Of a DNA stretch of 64,000 nt, positions 1-64,000 are shown piece by piece. The notes under the pieces were generated by a model that saw only the letters and a list, made by a program, of their open reading frames with translations, was not told where the DNA came from and ran no database searches. Source of the stretch: Kappaphycus alvarezii (Eukaryota; Rhodophyta; Florideophyceae; Gigartinales; Solieriaceae); the NCBI GenBank assembly GCA_002205965.3, contig NADL03000594.1:1364001-1428000 (forward strand), in the 5' to 3' direction. How positions within the stretch are numbered: position 1 is the first letter of the stretch; each line of letters begins with the position of its first letter. The position numbers and the translations under genes are program-made.

Positions 1-823
1 CCATCGAGATATGATCTCCGCGCCATAATCTCTTGAAGGACGCGTATCGCATCCAAAATTCCCTGACTGCATCATTGACCACACCAATAAATCTCGTTTC
101 ATATATCATCGGGGATTCTGGGATTGACAGCGATGCAAAAAATATGAGTCCCCGCACACGATGCGATCTGTCTTCAGCCACGTTTGAAGAAGGCGGAGCG
201 TCAAAGCGGTAGTGTGACATAAATATTCTGTGAAGTCACGACGACGGCCACCCGTTTTCCCCAAGACAACCTCCATCCTTAACATTATTTCACACTTACC
301 ACACGCAGAAGCCTTCAATTCGCAGCTATTTTCGGGCTTTCTGTCATGATCACCGTAATGCGGAAGTCCTTTCTTGATCCAGTTCCCGCAAAGACCGTAC
401 TTCTTGCTGATACTTTCATCTAGACAGATGTGAGAAGATAACGTGACATACTGCCTACGGTGGTCATTGATAATCTTCAACATTTCACACACTAAAGACC
501 ATCTTGTGTGATCTAAAGGCCTTTATTCCATTTTAGAGTAGTGATTGAAGCAAATGTTCCCGAAATCACCGAAAATCTCCTGCGTGATATGATCTTTCCA
601 AAGCTTGGTCCTAGAATATATTTTGATCCATTCTCATTCCAGACTTCACGGAACCTAAAATTCTATACCTTTTCATCAGAATTAGAGCTCCAAATAACTT
701 AAATAACTCCCCAGACGAAACGTTCTGAGTTCCAATAGCATACAAATAGCATACAATTGCTCGTTTGTAACTTCTTGAATCATATTGGGGTGACGGAGCG
801 GAAACATGCTCATAAATGCTCAT
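1..823 (-). pseudogene. PiggyBac-like (DDE_Tnp_1_7) transposase remnant, cut by left window edge
   Basis: Reading right to left, 823-611 gives an N-terminal piece with GELFKLFGALILMKRYR, which resembles the helical start of the DDE_Tnp_1_7 domain. Then 492-106 gives the core: CLDES (first catalytic Asp region), WIKKGLPHYG, DRKPENSCE, a hydrophobic strand MLRMEVVLG and RIVCGDSYF (second catalytic Asp region). This order is that of the PiggyBac-type transposases common in oomycetes and algae. The next segment, RFIGVVNDAV, lies at 108-1 in a different frame, so the gene is broken by at least one frame change near 106 plus the gap at 493-610. The third catalytic Asp and the C-terminal Cys-rich finger would lie beyond the left edge. 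No terminal repeat could be recognised. Family assignment rests on motif order and is fairly secure; activity is very unlikely. Confidence 0.65.
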
Positions 824-2029
824 AAAGCATCTAAATGGCGATTATTCTCGTGAAGCACGACCATAAGTAAGGGTGGTATCAGAGTAGCCAATTATCTTGC
901 AGATTTTTCCGAACCATTTTCGTCAATCGGTTTGAACTCGTCCTGACTGGTTCACAGTCGCTCGTGAGCAATTACAGTTGCATCTGATTGATGCACCGTT
1001 GAATCATCTTAATTCCCATCCGAAGTAAACGGAGACGATGGTGAAACATCTAAATCTTGAATTTCACGTTCATTCGACAATTGAGAAGGTTTAACGTCCA
1101 CTAAAACGTCTGTTAGAGGTATTCCCGCTTTGATGTTGACAGTCTTCAGTGTGACGGTCTTGAAACGGTCGAGTATCTTCCAGTCTGCTTTCAATGACTT
1201 CCTCCTTCGCTCACTTAAAATGTCAATATGGACTGCAATGACGGTTCAACTGACCAATTTTGTCTGCCAAGCCGACTCATATAAGCGCTTAGACTCTGCC
1301 GCTGAACTGAGGGAGCTCGGCAGATAATTAGATTTCTGGAACGTTTCGTGGATCCATTTCTGGGAAGGAGAAATTAAAATAGAGGGCTTTCGCGTAAGAG
1401 AAAGTTGTTCCTGTGCTAAGCAGAGTTGCAATTCTCGAAAATTTTGTTTTGATCGAGTATCTCCATGCCTTCATGAACAAGTGGGGCCAAAGAAAAGTCG
1501 GCTAACGATTTTTTATTAAAAATTTCTATTAAGAATTGTCCTCACACGATGGCAATGGTCCTATAGTCACTAGGAGTATTGTAACAAATGCGAAAAATTT
1601 GCCTTTCTTTCTTCCTTATTCGAATTGACTCTTACAAATTAAAGGTGCTTACTTGATTACAGCGCAAAATAAACTTATGTGACTCATTTTGATGATTGAG
1701 TCCTAGAGGGATGATTAACTGTCAAAAATAAATGCAATTCCCAGTCCGACAGGTCAAATCCTGAGAGGTAGCTCAATATGTTGCCATTTGCCAAAGAAAC
1801 GGAGTTGGTAGATGTAAAACTATATCATTATCATCAAAACTGGCGAGGGAGGCGTGAGGGATTTTATTGAAGAAAATAAGGCCTGAGGCAGACTTTTTAA
1901 AAATTGTTGTTAAGTGTGCCACGATTAACCTATCATGAGGATACGGTAGGTTTACTTGTTCGGTCCTTCCAATGCTTTGATTATAAGTACATAGAACTTC
2001 CAACCTTTCCATTACTCGCACTAAACGAA
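824..2029. other. Stretch without recognised gene
   Basis: Short open frames of about 60 codons occur on both strands, but none resembles a known domain. The minus-strand frame at 1194-1009 and its neighbour at 1431-1246 could be the degraded N-terminal region of the PiggyBac-like gene to the left, since they have the same orientation. I cannot support this by motif. The stretch is AT-rich compared with the LINE that follows. Confidence 0.4.
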
Positions 2030-3616
2030 CTCTAACTAGTGTGGTCAACTTGCTAGCCAACAGGAAGGCTCCTGCGGCTATATCGGCATGGATCGCAAAT
2101 GCGCCGCTTACGGCGCTTCTAAAACTGGACGGAGGAATCAGACTGATCGCCGTGGGCGAGACCTTACGTCGCTTGGTGAGAAGATGTTTGCTGATTCGCA
2201 TTTCTGAAAAGGCTTCCGAATACTTTCAGCCACCACAGTTGGGAGTAGCAACGTCAGGAGGATCTGAGGCAGTTCTCCACGCTGTACGGCGACTTTGTGA
2301 GGAGCATGGAGAATTGGCATAGTATGCACTGTTAACAGTTGACCTTCAAGCCGCATTCAACCTGGTCAGCCGAAGTGCGTTGTTGAAGGAGGTCGAGCAG
2401 AAGTTCCCGGAGCACTTACCTTGGGTCAATTAAATGCACGCGTTAAACCAGGGTTAGCTGTGGTGTGGTGAGGATATTATCCGGAGCGTGGTAGGCGTGT
2501 AGCAAGGGGATCCTCTGGGTCCACTTTTATTCTCCCTTCTGCTGCAAAAAGTGACACGGGAACTGAAAAACGCCTGGAAAATGCGGCCGACACCACAGTC
2601 ACGTCTCCTCTGCTCCTTCAGCTATGGTACCTGGACGATGGGTGTATAGTTGGCACCCATGAAGCGATTCGTAGGGCACTACAATTCCTCTCTTCCGCGG
2701 AGGTGCGCGCTGTGGGTTTGCACCTCGGCATGGATAAGTGTGCCGTCTGGTGGAAACAGCCACCCCCCCGCCCGTCTGTTCAGCAGTCCTTCCCAGCCGA
2801 CCTTCGCCAGGACTATAGTGAAGGGACAAAAGTGCTCCTCGCCCCAATCGGATCGAACCTATTCGTGGAGCGCGAGATTTCAAAGCATGTTGCTTCGCTG
2901 AAGCCTCTCCTCAGCGCTTTGTTTACCTTCCATCTACTACTGACCTTCTTCGGCGTATGTCGCATTAACTACCTCCTACGTGTAGTTCCCCCTTATTCCA
3001 CTGCTAAAGGGGCTGGGGGATTCCGCTGTTGAGGCTACACTGCGGGAGTTGATGGGCGGGGTTCTAGACAGTAATACTTTTCGGGGATTGCAACTCCCTG
3101 TGGCGCCCTTCTGCCCCTCAAGCCAACTTATGGTATTGGGCTTCGTTCTGCGAAGCTCACTGCGGCGGCTGTGTTCCTTTCCTCCTGGCCCTCACGCGTG
3201 CCATTTGCTCTATCCTTCTGGAAGTGCTACTGAACACTGGTGTTCATTCATACAAATCCGCAGTTCGGGCGCACGACAACTGGAAGACACAAGTGGCACC
3301 CGAGAAGATGGTCCATTTCACGGCTATCGACTCAGTGCAGAGGTTTGGGCAGGGGCAACTCGTCCACCCAGTTGAGGAAAAAGCGTTTGATGCTATGCCG
3401 AATGGGGATGAGAGGACTGTTGCATTCCGAGCCTCGTTGTCAGTGGAGGGTTGCAAGGACTGGCTGTCATGCCAACTCGCTCCGGGGTTGGGTACCTACA
3501 TCTCGGACCGCAATTACAAGACGTAGTTGCATTTCTATTGCAGGGTACCACTGTTTCCTCCAGCTTCAAAATGCCACAAAGGGGGATGCACAACCCTCAC
3601 GGATGAGTATGGTGAG
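2030..3616 (+). mobile_element. LINE fragment: reverse transcriptase to start of C-terminal knuckle (5' and 3' truncated)
   Basis: The element copies itself by target-primed reverse transcription. Visible reverse transcriptase parts in order are: RLIAVGETLRRLVRR (2128-2178), motif A VDLQAAFNLVSR (2338-2373), motif B QGDPLGPLLFSLL (about 2505-2545) and motif C YLDD (2628-2639), followed by a thumb-like region to about 3030. Further on, 3224-3526 reads as the linker before the knuckle, and 3530-3610 carries CRVPLFPPASKCHKGGC with the start of the Cys/His knuckle (DEYG). There the element stops abruptly where the 278-bp repeat begins. Frame changes and stops separate these pieces. It resembles the LINEs at 8.1 and 44.2 kb but is clearly a different, diverged lineage (YLDD instead of YADD). 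The endonuclease part is missing. Confidence 0.75.
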
Positions 3617-3894
3617 TGATAGGGGTAAATCGGCGGGGGAAGAGATCCTCAGAACCAATTACCCTGAGAAGGAGGTGTTGCGAGCGACAAAAGTGCTACC
3701 GTGGTATTGTTGAACGAACAAAAGGGAGTGTATATAGAAGAGAGTTGAGGAAGCTACAAGCAAGTATAAAAGGGGCAGGGTCTACCACCTATGCTTAGTG
3801 ACTAGCGTAAAATAAATTCTTCTTGGGTCTGAAGTTGACTCTCAAATTCGTAGCTATTTGGGACTGGGCTTGAAGTTGTCTGCCAACTTCCTTT
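3617..3894 (+). repeat. 278-bp direct repeat, copy 1, promoter-like
   Basis: This segment recurs in the same orientation at 7047-7324, roughly nine-tenths identical by eye. It starts TGATAGGGGTAAAT and ends near GTCTGCCAACTTC. It contains TATATA at about 3730 and a TATA box-like GTATAAAAGGGG at about 3763. A small inverted repeat, GAAGTTGACTCTCAA, follows. It looks like an LTR or another element end with a core promoter, but no element coding region can be assigned to the pair. The left junction cuts the LINE to its left inside its coding region, so this repeat arrived after, or together with, loss of the LINE end. Confidence 0.6.
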
Positions 3895-4199
3895 ATGCTT
3901 TGTGTTTGACTTAACTTGTTGAGCGCCCCGCTCGGGTATGCTGGCTCCCAAGTAGTCCTACCATTTCATGCAAACAGCCCCTTATATAGAGTTTTCAACC
4001 CTCACATTCTGTTGCATCTATACAGTACCTATGTGCCAAATCTGCACCGCCATAGTACAGTGCAAAGCATCCCTCTAAAAATAATTAAAAATATAATTGT
4101 AAGTACAGTGAAAGCTCAGCCAGCGCAGCATGCCAACTCAGCCAGCGCAGCATGCCAAAGAATATCTACAGTTTTCATTATATCAGTGACCACGCGCTG
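3895..4199. other. Spacer with a 22-bp tandem duplication
   Basis: No gene is seen. The spacer holds CTTATATAGAG at about 3980, which may continue the promoter-like end of the preceding repeat. It also holds two perfect tandem copies of a 22-base unit starting CTCAGCCAGCGCAGCATGCC at 4115-4136 and 4137-4158. Confidence 0.6.
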
Positions 4200-4740
4200 T
4201 GCTGTGCCTATGGATCCACATGGGGGTGGCGGCATGACTCGCAGACACGTTTGTGCTGCAGATCTCTCCAAAGCTGCCCGACACCCTGTCCTTGAGCCGC
4301 CTCAACGCGGCCACGCAGTTCGCCCGGACATCAAGGCGCTTTGAGAGAACGGGGGGACAGACTTTTTCGAAGTAACTGTCATCCACCCATTGATCTCCGC
4401 CCGCCTTCCCTCCCTGGCGCGAAGCCCACTCAAGCCCCTTAACCGTGCCCGCCTTGGCAAGGACACTCGCTTTGCCGAGTTGATACGTTCAAAAGGCACT
4501 GGGCATCGCTTCATTGCCCTTCTACCTTCCACATTGGGGGGCTGGCACCCGGCTGCTCGGGACTTTGCGAAAAGGGTTGCGACCGGCATTGCTGCACGGG
4601 CGGCTGTTCCGATTGCTCTCGCAACGCAAACACTGTTCGCTGGTCAAGCGGCGAGGCTCGTCCAGAATAACGCCAGTTGTCTTCTGGAAGGGGTTTTGAG
4701 TGAGTCTTAATGTCGCAACGTGCAAGTTAGTATATTCCAG
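4200..4740 (+). mobile_element. LINE 3' fragment: restriction-like endonuclease domain
   Basis: This is a 5'-truncated copy. The frame from about 4200 reads HGGGGMTRRH, then DLSKAARHPVLEP and RPDIK. After one stop it continues with TDFFEV and, in the following frame, ALLPSTLGGWHPAARDF. RPDI, D(V/E)TV and the LGGWHP block are the conserved blocks of the PD-(D/E)XK-like endonuclease found at the C terminus of R2-type LINEs. The reading ends at the stop at 4708-4710. It is closely related in plan to the fragments at 5.1, 6.0-7.0 and 8.7 kb. At least one in-frame stop and one frame change are present, so it is non-functional. Confidence 0.75.
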
Positions 4741-4868
4741 AGTACCTCTGTTCTCATGGTATCTCCGTCCCTACGCAAGTTAGGCCTCTTCCCTGTTATG
4801 TTTAGTTCCACCCTGTTCCCCCCAATCTACCAGTCATCCGTTACAGTATAAACCCCTTTTTATACCAA

Positions 4869-4921
4869 CCCATTCAGGTAAACCCATTTTACCTGAAGTA
4901 AGCCCAATTTACCTGAATGGG
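4869..4921. repeat. Inverted repeat, 14-bp arms
   Basis: CCCATTCAGGTAAA at 4869-4882 is matched by its reverse complement at 4908-4921. The 25-base spacer itself contains a partial third copy (TTTTACCTGAAG). It lies in the spacer between two LINE fragments and could form a small hairpin; no function can be inferred. Confidence 0.7.
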
Positions 4922-5036
4922 TAAACCCAATTTAGCGCTACTCAGGGACGACTTCCCCCGCGTTGAGCACTTTCAGCGGCGTGGATTCAACAGACCACCT
5001 AAATCCCGCATATCGTATTAGCCTCGTGGATATCAA

Positions 5037-5114
5037 CGACCACATCTTCCATGCATTAAAATAACCCAAAAATTCCCCCTTTTCAATAAATTAAAATAAC
5101 CCAAAATTTCCCCC
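5037..5114 (-). repeat. Two adjoining copies of a recurrent element-end motif
   Basis: Read on the minus strand, 5079-5037 begins with GGGGGAATTTTTGGGTTATT and runs on through AATGCATGGAAGATGTGGTC. The partial copy 5114-5080 (GGGGGAAATTTTGGGTTATT) lies directly upstream of it. The same motif, in various states of decay, occurs at 34594-34636, 35052-35096, 46829-46871 and, partly, 5946-5980. The copies at 5.0 and 46.8 kb also share the following bases (ATATCCACGAGGCTAATACG). Confidence 0.65.
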
Positions 5115-5950
5115 ATGATCGTAGGGATGGGGAAATTTAGGGCATTGTTAATCCTGAGGACGCACATCAAGAGCAAAGACTTTTCCGTGTGGTTCCAGTA
5201 CTTTTGCCAGACCCCCTTATTCGCCCCAGTTACCCCTTGCCCCAAAGCAGGATGCCATGAAATGCTGGATATCTACGGGGACCACTTGCTACATTGTCGC
5301 TTTGGCTGCGAGCGGAATACTCGCCATAACAACCAGGTGACTTTACTGGGGAACGACCTTGCAAGAGCCGCCCGACGTCCATTCATCGAACCTCGTCTAC
5401 ACTACCAAAACAGGACGAGGCCGGATATCAGGGCGATGGGAGCCGCCGGTGGCACGGATTACTTCGACGTAACCTTTGTCAACCCGCTCGCTCCCTCCCA
5501 CGCAAGAGGCAGGGCTTTCAACCCACTCACAAGCCTCAACGCAGCTCACGCAGAGAAGCAGCGGAAATACCAAGGGTTCCTTGCTGAGCTGCATGGGAGA
5601 AACAGGCTGGTTCCTGTCCCCATCTCAACGCTTGGAGGTTGGCATCCGGCGGCGTTCTCCGCCGTCAAGGAACTCGCGAGAACCGTTGCCACCCGCGCAA
5701 TGGAACGGTTTTCGAAGGTTAGAGCTACAGCGGCACTCCGCTTTGACAGTAACCTCCAATGCCGCTTGTTTGCTGGCTGGCCTCCCTTCCACCTTCTGGT
5801 AGATTGGAGTGCCATCCACAGCTTTCGACGCATCGTACGGTTTCGCAATTGGCTTGACAATGATACGATATCTACGCTTCGGTACAAATTTACTGGATAC
5901 CAACCCACATATCTACCACAGTAAATTAACCCCCCATTTACACATTGTTA
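5115..5950 (+). mobile_element. LINE 3' fragment with knuckle and endonuclease in one open frame
   Basis: This is the best-preserved endonuclease end in the window: 269 codons without a stop (5115-5924). Reading in order it shows FSVWFQYFCQTPLF, the knuckle HEMLDIYGDHLLHC...GCERNTRH, DLARAARRPFIEP, RPDIRAMG, TDYFDVTFVNPLAP and VPVPISTLGGWHPAAF. These are the Cys/His knuckle and the PD-(D/E)XK endonuclease of R2-type LINEs, which nick the target before reverse transcription. The reverse transcriptase is absent, so this is a 5'-truncated insertion. The last 25 or so codons look less conserved and may already be 3' untranslated sequence. It meets the minus-strand LINE at about 5.95-6.0 kb tail to tail. 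Confidence 0.85.
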
Positions 5951-5979
5951 ATCCATGAAAAATGAGGTCAGCTGGGTTA

Positions 5980-7046
5980 TGTCGTGATATGTGTAAAAGC
6001 TCACAATGTAAACGACTGACGGGAAGCCGTCAAAACGTTAGAAAGCTGGCTGGAGGCCAGCCATCAGGCACGCCGCATTGGACATCGCTGCCGCTGCGGT
6101 ATGACGTTTGGTTAAGGCTCATTTGACCTTTGCGTAGGTCTCCCTTGCCCTCGTAACGACGTTGCGTGCGACGTCAGTTAGCAACGCGTGAGCGTCCGGG
6201 TGCCAACCTCCGAGGGTAGAGATAAGGACGGAACCAGCCTACTTCTGGCGGAAGACGCGATGAAGGATTCCTGTCTTCTGTGTTTCGCCGTTCTTGCTGC
6301 GTTGAGCGAGGTAAGCGGGTTGAAAGTCCTTACTCTCCTGTTCGAGGGCGCTAGAGGGTTGACGAAGGTGACATCGAAGAAGTCTGTTCCGCCAGTGCGT
6401 CCCATTGCAAGAATATCAGGTCTGGTGCGGTGGAGCTCTTCCCGCAGCTCGACGACTGGATGTCACGCAGCTTTTCCGAGCTCGCCATTCAGTAAACTGA
6501 CCTGACGGTCATGTCTTCGCGTCCTTTCGCCCCCGTGCAAGTACAAGAGATGGTCACCGAAACAGCTGAGAGTTTCGGGGCAGTTCCGTTTTGGGCATGG
6601 GCTTTGCGAAGGGAAAAGCGGGACATGGCAGTAGTATTGGAACCATATCGAGAATTCTCTTGAATCAATACTTGTCATAGGACCCGGAGATGGGGTACAG
6701 TAGACCCAATATTTCGCGCCGGGGAGTCCCTTAGAGGCACGGAAGCCTTTGCCGTCTGTTGTCGCCAAAATCGATCTCTTCCTGCACCCACTTGTGGATG
6801 GCGTCCGATAATGTCTTCCGCGATGGTGTTTTGTTTGAGCAGAAGGCATTGAAGGAGGGAATCCTGGATTGGGAGCAAGAGAGGGACCAAATCTGGTGCG
6901 CCTCCACGGTGTCTCGGTACGTTGCGAGATCCGCAATTGTCGCTGGAAGGAGGACTTTGCACAGCCTGTTGGACGCTGCGCTGGAGGCGAGGAAGGGTAG
7001 AGCTGCGATTGGCTTCGCCGAGGTGAGTCCAATTCTCTGTTATAGC
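5980..7046 (-). mobile_element. LINE 3' fragment (minus strand): linker, knuckle, endonuclease
   Basis: Read from 7046 leftward, the first part (7032-6463) contains SREFSIWFQYYCHVPLF, then the knuckle CPETLSCFGDHLLYLHGGERTRRHD and GELGKAA. After a stop, 6405-6178 gives MGRTGGTDFFDVTFVNPLAP, then a region of Ser/Arg and the remnant of the GGWHP block. The 3' tail, about 6100-5980, matches in part the tail of the minus-strand fragment at 8.7-9.3 kb (both contain GGCCAGCCATCA). Several frame changes separate the pieces. The element is 5'-truncated and its upstream border coincides with copy 2 of the 278-bp repeat. Confidence 0.75.
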
Positions 7047-7324
7047 TGATAGGGGTAAATCGGCGGGGGAAGAGATCTTCAGAACCAATTACCCTGAGAA
7101 GGAGGTGTTGCGAGCGAAAAAAGTGCTACCGTGGTATTGTTGAACGAACAAAAGGGAGTGTATATAGAAGAGAGTTGAGAAAGCTAAAAGCAAGTATAAA
7201 AGGGGCAGGGTCTACCACCGACGCTCTGCGACTAGCGTAAGAAAAAGTTTTCTTGGGTCTGAAGTTGACTCTCAACTTCCTACTACTCGGGACTTGGCTT
7301 GAAGTTGTCTGCCAACTTGCTTTA
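7047..7324 (+). repeat. 278-bp direct repeat, copy 2, promoter-like
   Basis: Second copy of the segment at 3617-3894, same orientation, with about two dozen differences concentrated in the last third. The TATA-like GTATAAAAGGGG is retained at about 7193. Distance to copy 1 is 3.4 kb, and everything between is LINE fragments. The two copies are either the ends of one element later filled with LINEs or two independent solo copies. The downstream sequence CGGCTTATATAGAC (about 7351) weakly resembles the CCTTATATAGAG after copy 1. Confidence 0.6.
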
Positions 7325-8059
7325 CCTCCACTAAAGGAAGCTGTTTACTCGGCTTATATAGACTTTTGGCTACCCCAAAAGTCTCAAACAAACATACTAA
7401 TAACCATAAAATGTATTCACGGTAATCGTGTGAACCAGAGAGACTATTAGGAGATATTTCCTCAAGGTAAATATCTAGGTGCCATACCCATGCCAGCCAC
7501 CCACCGGCCAGGGGTGGGAATTGGTGTGACCATTATATAGACCTTTCAGAATCACTCCTAGTATCACCCACAACCTGGAACTGTACTGACATCTACTATG
7601 ACAGCGTGTCCTAAAATGAAAAAATCAACCGACGAATTTGCCACACTCACCCAAATTAAAAATATCTTGCAAATTCAAAAACTGTAAAAATATCTTCCCA
7701 ATTCCGATACTGTATACAATCATGGTCCTCATTTAGATTTTTTTTCGTGTGCAAATTTGCGCACATCAATAGCTTTCTAGAGGAAATCGGCCTCACAGGC
7801 AACTGCAGTTCTCGGAATATTTGGTTGCTTGTGAAGCCAATTAACGCTAAGAAGCCATCACTGCGTAGGGATGACTTCAGCTTATCGAGGTACATCCGGT
7901 TACGTCTTAGCCATGTAGTCAGGACGTGCGCAGTCTCCAGTAGATACTGAATGCATTAAACTTCTCCAGTGTTTAGACGAGTGAGTCTTTACTGCATTAA
8001 ATATCTGAGGGTCCAGTGCAGGAACCGACTGTTTTGCCAGCTAAGTGCTAACCGGGTGG
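7325..8059. other. Stretch without recognised gene
   Basis: No open frame above about 80 codons, no recognisable domain and no clear repeat. AT-rich. A GC-rich patch near 7490-7530 (CCAGCCACCCACCGGCCAGG) is unexplained. Confidence 0.5.
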
Positions 8060-8721
8060 TCCACATCAACCACGTGCACAGGTGTGCAGGACACGATAGC
8101 ATTCGCAAGACACGACCAGATCGTTTGAAGCTGGAGTAACGGGCAAGGAGGTGCTCACCAAACTCATCGCAAGTCTTGCGAGAGGTGATCTACCGAGCTC
8201 TGTCCTCGCGCCCGTGGCTGCAGCAACTTTGCTGCCTCTTCGGGCCAAGCCTAACAATATCCGGCCTATCGCTATCGGCTCGATCCTCCGCCGCTTCGTG
8301 ACGAAGATGCAGCTACTAGCCGCTATTGACGACTCTCGTGCCTCTCTCGCGCCATTCCAAAAAGCAAATGGGATCAGGGCTGATATGGACGCAATTGTCC
8401 ACGACACGAGTATGCTGCTTCGACGTTTCTCTCGCTGCATCGACACCGCCACAGTCCTCATTGACGCGGAGAACGCTTTCAACCGCGTCGATCGTCAGTC
8501 CATGCTAGCTAGCTCGGCTGCCGTCACTTGCCCCACGTCTGGCCCTTTTCGTGAACATGGTGTACAGGCGGACACAACCTCAGTTGATCGTTTCACATCG
8601 TGACCATACAACCATCGTCAGTGTTCAAGGCACTCAGCAAGGGGACCCGGCCAGCATGCTCTTGTTCTCCCTCACGATCCAGCCACTCATCCGGCGGATC
8701 GCCGGGGGCACAGGTTTCATC

Positions 8722-8733
8722 CTGAACCAGTGG
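8722..8733. repeat. Target-site duplication of nested LINE, left copy
   Basis: CTGAACCAGTGG; the right copy is at 9303-9314. Both lie in what were the LNQW codons just before the YADD motif of the host LINE. The match to the unoccupied site at about 45183-45194 shows that the second copy was created on insertion. Confidence 0.9.
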
Positions 8734-9302
8734 GGGAAGGTTTGGGTGTTTTACTCTTGGAAGATATATCCGATCTATCCTATGGGTTTCCAGAAACCCA
8801 AAATCGACTTAAAAAGGGTATACCGACACAGTAATGGAGAAGGAACTACGCTCCCTAAAATGCTTCCTTCAGGCCAGCCATCAAGCAGGCCGCATTGGAC
8901 ATGACGGCTGCTGCAGCGTGCCTTTGGATCAAAACCCCGAACCTTTCCGTACGTCTCCAGTGCCCTCACGGCCACGTTCCTTGCCACGTCATTTAGCACT
9001 GCACATGCATCCGGGTGCCACCCTCCAAGAGTGGAGATTGGCACAGGCACGAGCCTACCTCTAGTGGAGGTCGCGATAAAGGATTGATATCTTCTCTGCT
9101 TTGCATTTCGCGCCGCATTCAGAGAGGACATCAGGTTGAAGGCCCTCACTCTCCTGTCGGAGGGAGCCAGGGGATTCACGAAGGTAACATCAAAAAAGTC
9201 GGTCCCTCCGCTGCTTCCCATTGCCTGGATGTCTGGTCTCGTGCGGTGGAGACCATGGCGTGGCTCTACAACAGGATGACGAGCAGCCCTTGCCAGGTCT
9301 TT
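8734..9302 (-). mobile_element. Nested 5'-truncated LINE insertion with target-site duplication
   Basis: Read leftward from 9302, this 569-bp insert starts within the codons for DLARAARHPVVEP and continues RPDIQAMG, TDFFDVTFVNPLAP, VPVPISTLGGWHPDAC and a short 3' tail ending near 8734. It therefore holds only the endonuclease domain, the hallmark of abortive target-primed reverse transcription. The 12 bases CTGAACCAGTGG flank it on both sides (8722-8733 and 9303-9314). The uninterrupted homologous site is seen once, at about 45183, in the LINE at 44.2 kb. The endonuclease frame is open over its whole length, in contrast to the older host LINE. Confidence 0.9.
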
Positions 9303-10062
9303 CTGAACCAGTGGTATGCTGACGACGGCACCCTGATGGGATCCCTGCCCGACCTTTGGCGTGACCTTCGCATCCTTCAAGACGAGGTACCTGCCTACGG
9401 CCTGCGCGTTAACACGGACAAAACTCGCATCTTCTGGCCCACTGTGCGACGAGCAGAGCGTGAAGCCTTTCGCCGTGAGGTCCGCCTCCAGGAGTGCTCC
9501 TCGGACGTGCGTGAACTTCTGGGGGCGCCTCTCGGCAACCGGGAGTTCACCGACTCGCTCCTCCGCGCAAAAATTGAAAGGTTCAGCCGCACTCTCAAGC
9601 TGCTCCACAAGGTCGCTGACCCTCGCGCACTCTATCACATGCATCGTGTCTTTACGTCAGCGTGTCTAGTAGACCATGTTTTCAAACTTGCCAATACGAC
9701 ACACGCTCGTGCCGCTGCCGAAGCTTTTGAAGACCTTCAACGGACGTACTTTACGCAGCATCATGGTATTACGCTGTCGGACGAAGCACAGTCGCAAGCT
9801 ACACTGCCCTTACGACTTGGTGGTCTCGGCTCCTCACTTATCGAACCATTCCTCCACGGTGCCGCTGCCGCAAGTCTCATCGATGCAGCACCTGCCCGTG
9901 TCAGGTCCAGGGCACACATCGGACCACGCTCAAGCGCCCTCACTTGCTCTCGATGCCGCCAAGATAAGTCTTTCTTCCTCCGCCAAGCTGCCGTTCCCAT
10001 GCGCGAGTTTGTCTTCCGCATACCCGGCCATCCCTACTTCGTCGACCTGGGTTCCTGTTGTA

Positions 10063-13000
10063 AGACCTAGACATTACAGTGGCAAGAGGACACACCATTC
10101 AGTACCATAAGTACCCTACCGTCCGTTGCCGTTGCCGTCTCGTACACGAGACCCATGATCCACATATCACTACCACTAAACCCCTTTGCTTCCTACATGG
10201 TAGCATCGCCAATCTCTCGGCTCGAGTCTCTCGTCGCGCGAAACCCCGTCTCACCATCGAGACACCCCGTCAAATAGCTCAGGGCCTCCCCGCTATCGAC
10301 TACAAAACACCGAACTCAACTTCACACAAACCCATCTCCATTTCCTCCCCCAAAACACCTTCAAAACTCTCACATCATCATCCTTCCCCGATCGATACTC
10401 ACCCACTCTTCCATCACCTGACCGAATCACGCCAAGCACACCCCTTCCCTCTTCAAACCCACCAAAAGGTGACCCCAACCCGGCTCAATCACAACTCATC
10501 GAGAAGATAATGAATTTTCTCAAGCGTCCTCAAGCTCTCCGATTGGAAGACCCATGACCATGCTTCCTCGACGAGACGTCGATAGTTAACGTCAAGAATT
10601 TCATCTTCAGCTAGACGTCAACACCGACAAGAATTCCGGACTGGCTCGTGAACGCCGTAAACGAAGACTTTCGTCTGTTTCAAAGCGAAGAAGAAATCCC
10701 GGAACACTTCCAGTGGTTCGTGTATCTGTACACCATAGCCGAACTGGATGCCTTTTGGAAGCTAACTCTCTTCCGAATTATCCGTACGTTCGCAGGATGC
10801 CGCAAAGCTCGAAGCACAAACTCCGTCGACCAAGTGATTAAGGCTAATCTCCTTGGCGAGGACGCGTTCAACACAAAAGGTTCTGATCATGGCACAACCG
10901 ATCCGTCCGACACATTCGAAGACCCCTCCAGCGCAATCATCGCCGAGACAAAGCCGAAGTTGGACTAGACCAAGAGCATCAGTACAATCACCTCAATCTT
11001 CGGACACGCAGATCGCGTTAGGGGAGAGGAAAACGAACCGTTTTCCAATCGTCTTCAACCCATAATCGACCAAATGGAAGCCTCTCAAATCCCTAAACAA
11101 TTTCGCGTTACGGTTCTTTTCTCCGTTCTTCATGGGAAAGCCCGCCAGGCTGCCGCCGAGATCCGCATGACCAACGTCACTCTCGATGAATTCGTCAAGG
11201 ATCTGAGTAACATACTTCTGTTCGAACCCAACATTCAGGCACGTAAGATCAAGCGGTGGAATTCAATCTCATACGAATCCTTCCGAGAAAAATGCAGCAC
11301 TCACCACGAGTCCGTCTCCATGTGTATCGACCATGTCGTCTCTTTCCACCGTGACCTTTCGGCGTTCATGTCCGCTCCACAACTCGTCGTGAACCGTCTC
11401 CGGGACATCTTCAAGAGAGAAGAATGTTGCAAGATCCTGTTCGAAAAACATTCACCACATCAACCCCTGCTGCCTTCGCGGAACTACTAAAAACCGCCGC
11501 ATCTAACATTGACGATACTCGAAAGGCGCAACAACATCAACCCTCTGGATCATCCTCCTACCATATCAACGTTGACAACGTGTGATCAACCCTGGACACT
11601 ACCTCGACGCCTGTAGCCGCTTTCTTCGCCAAGACCCCACCTCCACTATACAACCGACGCCCGAACCGGTATCGGCGACGATTCCCATCCCACAAGAGCC
11701 CGCAATTTCGCCGCTAACTTCCTTCCGCGCTGCGCAAGGGACAGATAATATGCTACGGCTGCAAGATGCCCGGCCATATCCTTCGCTCTTGCCCAGAAAA
11801 GCACAAGTCCACAAGCCGCTTACACTGTTTCAAGAACATCGGAACAGCTGTCCATATGGTTCTTGAGAACATAGAAAAAGATCCGGATGACACGACCGAC
11901 TAACTCGTCGCGTACATTGATGCTGAGATATCGTGTGCGAACGCCGAAGAAGACCCCCACGATGCAGAATTCCAAGAATGGACATGTGCCTTCCCCGATT
12001 TGATCGAAGACAACAACAATCTTCTCAACACATCCGTCAGCGGATTACACACCTCCTCTTCAACGTTCAGCGTCGAATCCACAACCGCTTCTACATTCTC
12101 TCTGCAGTCACTCGCAGCAGGCCTTCACGAGATGGACATTCACTTTGTCCAAAACGTATTCAATCACATGCTCATCGACCCCGGAGCCCCGCGCAACTTA
12201 TGCTCCGCCGATTGGCTTCAAAAACTCGGTTGGACACCCATCCGCGTCGCAAGACTGCCGGACACGGCCAAACCTTTCCGATTCGGCGGTGCTCCCATCG
12301 CTGCACTCCGTGCCGTTTGCCTTGTTTGTCAACTCACTGAAAACTCAGGGAAACTCCATACACTCCGTATGGTCGTCTTCGTTCTGCCTCCGACTCCAAT
12401 CCCATTCCCTCTGGGGTTGCAGGCCCAACGGCAACATTCCTTCGACATTTGCCTCCGTCAGGATTCCCACAGCAGTCACCTCAGGATTAACAAATGGAGA
12501 TAAGCTCACTCCCTGGTTGTCAAATCGCATGTCTGGACTCAATTCCAGCCGCTCTCGCAAGATCTGAACCTTCATTCTCTTGGGACCCCCTCCTTGCCAA
12601 TGCCTTCAACATGAAAAAATCCAACCTCACCAACCACACCTTCTGGGTCGACGCGAATGCGAACCCCCCCCATTTCGACAACTACACCACCATGGGAACG
12701 CGACTCCTGGAGATCCAAGGTATCGATTGAAAACGTGGATCATCTCCATAAGGCAATTCGCCACCCGACTGGATCCTCCCTCATGAACCTCTTTCGTCAA
12801 CAATCTAAAGGCAGGAAATTACCAGCTGTCCTCAAAGCCCGCATCAACAAGCAGCAGGACGAATGCAGGCAATGCGCAGAGACGGCCGAACTTCCCCGAG
12901 TCCCCATATTGGCCCTCCCCCCTCCAGCGACTCCGAACATAGCTGTTTTTCTAGATGTCATGCCACACAACACCTACTCTTCCTTAGCCAAGTTCCTGGT

Positions 13001-15880
13001 CATGCTAAACTACGGCGAAAATATCTTGAAATTGGCCTACCTCCGTGACAATTCAGCTGAAACAGCATTTCTGGCGTACCTATATCGCTAGATTGCCAAC
13101 TTCGACGCCCCGCTCTTCACAGTCGTCGACAGGGGATCCAATCTGGTCAGCTCATTTATGGCCGACAACCTCCGACCATTGGAGTCACAACTGTGCCCGA
13201 TTCCGACAGAATCCCCGTGGTCCATCGGCTCGAACGAACGTTCGCACCGCATCCTGTACAAGGCCATTGACAAGCTCCTTCTGACACCACACTTCGAGCC
13301 AGGTCCCCAATTTGAGCAGCTCATGGCAGAGGTTGAGATGGCATGGAACTTCACGCAGCACACAAATCGCGTCATACCGCACTTCAATCGCTTCGGAGCC
13401 ATGCTCCGTGTCCTCGGCGAGCTTACAGACTCATTCTCCACACGAGAACTCATAGCAAAAATGGAAATGGCGCAAATGGAAACTGAGAAGCTCCGCGCCG
13501 AGGCCGTCATCCGAAATGCCCTGAATTCCCGCCAACGACAGGTTGTCAACTTCCGCAACTTCTCAGTTGGTCAAAGCGTATGGTTCTACCGAAAGAGAAA
13601 AGGATTGCTTCAAGGAATCGCCGATTCCCTCATGAAGCCCCAAGTTATCGTCACTCATGATGGCAAGCAGTTCCCAACCCATGATTCTCGACTTAGGCCA
13701 TACTTTGGTGACATTTCCCTGCCACCCGAGATTCGGGACAACGACGCATCTGACGATGCCGGCACACTCGGAAAACCAGACGGACTCTCATCGACCAATA
13801 CCAACCATGTCGACTCCAAAACAAAGATCCATCTCTCAAGCGTGGTTCGGGATCCCATGTCCATCAGCGTCCTGTCCCGTACAGTGTTCATCGCAAGCTC
13901 CATCGGTACTCATCACCCAACCCAGATCTCCACTGACGACAACATCTTCGAACTCCGCCCGTCACACTCAACGTGTGGTGTCATTGACGCAACCAAACTC
14001 GAATTTGTTCCAAGCACTATCATGCTCGAAGATGGAGAAGACAAGCTCGTCCTCCTCACATGGGCAGAGAAAATTCGGTCACTCTCCAAACTTCCGGCAG
14101 ACCAACAGAAGGCTTTCAAGAATGCCAAAGCTGAAGAGATCAAGTTAATGATATCAGGGCCCGTCACAGAAGTATCGCAGACGACTTTGGACGACTCCAG
14201 TGAACTTCAATCCGTCAAATGGACCCTGATCATCAAGTGTTCCCCAACCGCATCCCCGCCAATCCGCTTCCGGGCACGACTCGTCAGTGCAGCGCACCTT
14301 TCATCTCTTCGCCACTCCGTTATTGGTAACGCTCCTACCGTGGGACTGAGCACCCTGCGAATCCTACTCATCATCATCCCAACGTGGGATGCCCAACTCC
14401 AGTCCCAAGGCGACTCTATCACTCTCATCATTCGAGATGTCACAAAAACTTCCTGCAAAGCAACCCCACGAAACGTTTGATCTACTATCAACCCCCACCG
14501 TAGTACTTCGAACTCTATCCAGAGAAACGTTGGTTCATCTGGAAAGCCAATGTACAAATGTACGGCGAAGTGGAAGCCGGCAGGTATTGGAACGGCACAA
14601 TTGTACCTTGGATGTGCGGGCATATCCTTGATTACAAGCAATGCATGTACGATCCCTCTATGCTATTCAGCCCGACCCAGCATGCAGCGACCGCCCTCTG
14701 CACCGATGACACCGCAACGGCCATGCTAACATCCAAGATATCCGAAGAGCCCAGCATAGCAAAGTGATTCCTTTGCAGAGATGGTCAGCATCCACCGACA
14801 GACTTCAAAAGTATTGAAATTCATCGCAACGGTTCAGAAGTCATCATCTCTCAGAGCGCCTACGTTTCCAAAATTGAGATCTCGAAAAAACTCAACGAGT
14901 TGCCCAAAACAGAACTACAAAGGCCCATGAACTCCAATGAGATTTCTAAGTTGCGTTCCGATGCCGGAAAACTTGCCTGGACCGCAGTCGGCACAAGTCC
15001 AGGTTCTTCATTCCAAGCTATCGTCTCGTTGCAACGAAACAAAGACCAGAGGCTCTCCCCACTGTCCGTATTGCGAAACACCCGTCAAGTCCTTACCACA
15101 GCTCAGACGCAAGACATGGCTTTTATTCGGTACATTTCACTCGACCCAGACACCATCCACATCCGACTCTACTACGACGCGGCATTCCAGAATCTCGACA
15201 CGAAGCACTCCCAAATCGAATTCATAGTCGGAATTTCAGACAAAGGCGACAAATTCAATATGGTTCACTGGCACAGCTCCCGTGCCCCGAGAAGACCCCA
15301 CTCCACGGAAGAATAAGAGCTTATGGCCGTCGACGTAGCCTTCCGATCGCTTGATAATATGTCAATGATCTCCTTCGACCTCCTTAAAAGGATCGTTCCA
15401 GTTGTCGCATTCATCGACTGTGAGACGCTCTGGACTAACCTGATGAACCACACGGTTCCCTGCATTCTGGAAATCGGATACCGTTGCCGAGAGTTCATAG
15501 GAAGGGGAAAGATAGCATCTGTGTGCCTGATTCCCGGCACCCTGAACCCAGCCGATGCAATGACCAAGACCAACCCCAACTGCATGCTAAAGAACACATT
15601 GGCCACCAACAGATGCATCACACCGAGCAAGCGGGTATTCATGTTGCAAGAGTCTCCATACCGCCAACTTACATGGATACCAACCACCAAGGTACCGATG
15701 CCCGATGATGCCCCGACCATACAATTTGAAAAGAAGGAAAAAACTCAAGTAACAGGCGTGGGAGGTGTGAGGAAGGTCCCTCCAGATCGGAGCTATGATT
15801 TGTGGCCGACACGGTTATCACAGACAATACTGGGCGAGAAAGTTCTCAGGTATAGCTCCAAGGGTCGCCGGGAGTGAATA
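10063..15880 (+). mobile_element. Ty1/copia-type LTR retroelement fossil, broken
   Basis: Coding parts appear in copia order. A gag-like region occupies about 10650-11730, with a CCHC knuckle (CYGCKMPGHILRSC) at about 11752-11795. An aspartic protease-like segment with IDPGAPRNL is at about 12175-12330. An integrase core is at about 12950-13560 (TVVDRGSNL, SNERSHRILYKAID). Reverse transcriptase remnants run over about 13900-15060 (YGEVEAGRYWN near 14560) and RNase H over about 15120-15600 (LYYDAAFQN, IPGTLNPADAMTK). The RNase H ending PADAMTK and the protease-integrase-RT order identify the copia superfamily. The element is broken in roughly ten or more places and looks old. No matching pair of LTRs could be found; the left border abuts the truncated LINE at about 10062, and the right border is uncertain. 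Confidence 0.8.
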
Positions 15881-17301
15881 TGACAACAAAAATGTTAAAT
15901 AGACGCCTACAAATTTTCAATGCACTAAGAAAATTCCGGTTGGTTACTTTTGATGCGAAAGTTCGTCGTGTTCGCAGGTTAACGGTCAAATAAAACCGTC
16001 GGGCTTAAAGGTTACCGGCTAAAAAAGGTCGCCGGGCTAAAAGGGCTGGTCTTCGCAGGGTCAGATACGTGATACTCCAGCAAAATAATGGCTCCCGAAT
16101 GCAGCGTTATATCTTTTTACCCTTATGTTATCATTTTCAATCATTTTTTGTTGCTCTCTCTTCAAGAAATCCAGGAGTTTCTCCTCATCAGAAGTTTAAT
16201 ACAAATATTAATTATCGGAAGATATCAGCGATAGACCTGTTCTCGATCTCTTCGAAAGACACCTCATTGTCTACCTGAGATTCGGCTCTGGAAAGGATTT
16301 GCATAGCACATCCTGCTGTTCTCTAATCAACTTCGGAACTCTCCACGAATTTGTAGGGGTGTAAAAAAAGCGAGAGCCGCCGGTGGCGCCTCATAATATT
16401 TAGAACAGTCGGGCGATGGATGCGCTCAGCGTTGTGGGCAAATCCATGCAGAACACGTCCAGAAGAGGAGTGAAACTGGATTCAACGGTTACGAAATGTC
16501 TTAGAGCTTCCCACCCGTTTAAGGTTAACTTTCGCATTGTGAAAAGAGAAAGGCCACTACTCAAAAACGGAGGTAAAAATGGTGGGCTTGAGTGAATACA
16601 AAGTTTCCCAATGGGGACTTTGGCAAGAACAGGTAGTTGTTCGTAGAGTAAGACCCTGGATGGTCTGTTGAGCAGGTATTTTCAGGTATATTGTCGGTTG
16701 TTTGTGGGGCGGGTGGAGGCAGGGAGCCATTGCGATTCGTAAATTTCGTGATAATTTGGCGGGCGAATTTATCAGTCTTCTATCAAAGTCGCATTGCAAC
16801 TATTGTTAACATGTATTTTCAGTTGTAGACATTTCGCGTCCCCGCAAGTCTCCCGCAAGGTGCATGGTAGCCGTTTTCAGTGTTATTTTCGAGTAAGAAT
16901 TGTAAAAAACTATTGATACATTACGTGACTTGCGTTATCCATCATGGACAGTATGTCGACTTATGGGTACAATTTAAAAAAACATTGTGACATTGTGGAT
17001 TTCTCCCATATAAAGACTCAGTATTCGGAAATGTCCCAAAGTTTATACGTAATGAATAAACAGTCCACGACTGTTCTGACAGTTCACGGGATTTCACATT
17101 GTCTACCGTATAGAAAATGGATGAGTGCCCGTCAGATTCCTGCTTTATCACTAAATAAAGTCGTTTATAACTGGTGAAGATCAATAATTGGTTTACTTAC
17201 AATCCTAGATATCCGCCTACTGTGTACTTATATAGCTGAATGCAGACAAGTGAAAATAACAAAGAAACAGATATGATGACTACACGGGTGGGATGGGCCG
17301 G
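15881..17301. other. Stretch without recognised gene
   Basis: No open frame above about 80 codons and no recognisable motif on either strand. Near 15985-16040 there are several short units of the type CGTCGGGCTTAAAGG / TCGCCGGGCTAAAAGG, a degenerate tandem pattern that may belong to the end of the copia element to the left. The remainder is AT-rich. Confidence 0.5.
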
Positions 17302-17461
17302 GACAAAGAAATAGACATGAGAGAAAGCGATCGACTTGCCGGCACAACATGCGTGCGCCTAAATAAGCCCGCCGGTACGCTCGACCCTGTGAAAGGTCAT
17401 CCCGATATTCTTGGTGCTCCCCTCAGATCTTCACACGTATACACACGTTTACACTGGTACG
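17302..17461. repeat. Terminal direct repeat of DIRS-type element, left copy
   Basis: A 160-bp sequence starting GACAAAGAAATAGACATGA and ending ACACTGGTACG. It recurs in the same orientation at 28798-28956 with about 20 differences. The two copies bracket all DIRS-type coding remnants, so they are best read as the terminal repeats of that element; split direct repeats are known in Ngaro/PAT-type DIRS relatives. Confidence 0.7.
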
Positions 17462-18431
17462 AAGACCTAAATAAGACGGATGCGCGCCAGAAGCCGACTG
17501 CAGATGCGCGAAAAACCACTCCGTGTCTTGCGTAGCGCACAACGCGGCTATCGTGGTAGACATTTAACCTTCCCTACGATCCGACTCCCCAGTCTAAGCG
17601 GTGCTTAATGAAAGCGTTGTTATAGTTGACGTTCACCAGCTCGTTAAACGCCCCAATCTGCGTGATATGTAACCAATAATAACACCCATGCGGTGCTTGA
17701 ATTCCCAACTTTCATAAAACCAACCCCAGCGCCTCGTCCACATTCGCGGATCCCAGCATTTGTTGCGTAGTCAGAAAAGAACCACCCCGCACTCTTCGTT
17801 CGAATCCTCGCCCACTTTTGGAACAAATGGTACACGCCATCCCTTTTTTTCCATCGCGGATTAGGCGGATAGGCCAACAATAGAGGCCATGCCAAAACCT
17901 TCCCCTTACGCTGCTCAATCCGTGCTCTCAAAATCCCTTCGTCGTCCACCGTCACGTCCCCCACTGCCACATACGCCACTGACACAGACCGAAGCTGAAA
18001 TATACAGGCAAACACAACTGCTGCACACGCTCCACCCATCTTTCTCGCCCTCTCACTCAATCCTAGGTACAGGATCCTGGACATGTGCGCATCCGGCAAC
18101 CCCAGTCGTACCAAGTCATCTTACTCTGACTCCCAATCCACTTTCATCCTGTAGGCTTTCAGGCACTTCGCGACAAGTCGCGTCTTCGTACGTTATTCGC
18201 AGCCTTCGTCCTCACGATACCGTGACACCGCGGTGACATACTATGGGGCCTATCTCGGGCCCACCTTACCTTACTTCGACAGGTATCCAATACACGCAAG
18301 CACATCCCCTTACTCACCCGGCAATGGGTCTCGTCCTTCATCATCAAAGAACGTGAGCCATTTGAGCAGCTGGCTCGCCCTGTTACCCCACAGTCAGTGT
18401 TTCCGGAATGCCAGTTGTTTGCGCTAGATCG

Positions 18432-18441
18432 CTAGTTTCGT
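18432..18441. repeat. Candidate terminal inverted repeat, left end of insert
   Basis: CTAGTTTCGT, matched in inverted orientation at 27045-27054 with one difference. It sits exactly between the first recognisable recombinase codons of the DIRS element and the stop codon of the ParB-like gene. Ten bases alone are weak evidence; the position at both junctions is what makes it notable. Confidence 0.4.
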
Positions 18442-18460
18442 AAATTAAAATCGAAAAAAT

Positions 18461-20056
18461 CTAAGATTTTTGCAGTTTCACCATCTGAGACGGTATTTTC
18501 CCAGCTGTTGTGTCCACAGTCTTCCCTTTCTTACTTTTTTTCTTTGAAGGCTGTTCGTACTCGTCGTCATCACTGAGCACAACAGCCTTTCTCTTTCTCT
18601 TTTTTTCTTCTTCTCCACAAACTTCTCACTCTCATTATACGACTCCAGCTCAATACATCTCTTGTTGCGTGTGCTACGCGTAGGAAGTAGGGGTTCCCGC
18701 TGGTTTATAGACTCCCCAAACCAGGTGCAGCTACCTCAACAGATTGTACTCCCTCCACTACATCAGTATCCGCCGAGGCGGAACTTAGACTGAGGTTCAG
18801 ACGCTCTTCAATCCTCCTTTGTGCTATTTTTGTCCTCTTGGATACCATCTCCGGCCACAATAGTTCCGCTGCACTGAGTTCCGTCTTTGCAGTTTGCATG
18901 CAAAGGTACTCCATTAAAGGCACTTCGTGCTTTCCCATGAGCAAGGTCGTTTGTAATACTTGCTTCACACTCAGACCCTTCTTCCTTCCTGCTCTCCGGC
19001 ACAAACTAAAAATACATGTGGCGCATTGAAAGAAGTGCTTTCTCATGTCCTGAAAAAGACCAATCTTCCCCAAAGAACTCATTCTCACCCCAATGTGCAG
19101 CTGCAAGCAACGTTTTGCAAAAAAAACTCATCTTTGTTGAGTCCTAATAAGAGATCACTCGACACATGCGCCAATTTTAGCACTGGTCACTCCTTGCACA
19201 CCTCTTCAAAGAACTCCAGAAGCCCTTCGCAATGGAAGAATTTCAATCCAAGAGCAGCATAGCGAGTCAAATATCGCACTCTGTACATACCTATAGCTTC
19301 GCTCCTCTTCAGTGCTCCAGCTATCCGCGTCGGTGAAAGATCTGCGACTTTAACCTTTGTATCCTTCATCAAGTTATAAATGAAGGAGACGGTGCTGTGG
19401 ACCTTGTCCGCAAAAACCAGCTTCAGCACATTGGAACTCATCTCTTTGAGTACATTACCAGGACCGAGTACCTCGTTCATCTATAACGCCTTCCCGTCCT
19501 TGCGTCTCCAAAGCACCACATCCAAAGACCGCACGATATATATCCACTTTCTGCCCTCGGATGGATCATTGATTAGTTCGTGTAGCACCAAAACGCGATG
19601 GTGACCGTCGATAAATATGACAAACAGCACTATCCTTCCATCCTGAACCATTTAGCTGAATTCTAATTCATCCACGACGGCTACAGCAATCGAGCCCGCA
19701 GACGGAAGCCAGCCAAACTTCTTGCACTTTGCCAACGTCGCTGCCTTTTGTTCAGCATTAACAATCCTTACCGTCTTGTCGGGGATTTTTATGTGTTCTA
19801 TGTCCATAATCAGTCGATACTGTTCGTAGTCCGAAACAGAAGTCTTGTGCCCGACGAGAATGATATCTGCCTCCTCCGAAGGAGCTGTATCCCCGTCGTC
19901 GAACAAGTTTAGCTCATGCCCAGTAAGCGACACCTTTCCAAACCTGAATGGCTGGACCACCTCCACAACGCCATCATCATCAGATTCCTCCAAAATGGTC
20001 ACCCATTTCTCTGGCTTGACGGGCTCCTTCATTGCTGGGGGACTTTGCACTGGCAA
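18461..20056 (-). pseudogene. ParB/Srx-fold protein gene, decayed
   Basis: Reads right to left from an ATG at 20056. An acidic N-terminal region (EESDDDGVVEVVQ, SEEADIILVGHK) is followed by a ParB N-domain-like stretch: IEHIKIPDKTVRIVNAEQ, then LAKCKKFGW, then, after one stop and one frame step, VIFIDGHHRVLVLHELI (DGHHR at 19595-19609). DGHHR is the conserved turn of the ParB/sulfiredoxin fold, where ParB proteins use a GxxR(R) box to bind and hydrolyse nucleotide. A helical part follows (LSPTRIAGALKRSEAIGMYRVRYLTRYAALG, 19380-19190), comparable in place to the ParB HTH. A Ser/Glu-rich linker then leads to a strongly basic tail with KKKSKKGK ending at 18461. The basic tail suggests nuclear import. 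About five interruptions make it a pseudogene in this copy. It is head-to-head with the methyltransferase gene. Confidence 0.55.
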
Positions 20057-20194
20057 GGCCTCTTCACAGCCGACGACGTACTCATCTCTCTGGAGGGTGT
20101 CGCAGCTTTGGTAATCTCAACTTAATCCTCCTAGATACTCAAAGGGACCGCAGAGGAGACGCGAGTTATCATGGAGGTATCCAACACGTATACA

Positions 20195-20525
20195 CCTGCC
20201 TCATGGATGAAGTGAAACTGTGACTCTGACGGCCAGCAGTGGCGACTTTAACGCCAATTACCATTTTGCACGATACTGCCGTCCGGCAGCGGTGCCATTT
20301 AACTTCATCGATGAGTCGATGAAGTGAAATGGCATTTCATTGTACTGCTGACGGTCGCAGTGGTAGCGCTGGTGCTCAAATTTAATGTAATTTTAAGCTT
20401 ACCTATATACGGGTCTATGTACTGTATCCCGTCACCGTGCAATGTGCCGTCCGTCCGCAGTGCGTGGGGACTTCATCGTCACACTGATGAAGTAAAATGG
20501 CACCGCTGACGGACGGCAGCATGTC
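20195..20525. repeat. Array of imperfect palindromes in divergent spacer
   Basis: Two large imperfect hairpins share the same elements. Hairpin 1 (about 20278-20370) pairs GCCGTCCGGCAGCGGTGCCA...ACTTCATCGA with TCGATGAAGTGAAATGGCA...CTGACGGTCGC. Hairpin 2 (about 20440-20518) pairs GCCGTCCGTCCGCAG...ACTTCATCGT with GATGAAGTAAAATGGCACCG and CTGACGGACGGCAGC. A further half-unit (GGATGAAGTGAAACT...CTGACGGCCAGCAG) lies at 20203-20245. The words ACTTCATC/GATGAAGT and GCCGTC/GACGGC thus occur five times in alternating orientation between the ParB-like and methyltransferase genes. Such an arrangement would suit binding sites for a dimeric DNA-binding protein or a replication/transfer site; this is inference. 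Confidence 0.65.
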
Positions 20526-20954
20526 TGGAGAACAAGTAGAGGAGACGAGAGCGGTGCTTCTCGTTCCCAAATTTTCACATTAGCTCCTCTTCTACTCCTT
20601 ACTTACGCCTCATTTTGTCCTTGCGTTACGTGGAGCACGCGCAAAACCACCATTTGTCGCTAACGCTTGCAATCTCCCATTCTTGCCCCTACTGGGGGTA
20701 CTACCAACAGTTGGAAGAGCACCAAAGCTGATTCCGAAACAACCGTTCTTCCATGCCTGTTCCACGTCAGGATTCACACTCTTTCCTCCGTCGGCCACTC
20801 CTTGAACGCATTTATCCCGTTCGATTTGAGATTGGGCTTTCGTGAGAACTGCTCATTGGCTTGCAATCGTACTTGAATAGCTCCCACCCTCCCGAGGAGT
20901 TTTCTGAAACCTCTGAAGAATTGCTCACCCTCCCGGGCACACTCTTCTACACTG

Positions 20955-23890
20955 GTGAAATTGATTGAAAATGTTGAAGAACTTGTCAGGGCTAGCCTTG
21001 ATCCCCGCAATTGTTACGTTTCAACGAGGCAAAACGAAGATGAGCCTAGGAATGTGGGGCACAGTACATTTATCGAGCTCGCCATTGCCAATCGACATAT
21101 CCTGCCGGAGACTTCAAAATTCTTTCACACTATTCTCGGTTCCGAGCACTCAACCTATACAGAAAACGAGCTTCGGGTTGTAGGGATGAGGGTTTCTAAT
21201 TGTCAGGTTTACTGTTCAGCAATTTTGCTAGACATAAGGGATAAGTATTCTGATATGCGGGTGAGAGACTTCTGGAACGCATACTAGGCGGCTAATTTCA
21301 AGGTAATTCCGAAGAATGTCATATTGACTCAGTTCTTCAAGACAGTAGAGATAGCTCCGAGAAAGGCAGGCAAACACCGGCCCCCCTTCGCTACCGGCGT
21401 TCTTCAACGTCTCAGAGAGTTCTGTACCTCTTTCTTATTCAGGCGGTCTCCTTAGCGAAAAAGGCGTCCGCCCCTAAGAGAAGGAGGCGGGAAACGAAGT
21501 ACAAAACTCCCTTTTCGAAGGTGGCGATTCTTGACAAACAAATAGTTCAGCGAGTGGGCTTCGGGGTGCAACTGGTAACAAATGCGTGGGATTATTTTGC
21601 TAAGTTTCTTGGATTCCCCAGTGCAAAGGTCATGGTTTTGCCCTTCATCCATCTAAGATACTCTGATATGCAGTTCGAGGCAATTGGGAAACGAACCGAT
21701 GGCTTCTCTCAAAGGGACATCAGCCATCGACTACTTTCGGATAGAAATCATACATTGATAGAGGAAGATGTCGTCTAGTGGGCGTGGAATCTACCGAAAT
21801 ATGTTGCCACCCCACTCCGCACTTTGACTACAGCGTTTTTCTCTGATCTGAACAAAGTGATGGTGAATGAGCAGTTTTACGCGATATCTGCTCCGGAATG
21901 ATTGGACGTTCTCAAGCCTTTTGGGCATAGTGCATCTAGAATGTTTCTAGAGAGATTTGACTGCATCTCAAACTCTTTCATCTCTACCATCATGGAACAC
22001 ATATCGCCACTAAGACTTCGAAGTAGTGTGGAGGTGGAAGAGGTGGCCAAACCAAAGGTAGAACCTTCTATGCTCATGGAAGAAGATTTGATTGAAGTTG
22101 CTCCCGTTGGGAAGCATTCGGAGGCTCGGGAGGCAGGGGGTCTTGAGCAGGGACAGGGTGAGACCACGGTTTCAGGAGAGAACACTGGTGGTGTTCAGCA
22201 GTCTTGTAGGGTTGGGGCAGGGTCAAGCGAAGTTGTGACGGTGGGTACCCTTCCGCCTCATGACCTTACCTCTCTCGATGACATAATGTCTCTCCAGAAG
22301 TTTGAGTCGGGAATGGATAAGCACTTTCGAATGTACAATAGTACATTTAATAACCTGGTGGAGATTGACGAGCCAATGCAAAACAATGGAGTACCTCCGA
22401 TAGGTAAATGCAGTTGGTTCTCACAGACACTCCATGTAACATACGTGCAAAGAAGAACCTAGACAACAGCTAGTACGACGTGCTCACACGTGAGGACATA
22501 GTGAACACGGCGAGGCTCATCTCCAAACTTCTACGTCCGGGAGGGCATTTCGTTATATTCTGTGCAACTGAGCAAGTTAATGGATGGAAAGAAGTGCTGG
22601 GTCGTATTGGTTCCAAGGAAGAGAATAAAACGAAGAGCAAGTCGTTTGTAGTTGAAAGGGTTCAACTACACCCCATTCGATCCCAAGGGAATCCTATGCG
22701 CAATCCGGGTCGTAGTTCCTGCTCTCTGTTTCCTGCAACAGAGCATGCAATTCATGAACTTCGAAGTAGTTATACCTATGCTGAGCAGCAGATCATGTTC
22801 AACTATGAGAAATTCAGCTACTTGCATTCAAGGTATCCGGGTTACTACAGTGCGACTGACCAGGTACCCCCTATGTCGAGGAGAGAGAAAATCCTTTGGG
22901 AAGTATCTTCCGCAGGCTGTTAAGGACATATTGAGGGTCGGATGGAGTATAGTGAAGGACGGTTATGCTGTGGAGCTGGAGAATGATGGATTTTGTGGAG
23001 GGAATCGGGTATATGTGAGTGGGAATATGGAGCAAATAGCAACGGTTGGCCTATGGATTCCGCTGACTGAGAAAATCTACCTATCGATGAGGGAGGAGTT
23101 CTTCATGGAGAATGTGAAGAAAAGACTTGGAACGGTGTTAGTTCGCTATATTGCGTCATTTCGACCGGAGGAGGCAACGTTCAAGCGTTCAGCGCGTGAT
23201 AGTAGGGAAGAAATGGTAGAGGGAGGATATATGGGAGGCGGGGAGGGAGAGGGGGAGCAGGATTGGGAATGCAAGAAGAGTAGCGGTGACTCATTTATGG
23301 AATTAGGAATCTTGAGAAGTTGTGGTATGCTTTTTGGTATTGGGGAAGTAGGGCTTAGCGGCTTGGTCCCTGTAGAATCTGTTGAGGAAAATTCGATGAA
23401 ATCGCCAGTGGACACGAGGGTTGAATGGGGGAGCGGGTTAGTTCTGACGAAGAACGTGAACGAGGCCGAGGATAGAAGAGGATGGTATGAGACCGAACAA
23501 CGGGGAGAATTTGTCGAAGGTGGAAGTTCTGAAGATAATAACGGGATGGGCGGTGTGGTTTTGTTCGTCGTCTGTGGCTCATTGAAGGAAGATACAGTGG
23601 AGGGTGACATAGACTTGATCGCGGGGTGGAACGAGTTCGAGAAACTGAACGAAAGCAAACTCTTTTGTAGTGGAAGTAGAGGAAGGCGTGGTAAAGCGGA
23701 GGAGAGAGATGATTTTGCAGACCCAGGCGATGGGAGTTGGATTGGAGGAGCTTGTTCCGACGACAAGGATATGAGAGAACTTTGGCGTTTTGGAGGGACC
23801 GAAGGTAGGAGCAGCGAATATACGTTTAATGAGTGGGAGTGGAGGACCTTGGAAGACGAGATCGTTTCGATCGGGGAAGTAATTTTCTAG
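20955..23890 (+). pseudogene. DNA methyltransferase (N6-adenine/N4-cytosine type) with unknown N-terminal region, decayed
   Basis: The first 1.5 kb (20955-22462) encodes a region I do not recognise (AIANRHILPETSKFFHTI, KQIVQRVGFGVQLVTNAWDYF), then an acidic linker. The catalytic part follows: LTDTPCNIRAKKN at 22420-22458, with DTPCN (22426-22440) in the place of the (D/N/S)PP(Y/F) motif IV. Next come YDVLTREDIVNTARLISKLLR and the strand PGGHFVIFCATEQVNGW, the pattern that follows motif IV in pfam01555-like methyltransferases. Two overlapping frames continue (FNYEKFSYLHSRYPGYY; then VKDGYAVELENDGFCGGN and VGLWIPLTEKIYLS). The last part of the open frame (23200-23890) is Gly/Glu-rich and may not be coding. 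Motif IV is altered and the reading frame is interrupted several times, so the copy is inactive. The start is undetermined. Confidence 0.5.
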
Positions 23891-24239
23891 GGTTGGAATG
23901 AAGCCTCCGACATCTTAAACGGAATTGACGACAGTGAGACGAGTTTGCTCGAGAGTGGGAGAGCCATTTTTGAGGTCAAATATCTCGAGAAGAGTGCGAC
24001 GGAGGAGGGTAGTCCGGCGGTTCTAATCTGTGAGACGATGGCGACAGTGTTTGGGGATAAGAAATCTTGCAGGGAAGAAGTTGATGTGCGAGGATTTGAG
24101 CGAAGGAATTTGTGAGCAGTGATGAGGTCGAAGAGGTTGATTTGTTTGCCATCACGGACGAAACCTGGTTTGCTGGCAGATAAGGGAAGAGGAGGTGCAG
24201 GGGACGATGAGATAATGGAGGGATCAGTAGAGAGAGAAT

Positions 24240-26517
24240 TCCAATGGTTGATAGCATAGAATCGGTCAATGGCACGGATGGTTTAGCTGTGTTCCTTGGG
24301 TCTGCGTTTGGAGTTTTGGGATTAATTTGCTTTGCGAAGAGCATAGACTTTCTCGAAAACACCTGCATCGTTGAAATGCAGACCAATAAAGCGTCTAATG
24401 TCGTCTACGATGTGATCGGGAAGGTGTAATTTAAGAGTGACAAGATTGGAGGTATGGTGGGGGCCGAGGAAATCGACAGCTGTGTGCTTGAAGGAACGGA
24501 TTTGGTTGCTGAGTGGCCCATTATATGACATAGTTATAGCACATAGTGGTGAGAACTAGATCTGATTACTTGGAGAAGACCGTGATAATAGAAGCAGCAT
24601 CGATTTAATCACAACAGCGGTCGAAGAAAGCGCCGATGAAGTGGAAGACCATGTCAAGGGCGCGGTAGTCTTTCGCTTCTATCATTCCGCTCAAGCCGTT
24701 GGAGGTCAAAAAACCGTTAATAGACTGCCCGCTTTCGAAAGCGGAGAAGTCAACGTGGAGGCCGTTAGCTGGAGATTGTTTTTCGATAGCGACAAGGATG
24801 AAGTTGGAGTGCTTGAGATCGGCAGTGCGGACGGAGTGGAGTGAACGGCCAGATTTTGTGGGGACCGACTGTGGTGAAGAGCTGTCCTGAGCTTAGTCGT
24901 TCGATGGCGGCGAGATTGATGAGTTTGAAAACGCCGAGGTGGAAGTTGTGAAGGGGTTCGGAAGGGAAGGTGTTGCATGGAGAGAGAAGTGGGGTGATGT
25001 TGAAAAAGCGGTAAAAAAGAGTGATGGGTGTTTTGCGAGGGAGAGGGAGCGAAGGGCTTGGAGGGCTTGGTCCTTGAAGTTGCGTGAGACTCTAGGCTTG
25101 CGAGCGAGTAGAGCTGTTCCGGAGTTGCGCAGGAGGGAGGAGTGCTTTTTGCGGGCTGCGAGTGTGAGCTGCTGTGATCGAGGAGGATGGGCGTGAGAAT
25201 GTAGGTGGAGTTATGAACGAGGGACCGTGTATCTATGACACTGGTGCTTGGGTTGGGTGCCGTGGGAGATGGAGAGGATATCCTTTGCCTCAGGGATGTC
25301 CGCGCAGTAGCTAGCAATGATTGGGTGGCATTGACGAACAACGCCGTTTGCATCGCGGAAGTGGAAACCGAAGAGACCGGAATTGAAGAGGGGTTGAAGG
25401 AGGGAAGACATGGATTTTTGTATGAGTTCCATTGTGGATTGGGAGGGGATGTCGGAAGAGGAATGAGGGGTGATATCTACATCTGGAGAAGAAGAGATAG
25501 GATTAGAGGAGGTTGGGAGGTAACCGAGAAGTGTAGGGTTATCAGAGATGCATTTGAGAGGAAAGGAGTCGAACAAGTTGAGTAGTGTGGTGTAGAGGGG
25601 ACAGGAGGTGATGGAGGAAGATTTGAGAGAGGTAGAGGACTTGTAGGAGTAGATTTTGATGAGGCCTATGAAGGAGTCGATACTGGTGGTGTGAGGGAGA
25701 TGCTAGATGATGTTATCCTCGGGGGACTCCATGATTGCGGTCTTGAGTGTGGATACGACTTGAGAGCCGAGGGTGGCGGCCATTGGATGTGCGAAAGCGG
25801 GGAGCCGGACGCCGTTTGTTGGGAGATGGGGTGGAAGAAGATTTTCTTGAAGTATGCGAGAGCGAGCTGTTGTTTGAGGACTTGAATTGCGATCTTCAGG
25901 AAGATGGTGGCGGAGAAACCTTTGCGGGGATCGGAGATAGTAGAGGGGATTAAACCGATAGTACTGATTCTCTGGTGGAAAACATTTGTTTGGAGCTCTA
26001 GGCATTGCTTTTACGTGGAGACAGAACTCTGGAAGTTTGATTTGGAGAAGTGGTGATCGTTGAGAAGAGAGATGATCTCGTCTGCTTTTCGTTGACCAAG
26101 CTTGGAGGCGATAGAGGAGATTTATAGAATCTCTAAATGGGGGCTGTTGAGAAGAGAGGTGGACAAAGGAGGAGGAGAAGGGGCGGGAGAGGAGGGGGAA
26201 GCGAGAGGAACGGAGGCGGTGGCGATGTGAAGTGCGTCTTGGATGTGAAGGGAGATTGAATGCTGGTCGTGGTGGTAGGAGTCGTGGTCAGCAAGAGGGA
26301 CGTTTTCGGAAGGGAGGTGTGAGGTAGGAGGGTGTGGGGGGAGTTGTGAAATGGATTTGTGGCACATTGTGCGAGGAGGGAAGTTGGGTTGATTACCGCC
26401 ATGGGAGAGGAAATACTTGTTGGTGGAGAAGCGATGAGGACACCTCCTCTGGTGGTTCTGGACTGCAGGGATGGTTAGGGCGAAGAAAGAGCAACTATTG
26501 AAGTAGCAGAAAGGCAT
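24240..26517 (-). pseudogene. KDZ/Plavaka-like transposase remnant
   Basis: From an ATG at 26517 the reading begins MPFCYFNSC...IPAVQNHQRRC, a Cys/His cluster resembling the N-terminal zinc finger of Plavaka-type transposases. At 25570-25240 it reads ELIQKSMSSLLQPLFNSG, LFGFHFRDANGVVRQCHPII and ASYCADIPEAKDILS, the characteristic block in which a PIxASYxxDxPE strand precedes a Cys-rich element. At 24846-24615 it reads HSVRTADLKHSNFILVAI and LSGMIEAKDYRALDMVFHFI, comparable to the region preceding the last catalytic residues. A further piece lies at 24531-24322 (KLHLPDHIVDDIRRFIGLHF). Multiple frame changes and stops separate the pieces. The catalytic triad cannot be identified with confidence. 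The opposite strand has long purine-rich frames that look like shadows. Confidence 0.5.
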
Positions 26518-27044
26518 GGTTGACGAAGGAGAGATTGTGGGGAAGAAGATGATGGGGAATGTAGGGGAAGAGAAGATATGGCGCAAGCATAGCACGCTAA
26601 AGGTAAGGATGGTGTAGACGAATATGGAATGCACGCGAGACTGAGTAATGGAGTGGTGTCGTTTATCCTGCCAGGTCTTGTGGGGATCGTAACGCAACTG
26701 GTACAGATTAGAAAATTGTCATGTTTCTATTTTAAATGTCAATTCCGAACTGCGTACTGTTAGCAATTTTTTGATGTAGCGAGCTGAATAGCTTTTCTGA
26801 ACAGCTCAGAGGATCTACTTAGCTCCCATAATCCATCCAGAAATTTCATGTAGACTGCGAAAAGAGAAAGATGTATGCTAGTTAACTCTCCGAATAAACT
26901 AGAACAAACTGCAGATATGTGCTAGTTTCTATTTCCATACAAACTAGCTCTAATGAATAAATGGAAGTATTTTCGGAAATTGAATCGTCCAAATGTAGAT
27001 AAACTCACTGTTTTTCGGTCATTTCTGTTCTTCCTTTTTTGAAC
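26518..27044. other. Non-coding right end of insert with repeated CTAGTT words
   Basis: AT-rich, without a gene. GCTAGTT at about 26878, AAACTAGAAC at 26897, GCTAGTTTC at 26918 and CAAACTAGC at 26935 occur within 70 bases in both orientations, then once more at the border (27045-27054). Clusters of short subterminal motifs that bind the transposase are typical of large cut-and-paste elements. Confidence 0.45.
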
Positions 27045-27054
27045 ACCAAACTAG
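27045..27054. repeat. Candidate terminal inverted repeat, right end of insert
   Basis: ACCAAACTAG, the inverted counterpart of 18432-18441 with one mismatch. The DIRS-type coding remnant resumes directly to its right. Confidence 0.4.
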
Positions 27055-28797
27055 AATTCCCAGAACATCGAAGAAGTCCCCACGCTCCACCCATAGTCCG
27101 CTAGCAACGACACAGCCTCTTCACCGCCTTCCGTTACAGTTATTCCCGTCCCCTCAGTTGTTAGACTCATCACCACCGACCTCAGCCCTTTCATCCACAC
27201 CATCTTCAGTCCGTCATAGCTATGACTATCCCCCAACCCCCTGCCTCGCGCTCTCGTCCGTCCCGCAGTTTCCCGCCGCCAGCTTCCAGCGTTACCATTT
27301 TTGACGCCAAGTCGCGCAAGCGCGCGAACCATGGCTGTGCCGGCCATCTCGGCGCCAATAGCACCCCTTTCCCTTGCTCGGCCTTCAGTTTGCGCACAAC
27401 TAATGGAAGCATATCCGCTGGCGGGTTGTACAATCGTGCCACCCGGTCGCCTCAGTACTCCTGCATCTGGGTTTCCAGGTATTTCACCCGCGCAACCAAA
27501 GTCTCCCCCAAGGGTCGCACTCCAAAGGCCACCCCGTCCAACCCGTACTCCTCCTGCACCGACCGCACTATCCCCTCTGTCGCGGCGATATCCCCCGGAT
27601 CCCATGTCCGGCTCAATGCGTAGGTGAACCGGTTCACCGCAGAGGGTATCCATCGCGCTTCTAATCGAACCCCCAACACCCGGAGTAGCACCTCCAGCCG
27701 ACGTAGTTCTGCCATCATCTCCTCCGAAGACGAAAACATCGCGTTGAGCACGTACACTACCACCTGATTGTCCTCGTATAGCAATAATTTCTTCACCTCC
27801 GGGTCCGACACGTAGGCCGCAAAGTGCCGATGAATCAACAACCGTACCGCGCGTAACTCCCTCAAAGTAATCGATTGCGCGCGATCGCTCGCACCCCACA
27901 GCCCGCGCCCCTCCCACAAACCCGACGACCCTCCTCTCTCGTCTAACCCCAGTTTCCCACCATAATCGGGTCTGCTACATCGCTGTGCATCTTCAGGTCT
28001 GGCGGTATTCGCACGAGATCCCTCCCATCTTCGCGAGTCAAAGAACGCCAGTACGCGAGATACCTCAAGCTCTGCCGACACAGCCGCAACCTGTCCACAG
28101 ATGCCCTCTCAAGGCAAAGCTTGGCCAGATGCGTCGCGGCCTCAACCCCCATCTTCGATGTAAGCGTCTCTCTCGCTGTCCTGTACGACTCCTAGAAGAC
28201 AGCACCCTTCCCTTGCTCCACAATAAATGCCATCTGACGCGCTGTCTTCAATCATTGTTCAGTGATATCCCGAAAGTACTGCGCCCGCATACTCAACACC
28301 TCCAACGTTGCTTTGTTGGACAACTCAGCCAGCGCCAAGAAGCAACCCATCTCTTCCGCCGAAATCGCCTCCTTTCTCGCCATTTCCAATTCCATCGCCG
28401 TCATATCCGCCCAGACTCCCGCCGCATTCACATATTCCCATTCTTTCGCGGACCGTTGATCTTTGGCTCGAAATTCGGAATGTAACGCGTCCGCTGGAGG
28501 CTTGAAATACTTCATGTGCGTTATAGGCACATGAGGACCTTGCTCGAACATGCTTCCTTCCCCTACCAACCTCGAAGCGTTGATCTCCGTCACCACCTTG
28601 CCAAAGTCCCTACGTCCAGGCTTGAGTGTCGACCATGCCACACATACACGCGCGAAACTGTCTCCGACGCCGCCCGCCGAACTCGACTTAGCGATACCGT
28701 CGCCCTGGTTCATATTACTGTCAGCTATGCTCCGAAGCACCCTGTGATGTTCTTGATAGAAGATATCGCCGCCCTCACTCGTAGTGGGGGAATTTCT

Positions 28798-28956
28798 GAC
28801 AAAGAAATAGACATGAAGGAAAGCGATCGACTTGCCGGCACAACATGCACGCGCCTAAATACGCCCCCCGGTGCGCTCGGCCCTGTGACAGCTCATCCCC
28901 ACATACTCGCTGCTCCCTTCAGATCTTCACACGTATACAAACGTGTACACTGGTAC
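28798..28956. repeat. Terminal direct repeat of DIRS-type element, right copy
   Basis: Direct counterpart of 17302-17461: same orientation, 159 bp, with identical first 19 bases and identical end (CTGGTACG). It directly precedes, in element orientation, the gag-like ORF at 28740-28252. Confidence 0.7.
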
Positions 28957-29059
28957 GTACAGTCCAAATGTGCAACGTTGCAAAGTACTTTAAATTAAGT
29001 TGGAATTGGGTGACTAAGCTCTGTGTGTTGCGGTGCGAGACAAATTTCGTATGCTGCAT

Positions 29060-29640
29060 GTTGATCAGATGGAGTAGCTAAGCTTCTGATACAGGCGAGT
29101 CTTCACTCCTCCCGTAGAGCATCCGCTACGAGACGCTACTGCTGCCGCGTATGTCTCTATAACCTTGGATGTTTCTAAAGAGGGTGATCCTCCCGAGTCG
29201 AAGGCTAGTGGTACAAAATTCCATCCTATCCTTGATTTTCCCGGCATTGGCTCGCCTAGAATCGCTACCACCTTCGTAGCTACGTCCCTCTTCTTCCGCT
29301 TTTCTGTTGCGTTTGCAACAGATCGCGCTTCCCGTGCTGCAATTGACTTATAGATCTCTTGGAATGGGGATGATTAAGTCACGTCATAAGTCACTGGGAG
29401 AGGGGACTGGCTGTTTCTTGAATCAGACTTTGGGTGCACCAGAATGTCTGCGGGTCTCGCGTTCAGTCCAGTAAGTAGGTACTTCACTTCGTAATGAACG
29501 CTGACTCCTGCTGCCTTGAACAGCTCCCGGTCAAGTACCTTTACCATCGCTGTGTGACGTTTGGTCCATCCGAGACCTTTGTTGCATAAGTCTGCTGCAT
29601 GGTCTCCTAGAAAGTCCATGGGCCTGTTTCACTCCGCACA
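29060..29640 (-). mobile_element. LINE 3' fragment (minus strand), knuckle and endonuclease
   Basis: Read leftward: FLGDHAADLCNKGLGWTKRH (knuckle, with the GDHA...C...H pattern), ARPADILVHP and YDVT from 29619 to about 29380, then NFVPLAFDSGGSPS from about 29215. RPADI, DVT and F-PLAFDS are the conserved endonuclease blocks in the second LINE lineage of this window; the copies at 46.4 and 47.5 kb have RPADILVHPP and RPANILFHPP. The 5' part is missing, and a stop separates the two segments. It lies between the right DIRS repeat and the copia remnant. Confidence 0.7.
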
Positions 29641-29649
29641 CCGCAGCGG

Positions 29650-32600
29650 AGCAGCGTCATCAAACACGTGCACTCCTAGATGAGTAATCATCTTTACTTC
29701 ATGTATTATAAAAAAACTCCCAGATGGCGACGGAGCATTGTTGTCCTTATCTCGTCGCTGTGCCGTATTACAAACGCTCTTTATATTGATGTACTGGACA
29801 GAATTTTACTACAGTATGGCGACCCGGAGCATGCTCAAAAATTAAAGATCTCGAAAGAATCATTTTTTCGCATTAGCCAATTGAACCGAAGAAATACAAA
29901 AGCCGTGTACCAGGCGCCATTTGGGTACCAGTATCCCAAGACTTGGCCCCATTTTCAGAATCTAAACTGTACAATAAATATACAGACCAGTCACTCCCTA
30001 GTTTGTCTATCCGTCATAGCACAGAGGCACACTTTGTCCTCATACAGTATGAGGACAGCTTCAGTTGCATTTTTGTAAAGAGTCAGAATTGAAAAGAATT
30101 CACCGGCTTTTTTATCACTCGCATCCGCTGAGAATATGCAAAATGATGAAGCAGGCCAAAGATCCTCAAGCGACACCAGAGACGCTTAAGGAACTCCAAA
30201 AAGTTACTGATTATTGTGATGTATGTCAAAGTATTTCGAACCAACCTGGTTGTTTCCGCGTCGCATTGCCAAGCGAAGACGATTTCTTTAACCGAACTTT
30301 GCTTATGGATCTTATGTACTTGGAAATCATGCACGTTCTACACATGTTTTGCAAGGATGCGTTGTTCAGTGCTGCAGTATTCTTCGATGGAGAGTCAGCA
30401 AACAATGTATGGACAGCTTCAGTCCGTCAATGGGTTACAAAGTACTTTGATTACTAGAAAGAAATTCCCACTGAGAGTGGACCGCAATTCGATAGTGAAA
30501 GGTGGCGCCACTTGCTGCAAGCGAGTGGGATATAACGCTTGGACTCAGGTATCGATAGCCATAATACTATTGCGTTCGGTGAAAAGTACCAAGACTTCCT
30601 CCGAAGAATATATCGTAAGGTTCGAATGGAGCACCAAAAGAGTTCGAAAGACTACTGTATTTCTCTATCTGTTCATACCATGAATAACACTGCCGGAACA
30701 GGTGTTTTGTTACCTACTAACCTCGTGTTTGGAGTCGTTCTACGACTCCCGCTAGGATTCCCAGATCTTCCCGAACAGCGAATGAAAGCATTACAGAATG
30801 CTCGCTCTGAGATGTATAAGGCTGTTGCTTCCTCCCGCATTCGCACTGCTCTTAATCGTCACTTCCCTATTGCATCAGACTGCGAGACTAGGATTGGATC
30901 TCAAGTCCTTTTCTATCGTGAAAATGTGAAAGCATGAGGAGGCCCACAGAAGATTATTGCAAGAAATGAAAAAAATCTTTGGATCAGTATCCATAACGAC
31001 CTTAAAAGAGTTTCAATTGACAAAGTATATGATTATATAACGGACCCGGATCATGAGAGGCAAGAAGCAGATACTGTCTTTGACCGAGTGTTCTCGGGCG
31101 AAAATTTTCTTGCATCCGTTCAAGAGAGAATTTGTAAAGTTCGGGTCAAAATCGAGGGAGCAAATGATGTCTTAGAGACACCAAGCCTACCATATATCAT
31201 GGAGAAAGTCCCTGCTGCTGACCAAAGATCCAACTACGCCGTATTAGAAACAGCCAAACGCAATGATATTCAGGGTCTCTCTAATCGTAAGGTCTGGGAA
31301 GTCTTCAATATTTCGTCTCTTCCCCCGAATGAAAACAATATCGGTGGAAGATCTGAACTTACGCTAAAGAATACAGGTATAGGCCGTCAGACGGCCAAAG
31401 CACGTTTCGTTGGACAAGGCTACAAACACTACATGAAAGAGTTTATAGTTCATAGGTGCACAATGCCACACCAGAGCTCTACCAAAAAAATCCTTTCAGT
31501 ATCCGCCATTCATAATTACCGCCTCGCAATGATTTATTTCGTTCAAGCTTACCTCCATGCGAGAAAAAAGATGAGTCGTGATATATATGTTAAGATCCGC
31601 GAGGCCGATCAAAAGCTTTTCAACATCGTGGGAGATCAAGTACTAAAGCTAAAAAGCTTCTATATGATATCTGTGATTCTGGTGACTACTGGAGCTACTC
31701 TCGAATTCTTTATCAAGAACGAACTAGGAATGCTACCACTCCCCGGAGATCCGTCTCTTAGCATAAAACAAGGTACTGATGGTACTGTTGGACTTTTTAG
31801 AGCCTATGACGACGATTATAGTTTTGCTGGAAATGAAAATTTTGATAAGCTCATTGAACTTACGGCCCGTTCGTTTGAGTCAAAAACTATTGAGTATGGC
31901 AATCTTGAGTTCGTAGGAATCCATATTGAAACTGAAAAATAGATTGATATTCAGATAACGTTCTACACCCATCAGCCAGAATATCTTGCCAAGCTCAGAA
32001 TAATTATAAAAGATTCTACCTTTGAACTCTTTCGCTCCATCCGAGACGCATTCAGTTAGCTATCACACACTCGTCCGGAGATATGCTGTGAGGTCAATCG
32101 CGCAGCACAAGTAACCGTTTGGACTTTCGGAAAGAAGTCCATCGACGAGCTTAAAATATCCATAAGCTATGTGAAAGATGTTAAAAACATCGGTCTCAAG
32201 TATCTCCAGCTCTATTTCAACTCCCTGCTTATTCGTACTTCTGAAGATGCATCGTTTGCGACAAACACAGATCTTACTTCGCAGCTAGTGTTTATCATTT
32301 TGCTTTGTGATAACGTAGATAGCTGTCATGTTTTGAACTATAGCAGCCGCAAGTCTCGGCCAGTCGTACGGTCTATCATGGCTGGAGAATTTTACGCATT
32401 CTCCGGTGCATTTGATGTCTCTTACATATTGAAACAAGACTTAGAGCGCATCTTACGCCGTAAGATACCTCTAAAACTGTTCACAGACTCGAAGCAAATT
32501 TTCGATGTCGTTACCCGCTCTTCGCATACAATAGAGAAACGTTTAATTTTTGACTTCGCTGCTGCGCACGAAGCCTACAACAAGTTCCAAATATCAAATG

Positions 32601-32760
32601 TTAGACTTATCTCTGGTACCGCAAATCCTGCTGATGGCCTAACGAGGCCGAATGTTTGCAAGCCTCCGCTATAAATTCGACGAACTGATGTTGACAGAAT
32701 GTTCATTGAACAATGTATTATCCGTTAGAAATAAGGGACACCTGCCTAGATTTTTGAAAG
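29650..32760 (+). mobile_element. Ty1/copia-type retroelement fossil, 5'-truncated
   Basis: Recognisable parts in order: the integrase zinc-binding region at about 30065-30240 (RIHRLFYHSH, TDYCDVCQS), the integrase core remnant and C-terminal part to about 30937 (VLFYREN), reverse transcriptase over 31088-31942 (NRKVWEVF, KARFVGQGYKHY, AYLHARKKMSRDIYVKI) and RNase H at about 32171-32674 (YSSRKSRPVVRSIMAGEF, LFTDSKQIFDVV, GTANPADGLTRPN). It is related in plan to the copia element at 51.9-59.9 kb but is a separate lineage. It is broken in perhaps five to eight places; gag is absent. It probably ends in the LTR-like sequence to its right. Confidence 0.8.
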
Positions 32761-32770
32761 GGCGGAAATA

Positions 32771-33270
32771 ATATGCAAAAGGGCTCACTATGGTGCCAGC
32801 GCAGCATCTTTGACAGCTCAGCACAAATTACCAGATATTTTATGATATTGATTAAGCATAAAATGCTACAGAAGTCACTAGATTTGATTTTTTTTATGGT
32901 GGATTAGCTGTAAACTGCACTGCATTGTACTTTCAAATACAGTGCAAAGGGCTACAAAAAGCCTATATAAGTGCTTTCGTACCGAGTAGCGGAGCAAGTC
33001 CAAGACAGGAATCATCAGCCATCAGACAGAGGAAGTAAACACTTGTTCTTGCGGCAATAAGGGGAAGCAAACCCGTCGAGCACAACATTCAGTAGTTGTG
33101 TAGAAATTGTAAGCTCGGCTTGTAGGGATTACAGTAGACTTCTACTAGCAACCTTGCTGCATGCTACACGTGTGATACCTTTGGACTGTGATACTACACC
33201 GACTTGCTAGCAACGGATTCACCAAGGGACAGTACTGTAAAGTACTGAATATCAACGAGAAGGGGTTGCA
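32771..33270 (+). repeat. Probable 3' LTR of the preceding copia fossil (single copy)
   Basis: A purine-rich tract (GAAAGGGCGGAAA) at about 32757 precedes this sequence, as a polypurine tract precedes a 3' LTR. The sequence contains CCTATATAAGTGC at about 32963 as a TATA-like core followed by a leader-like region. No second copy exists in the window, so its ends cannot be fixed; the call rests on position only. Confidence 0.35.
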
Positions 33271-33395
33271 GCGCAATTGCGAACACCAAAGTCTACCTCC
33301 GTCCGTCCTGCGGGTGTAGGCGTCGACTGAGCCATTACCGCGGTAGGTCCACGTTCAAGTACACTGCCGCTAGTAATTTCAGAGGCAATTTTTTT

Positions 33396-33680
33396 TTGAA
33401 AAACGTGTATTTTACTAGCTCAATTCAAAAAAATAATCTGTTAGATGTGTCAGCCATCGATCTTACTCTGCAGCGCGTAATGCCCAGTGAGAAGCAAAGT
33501 GCTGAATGGGGAGTGAGAGCTATTAAGGCCCCTTCCGCTAGGCTTAAGGTGCCTCTTACAGCAGATGCAGAAAAACGATTTCGCTTGCTGACGATCTGTT
33601 TTCACCTGTTCAACTACAGAACGCGCGTTGTTGGCTTGAATTTGATTCGCCCAACATATCAGAGAACAAAAGAACTGTAA
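33396..33680 (+). pseudogene. PIF/Harbinger-type DDE transposase, C-terminal end
   Basis: The reading MPSEKQSAEWGVRAIKAP, then RLKVPLTADAEKRFRLLTIC, FHLFNYRTRVVGLNLIRPTY matches the C-terminal block of DDE_Tnp_4 transposases. There, the glutamate of the SAEWGM motif is the third catalytic residue and is followed by a helix ending in LHNFRTR-GLNQI. Only about 95 codons remain; the first two catalytic Asp residues are missing, because the copia LTR-like sequence directly adjoins the left side. It converges with a Myb-like ORF, the usual partner in Harbinger elements. Confidence 0.65.
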
Positions 33681-33707
33681 AGCTACACTTCCTTTACAAA
33701 TCGATTG

Positions 33708-34545
33708 TCATGCTTCCTTTCGCTTTTCTTTCTCTGATAGCTCTCGCATCATCGCTGCCATGTTTTCCAGAAGCGCATTGGTCTGACGAAGACTATCCTG
33801 AACTTCCTCTCTGACTACTCTCTTAATCTGTTCCTCACTCAATGTGTCTTCCGACCTGAGCGCCCGAGATATCGCGCCATGATGCTCAGTCATTTTTACA
33901 TATTATCCCTCATCAAGACGTCTACCTTGCTCGTATTTGAGCCTTTAGGATGTGTGCCAGCCGCCCCAAGAGGGGTTTTGTTCCGCTGAGCACCGATGGG
34001 TTGCGATTCTTCCATCGTTTTCCACCTCCCTCCAGCTGCAAGACTGTTTTCTTCATTAGTACCCGTTCATCCTAATCTATTCCCAGTACCTCAGCTGCGC
34101 ATTTGTTTTGAATTCCACGAGCTATTTGTCTGGCTCGGCGAACGGCAGGCGGACAGCTTGGATCTCCAGTCTTTTTGTGGGCGTTTGCAAGTTTATCAAA
34201 CTTGTTCTTGAGGGAACCATGATCGCGTTTTGGACGAATGTTTTCTGTAGGCCGTTTGTCGAACTTCGTAGCAACTTACGCCCACATATTGGCCCCTAGA
34301 GGTTCGACCTCGGCCACAAAATCTAGTAGAGCTTCGACTTCATCATGGGAATAGTTCGGTGCCCTAGTGCGGCTTGATTTCTTCTTCTGTTTTTTGTTGG
34401 CGGTTTCGTTGTTTTGGACGGAAGAAGGGGGAGAGATGGTTTTGGTTGAATTAAGATTCGCATTTGGATCGGAGGAGGTTGCCCCCAGAGTAGGTTCAGA
34501 TGGTTCCGGGGTGGGACCAACCGTTGCGGCCTGATAAGGTCCGGG
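33708..34545 (-). pseudogene. Myb/SANT-like partner protein of a Harbinger element
   Basis: Reading leftward from about 34545: a Pro/Ser-rich start (GPTPEPSEPTLGAT), a basic stretch (KKQKKKSSRTRAPN), then NYSHDEVEALLDFVAEVEPL and GANMWA, and, after a stop, VATKFDKR, RDHGSLKNKFDKLANAHKKT and GDPSCPPAVRRARQIARGIQ. This is the Myb-like trihelical DNA-binding domain (DUF6818 type) that accompanies transposases in oomycetes and algae. A coiled-coil C-terminal segment occupies 33893-33708 (EEQIKRVVREEVQDSLRQTN). In Harbinger transposons the Myb-like protein binds the element ends and escorts the transposase into the nucleus. At least three interruptions are present here. The gene is convergent with the transposase tail. 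Confidence 0.65.
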
Positions 34546-34593
34546 AGGAGTTTCGCGCCGGATTGGTTCTTATTTGATTAAGACACCTTCGGA

Positions 34594-34636
34594 GAAAATT
34601 CGGGGTGTTTTGAATGCATGAAAAATATGGTCAGCT
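34594..34636 (+). repeat. Recurrent element-end motif, copy
   Basis: Reads GAAAATTCGGGGTGTTTTGA followed by ATGCATGAAAAATATGGTCAG. Further copies lie at 35052-35096 (same orientation, 458 bp downstream), 46829-46871 and 5079-5037 (inverted). It lies at the left of a 0.4-kb segment with no recognisable gene. Confidence 0.6.
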
Positions 34637-35051
34637 GTTCCCTAAGGGATGTGATGGTAAGACATTTTCGTGAACTGGCAGACTGGTGGACTAATGTCAG
34701 TCAGCAAATATTTTTTATTTCAACCAAACAATATTCTGGCGATTTATTTGTGGCATTTCTCGGGATGCACCCATCCTGTCCTACTGAAGGCAATGTAATT
34801 GATTTTTTGGATTTTTCGCGCGCAAGGCTCTGAAATCTACAGGCGTATGGTCTGTAATGGCAGCCAACTCCTACCTGTCTCCTGCACAAAAACCGGTCTT
34901 GGACGCGGGACCCTTACTGCTACGGTCTGAAAGGAGCAATGAGTTACGCATTGCCCAGAATCCGGAAGGTGCGCAATTCTTTCCGTACATGGACATGATA
35001 CCTCACACGTTACGTCTCGATAAAAAATTCTTTCGATGTTTCCATTTAGAA

Positions 35052-35096
35052 GGGGGAAATTTGGGGTGTTTTTAATGCATGAAAAATATGGTCAGC
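35052..35096 (+). repeat. Recurrent element-end motif, copy
   Basis: Starts GGGGGAAATTTGGGGTGTTT and continues with AATGCATGAAAAATATGGTCAG, nearly identical to the copy 458 bp upstream. The 415 bp between the two copies contain no gene I recognise. Confidence 0.6.
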
Positions 35097-35530
35097 CGCA
35101 CCAGCGAGGAATGGGGCCTCCACCATTAGGAATGATCATGCAGACTAGCCTCAACCAATCTCTGATGCAACCATAACTTATCAACTACCTGTCATTCAAC
35201 CTTTTGTAAATCTCCCGATGAGCGCCATTTACCATTTTACCATTTTCAACTTCGAATTCAATGCTTTCAGAGCAAAAGTAATATGAAGCATTGTCTCGCT
35301 TTTCGAGTGCCCTCACACTGCAAATCTCTGCCGCCCAAAGCCCGCTCAAGGCCTCGATTTCACACTTTGTTCGAATTGTAATTTGGATTCAATCCACTGT
35401 CCCCCTCTTCTTGCCTCAGCGCAGTATGCCAGCAACAACCATCATTCCCATTTCTATCCCTTCCCTCACTTCGTCCCTCGAGGACGAGGAATAGGCCCAT
35501 AACGCCCTCTCTACCCTGTGGCGGCCAACA

Positions 35531-36856
35531 ATGCCCCCTTGCTATGCCCTGCTCCTGGCAGCCGTTTCCTTGTCGCTCAAACTTCTTCCCACCAATAGCA
35601 CCCCTCTTCCGTCTCTGTCCCATTCGTCTCACCTCGATCCCCGTCACTACTATCACAACTCTTATCCTCGTCCCCGCCTCCATCCCAAATTACGGGCTAT
35701 TGACCACTCCGACATCACGCATTCCCCTACGAACGACTACTTCACTTCTCAGCGGGCAGCACATGGAGCTCTTCGCAGCTCGGACAGATATCGAGGTGGT
35801 GAAGGGGGTGATAGAGATACGGAGCGGAGGGTCGGGGAATGGAAACGGGGAGGATATGAGGGGGAAGGTGGAGAGGATAAGGGGAGCTCAGTGGCGGAGG
35901 AAATTTTTCAGTCGATCGGAAAATGGCTTGGGTTTAAAAAGTGGGGCCGCGACGGGGAGAGAAACGGGACGAGGGTTGATGATGATGCCCAGAAGAAATT
36001 TGAAAGGGTGGGCGGGCTGAAGGGTATGAGTGAAGGGTCGAAGGCTGGTGGGATAAATGGGGGTATGGGGGCGAATGAGATTAGGGGAGAGTTTGGCGAA
36101 AGGATGGAGAGAGATGAGGATGAGGGAGAGGGGGGTAGCAAAGGTGGGGATGAATGGGAGGGGGAGGGGGACGGGAAGGATGTGTGGGGCGGGTTGGGTG
36201 GGCAGGGGAGGGAGGGAGGGGGGAAGGAGAGTGATGCAGTGGTGAAAGAGGGTGGAGACGAGAGGGCAGGGGGTGAGAATGAGGGTGCGGAAAGGGATGA
36301 AATGTCGGAGGCTGATGTATTGGAGATGGTGAGATTGTTTCGAAGGTTTTTTAGTGGGGTAGATCGGATACTGAGCGAAGCAAATGGGGAAAAGGGGGGA
36401 ACAGTGAAGTGGACGGGACGTTTGAAGGGGATAGGAAGTGGTAGTGTGGGAAAGGCTGAGTTGGGGGGCGGAGGTGGAAATGGAGAGGCGACTCAGGGGA
36501 TTGGACGGGAGAAGGGAAAGACAGAGCTGCCGGATGTTGCGATGGCGTTGGCTGAAGTGGATAGGTTGAACCGGTTGCGGGACTTGGAGAGGAGAAAGAT
36601 GGGAGAAGAAGAAGGCGGGATGGGACGGGAACGGTTAAAATATATGGCGAGGGCTGGAGTAGGGGAGGTGGACGAGGAGGAGGAAGCTGCGGACTTGGAG
36701 AGTGATAGGATGGTGAGGGAGTTGCCGAAAGCTGCGCCGAGCTACGGAATAAGGAAGAAGTTATTGGGACGTGGAGAGGATATTGCTGAGGAACGGGGAA
36801 GGAGGAAAGGTTTGAAGGAGTGGTTGTTGGAAGGCATTGAGACCATGATCAGATAG
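35531..36856 (+). CDS. Hypothetical Gly/Glu-rich protein with N-terminal signal-like segment
   Basis: An open frame of 441 codons starting MPPCYALLLAAVSLSLKLLP, a hydrophobic segment suited to a secretory signal peptide. It is followed by a His/Pro/Ser-rich stretch, then about 200 residues very rich in Gly, Glu, Asp and Arg, and a more ordinary C-terminal third with probable helices (EADVLEMVRLFRRFFSGVDR, ALAEVDRLNRLRDLERRK) and a basic end (RRKGLKEWLLEGIETMIR). No known domain is recognised. The coding strand is strikingly purine-rich in the middle, which keeps the opposite strand open as Ser/Pro-rich frames. The two charged helical segments favour a real gene, but a low-complexity chance frame is possible. 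It is the first gene of the island and is followed on the same strand by the PMT gene. Confidence 0.5.
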   Translation: MPPCYALLLAAVSLSLKLLPTNSTPLPSLSHSSHLDPRHYYHNSYPRPRLHPKLRAIDHSDITHSPTNDYFTSQRAAHGALRSSDRYRGGEGGDRDTERRVGEWKRGGYEGEGGEDKGSSVAEEIFQSIGKWLGFKKWGRDGERNGTRVDDDAQKKFERVGGLKGMSEGSKAGGINGGMGANEIRGEFGERMERDEDEGEGGSKGGDEWEGEGDGKDVWGGLGGQGREGGGKESDAVVKEGGDERAGGENEGAERDEMSEADVLEMVRLFRRFFSGVDRILSEANGEKGGTVKWTGRLKGIGSGSVGKAELGGGGGNGEATQGIGREKGKTELPDVAMALAEVDRLNRLRDLERRKMGEEEGGMGRERLKYMARAGVGEVDEEEEAADLESDRMVRELPKAAPSYGIRKKLLGRGEDIAEERGRRKGLKEWLLEGIETMIR

Positions 36857-38097
36857 GCGAGAGTTAAATTGATCCGGCGTATGTTTGTACACGTGTAGTT
36901 GCGAATGGCAAATCTTACAGACCCGGATGGAACTGTAAGTACAATTTGCAAGGGTGGTTTGTGCCGATGACATGTTTCAGGTTTCCTGTCGAGCTACAGT
37001 ACTTTCGAATAGGACAGTACAGTGTACTGTACTGTACTGCACAGTAAACTACTAAATTTTAGAATTTAAACTTGGAAAGGACACCACAACGCGTACCCAC
37101 TACCCTGTTGCAGTTTTTGACTTTGGGATAGGCGCCATTACATGTTTTTACAGGAAAGCACTCAAACGTCCCCCTTTTCGAACTTCCTGGCACCCGGTTT
37201 TGTACAGTGCCCATAGTGCAGCACGACAAAAATTTTCAACTCACTCTTCCTCCTCACCACAACGGATGATGACATCATGGACAAGAACAGTGGTAGGTTG
37301 ATTGGGAAACGTTGAATTTGATGATTCAGCATGGAAAGCTTGCGAAGAAGGCTGTGGCTACAGCCAGAGTACCGTAGTTGGGATTTTTGTACTTGCGGTA
37401 CTTTCCTCCAAAAGGATGATGCAGTACCGTATGATCTGGAGGAGGCATTACCTTGAGGCGGGGTACTGTACTGTACTGTCTTTTGGGCTGCAGTTCTTTT
37501 TTGAGCCAAGAATTTAGGCTGGATTGTCCACAGTTATTGATTGATATGGATTAGTTGATATTTTCCGAAAGGCCACACATTGTACGCTAACACGTCACTC
37601 AGTGTCCTTTAATTTCAAGTTTTTGTGCCCTGTCCAGTAAGTTAGTACGAGGTATAGTACAGTACTGTACTGTATTGTACGCAACCTTTTCTCTACTACT
37701 CCCCAAGTCATGTAGTATGGCACTGAAGGGAGTATATTCCTTCGAGAGCCAACACAGGCGCAGTACTCTGCCCATTACACAAGTGGCTCCCAGAAACTGT
37801 GCAGCATTTTTTTACCGAAAAACATGCCGGAAAGGGCCATACTCTAAAACATTTCCACAGATGACAACGACTAGCTAGTCTGCAATCTCTGGTTAGTATC
37901 CAACGTTCCGGCAGGCGGATCACCCAGTCGCATAATTCATTTATTGTTGTCCATCAAAGAACGTAGCGTCACCTTGCTGATCCAGTACAAAGGTAAGATA
38001 TTGCTTGCAGGAGCCCCATTCGTCTGGACTGAGACCCCTTGACGGTCGCAGTCGGCTGTTCTGTCGATTTTCGAGCTGCCTACCTCCCCATCACATC
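36857..38097. other. Intergenic region with GTACTGTAC palindromes
   Basis: No gene. Overlapping GTACTGTAC/GTACAGTAC words occur at about 37016-37040, 37461-37480 and 37651-37680. A promoter for the PMT gene must lie in the right part; no TATA box stands out. GGTAAGATATTGCTTGCAG at about 37991-38009 has splice-site-like ends but is far too short for an intron. Confidence 0.6.
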
Positions 38098-39835
38098 ATG
38101 TTGCGTCAGCGCCGCAAACCCAGCGCTCAAGGTCGCTCCCAAAAACCTTCATTTTCTGCCCGCAAGCGAAAGCCATCTGTTCAATCGGCGTTTCAAACAG
38201 CATCTGCTTGGCTTTTAGATGTAATTGGCATCCGCAAGCTTCGTCCAGATCCTCCCCTTTCCCCACATGATAAGAGCGCGTTACGTCTGGATGCCGCTCT
38301 TGTCACTCTCATCTTCGTTGTTTCCCTTGCAACCCGATTCTACCGCCTTGCCCAACCCCCGAAGATCGGTATGCATTTCCTTCTTTGCTTTTTGTCTCTG
38401 CACAATGTCAGTACCGCATGTATCTGCAGACGCACTTGAATCAGATCCTAACCTTATTGACGTCTCTCCTTATCCTCAGTTTTTGATGAATTCCATTTTG
38501 CTGCCTTTGTCGATCAATACAACTCTGGTCGCTACCTTTTTGATATCCACCCCCCTCTTGGCAAACTTACCCTGACTGCCGTCGCCAAACTCGCCGGCTA
38601 TCAAAACATCAATTATACCTTTGATGCCCTGGGCAAGCCCTTCGGTGATTTAGTCTACGTTCCCCAACGCGCCTTCTCAGCTCTTGCCGGCTCCTTTATA
38701 CCCCCAGTCATGTACCTCACCTGTCGTACCCTCCTCTTCACCCCTCTCGTCAGTCTTACAGCAGCCGCGATGCCCCTCTTTGATTTTCTTCTTTGCATCG
38801 AATCTCGCCTCATACTCACCGACTCTCAGCTCATCCTTTTTATACAATCCTCCTTTTTATGTGCATTCAAGTTGTGGTCCACTCCAAAGAGTACACCAAA
38901 ACGCTACTTATGGCTTTGTCTCACTGCATTTTTCGGCGCATGCGCAATCTCTACCAAATGGACAGCGATGGTTGCCCCCGCCATGATCGGGTTAGTTTCC
39001 CTTGTGGGCTTTCTATTTAGAACTTCGACCTCTCTTGACCTCATCGAAATGGCCATCGCAGGGTTTATTGCCATCACATTGTATATGTCGACCTTTTGGA
39101 TCCACTTTCGACTGCTTCCCTTTTCCGGTCCTGGAGACGCGTTTATGAAAATAGACTTCCAACAAACACTGATCGGAAACCCTCATTACGGCGAGTATGA
39201 CGTGGCGACGTTGAAACCTCCATCGTTCTGGGAAGCGTTTCGATATCTGAATTGGGAAATGCTTCGTGCAAACAGTGCGATCGAACAGAGGCATCACTGG
39301 GAATCGAAATGGTACGAATGGTTGTACAATGCCCGTGGCGTGTTGTATATCGATGAACCAGAGGGAAAAAGGACTACGGCAGCAAATATACCTCATCTCG
39401 AATCCCGTGTTGACAATTTGCACGGGGTTAGGGGTGATCATATCATTAGTGTTGTTACTTCGAGTACCGTTCCAAATACGTCACGCTCGACGGAAGGTGG
39501 GTGAAGACCTAGAGTCGGTGGATGAGGTGGGGAGACTGAAGAAAAGGGGATGGTTAATCTCGTTCCACTGGGTGGCGTGGGTATTGAACCTGCTACCGTA
39601 TGTTGGAGTGAAACGGTGTACCTTTCTGTACCATGTGTTGCCGTCTTTGCAAATGGCGAGTATGTTGGCTGCGATTGTGTTGCAGGGGTTGGGAAGGAAG
39701 GTGAGGGTAGTGGCTTGTGTAGTGGTGATGGTGGGGTTGATTGGGGCATTCTATTGGTGGAGGGCATGGATATACGGGATTCCTCAAAGTATAGAGGCTC
39801 ATGACAAACTGAGGCTTATGCCCAGATGGAATTGA
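38098..39835 (+). CDS. Dolichyl-phosphate-mannose--protein mannosyltransferase (PMT), MIR-less, two exons
   Basis: Transfers mannose from dolichyl phosphate to Ser/Thr of proteins in the ER lumen. Exon 1 is 38098-38368; the intron is 38369-38479 (GT...AG, 111 bp); exon 2 starts at 38480. Splicing joins PPKI to VFDEFHFAAFV, recreating the invariant luminal DE motif (residues 93-94), and HPPLGK follows at 114-119. Several hydrophobic segments follow, then FWIHFRLLPFSGPGDAFM, HHWESKWYEWLYNARGVLYI and, near the end, LPYVGVKRCTFLYHVLPSLQ. Fungal and animal PMTs carry three MIR repeats after the SGPGDAFM region; here about 60 residues connect directly to the next membrane block, giving about 541 residues as in bacterial PMTs. 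The frame changes by one base in an A5 run at 39366-39370 (either a sequencing error or a real lesion); dropping one A restores GLRQQIYLISNP. An in-frame ATG at 38005 is an alternative start. Confidence 0.85.
38369..38479 (+). other. Spliceosomal intron of the PMT gene
   Basis: 111 bp, starting GTATGC and ending CCTTATCCTCAG. It interrupts a codon after its first base. Removing it joins KI to VFDEFHF, the most conserved motif of the PMT family, which fixes both splice sites. It is the only well-supported intron in the window. Confidence 0.85.
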
Positions 39836-41866
39836 GGCATATCTCGACCATGCATCATTGCAAGGGCGCAGCGAGTACAGTAGCTGTGGGCGATCCTATT
39901 AGTGCGGAGCGACAGCAGGCTACATGAGTTGTGAAACCAGACAGATGACGGTGAAGAGTGCAGCAGGCGCAAGTTGGAATGATAGAGTGTGTGTCCGCCG
40001 CTCACTGTCCTGGAACGATTGCCAAACGTTGAGCCGCGACGTGCTACGTGCGATGCAGCTGGAAGCCACAAAGACGATGGCAAGAATTTTGTCGCAAGTT
40101 GTGTGCGCCGTATCGTACGTCGGGGTTTGCGAAGTGGGTAAAGGCAGTGTTTCTGCGGACCGAGAGGACCAAGAAGTTATTGTGTTGGTATTACTAACCA
40201 CAGTGCATCTGGCAAGGTCAGAGAGAGCGCATGGACAGTAATCGGTGATGTTACTCTAAAAGCCAAGGTCAATAAACAGGCCTGTGCATTTGGTTTACAG
40301 AAACCAAACAGTACGCACAGACCAGTATCGGCTCGTACTAAAAGGCTAGTCGATATGTATCTTGTCAGTAAGGAATTTTTGGAAGTTACTTTGGGGAGGT
40401 TCAGGTAACAGGTTTAGAATACCGTGTTGAACTGCTGCGCACTGTTCGACTGTGAGTCGGTGACAGTTCAATTATAATTACAGCAGTACACCAAGAGTGA
40501 TTCACTATCGAGATATCTCTTTCACAAGCTTAAACTTTTGTTAGAAAACTGCTTGGCATTGCAAACTCATCTGTGATTGGATGGGTTATAGTTTTATTTG
40601 TAATCTTCAATACATACGGTATAAGACAAAAAATACAAATACGGTGCAAGGTAGCAATATACAGTTCAGGACTGTACTGTACAATGCTGTACATTAGGGT
40701 GTACAGTACTTGTCAACAAATCACCTCGCTTTTGTTTGCATTTTCAAAATCTTTCTTTTGTATCAAATTATTAAGATAATTTCTTTGGTGTTGTGGTTAG
40801 TGTACAGTACCGTTTAGATTATATTTGTAAAAAAATTTCCACAGGCCCCCGATGACAAGGCACAAGCTCGACATGCTTGTTGCTTTTTAGGAAAATCAAG
40901 TATAGTTTTTTAAATTAAGGGATAATTCTGTTTTTAACTCGTGCCGAATAAACTATTTGCCGTGGGCGACTTAAATCCACGTTGTCCTTTGTCATATTGA
41001 TAGTAGCGTCTAAAACGCGTTGAGTGTATATATTGTGAAGCAGACATCACGGGAGGGATATCATGCAGTGTAAGGGCACGTCAAGATCTGCCATAAAAAC
41101 CTCATCAGCTATTTCTATTATTCATGCGTCCCTTTCGTGGCTTGCGTAACTCGGGAAGTAAATGCCAAAATGGGAACAGTGTACAACAGATACTTTTTTA
41201 GATATAAAATTAGGCTATTAAAACTAGGCTGCCGATAATTTTATGGGCTAGAATGCAATTTGAGGATTAAGTACTGTAAAACAATTTTACAAACTCTTCC
41301 TGTTAAGAAGCCAAGGTATTAATAATTGTTGTTGCCGCTTTTATCAACCGGGAATTTTTAGGTTGGTACACCGTACAGTACTGTACACTAGGTACAGATA
41401 CAGGGACCCCTTCCTCACTATCACAGCAGGTCGCATTACATTACTCAATACTGCAGAAGCAATTGTTCATACAGCACCAAAATATCGAGTTTTTTTTGTT
41501 AAAAAAACGGGCTGCCCTCCCCCCCGATCCGCTGTCGCTCTCAACGATACCAAAATGGCATCCCGGGTTATGGATCCTACTCAAAACAGAAGCAAATATT
41601 ATCAAACTTTAACATTTTGGCCCAACTCTTTGCCGCAACTGCTCGTCAAAATCGGAGTATTTATACCCCACCAGTACCCCACTCGACCTTCGCTTCTCTA
41701 CTTGCATCGCCCCCGCACCGCAACCGGAATAATTGTGCAACGCCTTACACCCAACTCACTTCGTCTCCCCACCCTCGTCAACCTCTCTTTCGCCACCTCA
41801 CACCCCACCTCCTACCTCAACCACCACCCTTCATCCACACTTCTCAATTATCCCTCTCCTCCGATT
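39836..41866. other. Intergenic region
   Basis: No gene recognised. GTAC palindromes occur at about 40671-40712 and 41373-41395. Open frames near 39920-40240 on both strands are short and lack motifs. A TATTTATA at about 41658 lies 200 bp before the APS kinase start and could be its TATA box. The open frame of the kinase extends upstream to 41363 without a stop, but that part is low-complexity and includes this AT-rich box, so it is treated as 5' untranslated. Confidence 0.55.
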
Positions 41867-42511
41867 ATGGCTACCAACATTGTATGGCATGACGGCGTCA
41901 TCGCAAAGGAGCACCGCTATGCTATGCTCAAGCAAAAGGGTGCTACAATTTGGCTCACCGGTCTCTCCGGCTCTGGGAAGTCCACCGTCTCTGTAGCCCT
42001 CGAACAGATGATGTTTAAGAGGGGTTACTTGGTTTACCGCCTTGACGGTGACAACATCCGTTTTGGCCTCAACAGCAACCTCGGATTTAGTGCTGACGAC
42101 CGTAAGGAGAACATTCGTCGTATCTCCGAGGTCGCCAAGCTCATGGGTGACGTTGGCGTTATCACCACTTCCGCCTTCATTTCCCCCTACATCGCCGATC
42201 GTCAAGTTGCCCGCCAGATTCATGAAAAGGCAGGCATTCCATTCGTCGAAGTGCACGTCGATGTACCCTTGGAAGTTGCAGAGCAGCGTGATCCGAAGGG
42301 ACTCTACAAAAAGGCTCGCAAGGGTGAGATCAAGAACTTTACCGGGATTGACGACCCTTATGAGGCCCCGGAAACTCCCGAAGTTAAGATCGATACCGAC
42401 AAGCTCAGCGTGAATGAATGCGCCGAGAAGATCCTCGAGTATCTTATTGCTAAGGAGATTGTGCCTCAGAAAGAGGCCGCTGTGGAGAACGGCACCAACG
42501 GCACGGCGTAA
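41867..42511 (+). CDS. Adenylyl-sulfate kinase (APS kinase)
   Basis: Phosphorylates adenosine 5'-phosphosulfate with ATP to give PAPS, the sulfuryl donor for sulfated polysaccharides and for assimilatory reduction in some lineages. The 214-residue product covers the whole family. It shows Walker A GLSGSGKS (residues 32-39), RLDGDNIRFGLN (58-69, APS binding), GFSADDRKENIRRI (73-86), TSAFISPY (101-108), RDPKGLYKKAR (141-151) and FTGIDDPYE (158-166, lid/APS contact). All expected catalytic residues are present. The start ATG at 41867 gives MATNIVWHDG, matching the normal N terminus of stand-alone eukaryotic APS kinases. Longer in-frame starts exist upstream (for example 41363), and a leader for an organelle cannot be excluded. 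A short Ala/Glu/Asn-rich tail ends the protein. Single exon, GC-richer than its surroundings. Confidence 0.95.
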   Translation: MATNIVWHDGVIAKEHRYAMLKQKGATIWLTGLSGSGKSTVSVALEQMMFKRGYLVYRLDGDNIRFGLNSNLGFSADDRKENIRRISEVAKLMGDVGVITTSAFISPYIADRQVARQIHEKAGIPFVEVHVDVPLEVAEQRDPKGLYKKARKGEIKNFTGIDDPYEAPETPEVKIDTDKLSVNECAEKILEYLIAKEIVPQKEAAVENGTNGTA

Positions 42512-43268
42512 ATCTGTTTTGCGACCAGAAACATCCGGAGATTGTACTTAAGTTCAACCACTGCACTGACGGGTAGTCGCGTCTTAACGGCCCTGTGTTT
42601 TAGGCAACGCAAACTTCCTTCGCCTTTTCGCCTTGCATAAACTCTGAAGATTCACAGTCAGACAAACCTTTCTGCCACAACCCACCATTCGCACATAGTG
42701 TAAAATCTTAGGTAAAAGATAGACGAAGCCTGAATCATTTCTTCGTGATCGTTCATCGCTATTTAACCTCAGGCCAGGATGTCCTTCAGGACTGTCGCCC
42801 CTACCCCAACTGATTCGTCCCGTCGCTCGCTGATCGTGCCGTGCGTCGTGGTGTACAGAGGCCGACACGGTCCCGGCTAGCGGTGCTGACAGTCTGAAAC
42901 CTCATTTGTATCAGCAGTGCGATATTGGACAATCTGCACGAACCGGTTGAATACGGGCTCGTTACCAGTTACATCTCTCGCGCTCCCTACTGCTGACACC
43001 CGCTCTGAGCCCTACCTGCATCGAGTGTCCTTGTCGCTTTTCTTGGTTTACTCCGTGCAAACCCGCATGCTCCAAGGGAAGTTTTCTCCCGATCCACAGC
43101 ATGTGGTGCTTCCAGATGTGCCCAAATTCAGCTGACATTTATTCCAGAACGCTTACAAAAACTATTCTCGAAGCAGAAACACATTGCAACGTAGTGCGCA
43201 AATTGTCGTCATCTCCAATCTCTACACCTCAAGCCGGTACACCTCAAGCCGGTATCACGTTAACATCC
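42512..43268. other. Intergenic region between convergent genes
   Basis: Must hold the 3' ends of the APS kinase and of the converging minus-strand gene. Two adjoining copies of a 15-base unit (ACACCTCAAGCCGGT) lie at about 43224-43253. No gene is supported. Confidence 0.55.
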
Positions 43269-43853
43269 TCACGCTCCTGGCCCTCCAAACAACCTTGGCA
43301 CAGGTCCATTAGGCGTCCCCCAGTATTCGACTGCCTTCACTCCCTCGACCAACACGGTCCTGTAGTTGCTGACAAACGCCTTACCTTCCTCCTCTCCACA
43401 GGTTGCCCTTCCTGTTTTCGGCGCCGAATTTCTCTCCTTCAACTCCTGTAGTTGCTTCTCACGATCTTCCTTGACCATCTGCGAGTAGGCTACGAAGGCG
43501 CCTGTTGCGGCAGCATCAACCTGGACAATTCTAGCATTCTCGATATCCTCTTTGGTTAAAGGAGGAACGTCCGATGCGCCGATGGTTTCCACTTCACCTG
43601 CCCATGTCTTTGGAAGGATTTTGGCAAAGCCTCGGTCCTCGTACGTTTCGACAGGGCGAGGGACATAATTGCGGAGCGGAGCATTATCGCGGACGTCCTC
43701 GCCGGACGGAACTCCTGGAACTAATGGAAGTTCCGCTCGGATGGTGGGCTTCACGGTGCGGGTGCTAGGGGCATTGCAGGTGGTGCTGGGACGACAGCCG
43801 GTGAAGGAGGTGGTGAGGGTGGGGTGCGAGGGTATGAAACAGGGCCGCGTCAT
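43269..43853 (-). CDS. Probable organelle-targeted protein of unknown function
   Basis: A 194-codon frame from the ATG at 43853 to the stop at 43269. The first 40 or so residues lack acidic residues and are rich in Ser, Thr, Pro and Arg (MTRPCFIPSHPTLTTSFTGC), as in plastid or mitochondrial transit peptides. The mature part begins around AELPLVPGVPSGEDVRDN. It contains YVPRPVETYEDRGFAKILPK, a helical, strongly charged segment (YSQMVKEDREKQLQELKERN) and a C-terminal part rich in aromatic and small residues (GVKAVEYWGTPNGPVPRLFG). No membrane segment and no domain I recognise. The clean composition, full-length frame and codon-level regularity favour a real gene. If plastid-targeted, it supports an algal host. 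Convergent with the APS kinase gene. Confidence 0.7.
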   Translation of the reverse strand: MTRPCFIPSHPTLTTSFTGCRPSTTCNAPSTRTVKPTIRAELPLVPGVPSGEDVRDNAPLRNYVPRPVETYEDRGFAKILPKTWAGEVETIGASDVPPLTKEDIENARIVQVDAAATGAFVAYSQMVKEDREKQLQELKERNSAPKTGRATCGEEEGKAFVSNYRTVLVEGVKAVEYWGTPNGPVPRLFGGPGA

Positions 43854-44229
43854 GACGGAATCGGGATGGGTGGTGGACGTGACGGGAACGCAGCGAACGA
43901 TAAGTTGGTGTGGGGGAGGAGTAGCGCGCGGGCGGGATGAAGTTGGGGAGAGTTAGAGCGTTGTATGGGGAAACGTCGGTACTATAGCAAGCGATGCAAT
44001 ATTGAGGAACAATATGCTTAGGCAGACCCTTTACGCGATATCTCAGGTGAACGTCGCCCAGAGGGTTTGCTGAGGAGTCGATATTATCTCCCAGTTGAGG
44101 GGCGAATTTTTAACATCAAACTTTAATGAAAGAATAGCGGAATAGCAGTAAGTAGGGTTTTTTCATATCTGTAAGGCAAAGAATTACAGCGAATATGGCA
44201 AAGCTCTTGACGAAGATTTTATGGGATAA
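43854..44229. other. Intergenic region
   Basis: Promoter side of the minus-strand gene at 43269-43853 and upstream flank of a LINE. No gene recognised. Confidence 0.5.
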
Positions 44230-46870
44230 GTGAATCCTCGTCAGCAGCGTCCATACCATGCCATATCGGTCGTCCTTGCACAACTCTTTCGCACGGCGCG
44301 CGCGGCTCGCACCCGGCCGCTGGTTTGCCTTGCCAATGCGGTCTCTTCACTTCGCCCCGCTGGCTGATTTGAAAGACCCGTCGACCATCGAACGCAAACG
44401 CAGCTTGCACTGCACCCAAAGCCACCAAGTCCGATACACCACCCCCGACCGACAGCCTCCCACCGCCCCTCACAGTGGCAATGGATGCAGTTGGGCTTTC
44501 GGTTCGCCGCATCTCCCGGGATACTTCTGCGGGGCCCTACCGCACGCCGTCGCGCGGGTTCCATCTTCTCGTACGTACTCCAGTCAGCCCTGAAGCTGGA
44601 GTCATGGTCAAGGGTGTTCTCATCAAACCCGTTGCGTGGATTGCGAGCGGTTACCTTCAGAGAACTGTCCTCCCGCTCCTGGCTGCCGCAATTTTGCTGC
44701 CTCTACGGCCCAAGCCCAACAAGATCCGGCCTACCGCTGTCGGGTCCACCCTCCGCCGCGTTGTTGGGAAGACACTGCTTTCCGCCGCAATTGGTGGTTT
44801 TCGTGCCTTTCTCGCGCCATTCCAAACGGCAAATGGGATCCGGGCCGGGATGGACGCGATTGTCCACGACACGCGCATGCTGCTCCGGCGGTTCTCTCGC
44901 CTCATCGAAACCGCCACGGTCCTCACTAACGCGCACAACGCCTTCAGCCGCGTTGATCACCAGCCCATGCTGGCTCGGCTGCCTTCGCCTGCCCTAGGCC
45001 TTCCTGGTTTGTGGACATGGTATACAGGCGAATGCAACTTCAGTTGGTAGTCCCGAACCGTGACAAAACGACCATCGTATGAGCGCAAGGCACCCAGCAG
45101 GCGATCCTACCAGCATGCTGTTGTTTTCTCTCACGATCCAGCCGCTCATCCTGGGGATCGCTGGGGAAACAGGTATTATCCTGAACCAGTGGCATGCTGA
45201 CGGCTGACGACGGCACCCTCACGGGGTCCCTCCCCGACCTTCGACGTGCCCTTCGCATCCCTCGGGATGAGGGACCTGCCTACGGTCTGCATGTCAACCC
45301 CGACAAAACCCGTATCATCTGGCCAACAGTCCCGCGACCAGAGCGCGAAGCCTTTCTCCGAGAGCTCCGCCTCAAGGAATGCTCCTCGGACGGGTTTGAA
45401 CTGTTTGGGGCTGCGCTCGGCAATCGGGAGTTCACCGATTCCTGCCTCCGCGCTAAAACAGAAAGCAGCCGCCGCACCCTCCAGCTACTCCACAAGGTCG
45501 CTGACCCCCGCGAACGCTATCACATGCACTTCCTTTGTGCGTCGGCGTGTCTAGTTGATCACGCCTTCAAACTCGATGACCCGACTTACGTCCGTACTGC
45601 TGCCGAGGCTTTTGACGGCCTGCAACGGACGTCCTTTGCGGAGCTTCGCAGTGTCACCCTGTCGGACGAAGCGTGGTCGCAGGCCACACTACCCCTCCGA
45701 CATGGTGGCCTCGGCTTCACACTTATCGACCCGTTCCTCTATGGTGCTTGCAGCAAGTCTCCTCAACGCAGCACCGGCCAGTATCTGGACTGGGACACAC
45801 ATCGGACCCCGCCTCACTGCCCTAAACAGCTCCCAATGCCGTAGAGATGAGTCCTTCTTCCTCCGCCAAGCCGCCATCCTCATACTTGAATTTGTGCTCC
45901 GCATCCCCGGCCATCCCTACTCCGTCGACTTGGGCTCCTGCGACCCGCTTCTCCTCTCTGCAGCGCACACCCACATCCAAAACCTACCTAAAGGGTATGC
46001 AGCAGGAAGGGCTGGCCAAGGCACACGGGGACGACGAAGTCTAGGTTCGTTTCCCGAATCCCGATAACACCGCCGCCGCAGTAAAGCACCGGATACGCGG
46101 CCTCGCATTCCGCAGAGGCCCCGGTGCAGCATTCTTCCTTGCGCACCCCACCACTGACACGGAAGTGTCTGCGGTGTACTGGAGGACCATGTTACGCCGC
46201 TACCTGGGACTGCCCGTTTGCGATGATTCGCTCCCTTGGAACTGCGAGCATTGTAAAAGACCTATGGACAGGGTTAGGGACCACGCAGTGAACATGCGCC
46301 CTTCAGTGTTCGATCGGAAACATCGGCATGACTAGCTCCGCAACGTCATTGCTGGCCGTATCGCCCGTGCAGCCAGCCTGGATTGCCAAATCGAGGTTTT
46401 GCTCATGGTATAAGGCACCGAGCTACGACCCGCTGACATCCTCGTCCATCCACCAGAAGCGCCCGATAGCACTGTGAACCGCCCCATCGTCTGCGACGTC
46501 ACCGTCGTCTCACTGCTCAAGGACGACGTGCGATCACAGGCCATTCGGGAAGTCGGCAGTTCTGCTTTAGTTGCGCACCGCAGCAAGGTCACTGACACGG
46601 AAAGCAAACTGTCGCGTCGACTCCCGTCCCCTTCCGACAAGCTCATACGGGCCCCCAATTTCGAGTTCCGACCGCTGGCTTTCGACTCCCTGAGTGCGCC
46701 TTCCCCCGCTACTATCCTCTTCACAGAGGATCTCCTCCCGCGTATGGCGGAGAAGTTAGACGGAAAAGTTGGAATTTTGCCAGTTTGCATCTAGTTCCAC
46801 GATGTGGTCTTCTCTGGCGAATGCCGTAGGGGGAATTTTTGGGTTAATTTAATGCATGGAAGATGTGGTC
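44230..46870 (+). mobile_element. LINE copy with reverse transcriptase and endonuclease, most complete in the window
   Basis: Reading order: KPNKIRPTAVGSTLRRVVGK (44710-44770), motif A position LTNAHNAFSRVD (about 44920-44958, with Asn where the catalytic Asp is expected), motif B remnant QQ(A)DPTSMLLFSL (about 45096-45140), motif C ADDGTLTGSLPDL from about 45205, thumb and linker (GLHVNPDKTRIIWPTV, LPLRHGGLGFTLIDPFLYG, RIPGHPYSVDLGSC) to about 45950. The endonuclease follows: ELRPADILVHPPEAPD, VCDVTVVSLLKDDV and FEFRPLAFDSLSAPSP (46415-46720), ending at the stop at 46792. The tail continues to the recurrent GGGGGAATTTTTGGG motif at 46829-46871. Several frame changes and the altered motif A show that it is inactive. 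It preserves the unoccupied site that in the 8.1-kb copy received the nested LINE. Confidence 0.85.
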
Positions 46871-46871
46871 G
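46829..46871 (+). repeat. Recurrent element-end motif, copy
   Basis: GGGGGAATTTTTGGGTTAAT followed by ATGCATGGAAGATGTGGTC. It shares more than 60 bases with the minus-strand copy at 5079-5015, including ATATCCACGAGGCTAATACG after the motif. Confidence 0.65.
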
Positions 46872-47049
46872 GTTATATCCACGAGGCTAATACGTGATAC
46901 GAACGCTGTAGTGTCGAGAACACAACTAAACGTGGCCGACGTGGAAAACCCAGTTACACTCTGCAAGCAACATAGTCGGATTCCGCGCTGGACCCCTTGC
47001 AGTAAAGTTTCACGTCCCGTATCAGTAGTACCATAATCCTCGCTTCATC

Positions 47050-47800
47050 GCATGCAGTTTTCCGCTGCTTCGAACAACTCGCAATCCGCTTCTGCAGAAA
47101 CCGGTCCTTCATGCTCGGGCAGGCCCGGTCGTCACTAGCAACATTCCTCTCCAACATCCCCGGCCGCTCTTCCCAGGTCGGCCTCGCCCTTCTCGACCCT
47201 GAACATCTAGCTGCTGCCTCGCGGCATACCGCCGGAGCCGCCTTCCTCTCTGCCTACCCCTTCACAGACACCACGGTCTCCAACGCCCACCGGGCCTTCT
47301 TGCTCTGACGATACCTGGGACTCTCGGGTCTGTCACTGCTCCAGCGCCGGCACTGCACCCACCAGACGGACGACCTCGGCGACCACGCCGCCGACCTTTG
47401 CCCATCTGATTTTGGGCGCATCCACTTCCACAATTTCCTGCGCATCGCCCTGGCATTCCACGGTGCACGCGCTGCTAAACCGGAGTGCCACTTCCAGGCC
47501 ATCCCGGGTACAGAACTAAGGCCTGCAAACATACTGTTCCACCCTCCTACCCTCCCCACTGCTGACCCGCCCTATTCCTCCGCCTTCGACATCTCGGTTG
47601 TCTCACTATTCAAAGGCTCCTGCCGCAACAAAAAGGCTACCCAGGCTGCTGCTGGCGCCGCGGGCCTCGTGCACCGAGATAAGCTCAGGGACCTGGGACG
47701 TAAGCTCACACGTCGACTGACGCCACCCTGAGACAGCCCTGATCGCGACCCTGGCTTCGATTTCCCCCCCAAATCCTAAGACTCCTTGGGTGCGCCCGCT
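47050..47800 (+). mobile_element. LINE 3' fragment, second lineage, knuckle and endonuclease
   Basis: Reads LGQARSSLATFLSNIPGRSS and HTAGAAFLSAYPFTDT (47111-47250), then, after a stop, RYLGLSGLSLLQRRHCTHQT with the knuckle DLGDHAADLC at about 47370-47402. ELRPANILFHPP (about 47515), FDISVVSLFKGSCRNKKATQ (47587 on) and a final DFPP follow. The blocks match the fragment at 29.1-29.6 kb (GDHAADLC, RPADILVHP) more closely than the lineage at 5.1 kb (GDHLLHC, RPDI). 5'-truncated, with at least two stops. Confidence 0.7.
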
Positions 47801-48219
47801 CCCATGACTACTAACTGCTGGACGAATTGATCCCCCGCAGAGCTCGCCGGTACTTCGCTCCCGACAATATGACTCGTCGGCGCATCTACAGGACGGTATC
47901 AGTGCCTCCTCAGTAGTATCATATGGCCGTCCATCGCTATGACGGTCCCTTCTCGCAACCCACTCACACAGCCGATGTGGAACGTCCGGCAAGTGTCTAT
48001 AGGACCGTTGTCCTCAAATGAGAACTCGTTTTAGCACTTCTTATTCAATACAAATTTTCTTCCTAAGCGCAGTTCTTGTCCCTCCGCACTAGTTCGTGAG
48101 TTGGCATCAGACAACAAATTTATCAAAAATGTTACCTCGGTCCGGGCTAGAGCAATTTTTTCCCTAACCGACTTCCGCTCTTTACAAGAAGTTGTGAAAA
48201 CAGCATAATTTTGGAACCA
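47801..48219. other. Stretch without recognised gene
   Basis: 3' flank of the LINE fragment and left flank of a probable copia LTR. Nothing recognisable. Confidence 0.5.
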
Positions 48220-50510
48220 AGTATAGTTCGTATTACCGTAGGGGTTTATGAGGAGAAACGACTCGCGCCAACCAGAAGTCGTTATATTTCTTACCGTCTT
48301 CCATCTGTTTCTTCGAAGTCGGATACCATACCTTTTCCTTTCTATGGTATCCTATACTGGGCCTGCTCTATTACATTTAGAAGGCGCAACAACTGGCAAG
48401 CAACCGTCGGTATCTATTCTCTGGCTCGCAACTGTTGTTTTAAAGCAGTACAAAGTCGGACCTACCCATTTCATGCACCACTGGGCCGGCCCTACCTATC
48501 GTAGACACATGACACTCGATAGGCAACAGTTGTTGCCTATCCTACCGGACTCGACTGTTGCTCCGAAGGCGAATCATAGCTCGGACCTATTTAGTGTGCA
48601 CTACACTGGGCCGGCTCCATATAACATAGATGCACGACTTCTGATAACCAATAGTCGTTGTCCATCCTACCGGCCCCCGACTGTTGAGCCGATGGCCAAA
48701 TCCATGACTCGAACCTATCCGCAGTATCGCATACTGGGCCAACTCTAGTTACACATATTTTTCTGCAATACTCGATTGCATATTCTGTAGTCATAGAGTG
48801 ACTAAGCTTTTGTGGAAGTTTTGTTTACAAATTAGTATTTAAGGTAGCTATCTCTGCTACACCAGGCATCATCTCCAATAAAATCAATCAATCAACTCAT
48901 CAAACAAACTTAAACTACTCAGCAATTCAACAAGTGTCAGACGTAAATATATTCTACTCACATTCGCGAAAAAGGCTAGACGTGAAAACGTCCTAAAGCT
49001 CGTTATTCGCATCTTACTCAAATGGCAGATCAACGCTAGGATCCTCCAAATCCACCCCGGTTTATCAACTGAGAACGTGTTGAACCCGACAACACCTTAC
49101 AACAAAATATTGTTGGCATCTTCCGAACATTTGATGATTATAATCGTCAAGCTCGTGAAAAAGACATTCGGACGCTACTAAAGGAATATTTCTCTATGTG
49201 GGATCTCACGAAGGCTTAAATTCTCACCAACAGTAACATATACAAGTGCATAAGAGTGTTTATGGAAGACCGCGGCCTTCATCACGCAAACCAACATTTA
49301 ATTACAATCTTCTGTGCATAAGCATCGTCAGCGTGATATGACCGGAACTGGAATTCCACAATGACATAAGCGAGGCATACCACAGGTACCACAACTTAAA
49401 ACAAGGAAAGCTACAACTGAAAGTCAACAATACTCCTCCTAGGACTCTGCAAACCCCTCACTGAGAAGGTAATAATCACCAACCGGTAAATCTTCATCTA
49501 TCTTTCGACCAAGAGAATGGAAACGGGGGCAGCAAAATTTATGCTGTCTATAGTTGAGACTCCTCGAAGTCTGGTGGGACTTCAAGAGAAAATATCATTA
49601 TGGCTTTGACCCTATTTGACCATCTCTGCAACGTCAATAACATCCAGCAGAGCCAACTTATCTCTCTTATGCACAATATGTTCCGAAATGAAGCATTGCG
49701 TTTCTACTACTCTTCTTTGCTAACATGCAAAGCTGGGATCAAATAGTAAATGCATTTCAGCAACAATATTGCAGCACAACTCGTATGCAGTCCATACATG
49801 ACGAGATGTCGCTGCTCAACATCAATAACGTCATGATGGATTCTGCTAACGAAGGCGAAGCACTCCAGAAACTTGCAATAAAAATTGAGGATCTTTTTCC
49901 CCTGTTCTCACCTGGTCGTAACTCGGAAGAGTTCCGAAAAAAGTGCTCTATCTTTCGGTACGGATGAAACTATGAGCCGCTGCCCCATTAACAGCATGAA
50001 TAACTCCGGAAGCGATTTTGAAAAGTTTCTCGACTGGGCAGAATACAACGCCCGTATCTGTGCAACCTAGGACCAGCCCATTGCACTACCGCCAAACGCT
50101 TTGACTATCACAAATACTCCTCACAGATCACAGGAACTATCTAGACAAGAACTGCCTCTCAAGTAATCATCCCAAACCCAACTGTTCATGCCACCTCCCC
50201 AATACAGGGCTCTACAAGAATCTTTTCAACCAGATTCTGTTGAAGGTGCTTCCTTAAGCCCAGCAAACAGATACTACAACCTCAGCCAAACTAATGAAGC
50301 AGTCAAGTGGTTCCAATCTCAAGCGCGCTATGGAAGGGATCCACATGCTCGTCACCGCAAATACATTACCTCTTCGTCCGTCGCAAAATGTTTCAATTGC
50401 GGAAATACCGACTACGTTGAACGTCGATGCACTCAACCATGTGAGGCTGATCGCATCGTCAAGAATCGAATTGCTTTATGCTCACTACAAGTTTAATCCT
50501 ATTTTTGAGG
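48220..50510 (+). mobile_element. Copia-type fossil: probable 5' LTR plus gag
   Basis: The left part, to about 48962, looks like an LTR. It has four degenerate tandem units of about 125 bp between 48285 and 48750 (each ending near ACTGGGCC-GCTC), a TATA-like ATTAGTATTTAAGG at about 48830, and an end ACTCACA followed by TTCGCGAA. The same TTCGCGAA directly follows the 5' LTR of the intact-ended copia element at 52341. Right of it lies a gag-like region starting MADQR at about 49022 and ending with a zinc-knuckle-like KCFNCGNTDYVERRC at about 50388. The pol region is missing altogether. The remnant is broken in several places and old. The left LTR boundary is not fixed. Confidence 0.6.
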
Positions 50511-51034
50511 ATTAAAATTTATATCCAGGTATTGGGCGAATTCCAAAAAGATTAATCTCTGTTTTTTGTTTTTATCGGACCGTCTCAAGCATTGATGTGT
50601 TTTTTATTTCAGTGATTATGTGATACGCGCGCACTTTTTTTCAAAAAAAGGCGGCAACCATGGCAGTCTATATCGAATCTCATCAACAGTGCCGCAAATG
50701 AATCCCACACAGATGCTGTACATCTTAATGTCATTGGCATTGTACGTTCTAACTTGGCAACAACTAAAATCGCCGTAAGTCATAGGTCCCTCCAGTCTTT
50801 TTTTACTGAAATAATATGAACTTGAATGTTGCATAGCTGGTTTAAGATGTATCTTAACTATTTTAATAGTTCTCATCTTCTTAGAGAGACTCGAAATGTC
50901 ACTATTGTCAGGGTTCTCGCAACATTACGGGGTCTACATGAGTTCCTGTGCAATGAAGGTCTATTCAATATTGCTTTGCTGCGGTAGTAATATCTTCGTT
51001 ATACTTTTGGTGCTTAAGAGTTAAAAGGATAAGA
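50511..51034. other. Stretch without recognised gene
   Basis: AT-rich; right flank of the gag remnant and left flank of the long hairpin. No coding signal recognised. Confidence 0.5.
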
Positions 51035-51378
51035 GGGGCACGGTACAGTACAGTACATATAGTTGTGTGCTGTGCCGCGCCCTTGATAGTAGTTCGCGGT
51101 AGGTTACGCTTGGCCAAGGAAAACAATAAAGGAAAACCAAGCATTTCATGACCCAGGCTTCGAGACTCTGAATCTCAATGCCTGGGTCATGAAATGCTTG
51201 TTTTTATTCAGAGTCTCGAAGCCTGGGTCACGAAATGATATTCAGAGTTTCGAAGCCTGGGTCATGAAATGCTTGGTTTTCCTTTATTGTTGCCCTTGGC
51301 CAAGCGTAACCTACCGCGAACTCCTATCAAGGGCGCGGCAAAGCACACCACTATATGTACTGTACTGTGCCGTGCCCC
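51035..51378. repeat. Long hairpin: 139-bp inverted arms with 66-bp loop
   Basis: Left arm 51035-51173 and right arm 51240-51378 are reverse complements with about seven mismatches. The loop contains two more partial copies of the inner unit (CCTGGGTCATGAAATGCTTG at 51181-51200 and a variant near 51221), so the unit occurs four times in both orientations. The outer ends carry GGTACAGTACAGTAC and its inverted counterpart. It could be a foldback element or MITE. If transcribed through, it would give a long, nearly perfect double-stranded RNA stem. Confidence 0.9.
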
Positions 51379-51877
51379 AATCCCCATCCCCTTCCTGGCA
51401 TGCTATGGGGAGATACGTCTGGAAGCTTCCAGATGTATCTCTCGGGGTGCGGCACTGTACAGTACTGTGCGTGCGCATTTATGGGGCATTTACAATACTG
51501 TACTGTGCATACAGTAACTTGCGTGCCACACGCAATCTGCGTGCCACAGGTCTCTTCTTGAGGTGCAACTGCGTAATAGACCGACACATGGAGAGTCCAA
51601 GCTCTTCGGAAGGAGTTTTTGCGAGCGAATATGCGTAGATAAAGGAAAGGGTAAAGAGTTTGAAAGTAGTGGGGCGTGTGGGCGAAGGAAAACAGCAAGC
51701 GCGGGTAGAGGTTTACTGAACAAATTCCTCCTTGCCTCCTCGACGACTACTGCACACCCGAGGAAGCCATGGTAAAGTACTGCGACGCGAATCAGGCGAA
51801 AGCACATCACTGCTGACAGTATTCTTACAGTGGATGTGCCTTGACACTTCTATACTACCGGCATGGCATGGGGGTAC
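51379..51877. other. Intergenic region with further GTAC palindromes
   Basis: GTACAGTACTGTGC at about 51456, ATACTGTACTGTGC at about 51494 and GTACAGTAC at 51874-51882. A short inverted unit AGATACGTCTGGAAGCTTCC / GGAAGCTTCCAGATGTATCT is centred near 51425. An open frame at 51563-51775 has no recognisable motif. Confidence 0.55.
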
Positions 51878-51882
51878 AGTAC
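51878..51882. repeat. Target-site duplication of copia element, left copy
   Basis: AGTAC directly before the left LTR; the same five bases follow the right LTR at 59915-59919. Five base pairs is the usual copia duplication length. Confidence 0.8.
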
Positions 51883-52340
51883 TGATAGTCACTGTACCCT
51901 GGGTGACCTAGTCGATTCGACTCAAGTCAGATACAGAATAGTAGGTTTAAGCTATCAAATACTGTATGTGGGTGACACAGCCACCACACTATATACATTC
52001 AAGTAGTGTAATAATGAAATTCCCCTTTAGGCTCCCCTTATAGGTAGCGCTTCCTCTATTAGCTCCATCCCGTTGGGGCGAAGTCTGCTTCCTATTGTAG
52101 TCCTTGTTGCCATACTTGGCTGGGTAGCAAAACGTTAGAAACTACACTGTTTCACGGGCCTACAGTCTCATACAGACCTCGGCCTACTATCTTTAGTCAA
52201 TGTAGTTCTACCTATGGTAGTCTACCTAGAGTAAAATAAATGCCGGGGATCAGCCGAGTAGCGGCCTGAACCAGCCATAGGTTTCACAACGTTTCATCAA
52301 ATCGGTAAACTCAAAGCAAACGGGCTCTGTTATCCCAACA
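51883..52340 (+). repeat. 5' LTR of copia element
   Basis: 458 bp, beginning TGATAGTCA and ending CCCAACA. It matches the right LTR (59456-59914) with about 18 differences, roughly 96 percent identity by eye. It contains CTATATACATTC (about 51991) as a TATA-like core and AGAGTAAAATAAATGCC near the 3' part. Confidence 0.9.
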
Positions 52341-52635
52341 TTCGCGAATTTACGGGCAATAGGCCCATCACCCTTCCCAAAACCCCCCCCTCAAACCCCT
52401 TTTTCTTCTACACCTACCACTACGCCTCATCGAAATATTTCTACCTGAGTCCTTCGCTGCCGCATCGTTCGCTACCGCCGCATCGGTCACTGCTCGATTC
52501 AAGAATCTACTTTACTGAAAAGAGTTTGGTGTCCCTATCTCTGTTAGACAGACGACCAGTAGTTTATTGCCTAACAGAGATATACCCCGGCCTACGGCTG
52601 ACTCTAAAAGCTACCTAAAAGCTAACTAACCGTGG

Positions 52636-53500
52636 ATGGTTGTTAGGAAAAGGGCTTCAAACGATCCTCGACTGATAGAAGAAGGAACTACACGCTATTG
52701 GGCCCCTTCGCCCTCCGACTCATCCTCATCGGAATACTCGGACGACTTGTGGGACTCAGTCGAGGATTCCCCGCTGGTGCAGACTGAGGCGGAAGTCGTT
52801 GGTCGCACCCCCTCGCCAAGTCCCCCTGCACACCCGGAAGTTGTCGACCTGACCGCTTCCCTCCCGGCCTCCCCACGTCTACTTCCACCTCGCTGCCGGC
52901 CTGCTTCCGTCCCCACCACTCGAACCCGTCCTCGTCCCCAACCATCCTCGATGTACTTTCCCAGTCCCCACACTTCTGGCGTTCCACCCCTCCGCTGCCG
53001 GCCTGCCCCCGCTCCTGGTGTTCCGCCCCTCCGTCCCCGCCCCGCTCCCCAAATCACTTGAGCCAACCCATCCTCCGCCACTCACACCAGCGCTGCCCCC
53101 CGCAATTCAGTTACCCACGTTAGCTCCACTCTAACCCCCACCACCAACGCACCCCGTCGCACCACACCCCTACAGACCCTTCCCGACAGGCTAAACGCTA
53201 CTCTCTACCGCGTTGCAAACTCGCGCGTGCGCAAAAGTAATCGCAAAACCTTTGAGTGTACTGTTTGTAATATTTCGTGTTGTAATTACAACCAATTACA
53301 GTTCCACGAGAACTCTGACCCCCACAAGCGAACCGTACAGAGTCTTGCCGAACGTCGAGGCTTACAGTGTACACAGCGCGATCGCTGGTTCCCAAGCAAA
53401 CACAACCTGACAAACCACGATAATAGTACACCTCATCGCCACCGTGCTCGATATCTGCAAGGGCGTCGCTACTTAATTTTTTCAATATTTCACATTAAGA
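52636..53500 (+). other. Extra ORF in the copia leader: Pro/Ser-rich protein with two C2H2 fingers
   Basis: Between the left LTR and gag lies a coding-like stretch unrelated to known copia proteins. The first part is acidic and Ser-rich (SPSDSSSSEYSDDLWDSVED), then Pro/Arg-rich with repeated units of the type GVPPLRCRPAPAP. The second part holds two fingers of the C-x2-C...H-x-H kind, FECTVCNISCCNYNQLQFHE and LQCTQRDRWFPSKHNLTNHD, each followed by an S-(D/T)-PH sequence, resembling U1-type or JAZ zinc fingers. It is interrupted once. It may be an element-specific accessory protein, a captured host fragment or an older insertion in the leader. I do not know a named family. Confidence 0.5.
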
Positions 53501-53534
53501 AAACCAAAAAAAAAGACCAAAAACCCCTCACATC

Positions 53535-53655
53535 AAACAAATCAAAATTCAAAAATTCAAAAATTCAAAAATTCAAAAAATTCAAAAATTCACAAATTCA
53601 CAAATTCACAAATTCACAAATTCACAAATTCACAAATTCACAAATTCAAAAGGGG
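53535..53655. repeat. Microsatellite, AAATTCAA/AAATTCAC units
   Basis: About fourteen consecutive 8- to 9-base units, first AAATTCAAA then AAATTCAC. It lies at the end of the zinc-finger ORF in the copia leader and may have grown by slippage. Confidence 0.9.
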
Positions 53656-56600
53656 GGAAGCATTTGAAAAATCAATTCAAAATTTCCAAAACAGGGTTTT
53701 ATCGTCACTTCTTTTTTCCGCTGTACGACTTACAGAGCTTTGTACCGCTTGCACATCGCACTGTACACCTGAAATCTAGGCTATTACAATAGTACCCACA
53801 CACTACAGTACAGTATAGTATAATTTCTAATTTGTCATCAACAAGTTAAATTTGCACAATACGCAATTACTGTAAGACTGTTCTACTGTAGTATGCGTAG
53901 TGTCAGCGAGGGGGAGCGAGTAAGGAAGGCACAGTGAACGGGTACAAAAGCCCCCTGGATGCCGTTGCAGTCCCGTATTTGATGTGTTTAATTAGGCCGA
54001 TAGCCATAGATAGTTGACACACAGGTAGGTAGGTAGTCCGATTGACCGCTTTTTCCTATCCTCTGTTTTCTCTCTTATCGCCCCGATCGGGCGGAGAGCT
54101 CTGCCTTATATAGCAGCTCGCATGGCAATATAGGAATGGTAACAGCTCGATAAGTACTGTATTACCGGTAGCACTATACACCAGTACCGCCACCTGTTAA
54201 ATATGGCACAAGTCATCGAAGTTGCCAAGTCACTGTAGTCGTGGCCCACGATTGGACACGACCGTTTGTACAGTATGTACTGTACAACATCTACAGTACT
54301 TTACTTTGCACCACGGCAGTGTAATTCCTCAATTAACTCGAAGAAAGAAAAGGACAACACAGGAGGTAGCCATATGGTCAACACAAGACGCACTGCTTCT
54401 CGCATTCCAAAGCCGTCGCATCGTCACGTACCCTCCTCTTCGACCGACGGAAGGATGGATAATTCACAGCCACCTCAGGGTAGTAACCCACCCATACTTC
54501 CACCTGGCGCCGGTCCATCCAACAGGGTTACTTCAGAGAACCTCCTACCCTCTCCAACCGTCGCTCCGAATGGCTCTGAATCAGATGAAGACCCTTCTCA
54601 GGGTATGCGAACCAATAATACACCTCAAATTCAAGTTTCACCCCAGGGAAATAGACAAATTCACTCATCCCGACACTCTGGTCTACCTCGTCCACAATAT
54701 GTTCCCTTCCAGACTCCCTCTTACGGACAGAATGCCCCTGCCCCCCAAATAAATGTCTCCTCTGTACTACATTTTCCTTTACCTATTCATCCAGGTGTCC
54801 CCATGTCATTCCACCGCCAACCTTTCACCTCCCAGTACCCAATCAAGCAAACAATCAACAAATTTTGTTTTGCTCAGGAGTAACCCTCACAAACGAGGAA
54901 CAGCGCAGTTTAGTCGATACAATCCGTGGCTACGCATCCGACGAAACTCCCATAGTAAATGAATTGTTTGACGTCTTTCGCGAAGATTTGAAACCAGTAT
55001 TCCTGTTCGGACGAAAAATAACCTCAAATCCCCTCATTTACAGAAAATGTAAGTCATTCCTTCAAAGTCGTAATGTTACCGTTTCTATAAACTTCGATAT
55101 CATCTTTGAGAATATAGCCTCCGCTATTTTCAATGGCCTAGAACTTGATACATGTATCAAACTTATCAAGGCAATATTATCGACTGAATCTGTTCCATTA
55201 ACCTCTCCTTCTCCATCTCCCTCCCCGTCTATTGGAAACAACCAGGATATTCAAAACTTGGTCAGCGATATGTCACAGCGTTTCAACGGGGTCGCTAGAA
55301 AATACTTTGGCATGGAAAATTTATATTCCTTCGTTACTGAGTATCAATACGCCGCTCGAGATTTCCTTTTGTCGCAAGAACAGAAAATGCAATTGCTCTA
55401 TTTATTATTCCGCGACGATGCCCTTGTTTACTATCAGAATAATATTGAGGATCGTTTCGCTGATTTCGGTACAGGTATTGCCACGATCGACAACCACTTT
55501 AATCCTATCTAACGTCAAAATCAGTTCTACCGATACCCTCGCGACTTGCACATTGAAGATCACCTCGCGTCCTCCTTTTCGCTTTCGGCTGCTCTGGACA
55601 AAATTAATTCGATCATTATCAAATAACAACCACGCATACCCCGTCACAAGAGAGGTGAAGAAACAAAAATTGAATTTCTCCGCGGCGCAGTTGCAGGATG
55701 CTCTTGGTCAACGCAAGTTCTCACGCATGCAAAGAACTACGAGATAACGTACCAAGACCTCCTGTCGAAACTGCACGGTGCAATCCAAACGGAGGAGGAA
55801 TCTTCTGTTGCACGCAACCGACGTTCTAGACCCATCGCATGAGCGTCCACATACTTTGCTTCTGGGCAGCCCATGTACTCCCGTTCCCTTCCTCCGCACC
55901 CATACTCCCAAACCAATACATCCCGGACAAATCTCCTCACTCGAATCTCAACCCCCCCTCGTTCCCCCTGCATTGCTGGAACTGCGGAAAACCCTGTTTC
56001 CTCAACAAATGCCCCTATCCGAAGAACATCAAAAAAATACCGAAAATAGTCTTCACTTCTATTCCAAGAAATGCCCGAATCAAGAAACTCAAGTCTTGAA
56101 ACGAGCACTTTCCGAAACTACCGACAATTTTTCAGAACTTGACGATAGGCCCCTTCCGGAGAGCGCTTACGATACCCGTCTTTTTGAAAACCCAGAGACA
56201 GCCCTTATCGAAGAGTCCAACGTTGAACATGCATTCGATCCCTTCTCCTCAGACCAAATCATCCATGATCAGCCCCCCCTTTCAATGCCCCTCGATGAGA
56301 CTAAAGACGATTTCACGGATTTTTGATCGGTGATCTACCAACAAGCCGCAGTCAGATCCCTTCTTCCCCCTACCTGCGCCGTAATGCTACAGATACTCCC
56401 TGCACTGTTGCCAATGTCCTCCATACCAAGATCTCAGATTTCACACCCTCCCCCCTTTCTCGGTTTAATGGTGCCTGTATTGACCTTGGTGCTCAGAAAT
56501 CAGTTATAAGTCAAAAACAAGCAGCTGCATACAGCAAAATGACTGGACGAAAGATGATTCATAAACAGTCAAGTACCGTCTTTCGCTTCGGTGATGGAAC

Positions 56601-59455
56601 CTTTGCTTCTATCGGGGCTCTTCCAGTTGACATACCCTGGCCTGACCGTTCTTCCATAGCAATCAGTATGGATGTCGTCACCACAGATATACCATTGTTA
56701 CTAGGTCTCGACGTCCTAGACAGGGAAAAACATATCGCCGACAACGTCGAAAATCTCCTCTTAAGCAAGAATTCAAATTGGTCACTGCCACTCACTCGAA
56801 AGCATGGACATCTGTATCTAGAATGGGACTACGCCTCCATCCTTTTCTCCCAACGTCAGTTGCGTCGTCTCCACTACCACTTCTTTCACCAATCCACACA
56901 AAAACTTTATAACCTTATAGCTAGAGGCCACCCCTGAAACGAAAAGACTTTTACAACAAATCACGGATTCATGTAGGACTTGTCAACATTTTTCCCCTCG
57001 ACCCCAATCATTCAAAGTTTCGTCTCCAGAGGAAATAGTCTTCAATTTAAAGATATCTCTGGACCTCATGTTTCTCCATATCAAAAACGTTCCCAAACCC
57101 GTCCTCCACGTCGTAGACCTCGGTACAAATTTTTCGGCAGCCCGCTTCCTACAAGGCGAATCGATTGAAGATATTTGGTACACCTTTCTTCAATGTTGGG
57201 CCACCATTTACACTGGTTACCCTGACACCATACGAACTGATCAAGGCTCCATCTTCACTTCGCCTCGCTTCCAAGACATCGCTTCAATGGCAGGTATCAA
57301 ACTTGATCTCTCAGGTGTCGAAAGTCATAATTCTCTTGGAGCTGGCGAAAAATATCACGTCCCGTTGCGCAGAATCTACCTGAAAGTCTCCCTAGAATAC
57401 CCTCAACTAGACCCTTATATAATTCTTTCCCTTTCAGTCAAAGCCATGAACGATACCATGAATGCAGATGGTCTTGTCCCCTCCCTCCTTGTCTTCGGCA
57501 CCCTCCTCGCTTCCCCTCTGTCAACACTTCCCTCCCCAATCAGGCAGAACGTATGCGCGCTTTATTCCTCGCTAGAGCAGAAAAGGAAACCATTACTTCC
57601 CGGCTGCGTATTCAAAAGGCAGTTCTAGCCAACATTTCTTTTTCATCTATTGTAAACTTCGAGCCAGGTCAAGAAGTATTAGTTTATCGTGAGAAGTAAC
57701 ATATCAAATGGCTTGGACCGTACAAAATATTACATATTGAAGGCAAACAAGCGTTCATCGAAAAGGATGGAACTGAAACTCAGTTTTCCGTGACTAATCT
57801 TCGTCCGTACACAAGAAATTTGAACTATCTCCTTTCCGCGGATGACAAAATCGCCGCCATTCTGCAGTCCATGTTAACACCCTTCAACCATAATCCACCA
57901 AAGGGATTACCCGTCTACCTCTCAGAGACCCTCCATCCTAAAGATTCTCGTAGATATCTCCTACAATTTATGGACGCTATACGTACAGAAATACAAGGCC
58001 TCCTGGACCGAAAAGTCTGGACTACTGTTTCAAAGTCACTTCTTCCAAATAACGCTAACATTTTGAATGGAGGATTCGTCCTTATCATAAAAAATGTCGA
58101 AGCAGAAGCACCAGTCTAGAAAGCTAAATTCGTCGCGCAAGGGCAACGAGACAAGGATAAAAACATATTGGTTCATAACTATACGAACTTGCGACAATAT
58201 TGAACCAGAATCATATCTTCCCTGGCGGCAATTCACAAATTCCGCGTTTGGAGCAACGATGACAGCCAGGGTTACCTTCAGTATTCAGAGGGTATCTGCA
58301 GAAATGTCTACTTGAGACCCCCTCCTCAGTTGCGACTCCCGAATGATAAGATTCTGAAATTGCTCAAGCCCCTCTACGGTCTACCGGGTGCTGGAAATTA
58401 CTGGAATCGCACAATGGCTGCACTCCTTAAAGAAGACCCCCACCTTTCACCTTCATTGAGTGACATTGCTCTGTTCTTCTCAAGTGATTCAAAAGGTCTA
58501 CAAGGCATGGTAGGCGTCTATATTGATGATACAATCCTCTGTTGCAACAAAGCGTTTCTTCGTCTTTCTGGACAAATGCTTGAGAATCTAAGTTCGACAA
58601 TATTACGTTCGCTGGTGTTCGGATCTCTACCACACCCAATGGAATCGTTCTCTCACAAAGCTCATATATCTCTAAGCTTTCCACTCTTGCTGAAGACTCA
58701 TCGTTTTAGGACTACCACTCCCTCCGTGAAAAGCTTGCTTGGGCCACTCACACTCGCCCCGATATTTTTTGTGCCATTGCCTTAGCTGCCCAGGTTACCG
58801 AAAGTCAACCTAATTCAGACGAAATCACAAATCTGAACAAAATCGCGACGCACGTCAAAAAACATCTCAACATATCCCTTTCCTACTCTCCCCTCGATAT
58901 CAATTCTCTCCGCATCACCGTATACTCCGATGCCGCCTTCTCCAATAATGCTGATCTTACCTCTCAGCTAGGTTTTATTATCCTATTATTGGATGCTTCG
59001 GATAAGGGTCATATACTCCACTACTCCAGCAAGAATAGCAATCGCGTCGTTCGCTCTGTTCTAGCCGCTGAAGTACTTGCCTTCGCAGATGCATTTGATT
59101 TTGCATATACACTTCGAATGCATCTCCAAACATTCCTCCGCCAAAACATTCCTTTGAACATGCTTACAGACTCGAAGTCCCTCTTTGACGTCATTACAAA
59201 ATGCTCTTCAATTGCAGAAAAAGGGCTTTTGATATTACCACTGTTAAACATGCATACGATCGCAAGTACATTTCAATTGTTGGTTTTGTGCGCACTTCTG
59301 AGAATCCAGCTGATGCCTTCACCAAGGTAAACCGCTGCTCTGCCTTGACTGCCATCCTGTAAAACCACACTTGTTCGCTTCCCATTGAGCAATGGATAAT
59401 TCGTCAAAAACATTCTTCAGTACTTCCTGAGTCTCATGACCAGAAAACATGGGAG

Positions 59456-59914
59456 TGATAGTCATACCCTGGGTGACCTAGTCGGTTCGCCCTCAAGCCA
59501 GATACAGAATAGTAGGTTTAAGCTATCAAATACTGTATGTGGGTGACATAGCCACCCACACTATATACATTCAAGTAGTGTAATAATGCAATTCCCCTTT
59601 AGGCTCCCCTTATAGGTAGCGCTTCCTCTATTAGCTCCGTCCTGTTGGGGCGAAGTCTGCTTCCTATTGTAGTACCCCTTGTTGCCATACTTGGCTGGGT
59701 AGCAAAACGTTAGAAACTACACTGTTTCACGGGCCTACGGTCTCATGCAGACCTCGGCCTACTATCTTTAGTCAATGTAGTTCTACCTATGGTAGTCTAC
59801 CTAGAGTAAAATAAATGCCGGGGTTCAGCCGAGTAGCGGCCTGAACCAGCCATAGGTTTCACAACGTTTCATCAATCGGTCAACTCAAAGCAAATGGGCT
59901 CTGTTATCCCGACA
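59456..59914 (+). repeat. 3' LTR of copia element
   Basis: 459 bp, TGATAGTCA...CCCGACA, counterpart of 51883-52340. A purine-rich AAAACATGGGAG directly precedes it as the polypurine tract. The target duplication AGTAC follows at 59915-59919. Confidence 0.9.
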
Positions 59915-59919
59915 AGTAC

Positions 59920-62469
59920 CGCTACGTGTGCCCATTTCCAAACTATATTGTCAAGTATGACATAAATTAACCAGTAAATATTAGGATCTAGCATTCTATT
60001 TGAATTATTATTCACAATGAAGCGATATTACTGCAACTAACATAGGTATCCGCTACGCGATCCGGTTATTAGAGGTTAAGTACGTATATCTCACTTTATC
60101 AATGAAGCGACAAGTGATAGAAGGCTAGTAAAAGTAACGTGAACGAGACCAGAAAAGAGCAGTAAGGGTTTTAAGGATCCAGGGCTCTCTACTATTGACC
60201 ATGTGATAAACACATGTGATTGATGCAGCATCATGCTATATCATGGTTCCTTGATGACCTACATAGACCTTTATGCTCAATGCTCATAAAAGAGGGATTA
60301 TGAGTGACCGAAGCACATTGTTTTGTCAGGACACATCGCCCTTTTAGCTAAGCATAGTTAAGAAAACTTTGCATAATGGGTATCAATATATTAATTTCAA
60401 ATTTCGTGTATGTCCCCAGAATCGTCATGACTACCAATTCTCCCCGTAATCGATTGCACCATCCTCAGCAATCCCAAGATCTGTGAGGCCACACCAACGC
60501 GCCATGGACTGATCAATAAACGTCGCCTCCTTCAACGTCTTCTTCATTATCACCATCGCCCGTTCCATCTTAAAATAGAATTGAGAAGGGAAAAGTATCC
60601 GATACTTCACTTTGAAAAATTTTTAAGAGTGACTAACGTCAGCTTCTGAGAAATATGCTTGCCAGGCGTTTGAGGCTAAATACTTATGATCATAGGTAAT
60701 GCAACCTCAGCTGCGCATAAAAAGACAAGGGACTGCAATAACTGGAGAGGTGGAGTGCACTGGGAGCTGATTTTTTTTGTTCATTACGACATCATCGACA
60801 ACAACATCATTGTGACGTCAACATGTAAACAGTGTCGAAGCATTGGAATACATTGAAACGCGGAGCTGAGATCAGAGTATGAATAATACTCTGTGCTGTT
60901 GGATTGTCCTAAGCGTTTGCTCTTCATCAACTGTACAATAGTTCCAATTGCCACTCGATCATTCTAAAATGCCAAGTACCTCCCTTAAATTGAGGTCATT
61001 ACGCAGGCTTCGGTTGAACACAAAACATTGTGCTCATCCAGCAGCGCCGTCTTGCTGTGTTGTTAGAAATGTATGATAGAGAAGAGTAACTGTTACATTT
61101 ACTGTAAAATCTACAGCAATATTAGCAACGTAATATAATGTGACCTCCCCCTGTAGGAAATAATTTCCTTAATATTGCAGATTTTCAAGGGGGTAGGAAC
61201 GGGGTTGGTTTACTGTGGCTAATAGGGGAGTTGGAATCCGATGAAAGGGGCGACAGAGAAAGAGTTGAGATCTCTTGAGGGAGCTTGTTCGGGTCATTAC
61301 CCGGCGGGCGGAGGGGAGGGGGGAGGAAGTGATTCCTCCTCTTCGCATTGTCCACCGTTTCCGCTGTGTTTCGTGGGATATAATTCGAATTACACCATTG
61401 CAGTATAACATGAACTGTACAGCATGGGAATTGGGTTTACTTGAATGGGTTGGTTTTGGGTTGGCTTACTGTGAGTAATGGGAAGGTTGTTACAGTACTG
61501 TACGATCCTGATTTCAAAGAAAATTGTAGCTCTACTGAGCTCGAGGCAGCAGATTTACAGTACGATGCTTACGGGATACAGCAGTGCCTATTAGTGTAAG
61601 GTAGAAGTCTTACTGTAAAAACCACTGCGACACGCTATCAAAGCAATTGACTAGCGTCTTTTGGCATTGAACTGTAAGTTGGGATTATTGATAACTCCCA
61701 ATTCAGAAGGGATACTGCAGGGTTTGAGTTTATGACTCCCGAGTGCAGTGTTTTTGAGTCAACAGGGGTGAGCATTGATATGTTAAGAGGACTTGCGCAG
61801 GGGTTCGAGCTCATGGAGTTTTGCTGTAGCATGAGATAAAACTATTCTGATCACCAACACACTGATGTCAACACTTCTCGTTGAGACCACAAGCATTCAG
61901 GAAATAACTGCTAATCAAAAGCTGCTGCTTCCAGCATCATGCAACTGATCCCACATGAGCCTTCCCATCATCAGACCAGATCTGCGCCCAGAATAGTACA
62001 ATTCTCTCTATATTCCAGCCTGCACATTGCGATCTGAGACGACAATGTGAACAGTCATATTCTTTTCCGGCATCGCACAAAAGCGTTTACTATCCGCTCA
62101 AATCTAAGGCTGAATCGTCGAGATCATCCTATTCCTGTGAAGGAACACCTGCATATTTCAATGTCGTCCTTCGCTCGACAAGCCAGCTGCCTGCACGCAA
62201 CAAATTCCCTGTTCAGAATGAATTTCCCAACCCCAACCTATCATTCCTCAACTTTAAGAAAGTCGTTGAACGCCGTTCTCCGATTCATAATCAAAAAGAT
62301 ATGCTTTTCTACTGAGAGATATACCCCTCGTAGACATTTCTGGTGAAACTTAGAATTGTTATCGCGTTATCAAGACAGCTTCTCAATATTCAATAGTATT
62401 GACTTCTCCATGTCCCATCATTCAAACACATCCCAAATCGCTGCAAATATCTGAAACAAGACATGAATA
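59920..62469. other. Long, mostly non-coding region
   Basis: AT-rich, no open frame above 100 codons and no recognised domain. GTAC palindromes occur at about 61490-61504. A possible terminal exon on the minus strand at 60437-60572 is listed separately. The 3' untranslated part of the gene at 62470 onward must lie at the right end. Confidence 0.5.
60437..60572 (-). CDS. Possible terminal exon of an unidentified gene
   Basis: Read leftward, a pyrimidine-rich tract ending TTTTAAG (splice-acceptor-like) is followed by ATGGAACGGGCG and 46 codons to a stop: KMERAMVIMKKTLKEATFID, then QSMARWCGLTDLGIAEDGAI and DYGENW. The composition is protein-like and the acceptor fits, but no upstream exon could be identified and no family is recognised. 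It could be a chance frame. Confidence 0.25.
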
Positions 62470-63994
62470 TCAAGCCAGTGTGTAGACTCCACCCACCGAT
62501 TCCGGCCGGACCCCCAAACCTTCATCTCCATCTGCACTCTCATTGCTTGTTGACGCCGTTGATTCTCTATTCTGCTGCAGACGATGTGCGATATTTCCAA
62601 TCCTATAGTCTTCGAGTGACATTACTGAGCATCGTTGCTTTAAACAACGTATTCTGTCGCTTAGAGAAGGCACTAAATGAGCGAGAATCACACAAGACAC
62701 TTTGTTCCCGATTTTCGACTTATCCAGTACAATTCTCTCCCAAGTCATATCAGTTGGGGGGATCAGGATTCCATCCGACAACACCTGTTCTTTCAGAAAC
62801 TCTTCTGGTAGGTCCCTTAAAAATCGCGACAGAACCTCTATGCAGCGCAAACTAAATGGATGCGATCGCAAAAAAGACAAGATAGCATATTCCTTTTCAC
62901 TGGAACAAGAAAATGCCGCACAAAATCTGCCAGCAACGTCGAGCATATTGATAACTTTTCTCATCTCTTTGACCTCAGTATTCTTGTTTTTTTTGCTTTG
63001 TTCCATTGGTGATTGTAACAAAAACTTGATGCGTGACAGCAAGCATCATATGCCTGTTTCGACTGAGTTGCCTTGAATGCAACTCGGAGTTGTAGTCATC
63101 GGCTGTCTTACGGTCACAGGAATGATCCTTCATGAGTGGTATCTCGTCAATCCGCTGCACAGCGGTTTCTTCATCATCTACCCACCTCGCAATGCTCTGT
63201 TCTTGTACCAAGTCGACGCCATGGCTCGACCAAGGTACCATAAGGTAAAGCAAGTTTTCAAAAAGGCATTTCTTACCTTTTTTTCGGCGTGTATGAAGAA
63301 ACTGCTTGATTACACTAATAACACGATAAAATCCATAGCTTGCAATATCACTGCGGGTGGAAACATCTTTCTCTTCGTACCAGAGATGGTTCGCTGGAGT
63401 TTCGCTTGAAACAGACTGAGCCTCTTTGTTCTTAGACAATGTTTCCTCATGTTGACGTTGAGCAGCGTTCATATCATTCAGAGTGATAAAGGAACCTGTC
63501 AGCCATCTCGGTTGTGCAATACGAACACTTAGTTCTGAACGCGATCGCCCCGTAGGGTAAAAGTCATTGGTTCTGTATTGAGAGGAAACTGCTCCATATA
63601 CGACTGACCCATCAATGGAAAGAGTTTCGACAGAACGTTTCGCACTCAAGTTTCCGGATGATCGGGAGGGCGCCCTTTCATTTCCTAAGAATTTGTCGAA
63701 TCCATTGACTTCAGCATTGAATATCGCTGTCATGAAGATCACCTTTCTAAACCTGATATGACGCAAGCCGACTCCCTGCTTCCATTCCTTGCTTTTACCG
63801 CCAGGTAAAAGAGAAAATATGAGGGTATGAAAGGCCTCCTTACATAATCGCCGGTGGTCGTTGGGATCTTCGAGGACAACCTCTACCGCTGTGACTGCCA
63901 CTACAACGCATGCCACCCGAGAGAGACTCTTGAAACCAAAAACCAAATCAACGTGAGGTGTGGAATCCTTCAATTTTGAAAAAAATACCCCCAA
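62470..63994 (-). CDS. Unidentified gene, C-terminal part, continuing toward right edge
   Basis: Two long frames on the minus strand follow each other. 63994-62975 (339 codons) has helical, hydrophobic segments (LVFGFKSLSRVACVVVAVTA, GFYRVISVIKQFLHTRRKKG), a Ser-rich middle and an acidic/charged stretch. 63026-62470 begins in another frame and reads VINMLDVAGRFCAAFSCSSE, LRSHPFSLRCIEVLSRFLRD and a Ser/Asp/Gly-rich end. The frames overlap around an A8 run at about 62987-62994, so either a one-base indel or a short unrecognised intron links them. I do not recognise a domain. The methionine at 63994 is six bases from the edge and may be internal. No transposon motif is present, so a host gene is likely. 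Confidence 0.5.
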
Positions 63995-64000
63995 TGCTGT

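Follow-up and report, generated by a model that had tools for sequence, protein, structure and literature searches.

A decayed Plavaka-type transposase locus with probable ParB-like and DNA methyltransferase genes in the red alga Kappaphycus alvarezii

Cargo combining a ParB-like domain with a DNA methyltransferase is already known from algal transposons: in the passage describing it, Sola1-1_Ec32 of Ectocarpus carries a ParB-like plus DNA methyltransferase accessory protein, with green and red algal relatives cited, and giant EnSpm elements that carry several accessory genes are reported from red algae (PMC12477816). Plavaka transposons are grouped with EnSpm/CACTA, correcting an earlier placement near KDZ (Kojima 2025, PMC12730594); according to the passages on this group, most members end in CA..TG and generate a 2–5 bp duplication.

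We analysed a 64,000-nucleotide stretch of Kappaphycus alvarezii contig NADL03000594.1 (hereafter the window), in which an earlier note had placed three genes within one insert. Our main reading, to which we give a probability of roughly 0.45, is that positions 18436–27050 represent a decayed EnSpm/Plavaka-type cut-and-paste transposon with two divergent accessory genes, one ParB-like and one for a DNA methyltransferase. All three coding stretches are present but broken, with stops or frame jumps in each, and they are identified with unequal certainty. The features are as follows.

18432–18435, no strand: CTAG, left copy of a putative 4-bp target-site duplication (sequence)
18464–19127, minus: probable C-terminal portion of the ParB-like gene, spread over shifted frames, with a lysine-rich tail at its end (frames)
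19190–20116, minus: ParB-like gene, N-terminal part, IDGHHR at 19612; stops TAA 19654 and TAG 19483 (phage-profile score)
20206–20520, no strand: array of five imperfect units (GATGAAGT, about 16–26 bases, then a TGACGG.C-like motif) in orientation + - + - + (self-inverted score)
20877–22413, plus: stop-poor stretches 5' of the methylase core, distributed over several frames and without a known domain (stop counts)
22414–22920, plus: methyltransferase-like core with motif IV-like DTPCN, YDVLT and LRPGGHFVIFC; stop TAG 22471 (phage profile)
24325–24555, minus: probable downstream Plavaka piece, KLHLPDHI (H-3-H) then VFEK (motif reading)
24768–25091, minus: probable Plavaka piece in a different frame, with SEPLHNFHLGVFK (motif reading)
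25214–25702, minus: Plavaka transposase core (PF18759, E 1.3e-13, profile positions 116–247 of 325)
27051–27054, no strand: CTAG, right copy of that putative duplication (sequence)

Plavaka transposase and boundaries of the block

The core at 25214–25702 is certainly a Plavaka transposase: it scored 51.4 bits against PF18759 in Pfam, about twice the cut-off of 26.3. The two further pieces (24325–24555 and 24768–25091), each searched alone, had no Pfam match. Inspection of these broken frames for the C(2)C and H(3-4)H signatures, which in Plavaka precede the last catalytic E, gave a candidate H-3-H, read as KLHLPDH at 24325–24555, while the likely place of C(2)C reads CHRY, its second C lost. 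The earlier note had called the gene KDZ/Plavaka-like, and only the latter half of this name held; a KDZ transposase was rejected, as Plavaka was the sole match among the pieces given to Pfam and Kojima 2025, in its passage on classification, sets Plavaka elsewhere (PMC12730594).

DIRS-like remains, identified by motif reading on the minus strand, lie on both sides of the three-gene block, in keeping with the proposal of a DIRS element interrupted by the block; three DIRS pieces gave no significant match in Pfam. When the flanks were joined at their common CTAG, RWPAQPW (frame 2) and LLKWLTFF (frame 0) were separated by about 120 codons, but in different frames and with intervening stops, so that such a split is likely rather than proven. 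The CTAG duplication is a 4-bp match whose edges were freely chosen and is weak evidence. The block edges there read TTTCGT/TTTGGT, neither of the TGT..ACA nor of the CATCA..TGATG type, and convincing terminal repeats were not found: three loose end pairs were obtained, against 0–7 from shuffled flanks (20 shuffles), and the one typed TGT..ACA pair (18552/26803) had an equivalent in 81 of 500 shuffled flanks. Rfam returned no match at gathering threshold across 18000–28000. Elsewhere in the window, a mannosyltransferase gene (38461–39832) seemingly has a frame jump too.

ParB-like and methyltransferase-like genes

The minus-strand gene with a DGHHR turn described in the earlier note was recovered as a frame (20116–19190) with 2 stops in 309 codons, where Markov sequences averaged 15.8 and none of 2000 was as low; 18708–19127 adds 140 codons free of stops. 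We built a phage ParB profile of 11 proteins, namely a seed and 10 more from the 40 listed among 319 phage records similar to it. This profile scored 8.6 bits at the ParB-like stretch and 2.1 at the best other place in the window; the two tiles covering the stretch ranked 1 and 2 among 852 six-frame tiles, and none of 2000 shuffles scored as high (best 8.0). With the seed protein (L002) removed, the stretch still ranked 1, at 6.3 bits, again above all 2000 shuffles (best 5.6). The turn alone is expected 0.165 times by chance. A search of phage records with the core gave two matches (E 3 and 4), the latter of which is annotated as a ParB-like partition protein and served as the seed of our profile. 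The read-through yielded no Pfam family at E up to 5 (PF02195 included) and none in NCBIfam, its C-terminal piece had no Pfam match, and PHROG 18699, of unknown function, was a weak unrelated match (E 0.28). The phage profile and the stop-poor frame point, weakly, to a ParB-like protein as the probable product of 19190–20116.

The plus-strand gene with DTPCN, YDVLT and RPGGHFVIFC is likewise present. Its frame (22414–22920) reads VLTDTPCNIRAKKNLDNS, a stop, then YDVLTREDIVNTARLISKLLRPGGHFVIFC, that is, one stop in 169 codons against a Markov mean of 8.6, with 1 of 2000 as low, and stops are absent from each of 20877–21284, 21296–21775 and 21902–22459. We aligned the stretch, motif by motif, to nine phage N4/N6 methylases, which remained from 11 (10 plus L014) after two lacking motif IV by pattern (L025, L026) were dropped; L015 and L016 had no part in the profile. 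The resulting profile scored 7.6 bits, above all 2000 shuffles (best 6.3), and the corresponding tile was the best in the window at 8.9 bits (rank 1 of 852; best other place 5.5). A motif IV-like sequence is followed by the PGGH block in the proper order, the letters DTPCN departing from DPPY; a strict methylase pattern, written after the match was seen, occurred once in the window and in none of 200 Markov windows. Motif I, the SAM site, was not detected by pattern in the plus frames of 20877–23276. Pfam returned no family (PF01555 included) and NCBIfam no significant match, and weak leads came from PHROG 67 DNA methyltransferase (E 0.19), from two methyltransferase entries in the PDB (E 0.017 and 0.057) and from PADLOC mad2 (E 0.0075), which we take to be a methyltransferase. 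The stretch probably, if on weak profile evidence, encodes a bacterial-type N6-adenine or N4-cytosine DNA methyltransferase.

Each accessory stretch outscores the rest of the window with a small profile of its own kind derived from phages, but at only 6–9 bits; true members, left out singly, score 38.8 to 312.3. Of the 2000 shuffles, hmmsearch reported 1252 (ParB), 1473 (methylase) and 1230 (ParB without seed), the rest scoring below reporting. Curated libraries gave the accessory stretches only unrelated weak matches otherwise (e.g., mCpol, E 0.17). In viral contigs, by a search that reaches close relatives only, pattern matches numbered 6 for the methylase stretch, 0 for the ParB-like stretch and 9 for Plavaka, and none was confirmed; the back-translated LRPGGH block, the array and the ParB seed protein found no relative there. 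Genome contigs, covering few eukaryotes and again close relatives only, gave none for the array and 32 pattern matches for the methylase, none confirmed. Phage records gave no match to the methylase-like stretch, and for the same stretch plasmids gave seven records at E 3–9, whose named annotated features include no methylase.

The domain guesses of the earlier note are therefore probably right, that for Plavaka with certainty and the other two with weak support that nonetheless exceeds every other place in the window. Silence of ParB and methylase profiles, which the note had said would count against it, was found for the curated profiles; the small phage profiles answered weakly, at top rank.

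Inverted-repeat array and alternative readings

The array lies between the divergent ParB-like and methylase genes and contains two head-to-head dyads, both with an 8-bp spacer. Its self-inverted score of 71 exceeded all 300 Markov controls (mean 22.5, maximum 40); a separate shuffle test gave z = -7.28, with 0 of 100 shuffles as extreme. We prefer to regard it as a putative operator-like binding site rather than to take its inverted arms (20273–20522) for transposon ends, because its units alternate and one stands outside the arms. It is somewhat unlikely that the array is instead a small foldback or MITE-like insertion: 53-bp inverted arms do exist (20273–20325 and 20470–20522, 87% complementary, 144 nt between), but the fifth unit falls outside them, the alternation comes with equal dyad spacers, and a flanking duplication is not evident by eye. 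If the array is an operator, the ParB-like protein of a live copy would have bound it and regulated the promoters of both accessory genes; bound there, it might also have recruited the methyltransferase, marking the element's own DNA, which perhaps would have let it evade or make use of the chromatin marks of the host. That a Plavaka-type lineage carried such a self-contained module (ParB-like protein, separate methyltransferase and, between their genes, a parS-like dyad cluster serving as the ParB-like protein's own site, with self-methylation seeded from one cis array) we consider unlikely.

A cut-and-paste transposase with ParB and methylase cargo makes sense, and a single transposon holding all three genes is plausible; the transposase, the stop-poor frames and the array are observed and speak for it, as do the precedent of such cargo on algal transposons and the giant EnSpm elements of red algae. 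The earlier note's union of the three genes in one transposon nevertheless remains a proposal, given the unconvincing terminal repeats and an abrupt break at 22.9 kb, between Plavaka and methylase, where plus-strand G skew rises sharply from 0.02 to 0.57 and the methylase frame is lost. This break makes it a substantial possibility that two elements are present, a ParB-like/methylase element (18.4–22.9 kb) and a Plavaka element (22.9–26.8 kb) that inserted into the methylase gene or became joined to it by a deletion, as would also fit the end of the methylase core there without a recognisable motif I and the reading of Plavaka on a strongly C-rich strand, the accessory genes being on G-richer ones. 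However, the skew may be a property of the gene itself, end pairs at 22.8–23.2/26.5–27.06 kb comprised one poor loose candidate (22984/26838) and no typed one, and a methylase remainder right of Plavaka was not noticed by eye.

A misreading of the ParB-like and methylase stretches, which would then be decayed genes of another sort or motifs arisen by chance, we consider quite unlikely. The curated nulls, the small profile scores, the designed repeat proteins heading the PDB rows for both stretches and the AlphaFold predictions without alignment (mean pLDDT 36.6 and 38.0, no usable fold) are what such a misreading would give, but it sits poorly with the top ranks among the tiles, the correct motif order, the frames poor in stops and the single, if post hoc, pattern match. 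Some DIRS elements encode an adenine methylase, and the methylase here stands between RNase H-like and recombinase-like DIRS readings; its strand is opposite to theirs, and we regard membership in the DIRS element as highly improbable.

Comparison with known systems

The main reading, one decayed Plavaka-type transposon, shares with Plavaka transposons the PF18759 core and, by reading, H-3-H (PMC12730594, CMCT group); the ends published there, TGT..ACA or CATCA..TGATG, are not convincingly found here, and the TET/JBP genes described for some fungal Plavaka are unlike the cargo here (PMC12730594). With proteins in INPHARED, the locus shares the DGHHR-type turn of phage ParB-like partition proteins and, in the same order, the DPPY-like motif and PGGH block of phage N4/N6 DNA methylases, a likeness of only 6–9 bits by profile. 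The literature searched included no paper with both ParB and Plavaka.

If transposons do bind and mark their own DNA, they would parallel, in eukaryotes, the self-modification of phages. The passage on the algal proteins names no binding site (PMC12477816); the dyad array, if it recurs in intact relatives, would supply a concrete sequence for binding and targeted methylation.

In our main reading the locus, like Sola1-1_Ec32, pairs a ParB-like domain with an N4C/N6A-type methyltransferase on a eukaryotic DNA transposon. In Sola1-1_Ec32, as described, both domains belong to one 1104-aa protein on the strand opposite to the transposase (PMC12477816), whereas here two divergent genes on opposite strands, and hence not one protein, adjoin Plavaka in a decayed state with an inverted-repeat array between them. 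What is new is the layout, in which a ParB-like gene and a methylase gene stand apart and diverge from an array of five imperfect inverted units in alternating orientation. The undescribed transposon type suggested by the earlier note thus keeps its distinct layout and loses the novelty of its cargo: because similar cargo is already reported in algal transposons, the block probably represents a relative of these elements that has decayed and is arranged differently, and not a new element type.

Coding stretches of the block

Three coding stretches were characterized in the block of about 8.6 kb at 18436-27050, a candidate decayed transposon. The minus-strand frame 25214-25702 matched PF18759 (Plavaka) in Pfam with an E-value of 1.3e-13 and 51.4 bits (cut-off 26.3), bearing out the Plavaka identity proposed in an earlier note on this DNA. 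The KDZ identity proposed alongside it is not right, and we rejected it: in the part of Kojima 2025 (PMC12730594) consulted, Plavaka is grouped with EnSpm/CACTA, and its earlier placement near KDZ is corrected. The frame is stop-free, but that alone says less, stops being scarce in C-rich sequence (equally few occurred in 61 of 2000 Markov copies). Two pieces resemble its continuation in other frames; neither was matched by Pfam when searched singly.

24768-25091, minus strand, reads PLHNFHLGVFK
24325-24555, minus strand, reads KLHLPDHI and VFEK

The ParB-like frame (20116-19190, minus strand) holds 2 stops in 309 codons, versus 15.8 on average in Markov copies (none of the 2000 equally low), and contains IEHIKIPDKTVRIVN, GWLPSAGSIAVAV and FIDGHHRVLVLHEL in succession, which we take to be the order expected for a ParB/Srx domain. 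The curated libraries Pfam, NCBIfam, PHROGs and PADLOC gave nothing significant for this stretch, but a profile built from 11 phage ParB-like proteins, one of them chosen for its weak match to the query, ranked it first, weakly, so that the ParB-like claim stood in part. The stretch scored 8.6 bits, a value reached by 0 of 2000 shuffles (best 8.0); with the window divided into 852 six-frame tiles, first and second place went to the two that overlap the stretch (8.6 and 8.4; E 0.058 in that search), and the next place scored 2.1. Without the query-matched protein, the score was 6.3 bits at unchanged rank (2.1 for the next place, at most 5.6 in 2000 shuffles). Since true members left out singly scored 127.5-312.3 bits, the stretch is, judging from sequence, at best a distant or worn ParB relative.

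The methyltransferase-like frame (22414-22920, plus strand) holds 1 stop in 169 codons (Markov mean 8.6; 1 of 2000 equally low). Pfam gave no match and NCBIfam mCpol alone (E 0.17), but a profile built from nine phage N4/N6 methylases ranked its tile best in the window, partly upholding the methylase claim. The alignment runs from the motif IV place, which reads DTPCN and differs from DPPY, to LRPGGHFVIFC; the stretch scored 7.6 bits (at most 6.3 in 2000 shuffles), its tile reached 8.9 (next place 5.5), and members left out scored 38.8-232.5. Matches to PHROG 67 'DNA methyltransferase' (E 0.19), PADLOC mad2 (E 0.0075) and two PDB methyltransferases (E 0.017 and 0.057, with designed repeat proteins ranking above them) point towards this identity at the sequence level. 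Motif I was not found by pattern in the plus frames of 20877-23276. Upstream of the core, 20877-22413 has few stops in several frames, and no known domain was found there.

All three genes of this copy look dead. Indels from the assembly could account for some of the frame jumps, because the protein mannosyltransferase gene at 38461-39832 (PF02366, E 7.5e-37) seems to shift frame too, around 39340-39370 close to an A run; there the gene may be a pseudogene, contain an intron or carry an assembly indel. An adenylylsulphate kinase gene lies at 41264-42508 (PF01583, E 1.4e-68). Both genes, like the retroelement-like ones of the window, have a eukaryotic appearance.

Inverted-repeat array

Between the divergent ParB-like and methyltransferase-like genes lie five imperfect units in the orientation + - + - +.

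20206, 20318 and 20486, positions of GATGAAGT in the plus-oriented units
20302 and 20470, positions of ACTTCATC in the minus-oriented units

GATGAAGT is common to all five, the first and fourth fitting the others less well, and in every unit a TGACGGACGGCAG-like block comes after this motif on the motif's strand; the third unit carries a 10-base insertion. Units 2/3 and 4/5 form head-to-head dyads, both with 8-bp spacers. The window has nine GATGAAGT sites, five of them within the array, which also holds 3 of 5 matches to the longer block CACCGCTGACGGACGGCAG (up to 5 mismatches). The self-inverted alignment score was 71, versus a mean of 22.5 and a maximum of 40 in 300 Markov controls, and the region, as single-stranded DNA, outdid its shuffles in folding by 7.3 standard deviations. 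Neither the genome_contigs nor the viral_contigs collection yielded an exact form of the unit. The position of the array suggests an operator or ParB-type binding site. Within the window, only the inverted repeat at 50801-51400 scored higher (438, 400-bp window at 51001, top of the 64 kb scan); it overlaps a tandem repeat at 51173-51280.

Block edges and DIRS-like flanks

The block sits between two readings taken as DIRS, and its edges share a motif.

27452-28108, minus strand, RNase H-like reading (by motif)
17644-18430, minus strand, recombinase-like reading (by motif)
18432-18435 and 27051-27054, CTAG at the block edges (a 4-bp match, weak evidence)

With the flanks joined on one CTAG, RWPAQPW and LLKWLTFF come to lie about 120 codons apart, but their frames differ and stops intervene; that the block splits a DIRS element, as claimed earlier, is therefore likely but unproven. 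None of the three DIRS pieces submitted to Pfam had a significant match. Loose end pairs occurred at chance frequency (3 in the real flanks versus 0-7 in 20 shuffled flanks), and the published Plavaka end type TGT..ACA gave one pair, 18552/26803, which also arises in 81 of 500 shuffles. A 160-nt direct repeat, 89% identical (17302-17461 and 28798-28957), flanks the DIRS-like remains on both sides and is possibly the terminal repeats of a DIRS-like element. A retroelement integrase-like open frame lies at 56921-57625 (PF00665, E 3.8e-7, score slightly below cut-off).

One or two elements, and known cargo

We put the probability that the three genes form one element, the single transposon of the earlier note, at a little under one half. 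They share one block, and such cargo has precedent in the part of the Ectocarpus paper (PMC12477816) consulted; but at 22.9 kb, the point at which the frame of the methylase stops, the plus-strand G skew jumps from 0.02 to 0.57, and Plavaka is read on a C-rich strand whereas the ParB-like and methyltransferase-like genes lie on G-richer strands. Ends above chance were sought for both the one-element and two-element versions, and were not found. Elsewhere, 36001-37000 shows extreme strand skew (G skew 0.67) and overlaps a 453-aa open frame (35495-36853) with no Pfam match.

No paper combining ParB with Plavaka was found in the literature searched. Among the papers that further ParB searches listed, the Ectocarpus paper, in the part consulted, describes ParB-type cargo on an algal transposon, and the cargo type is therefore already known; an arrangement like the present one, in which two separate genes diverge from a dyad array next to Plavaka, would count as a variant of it.
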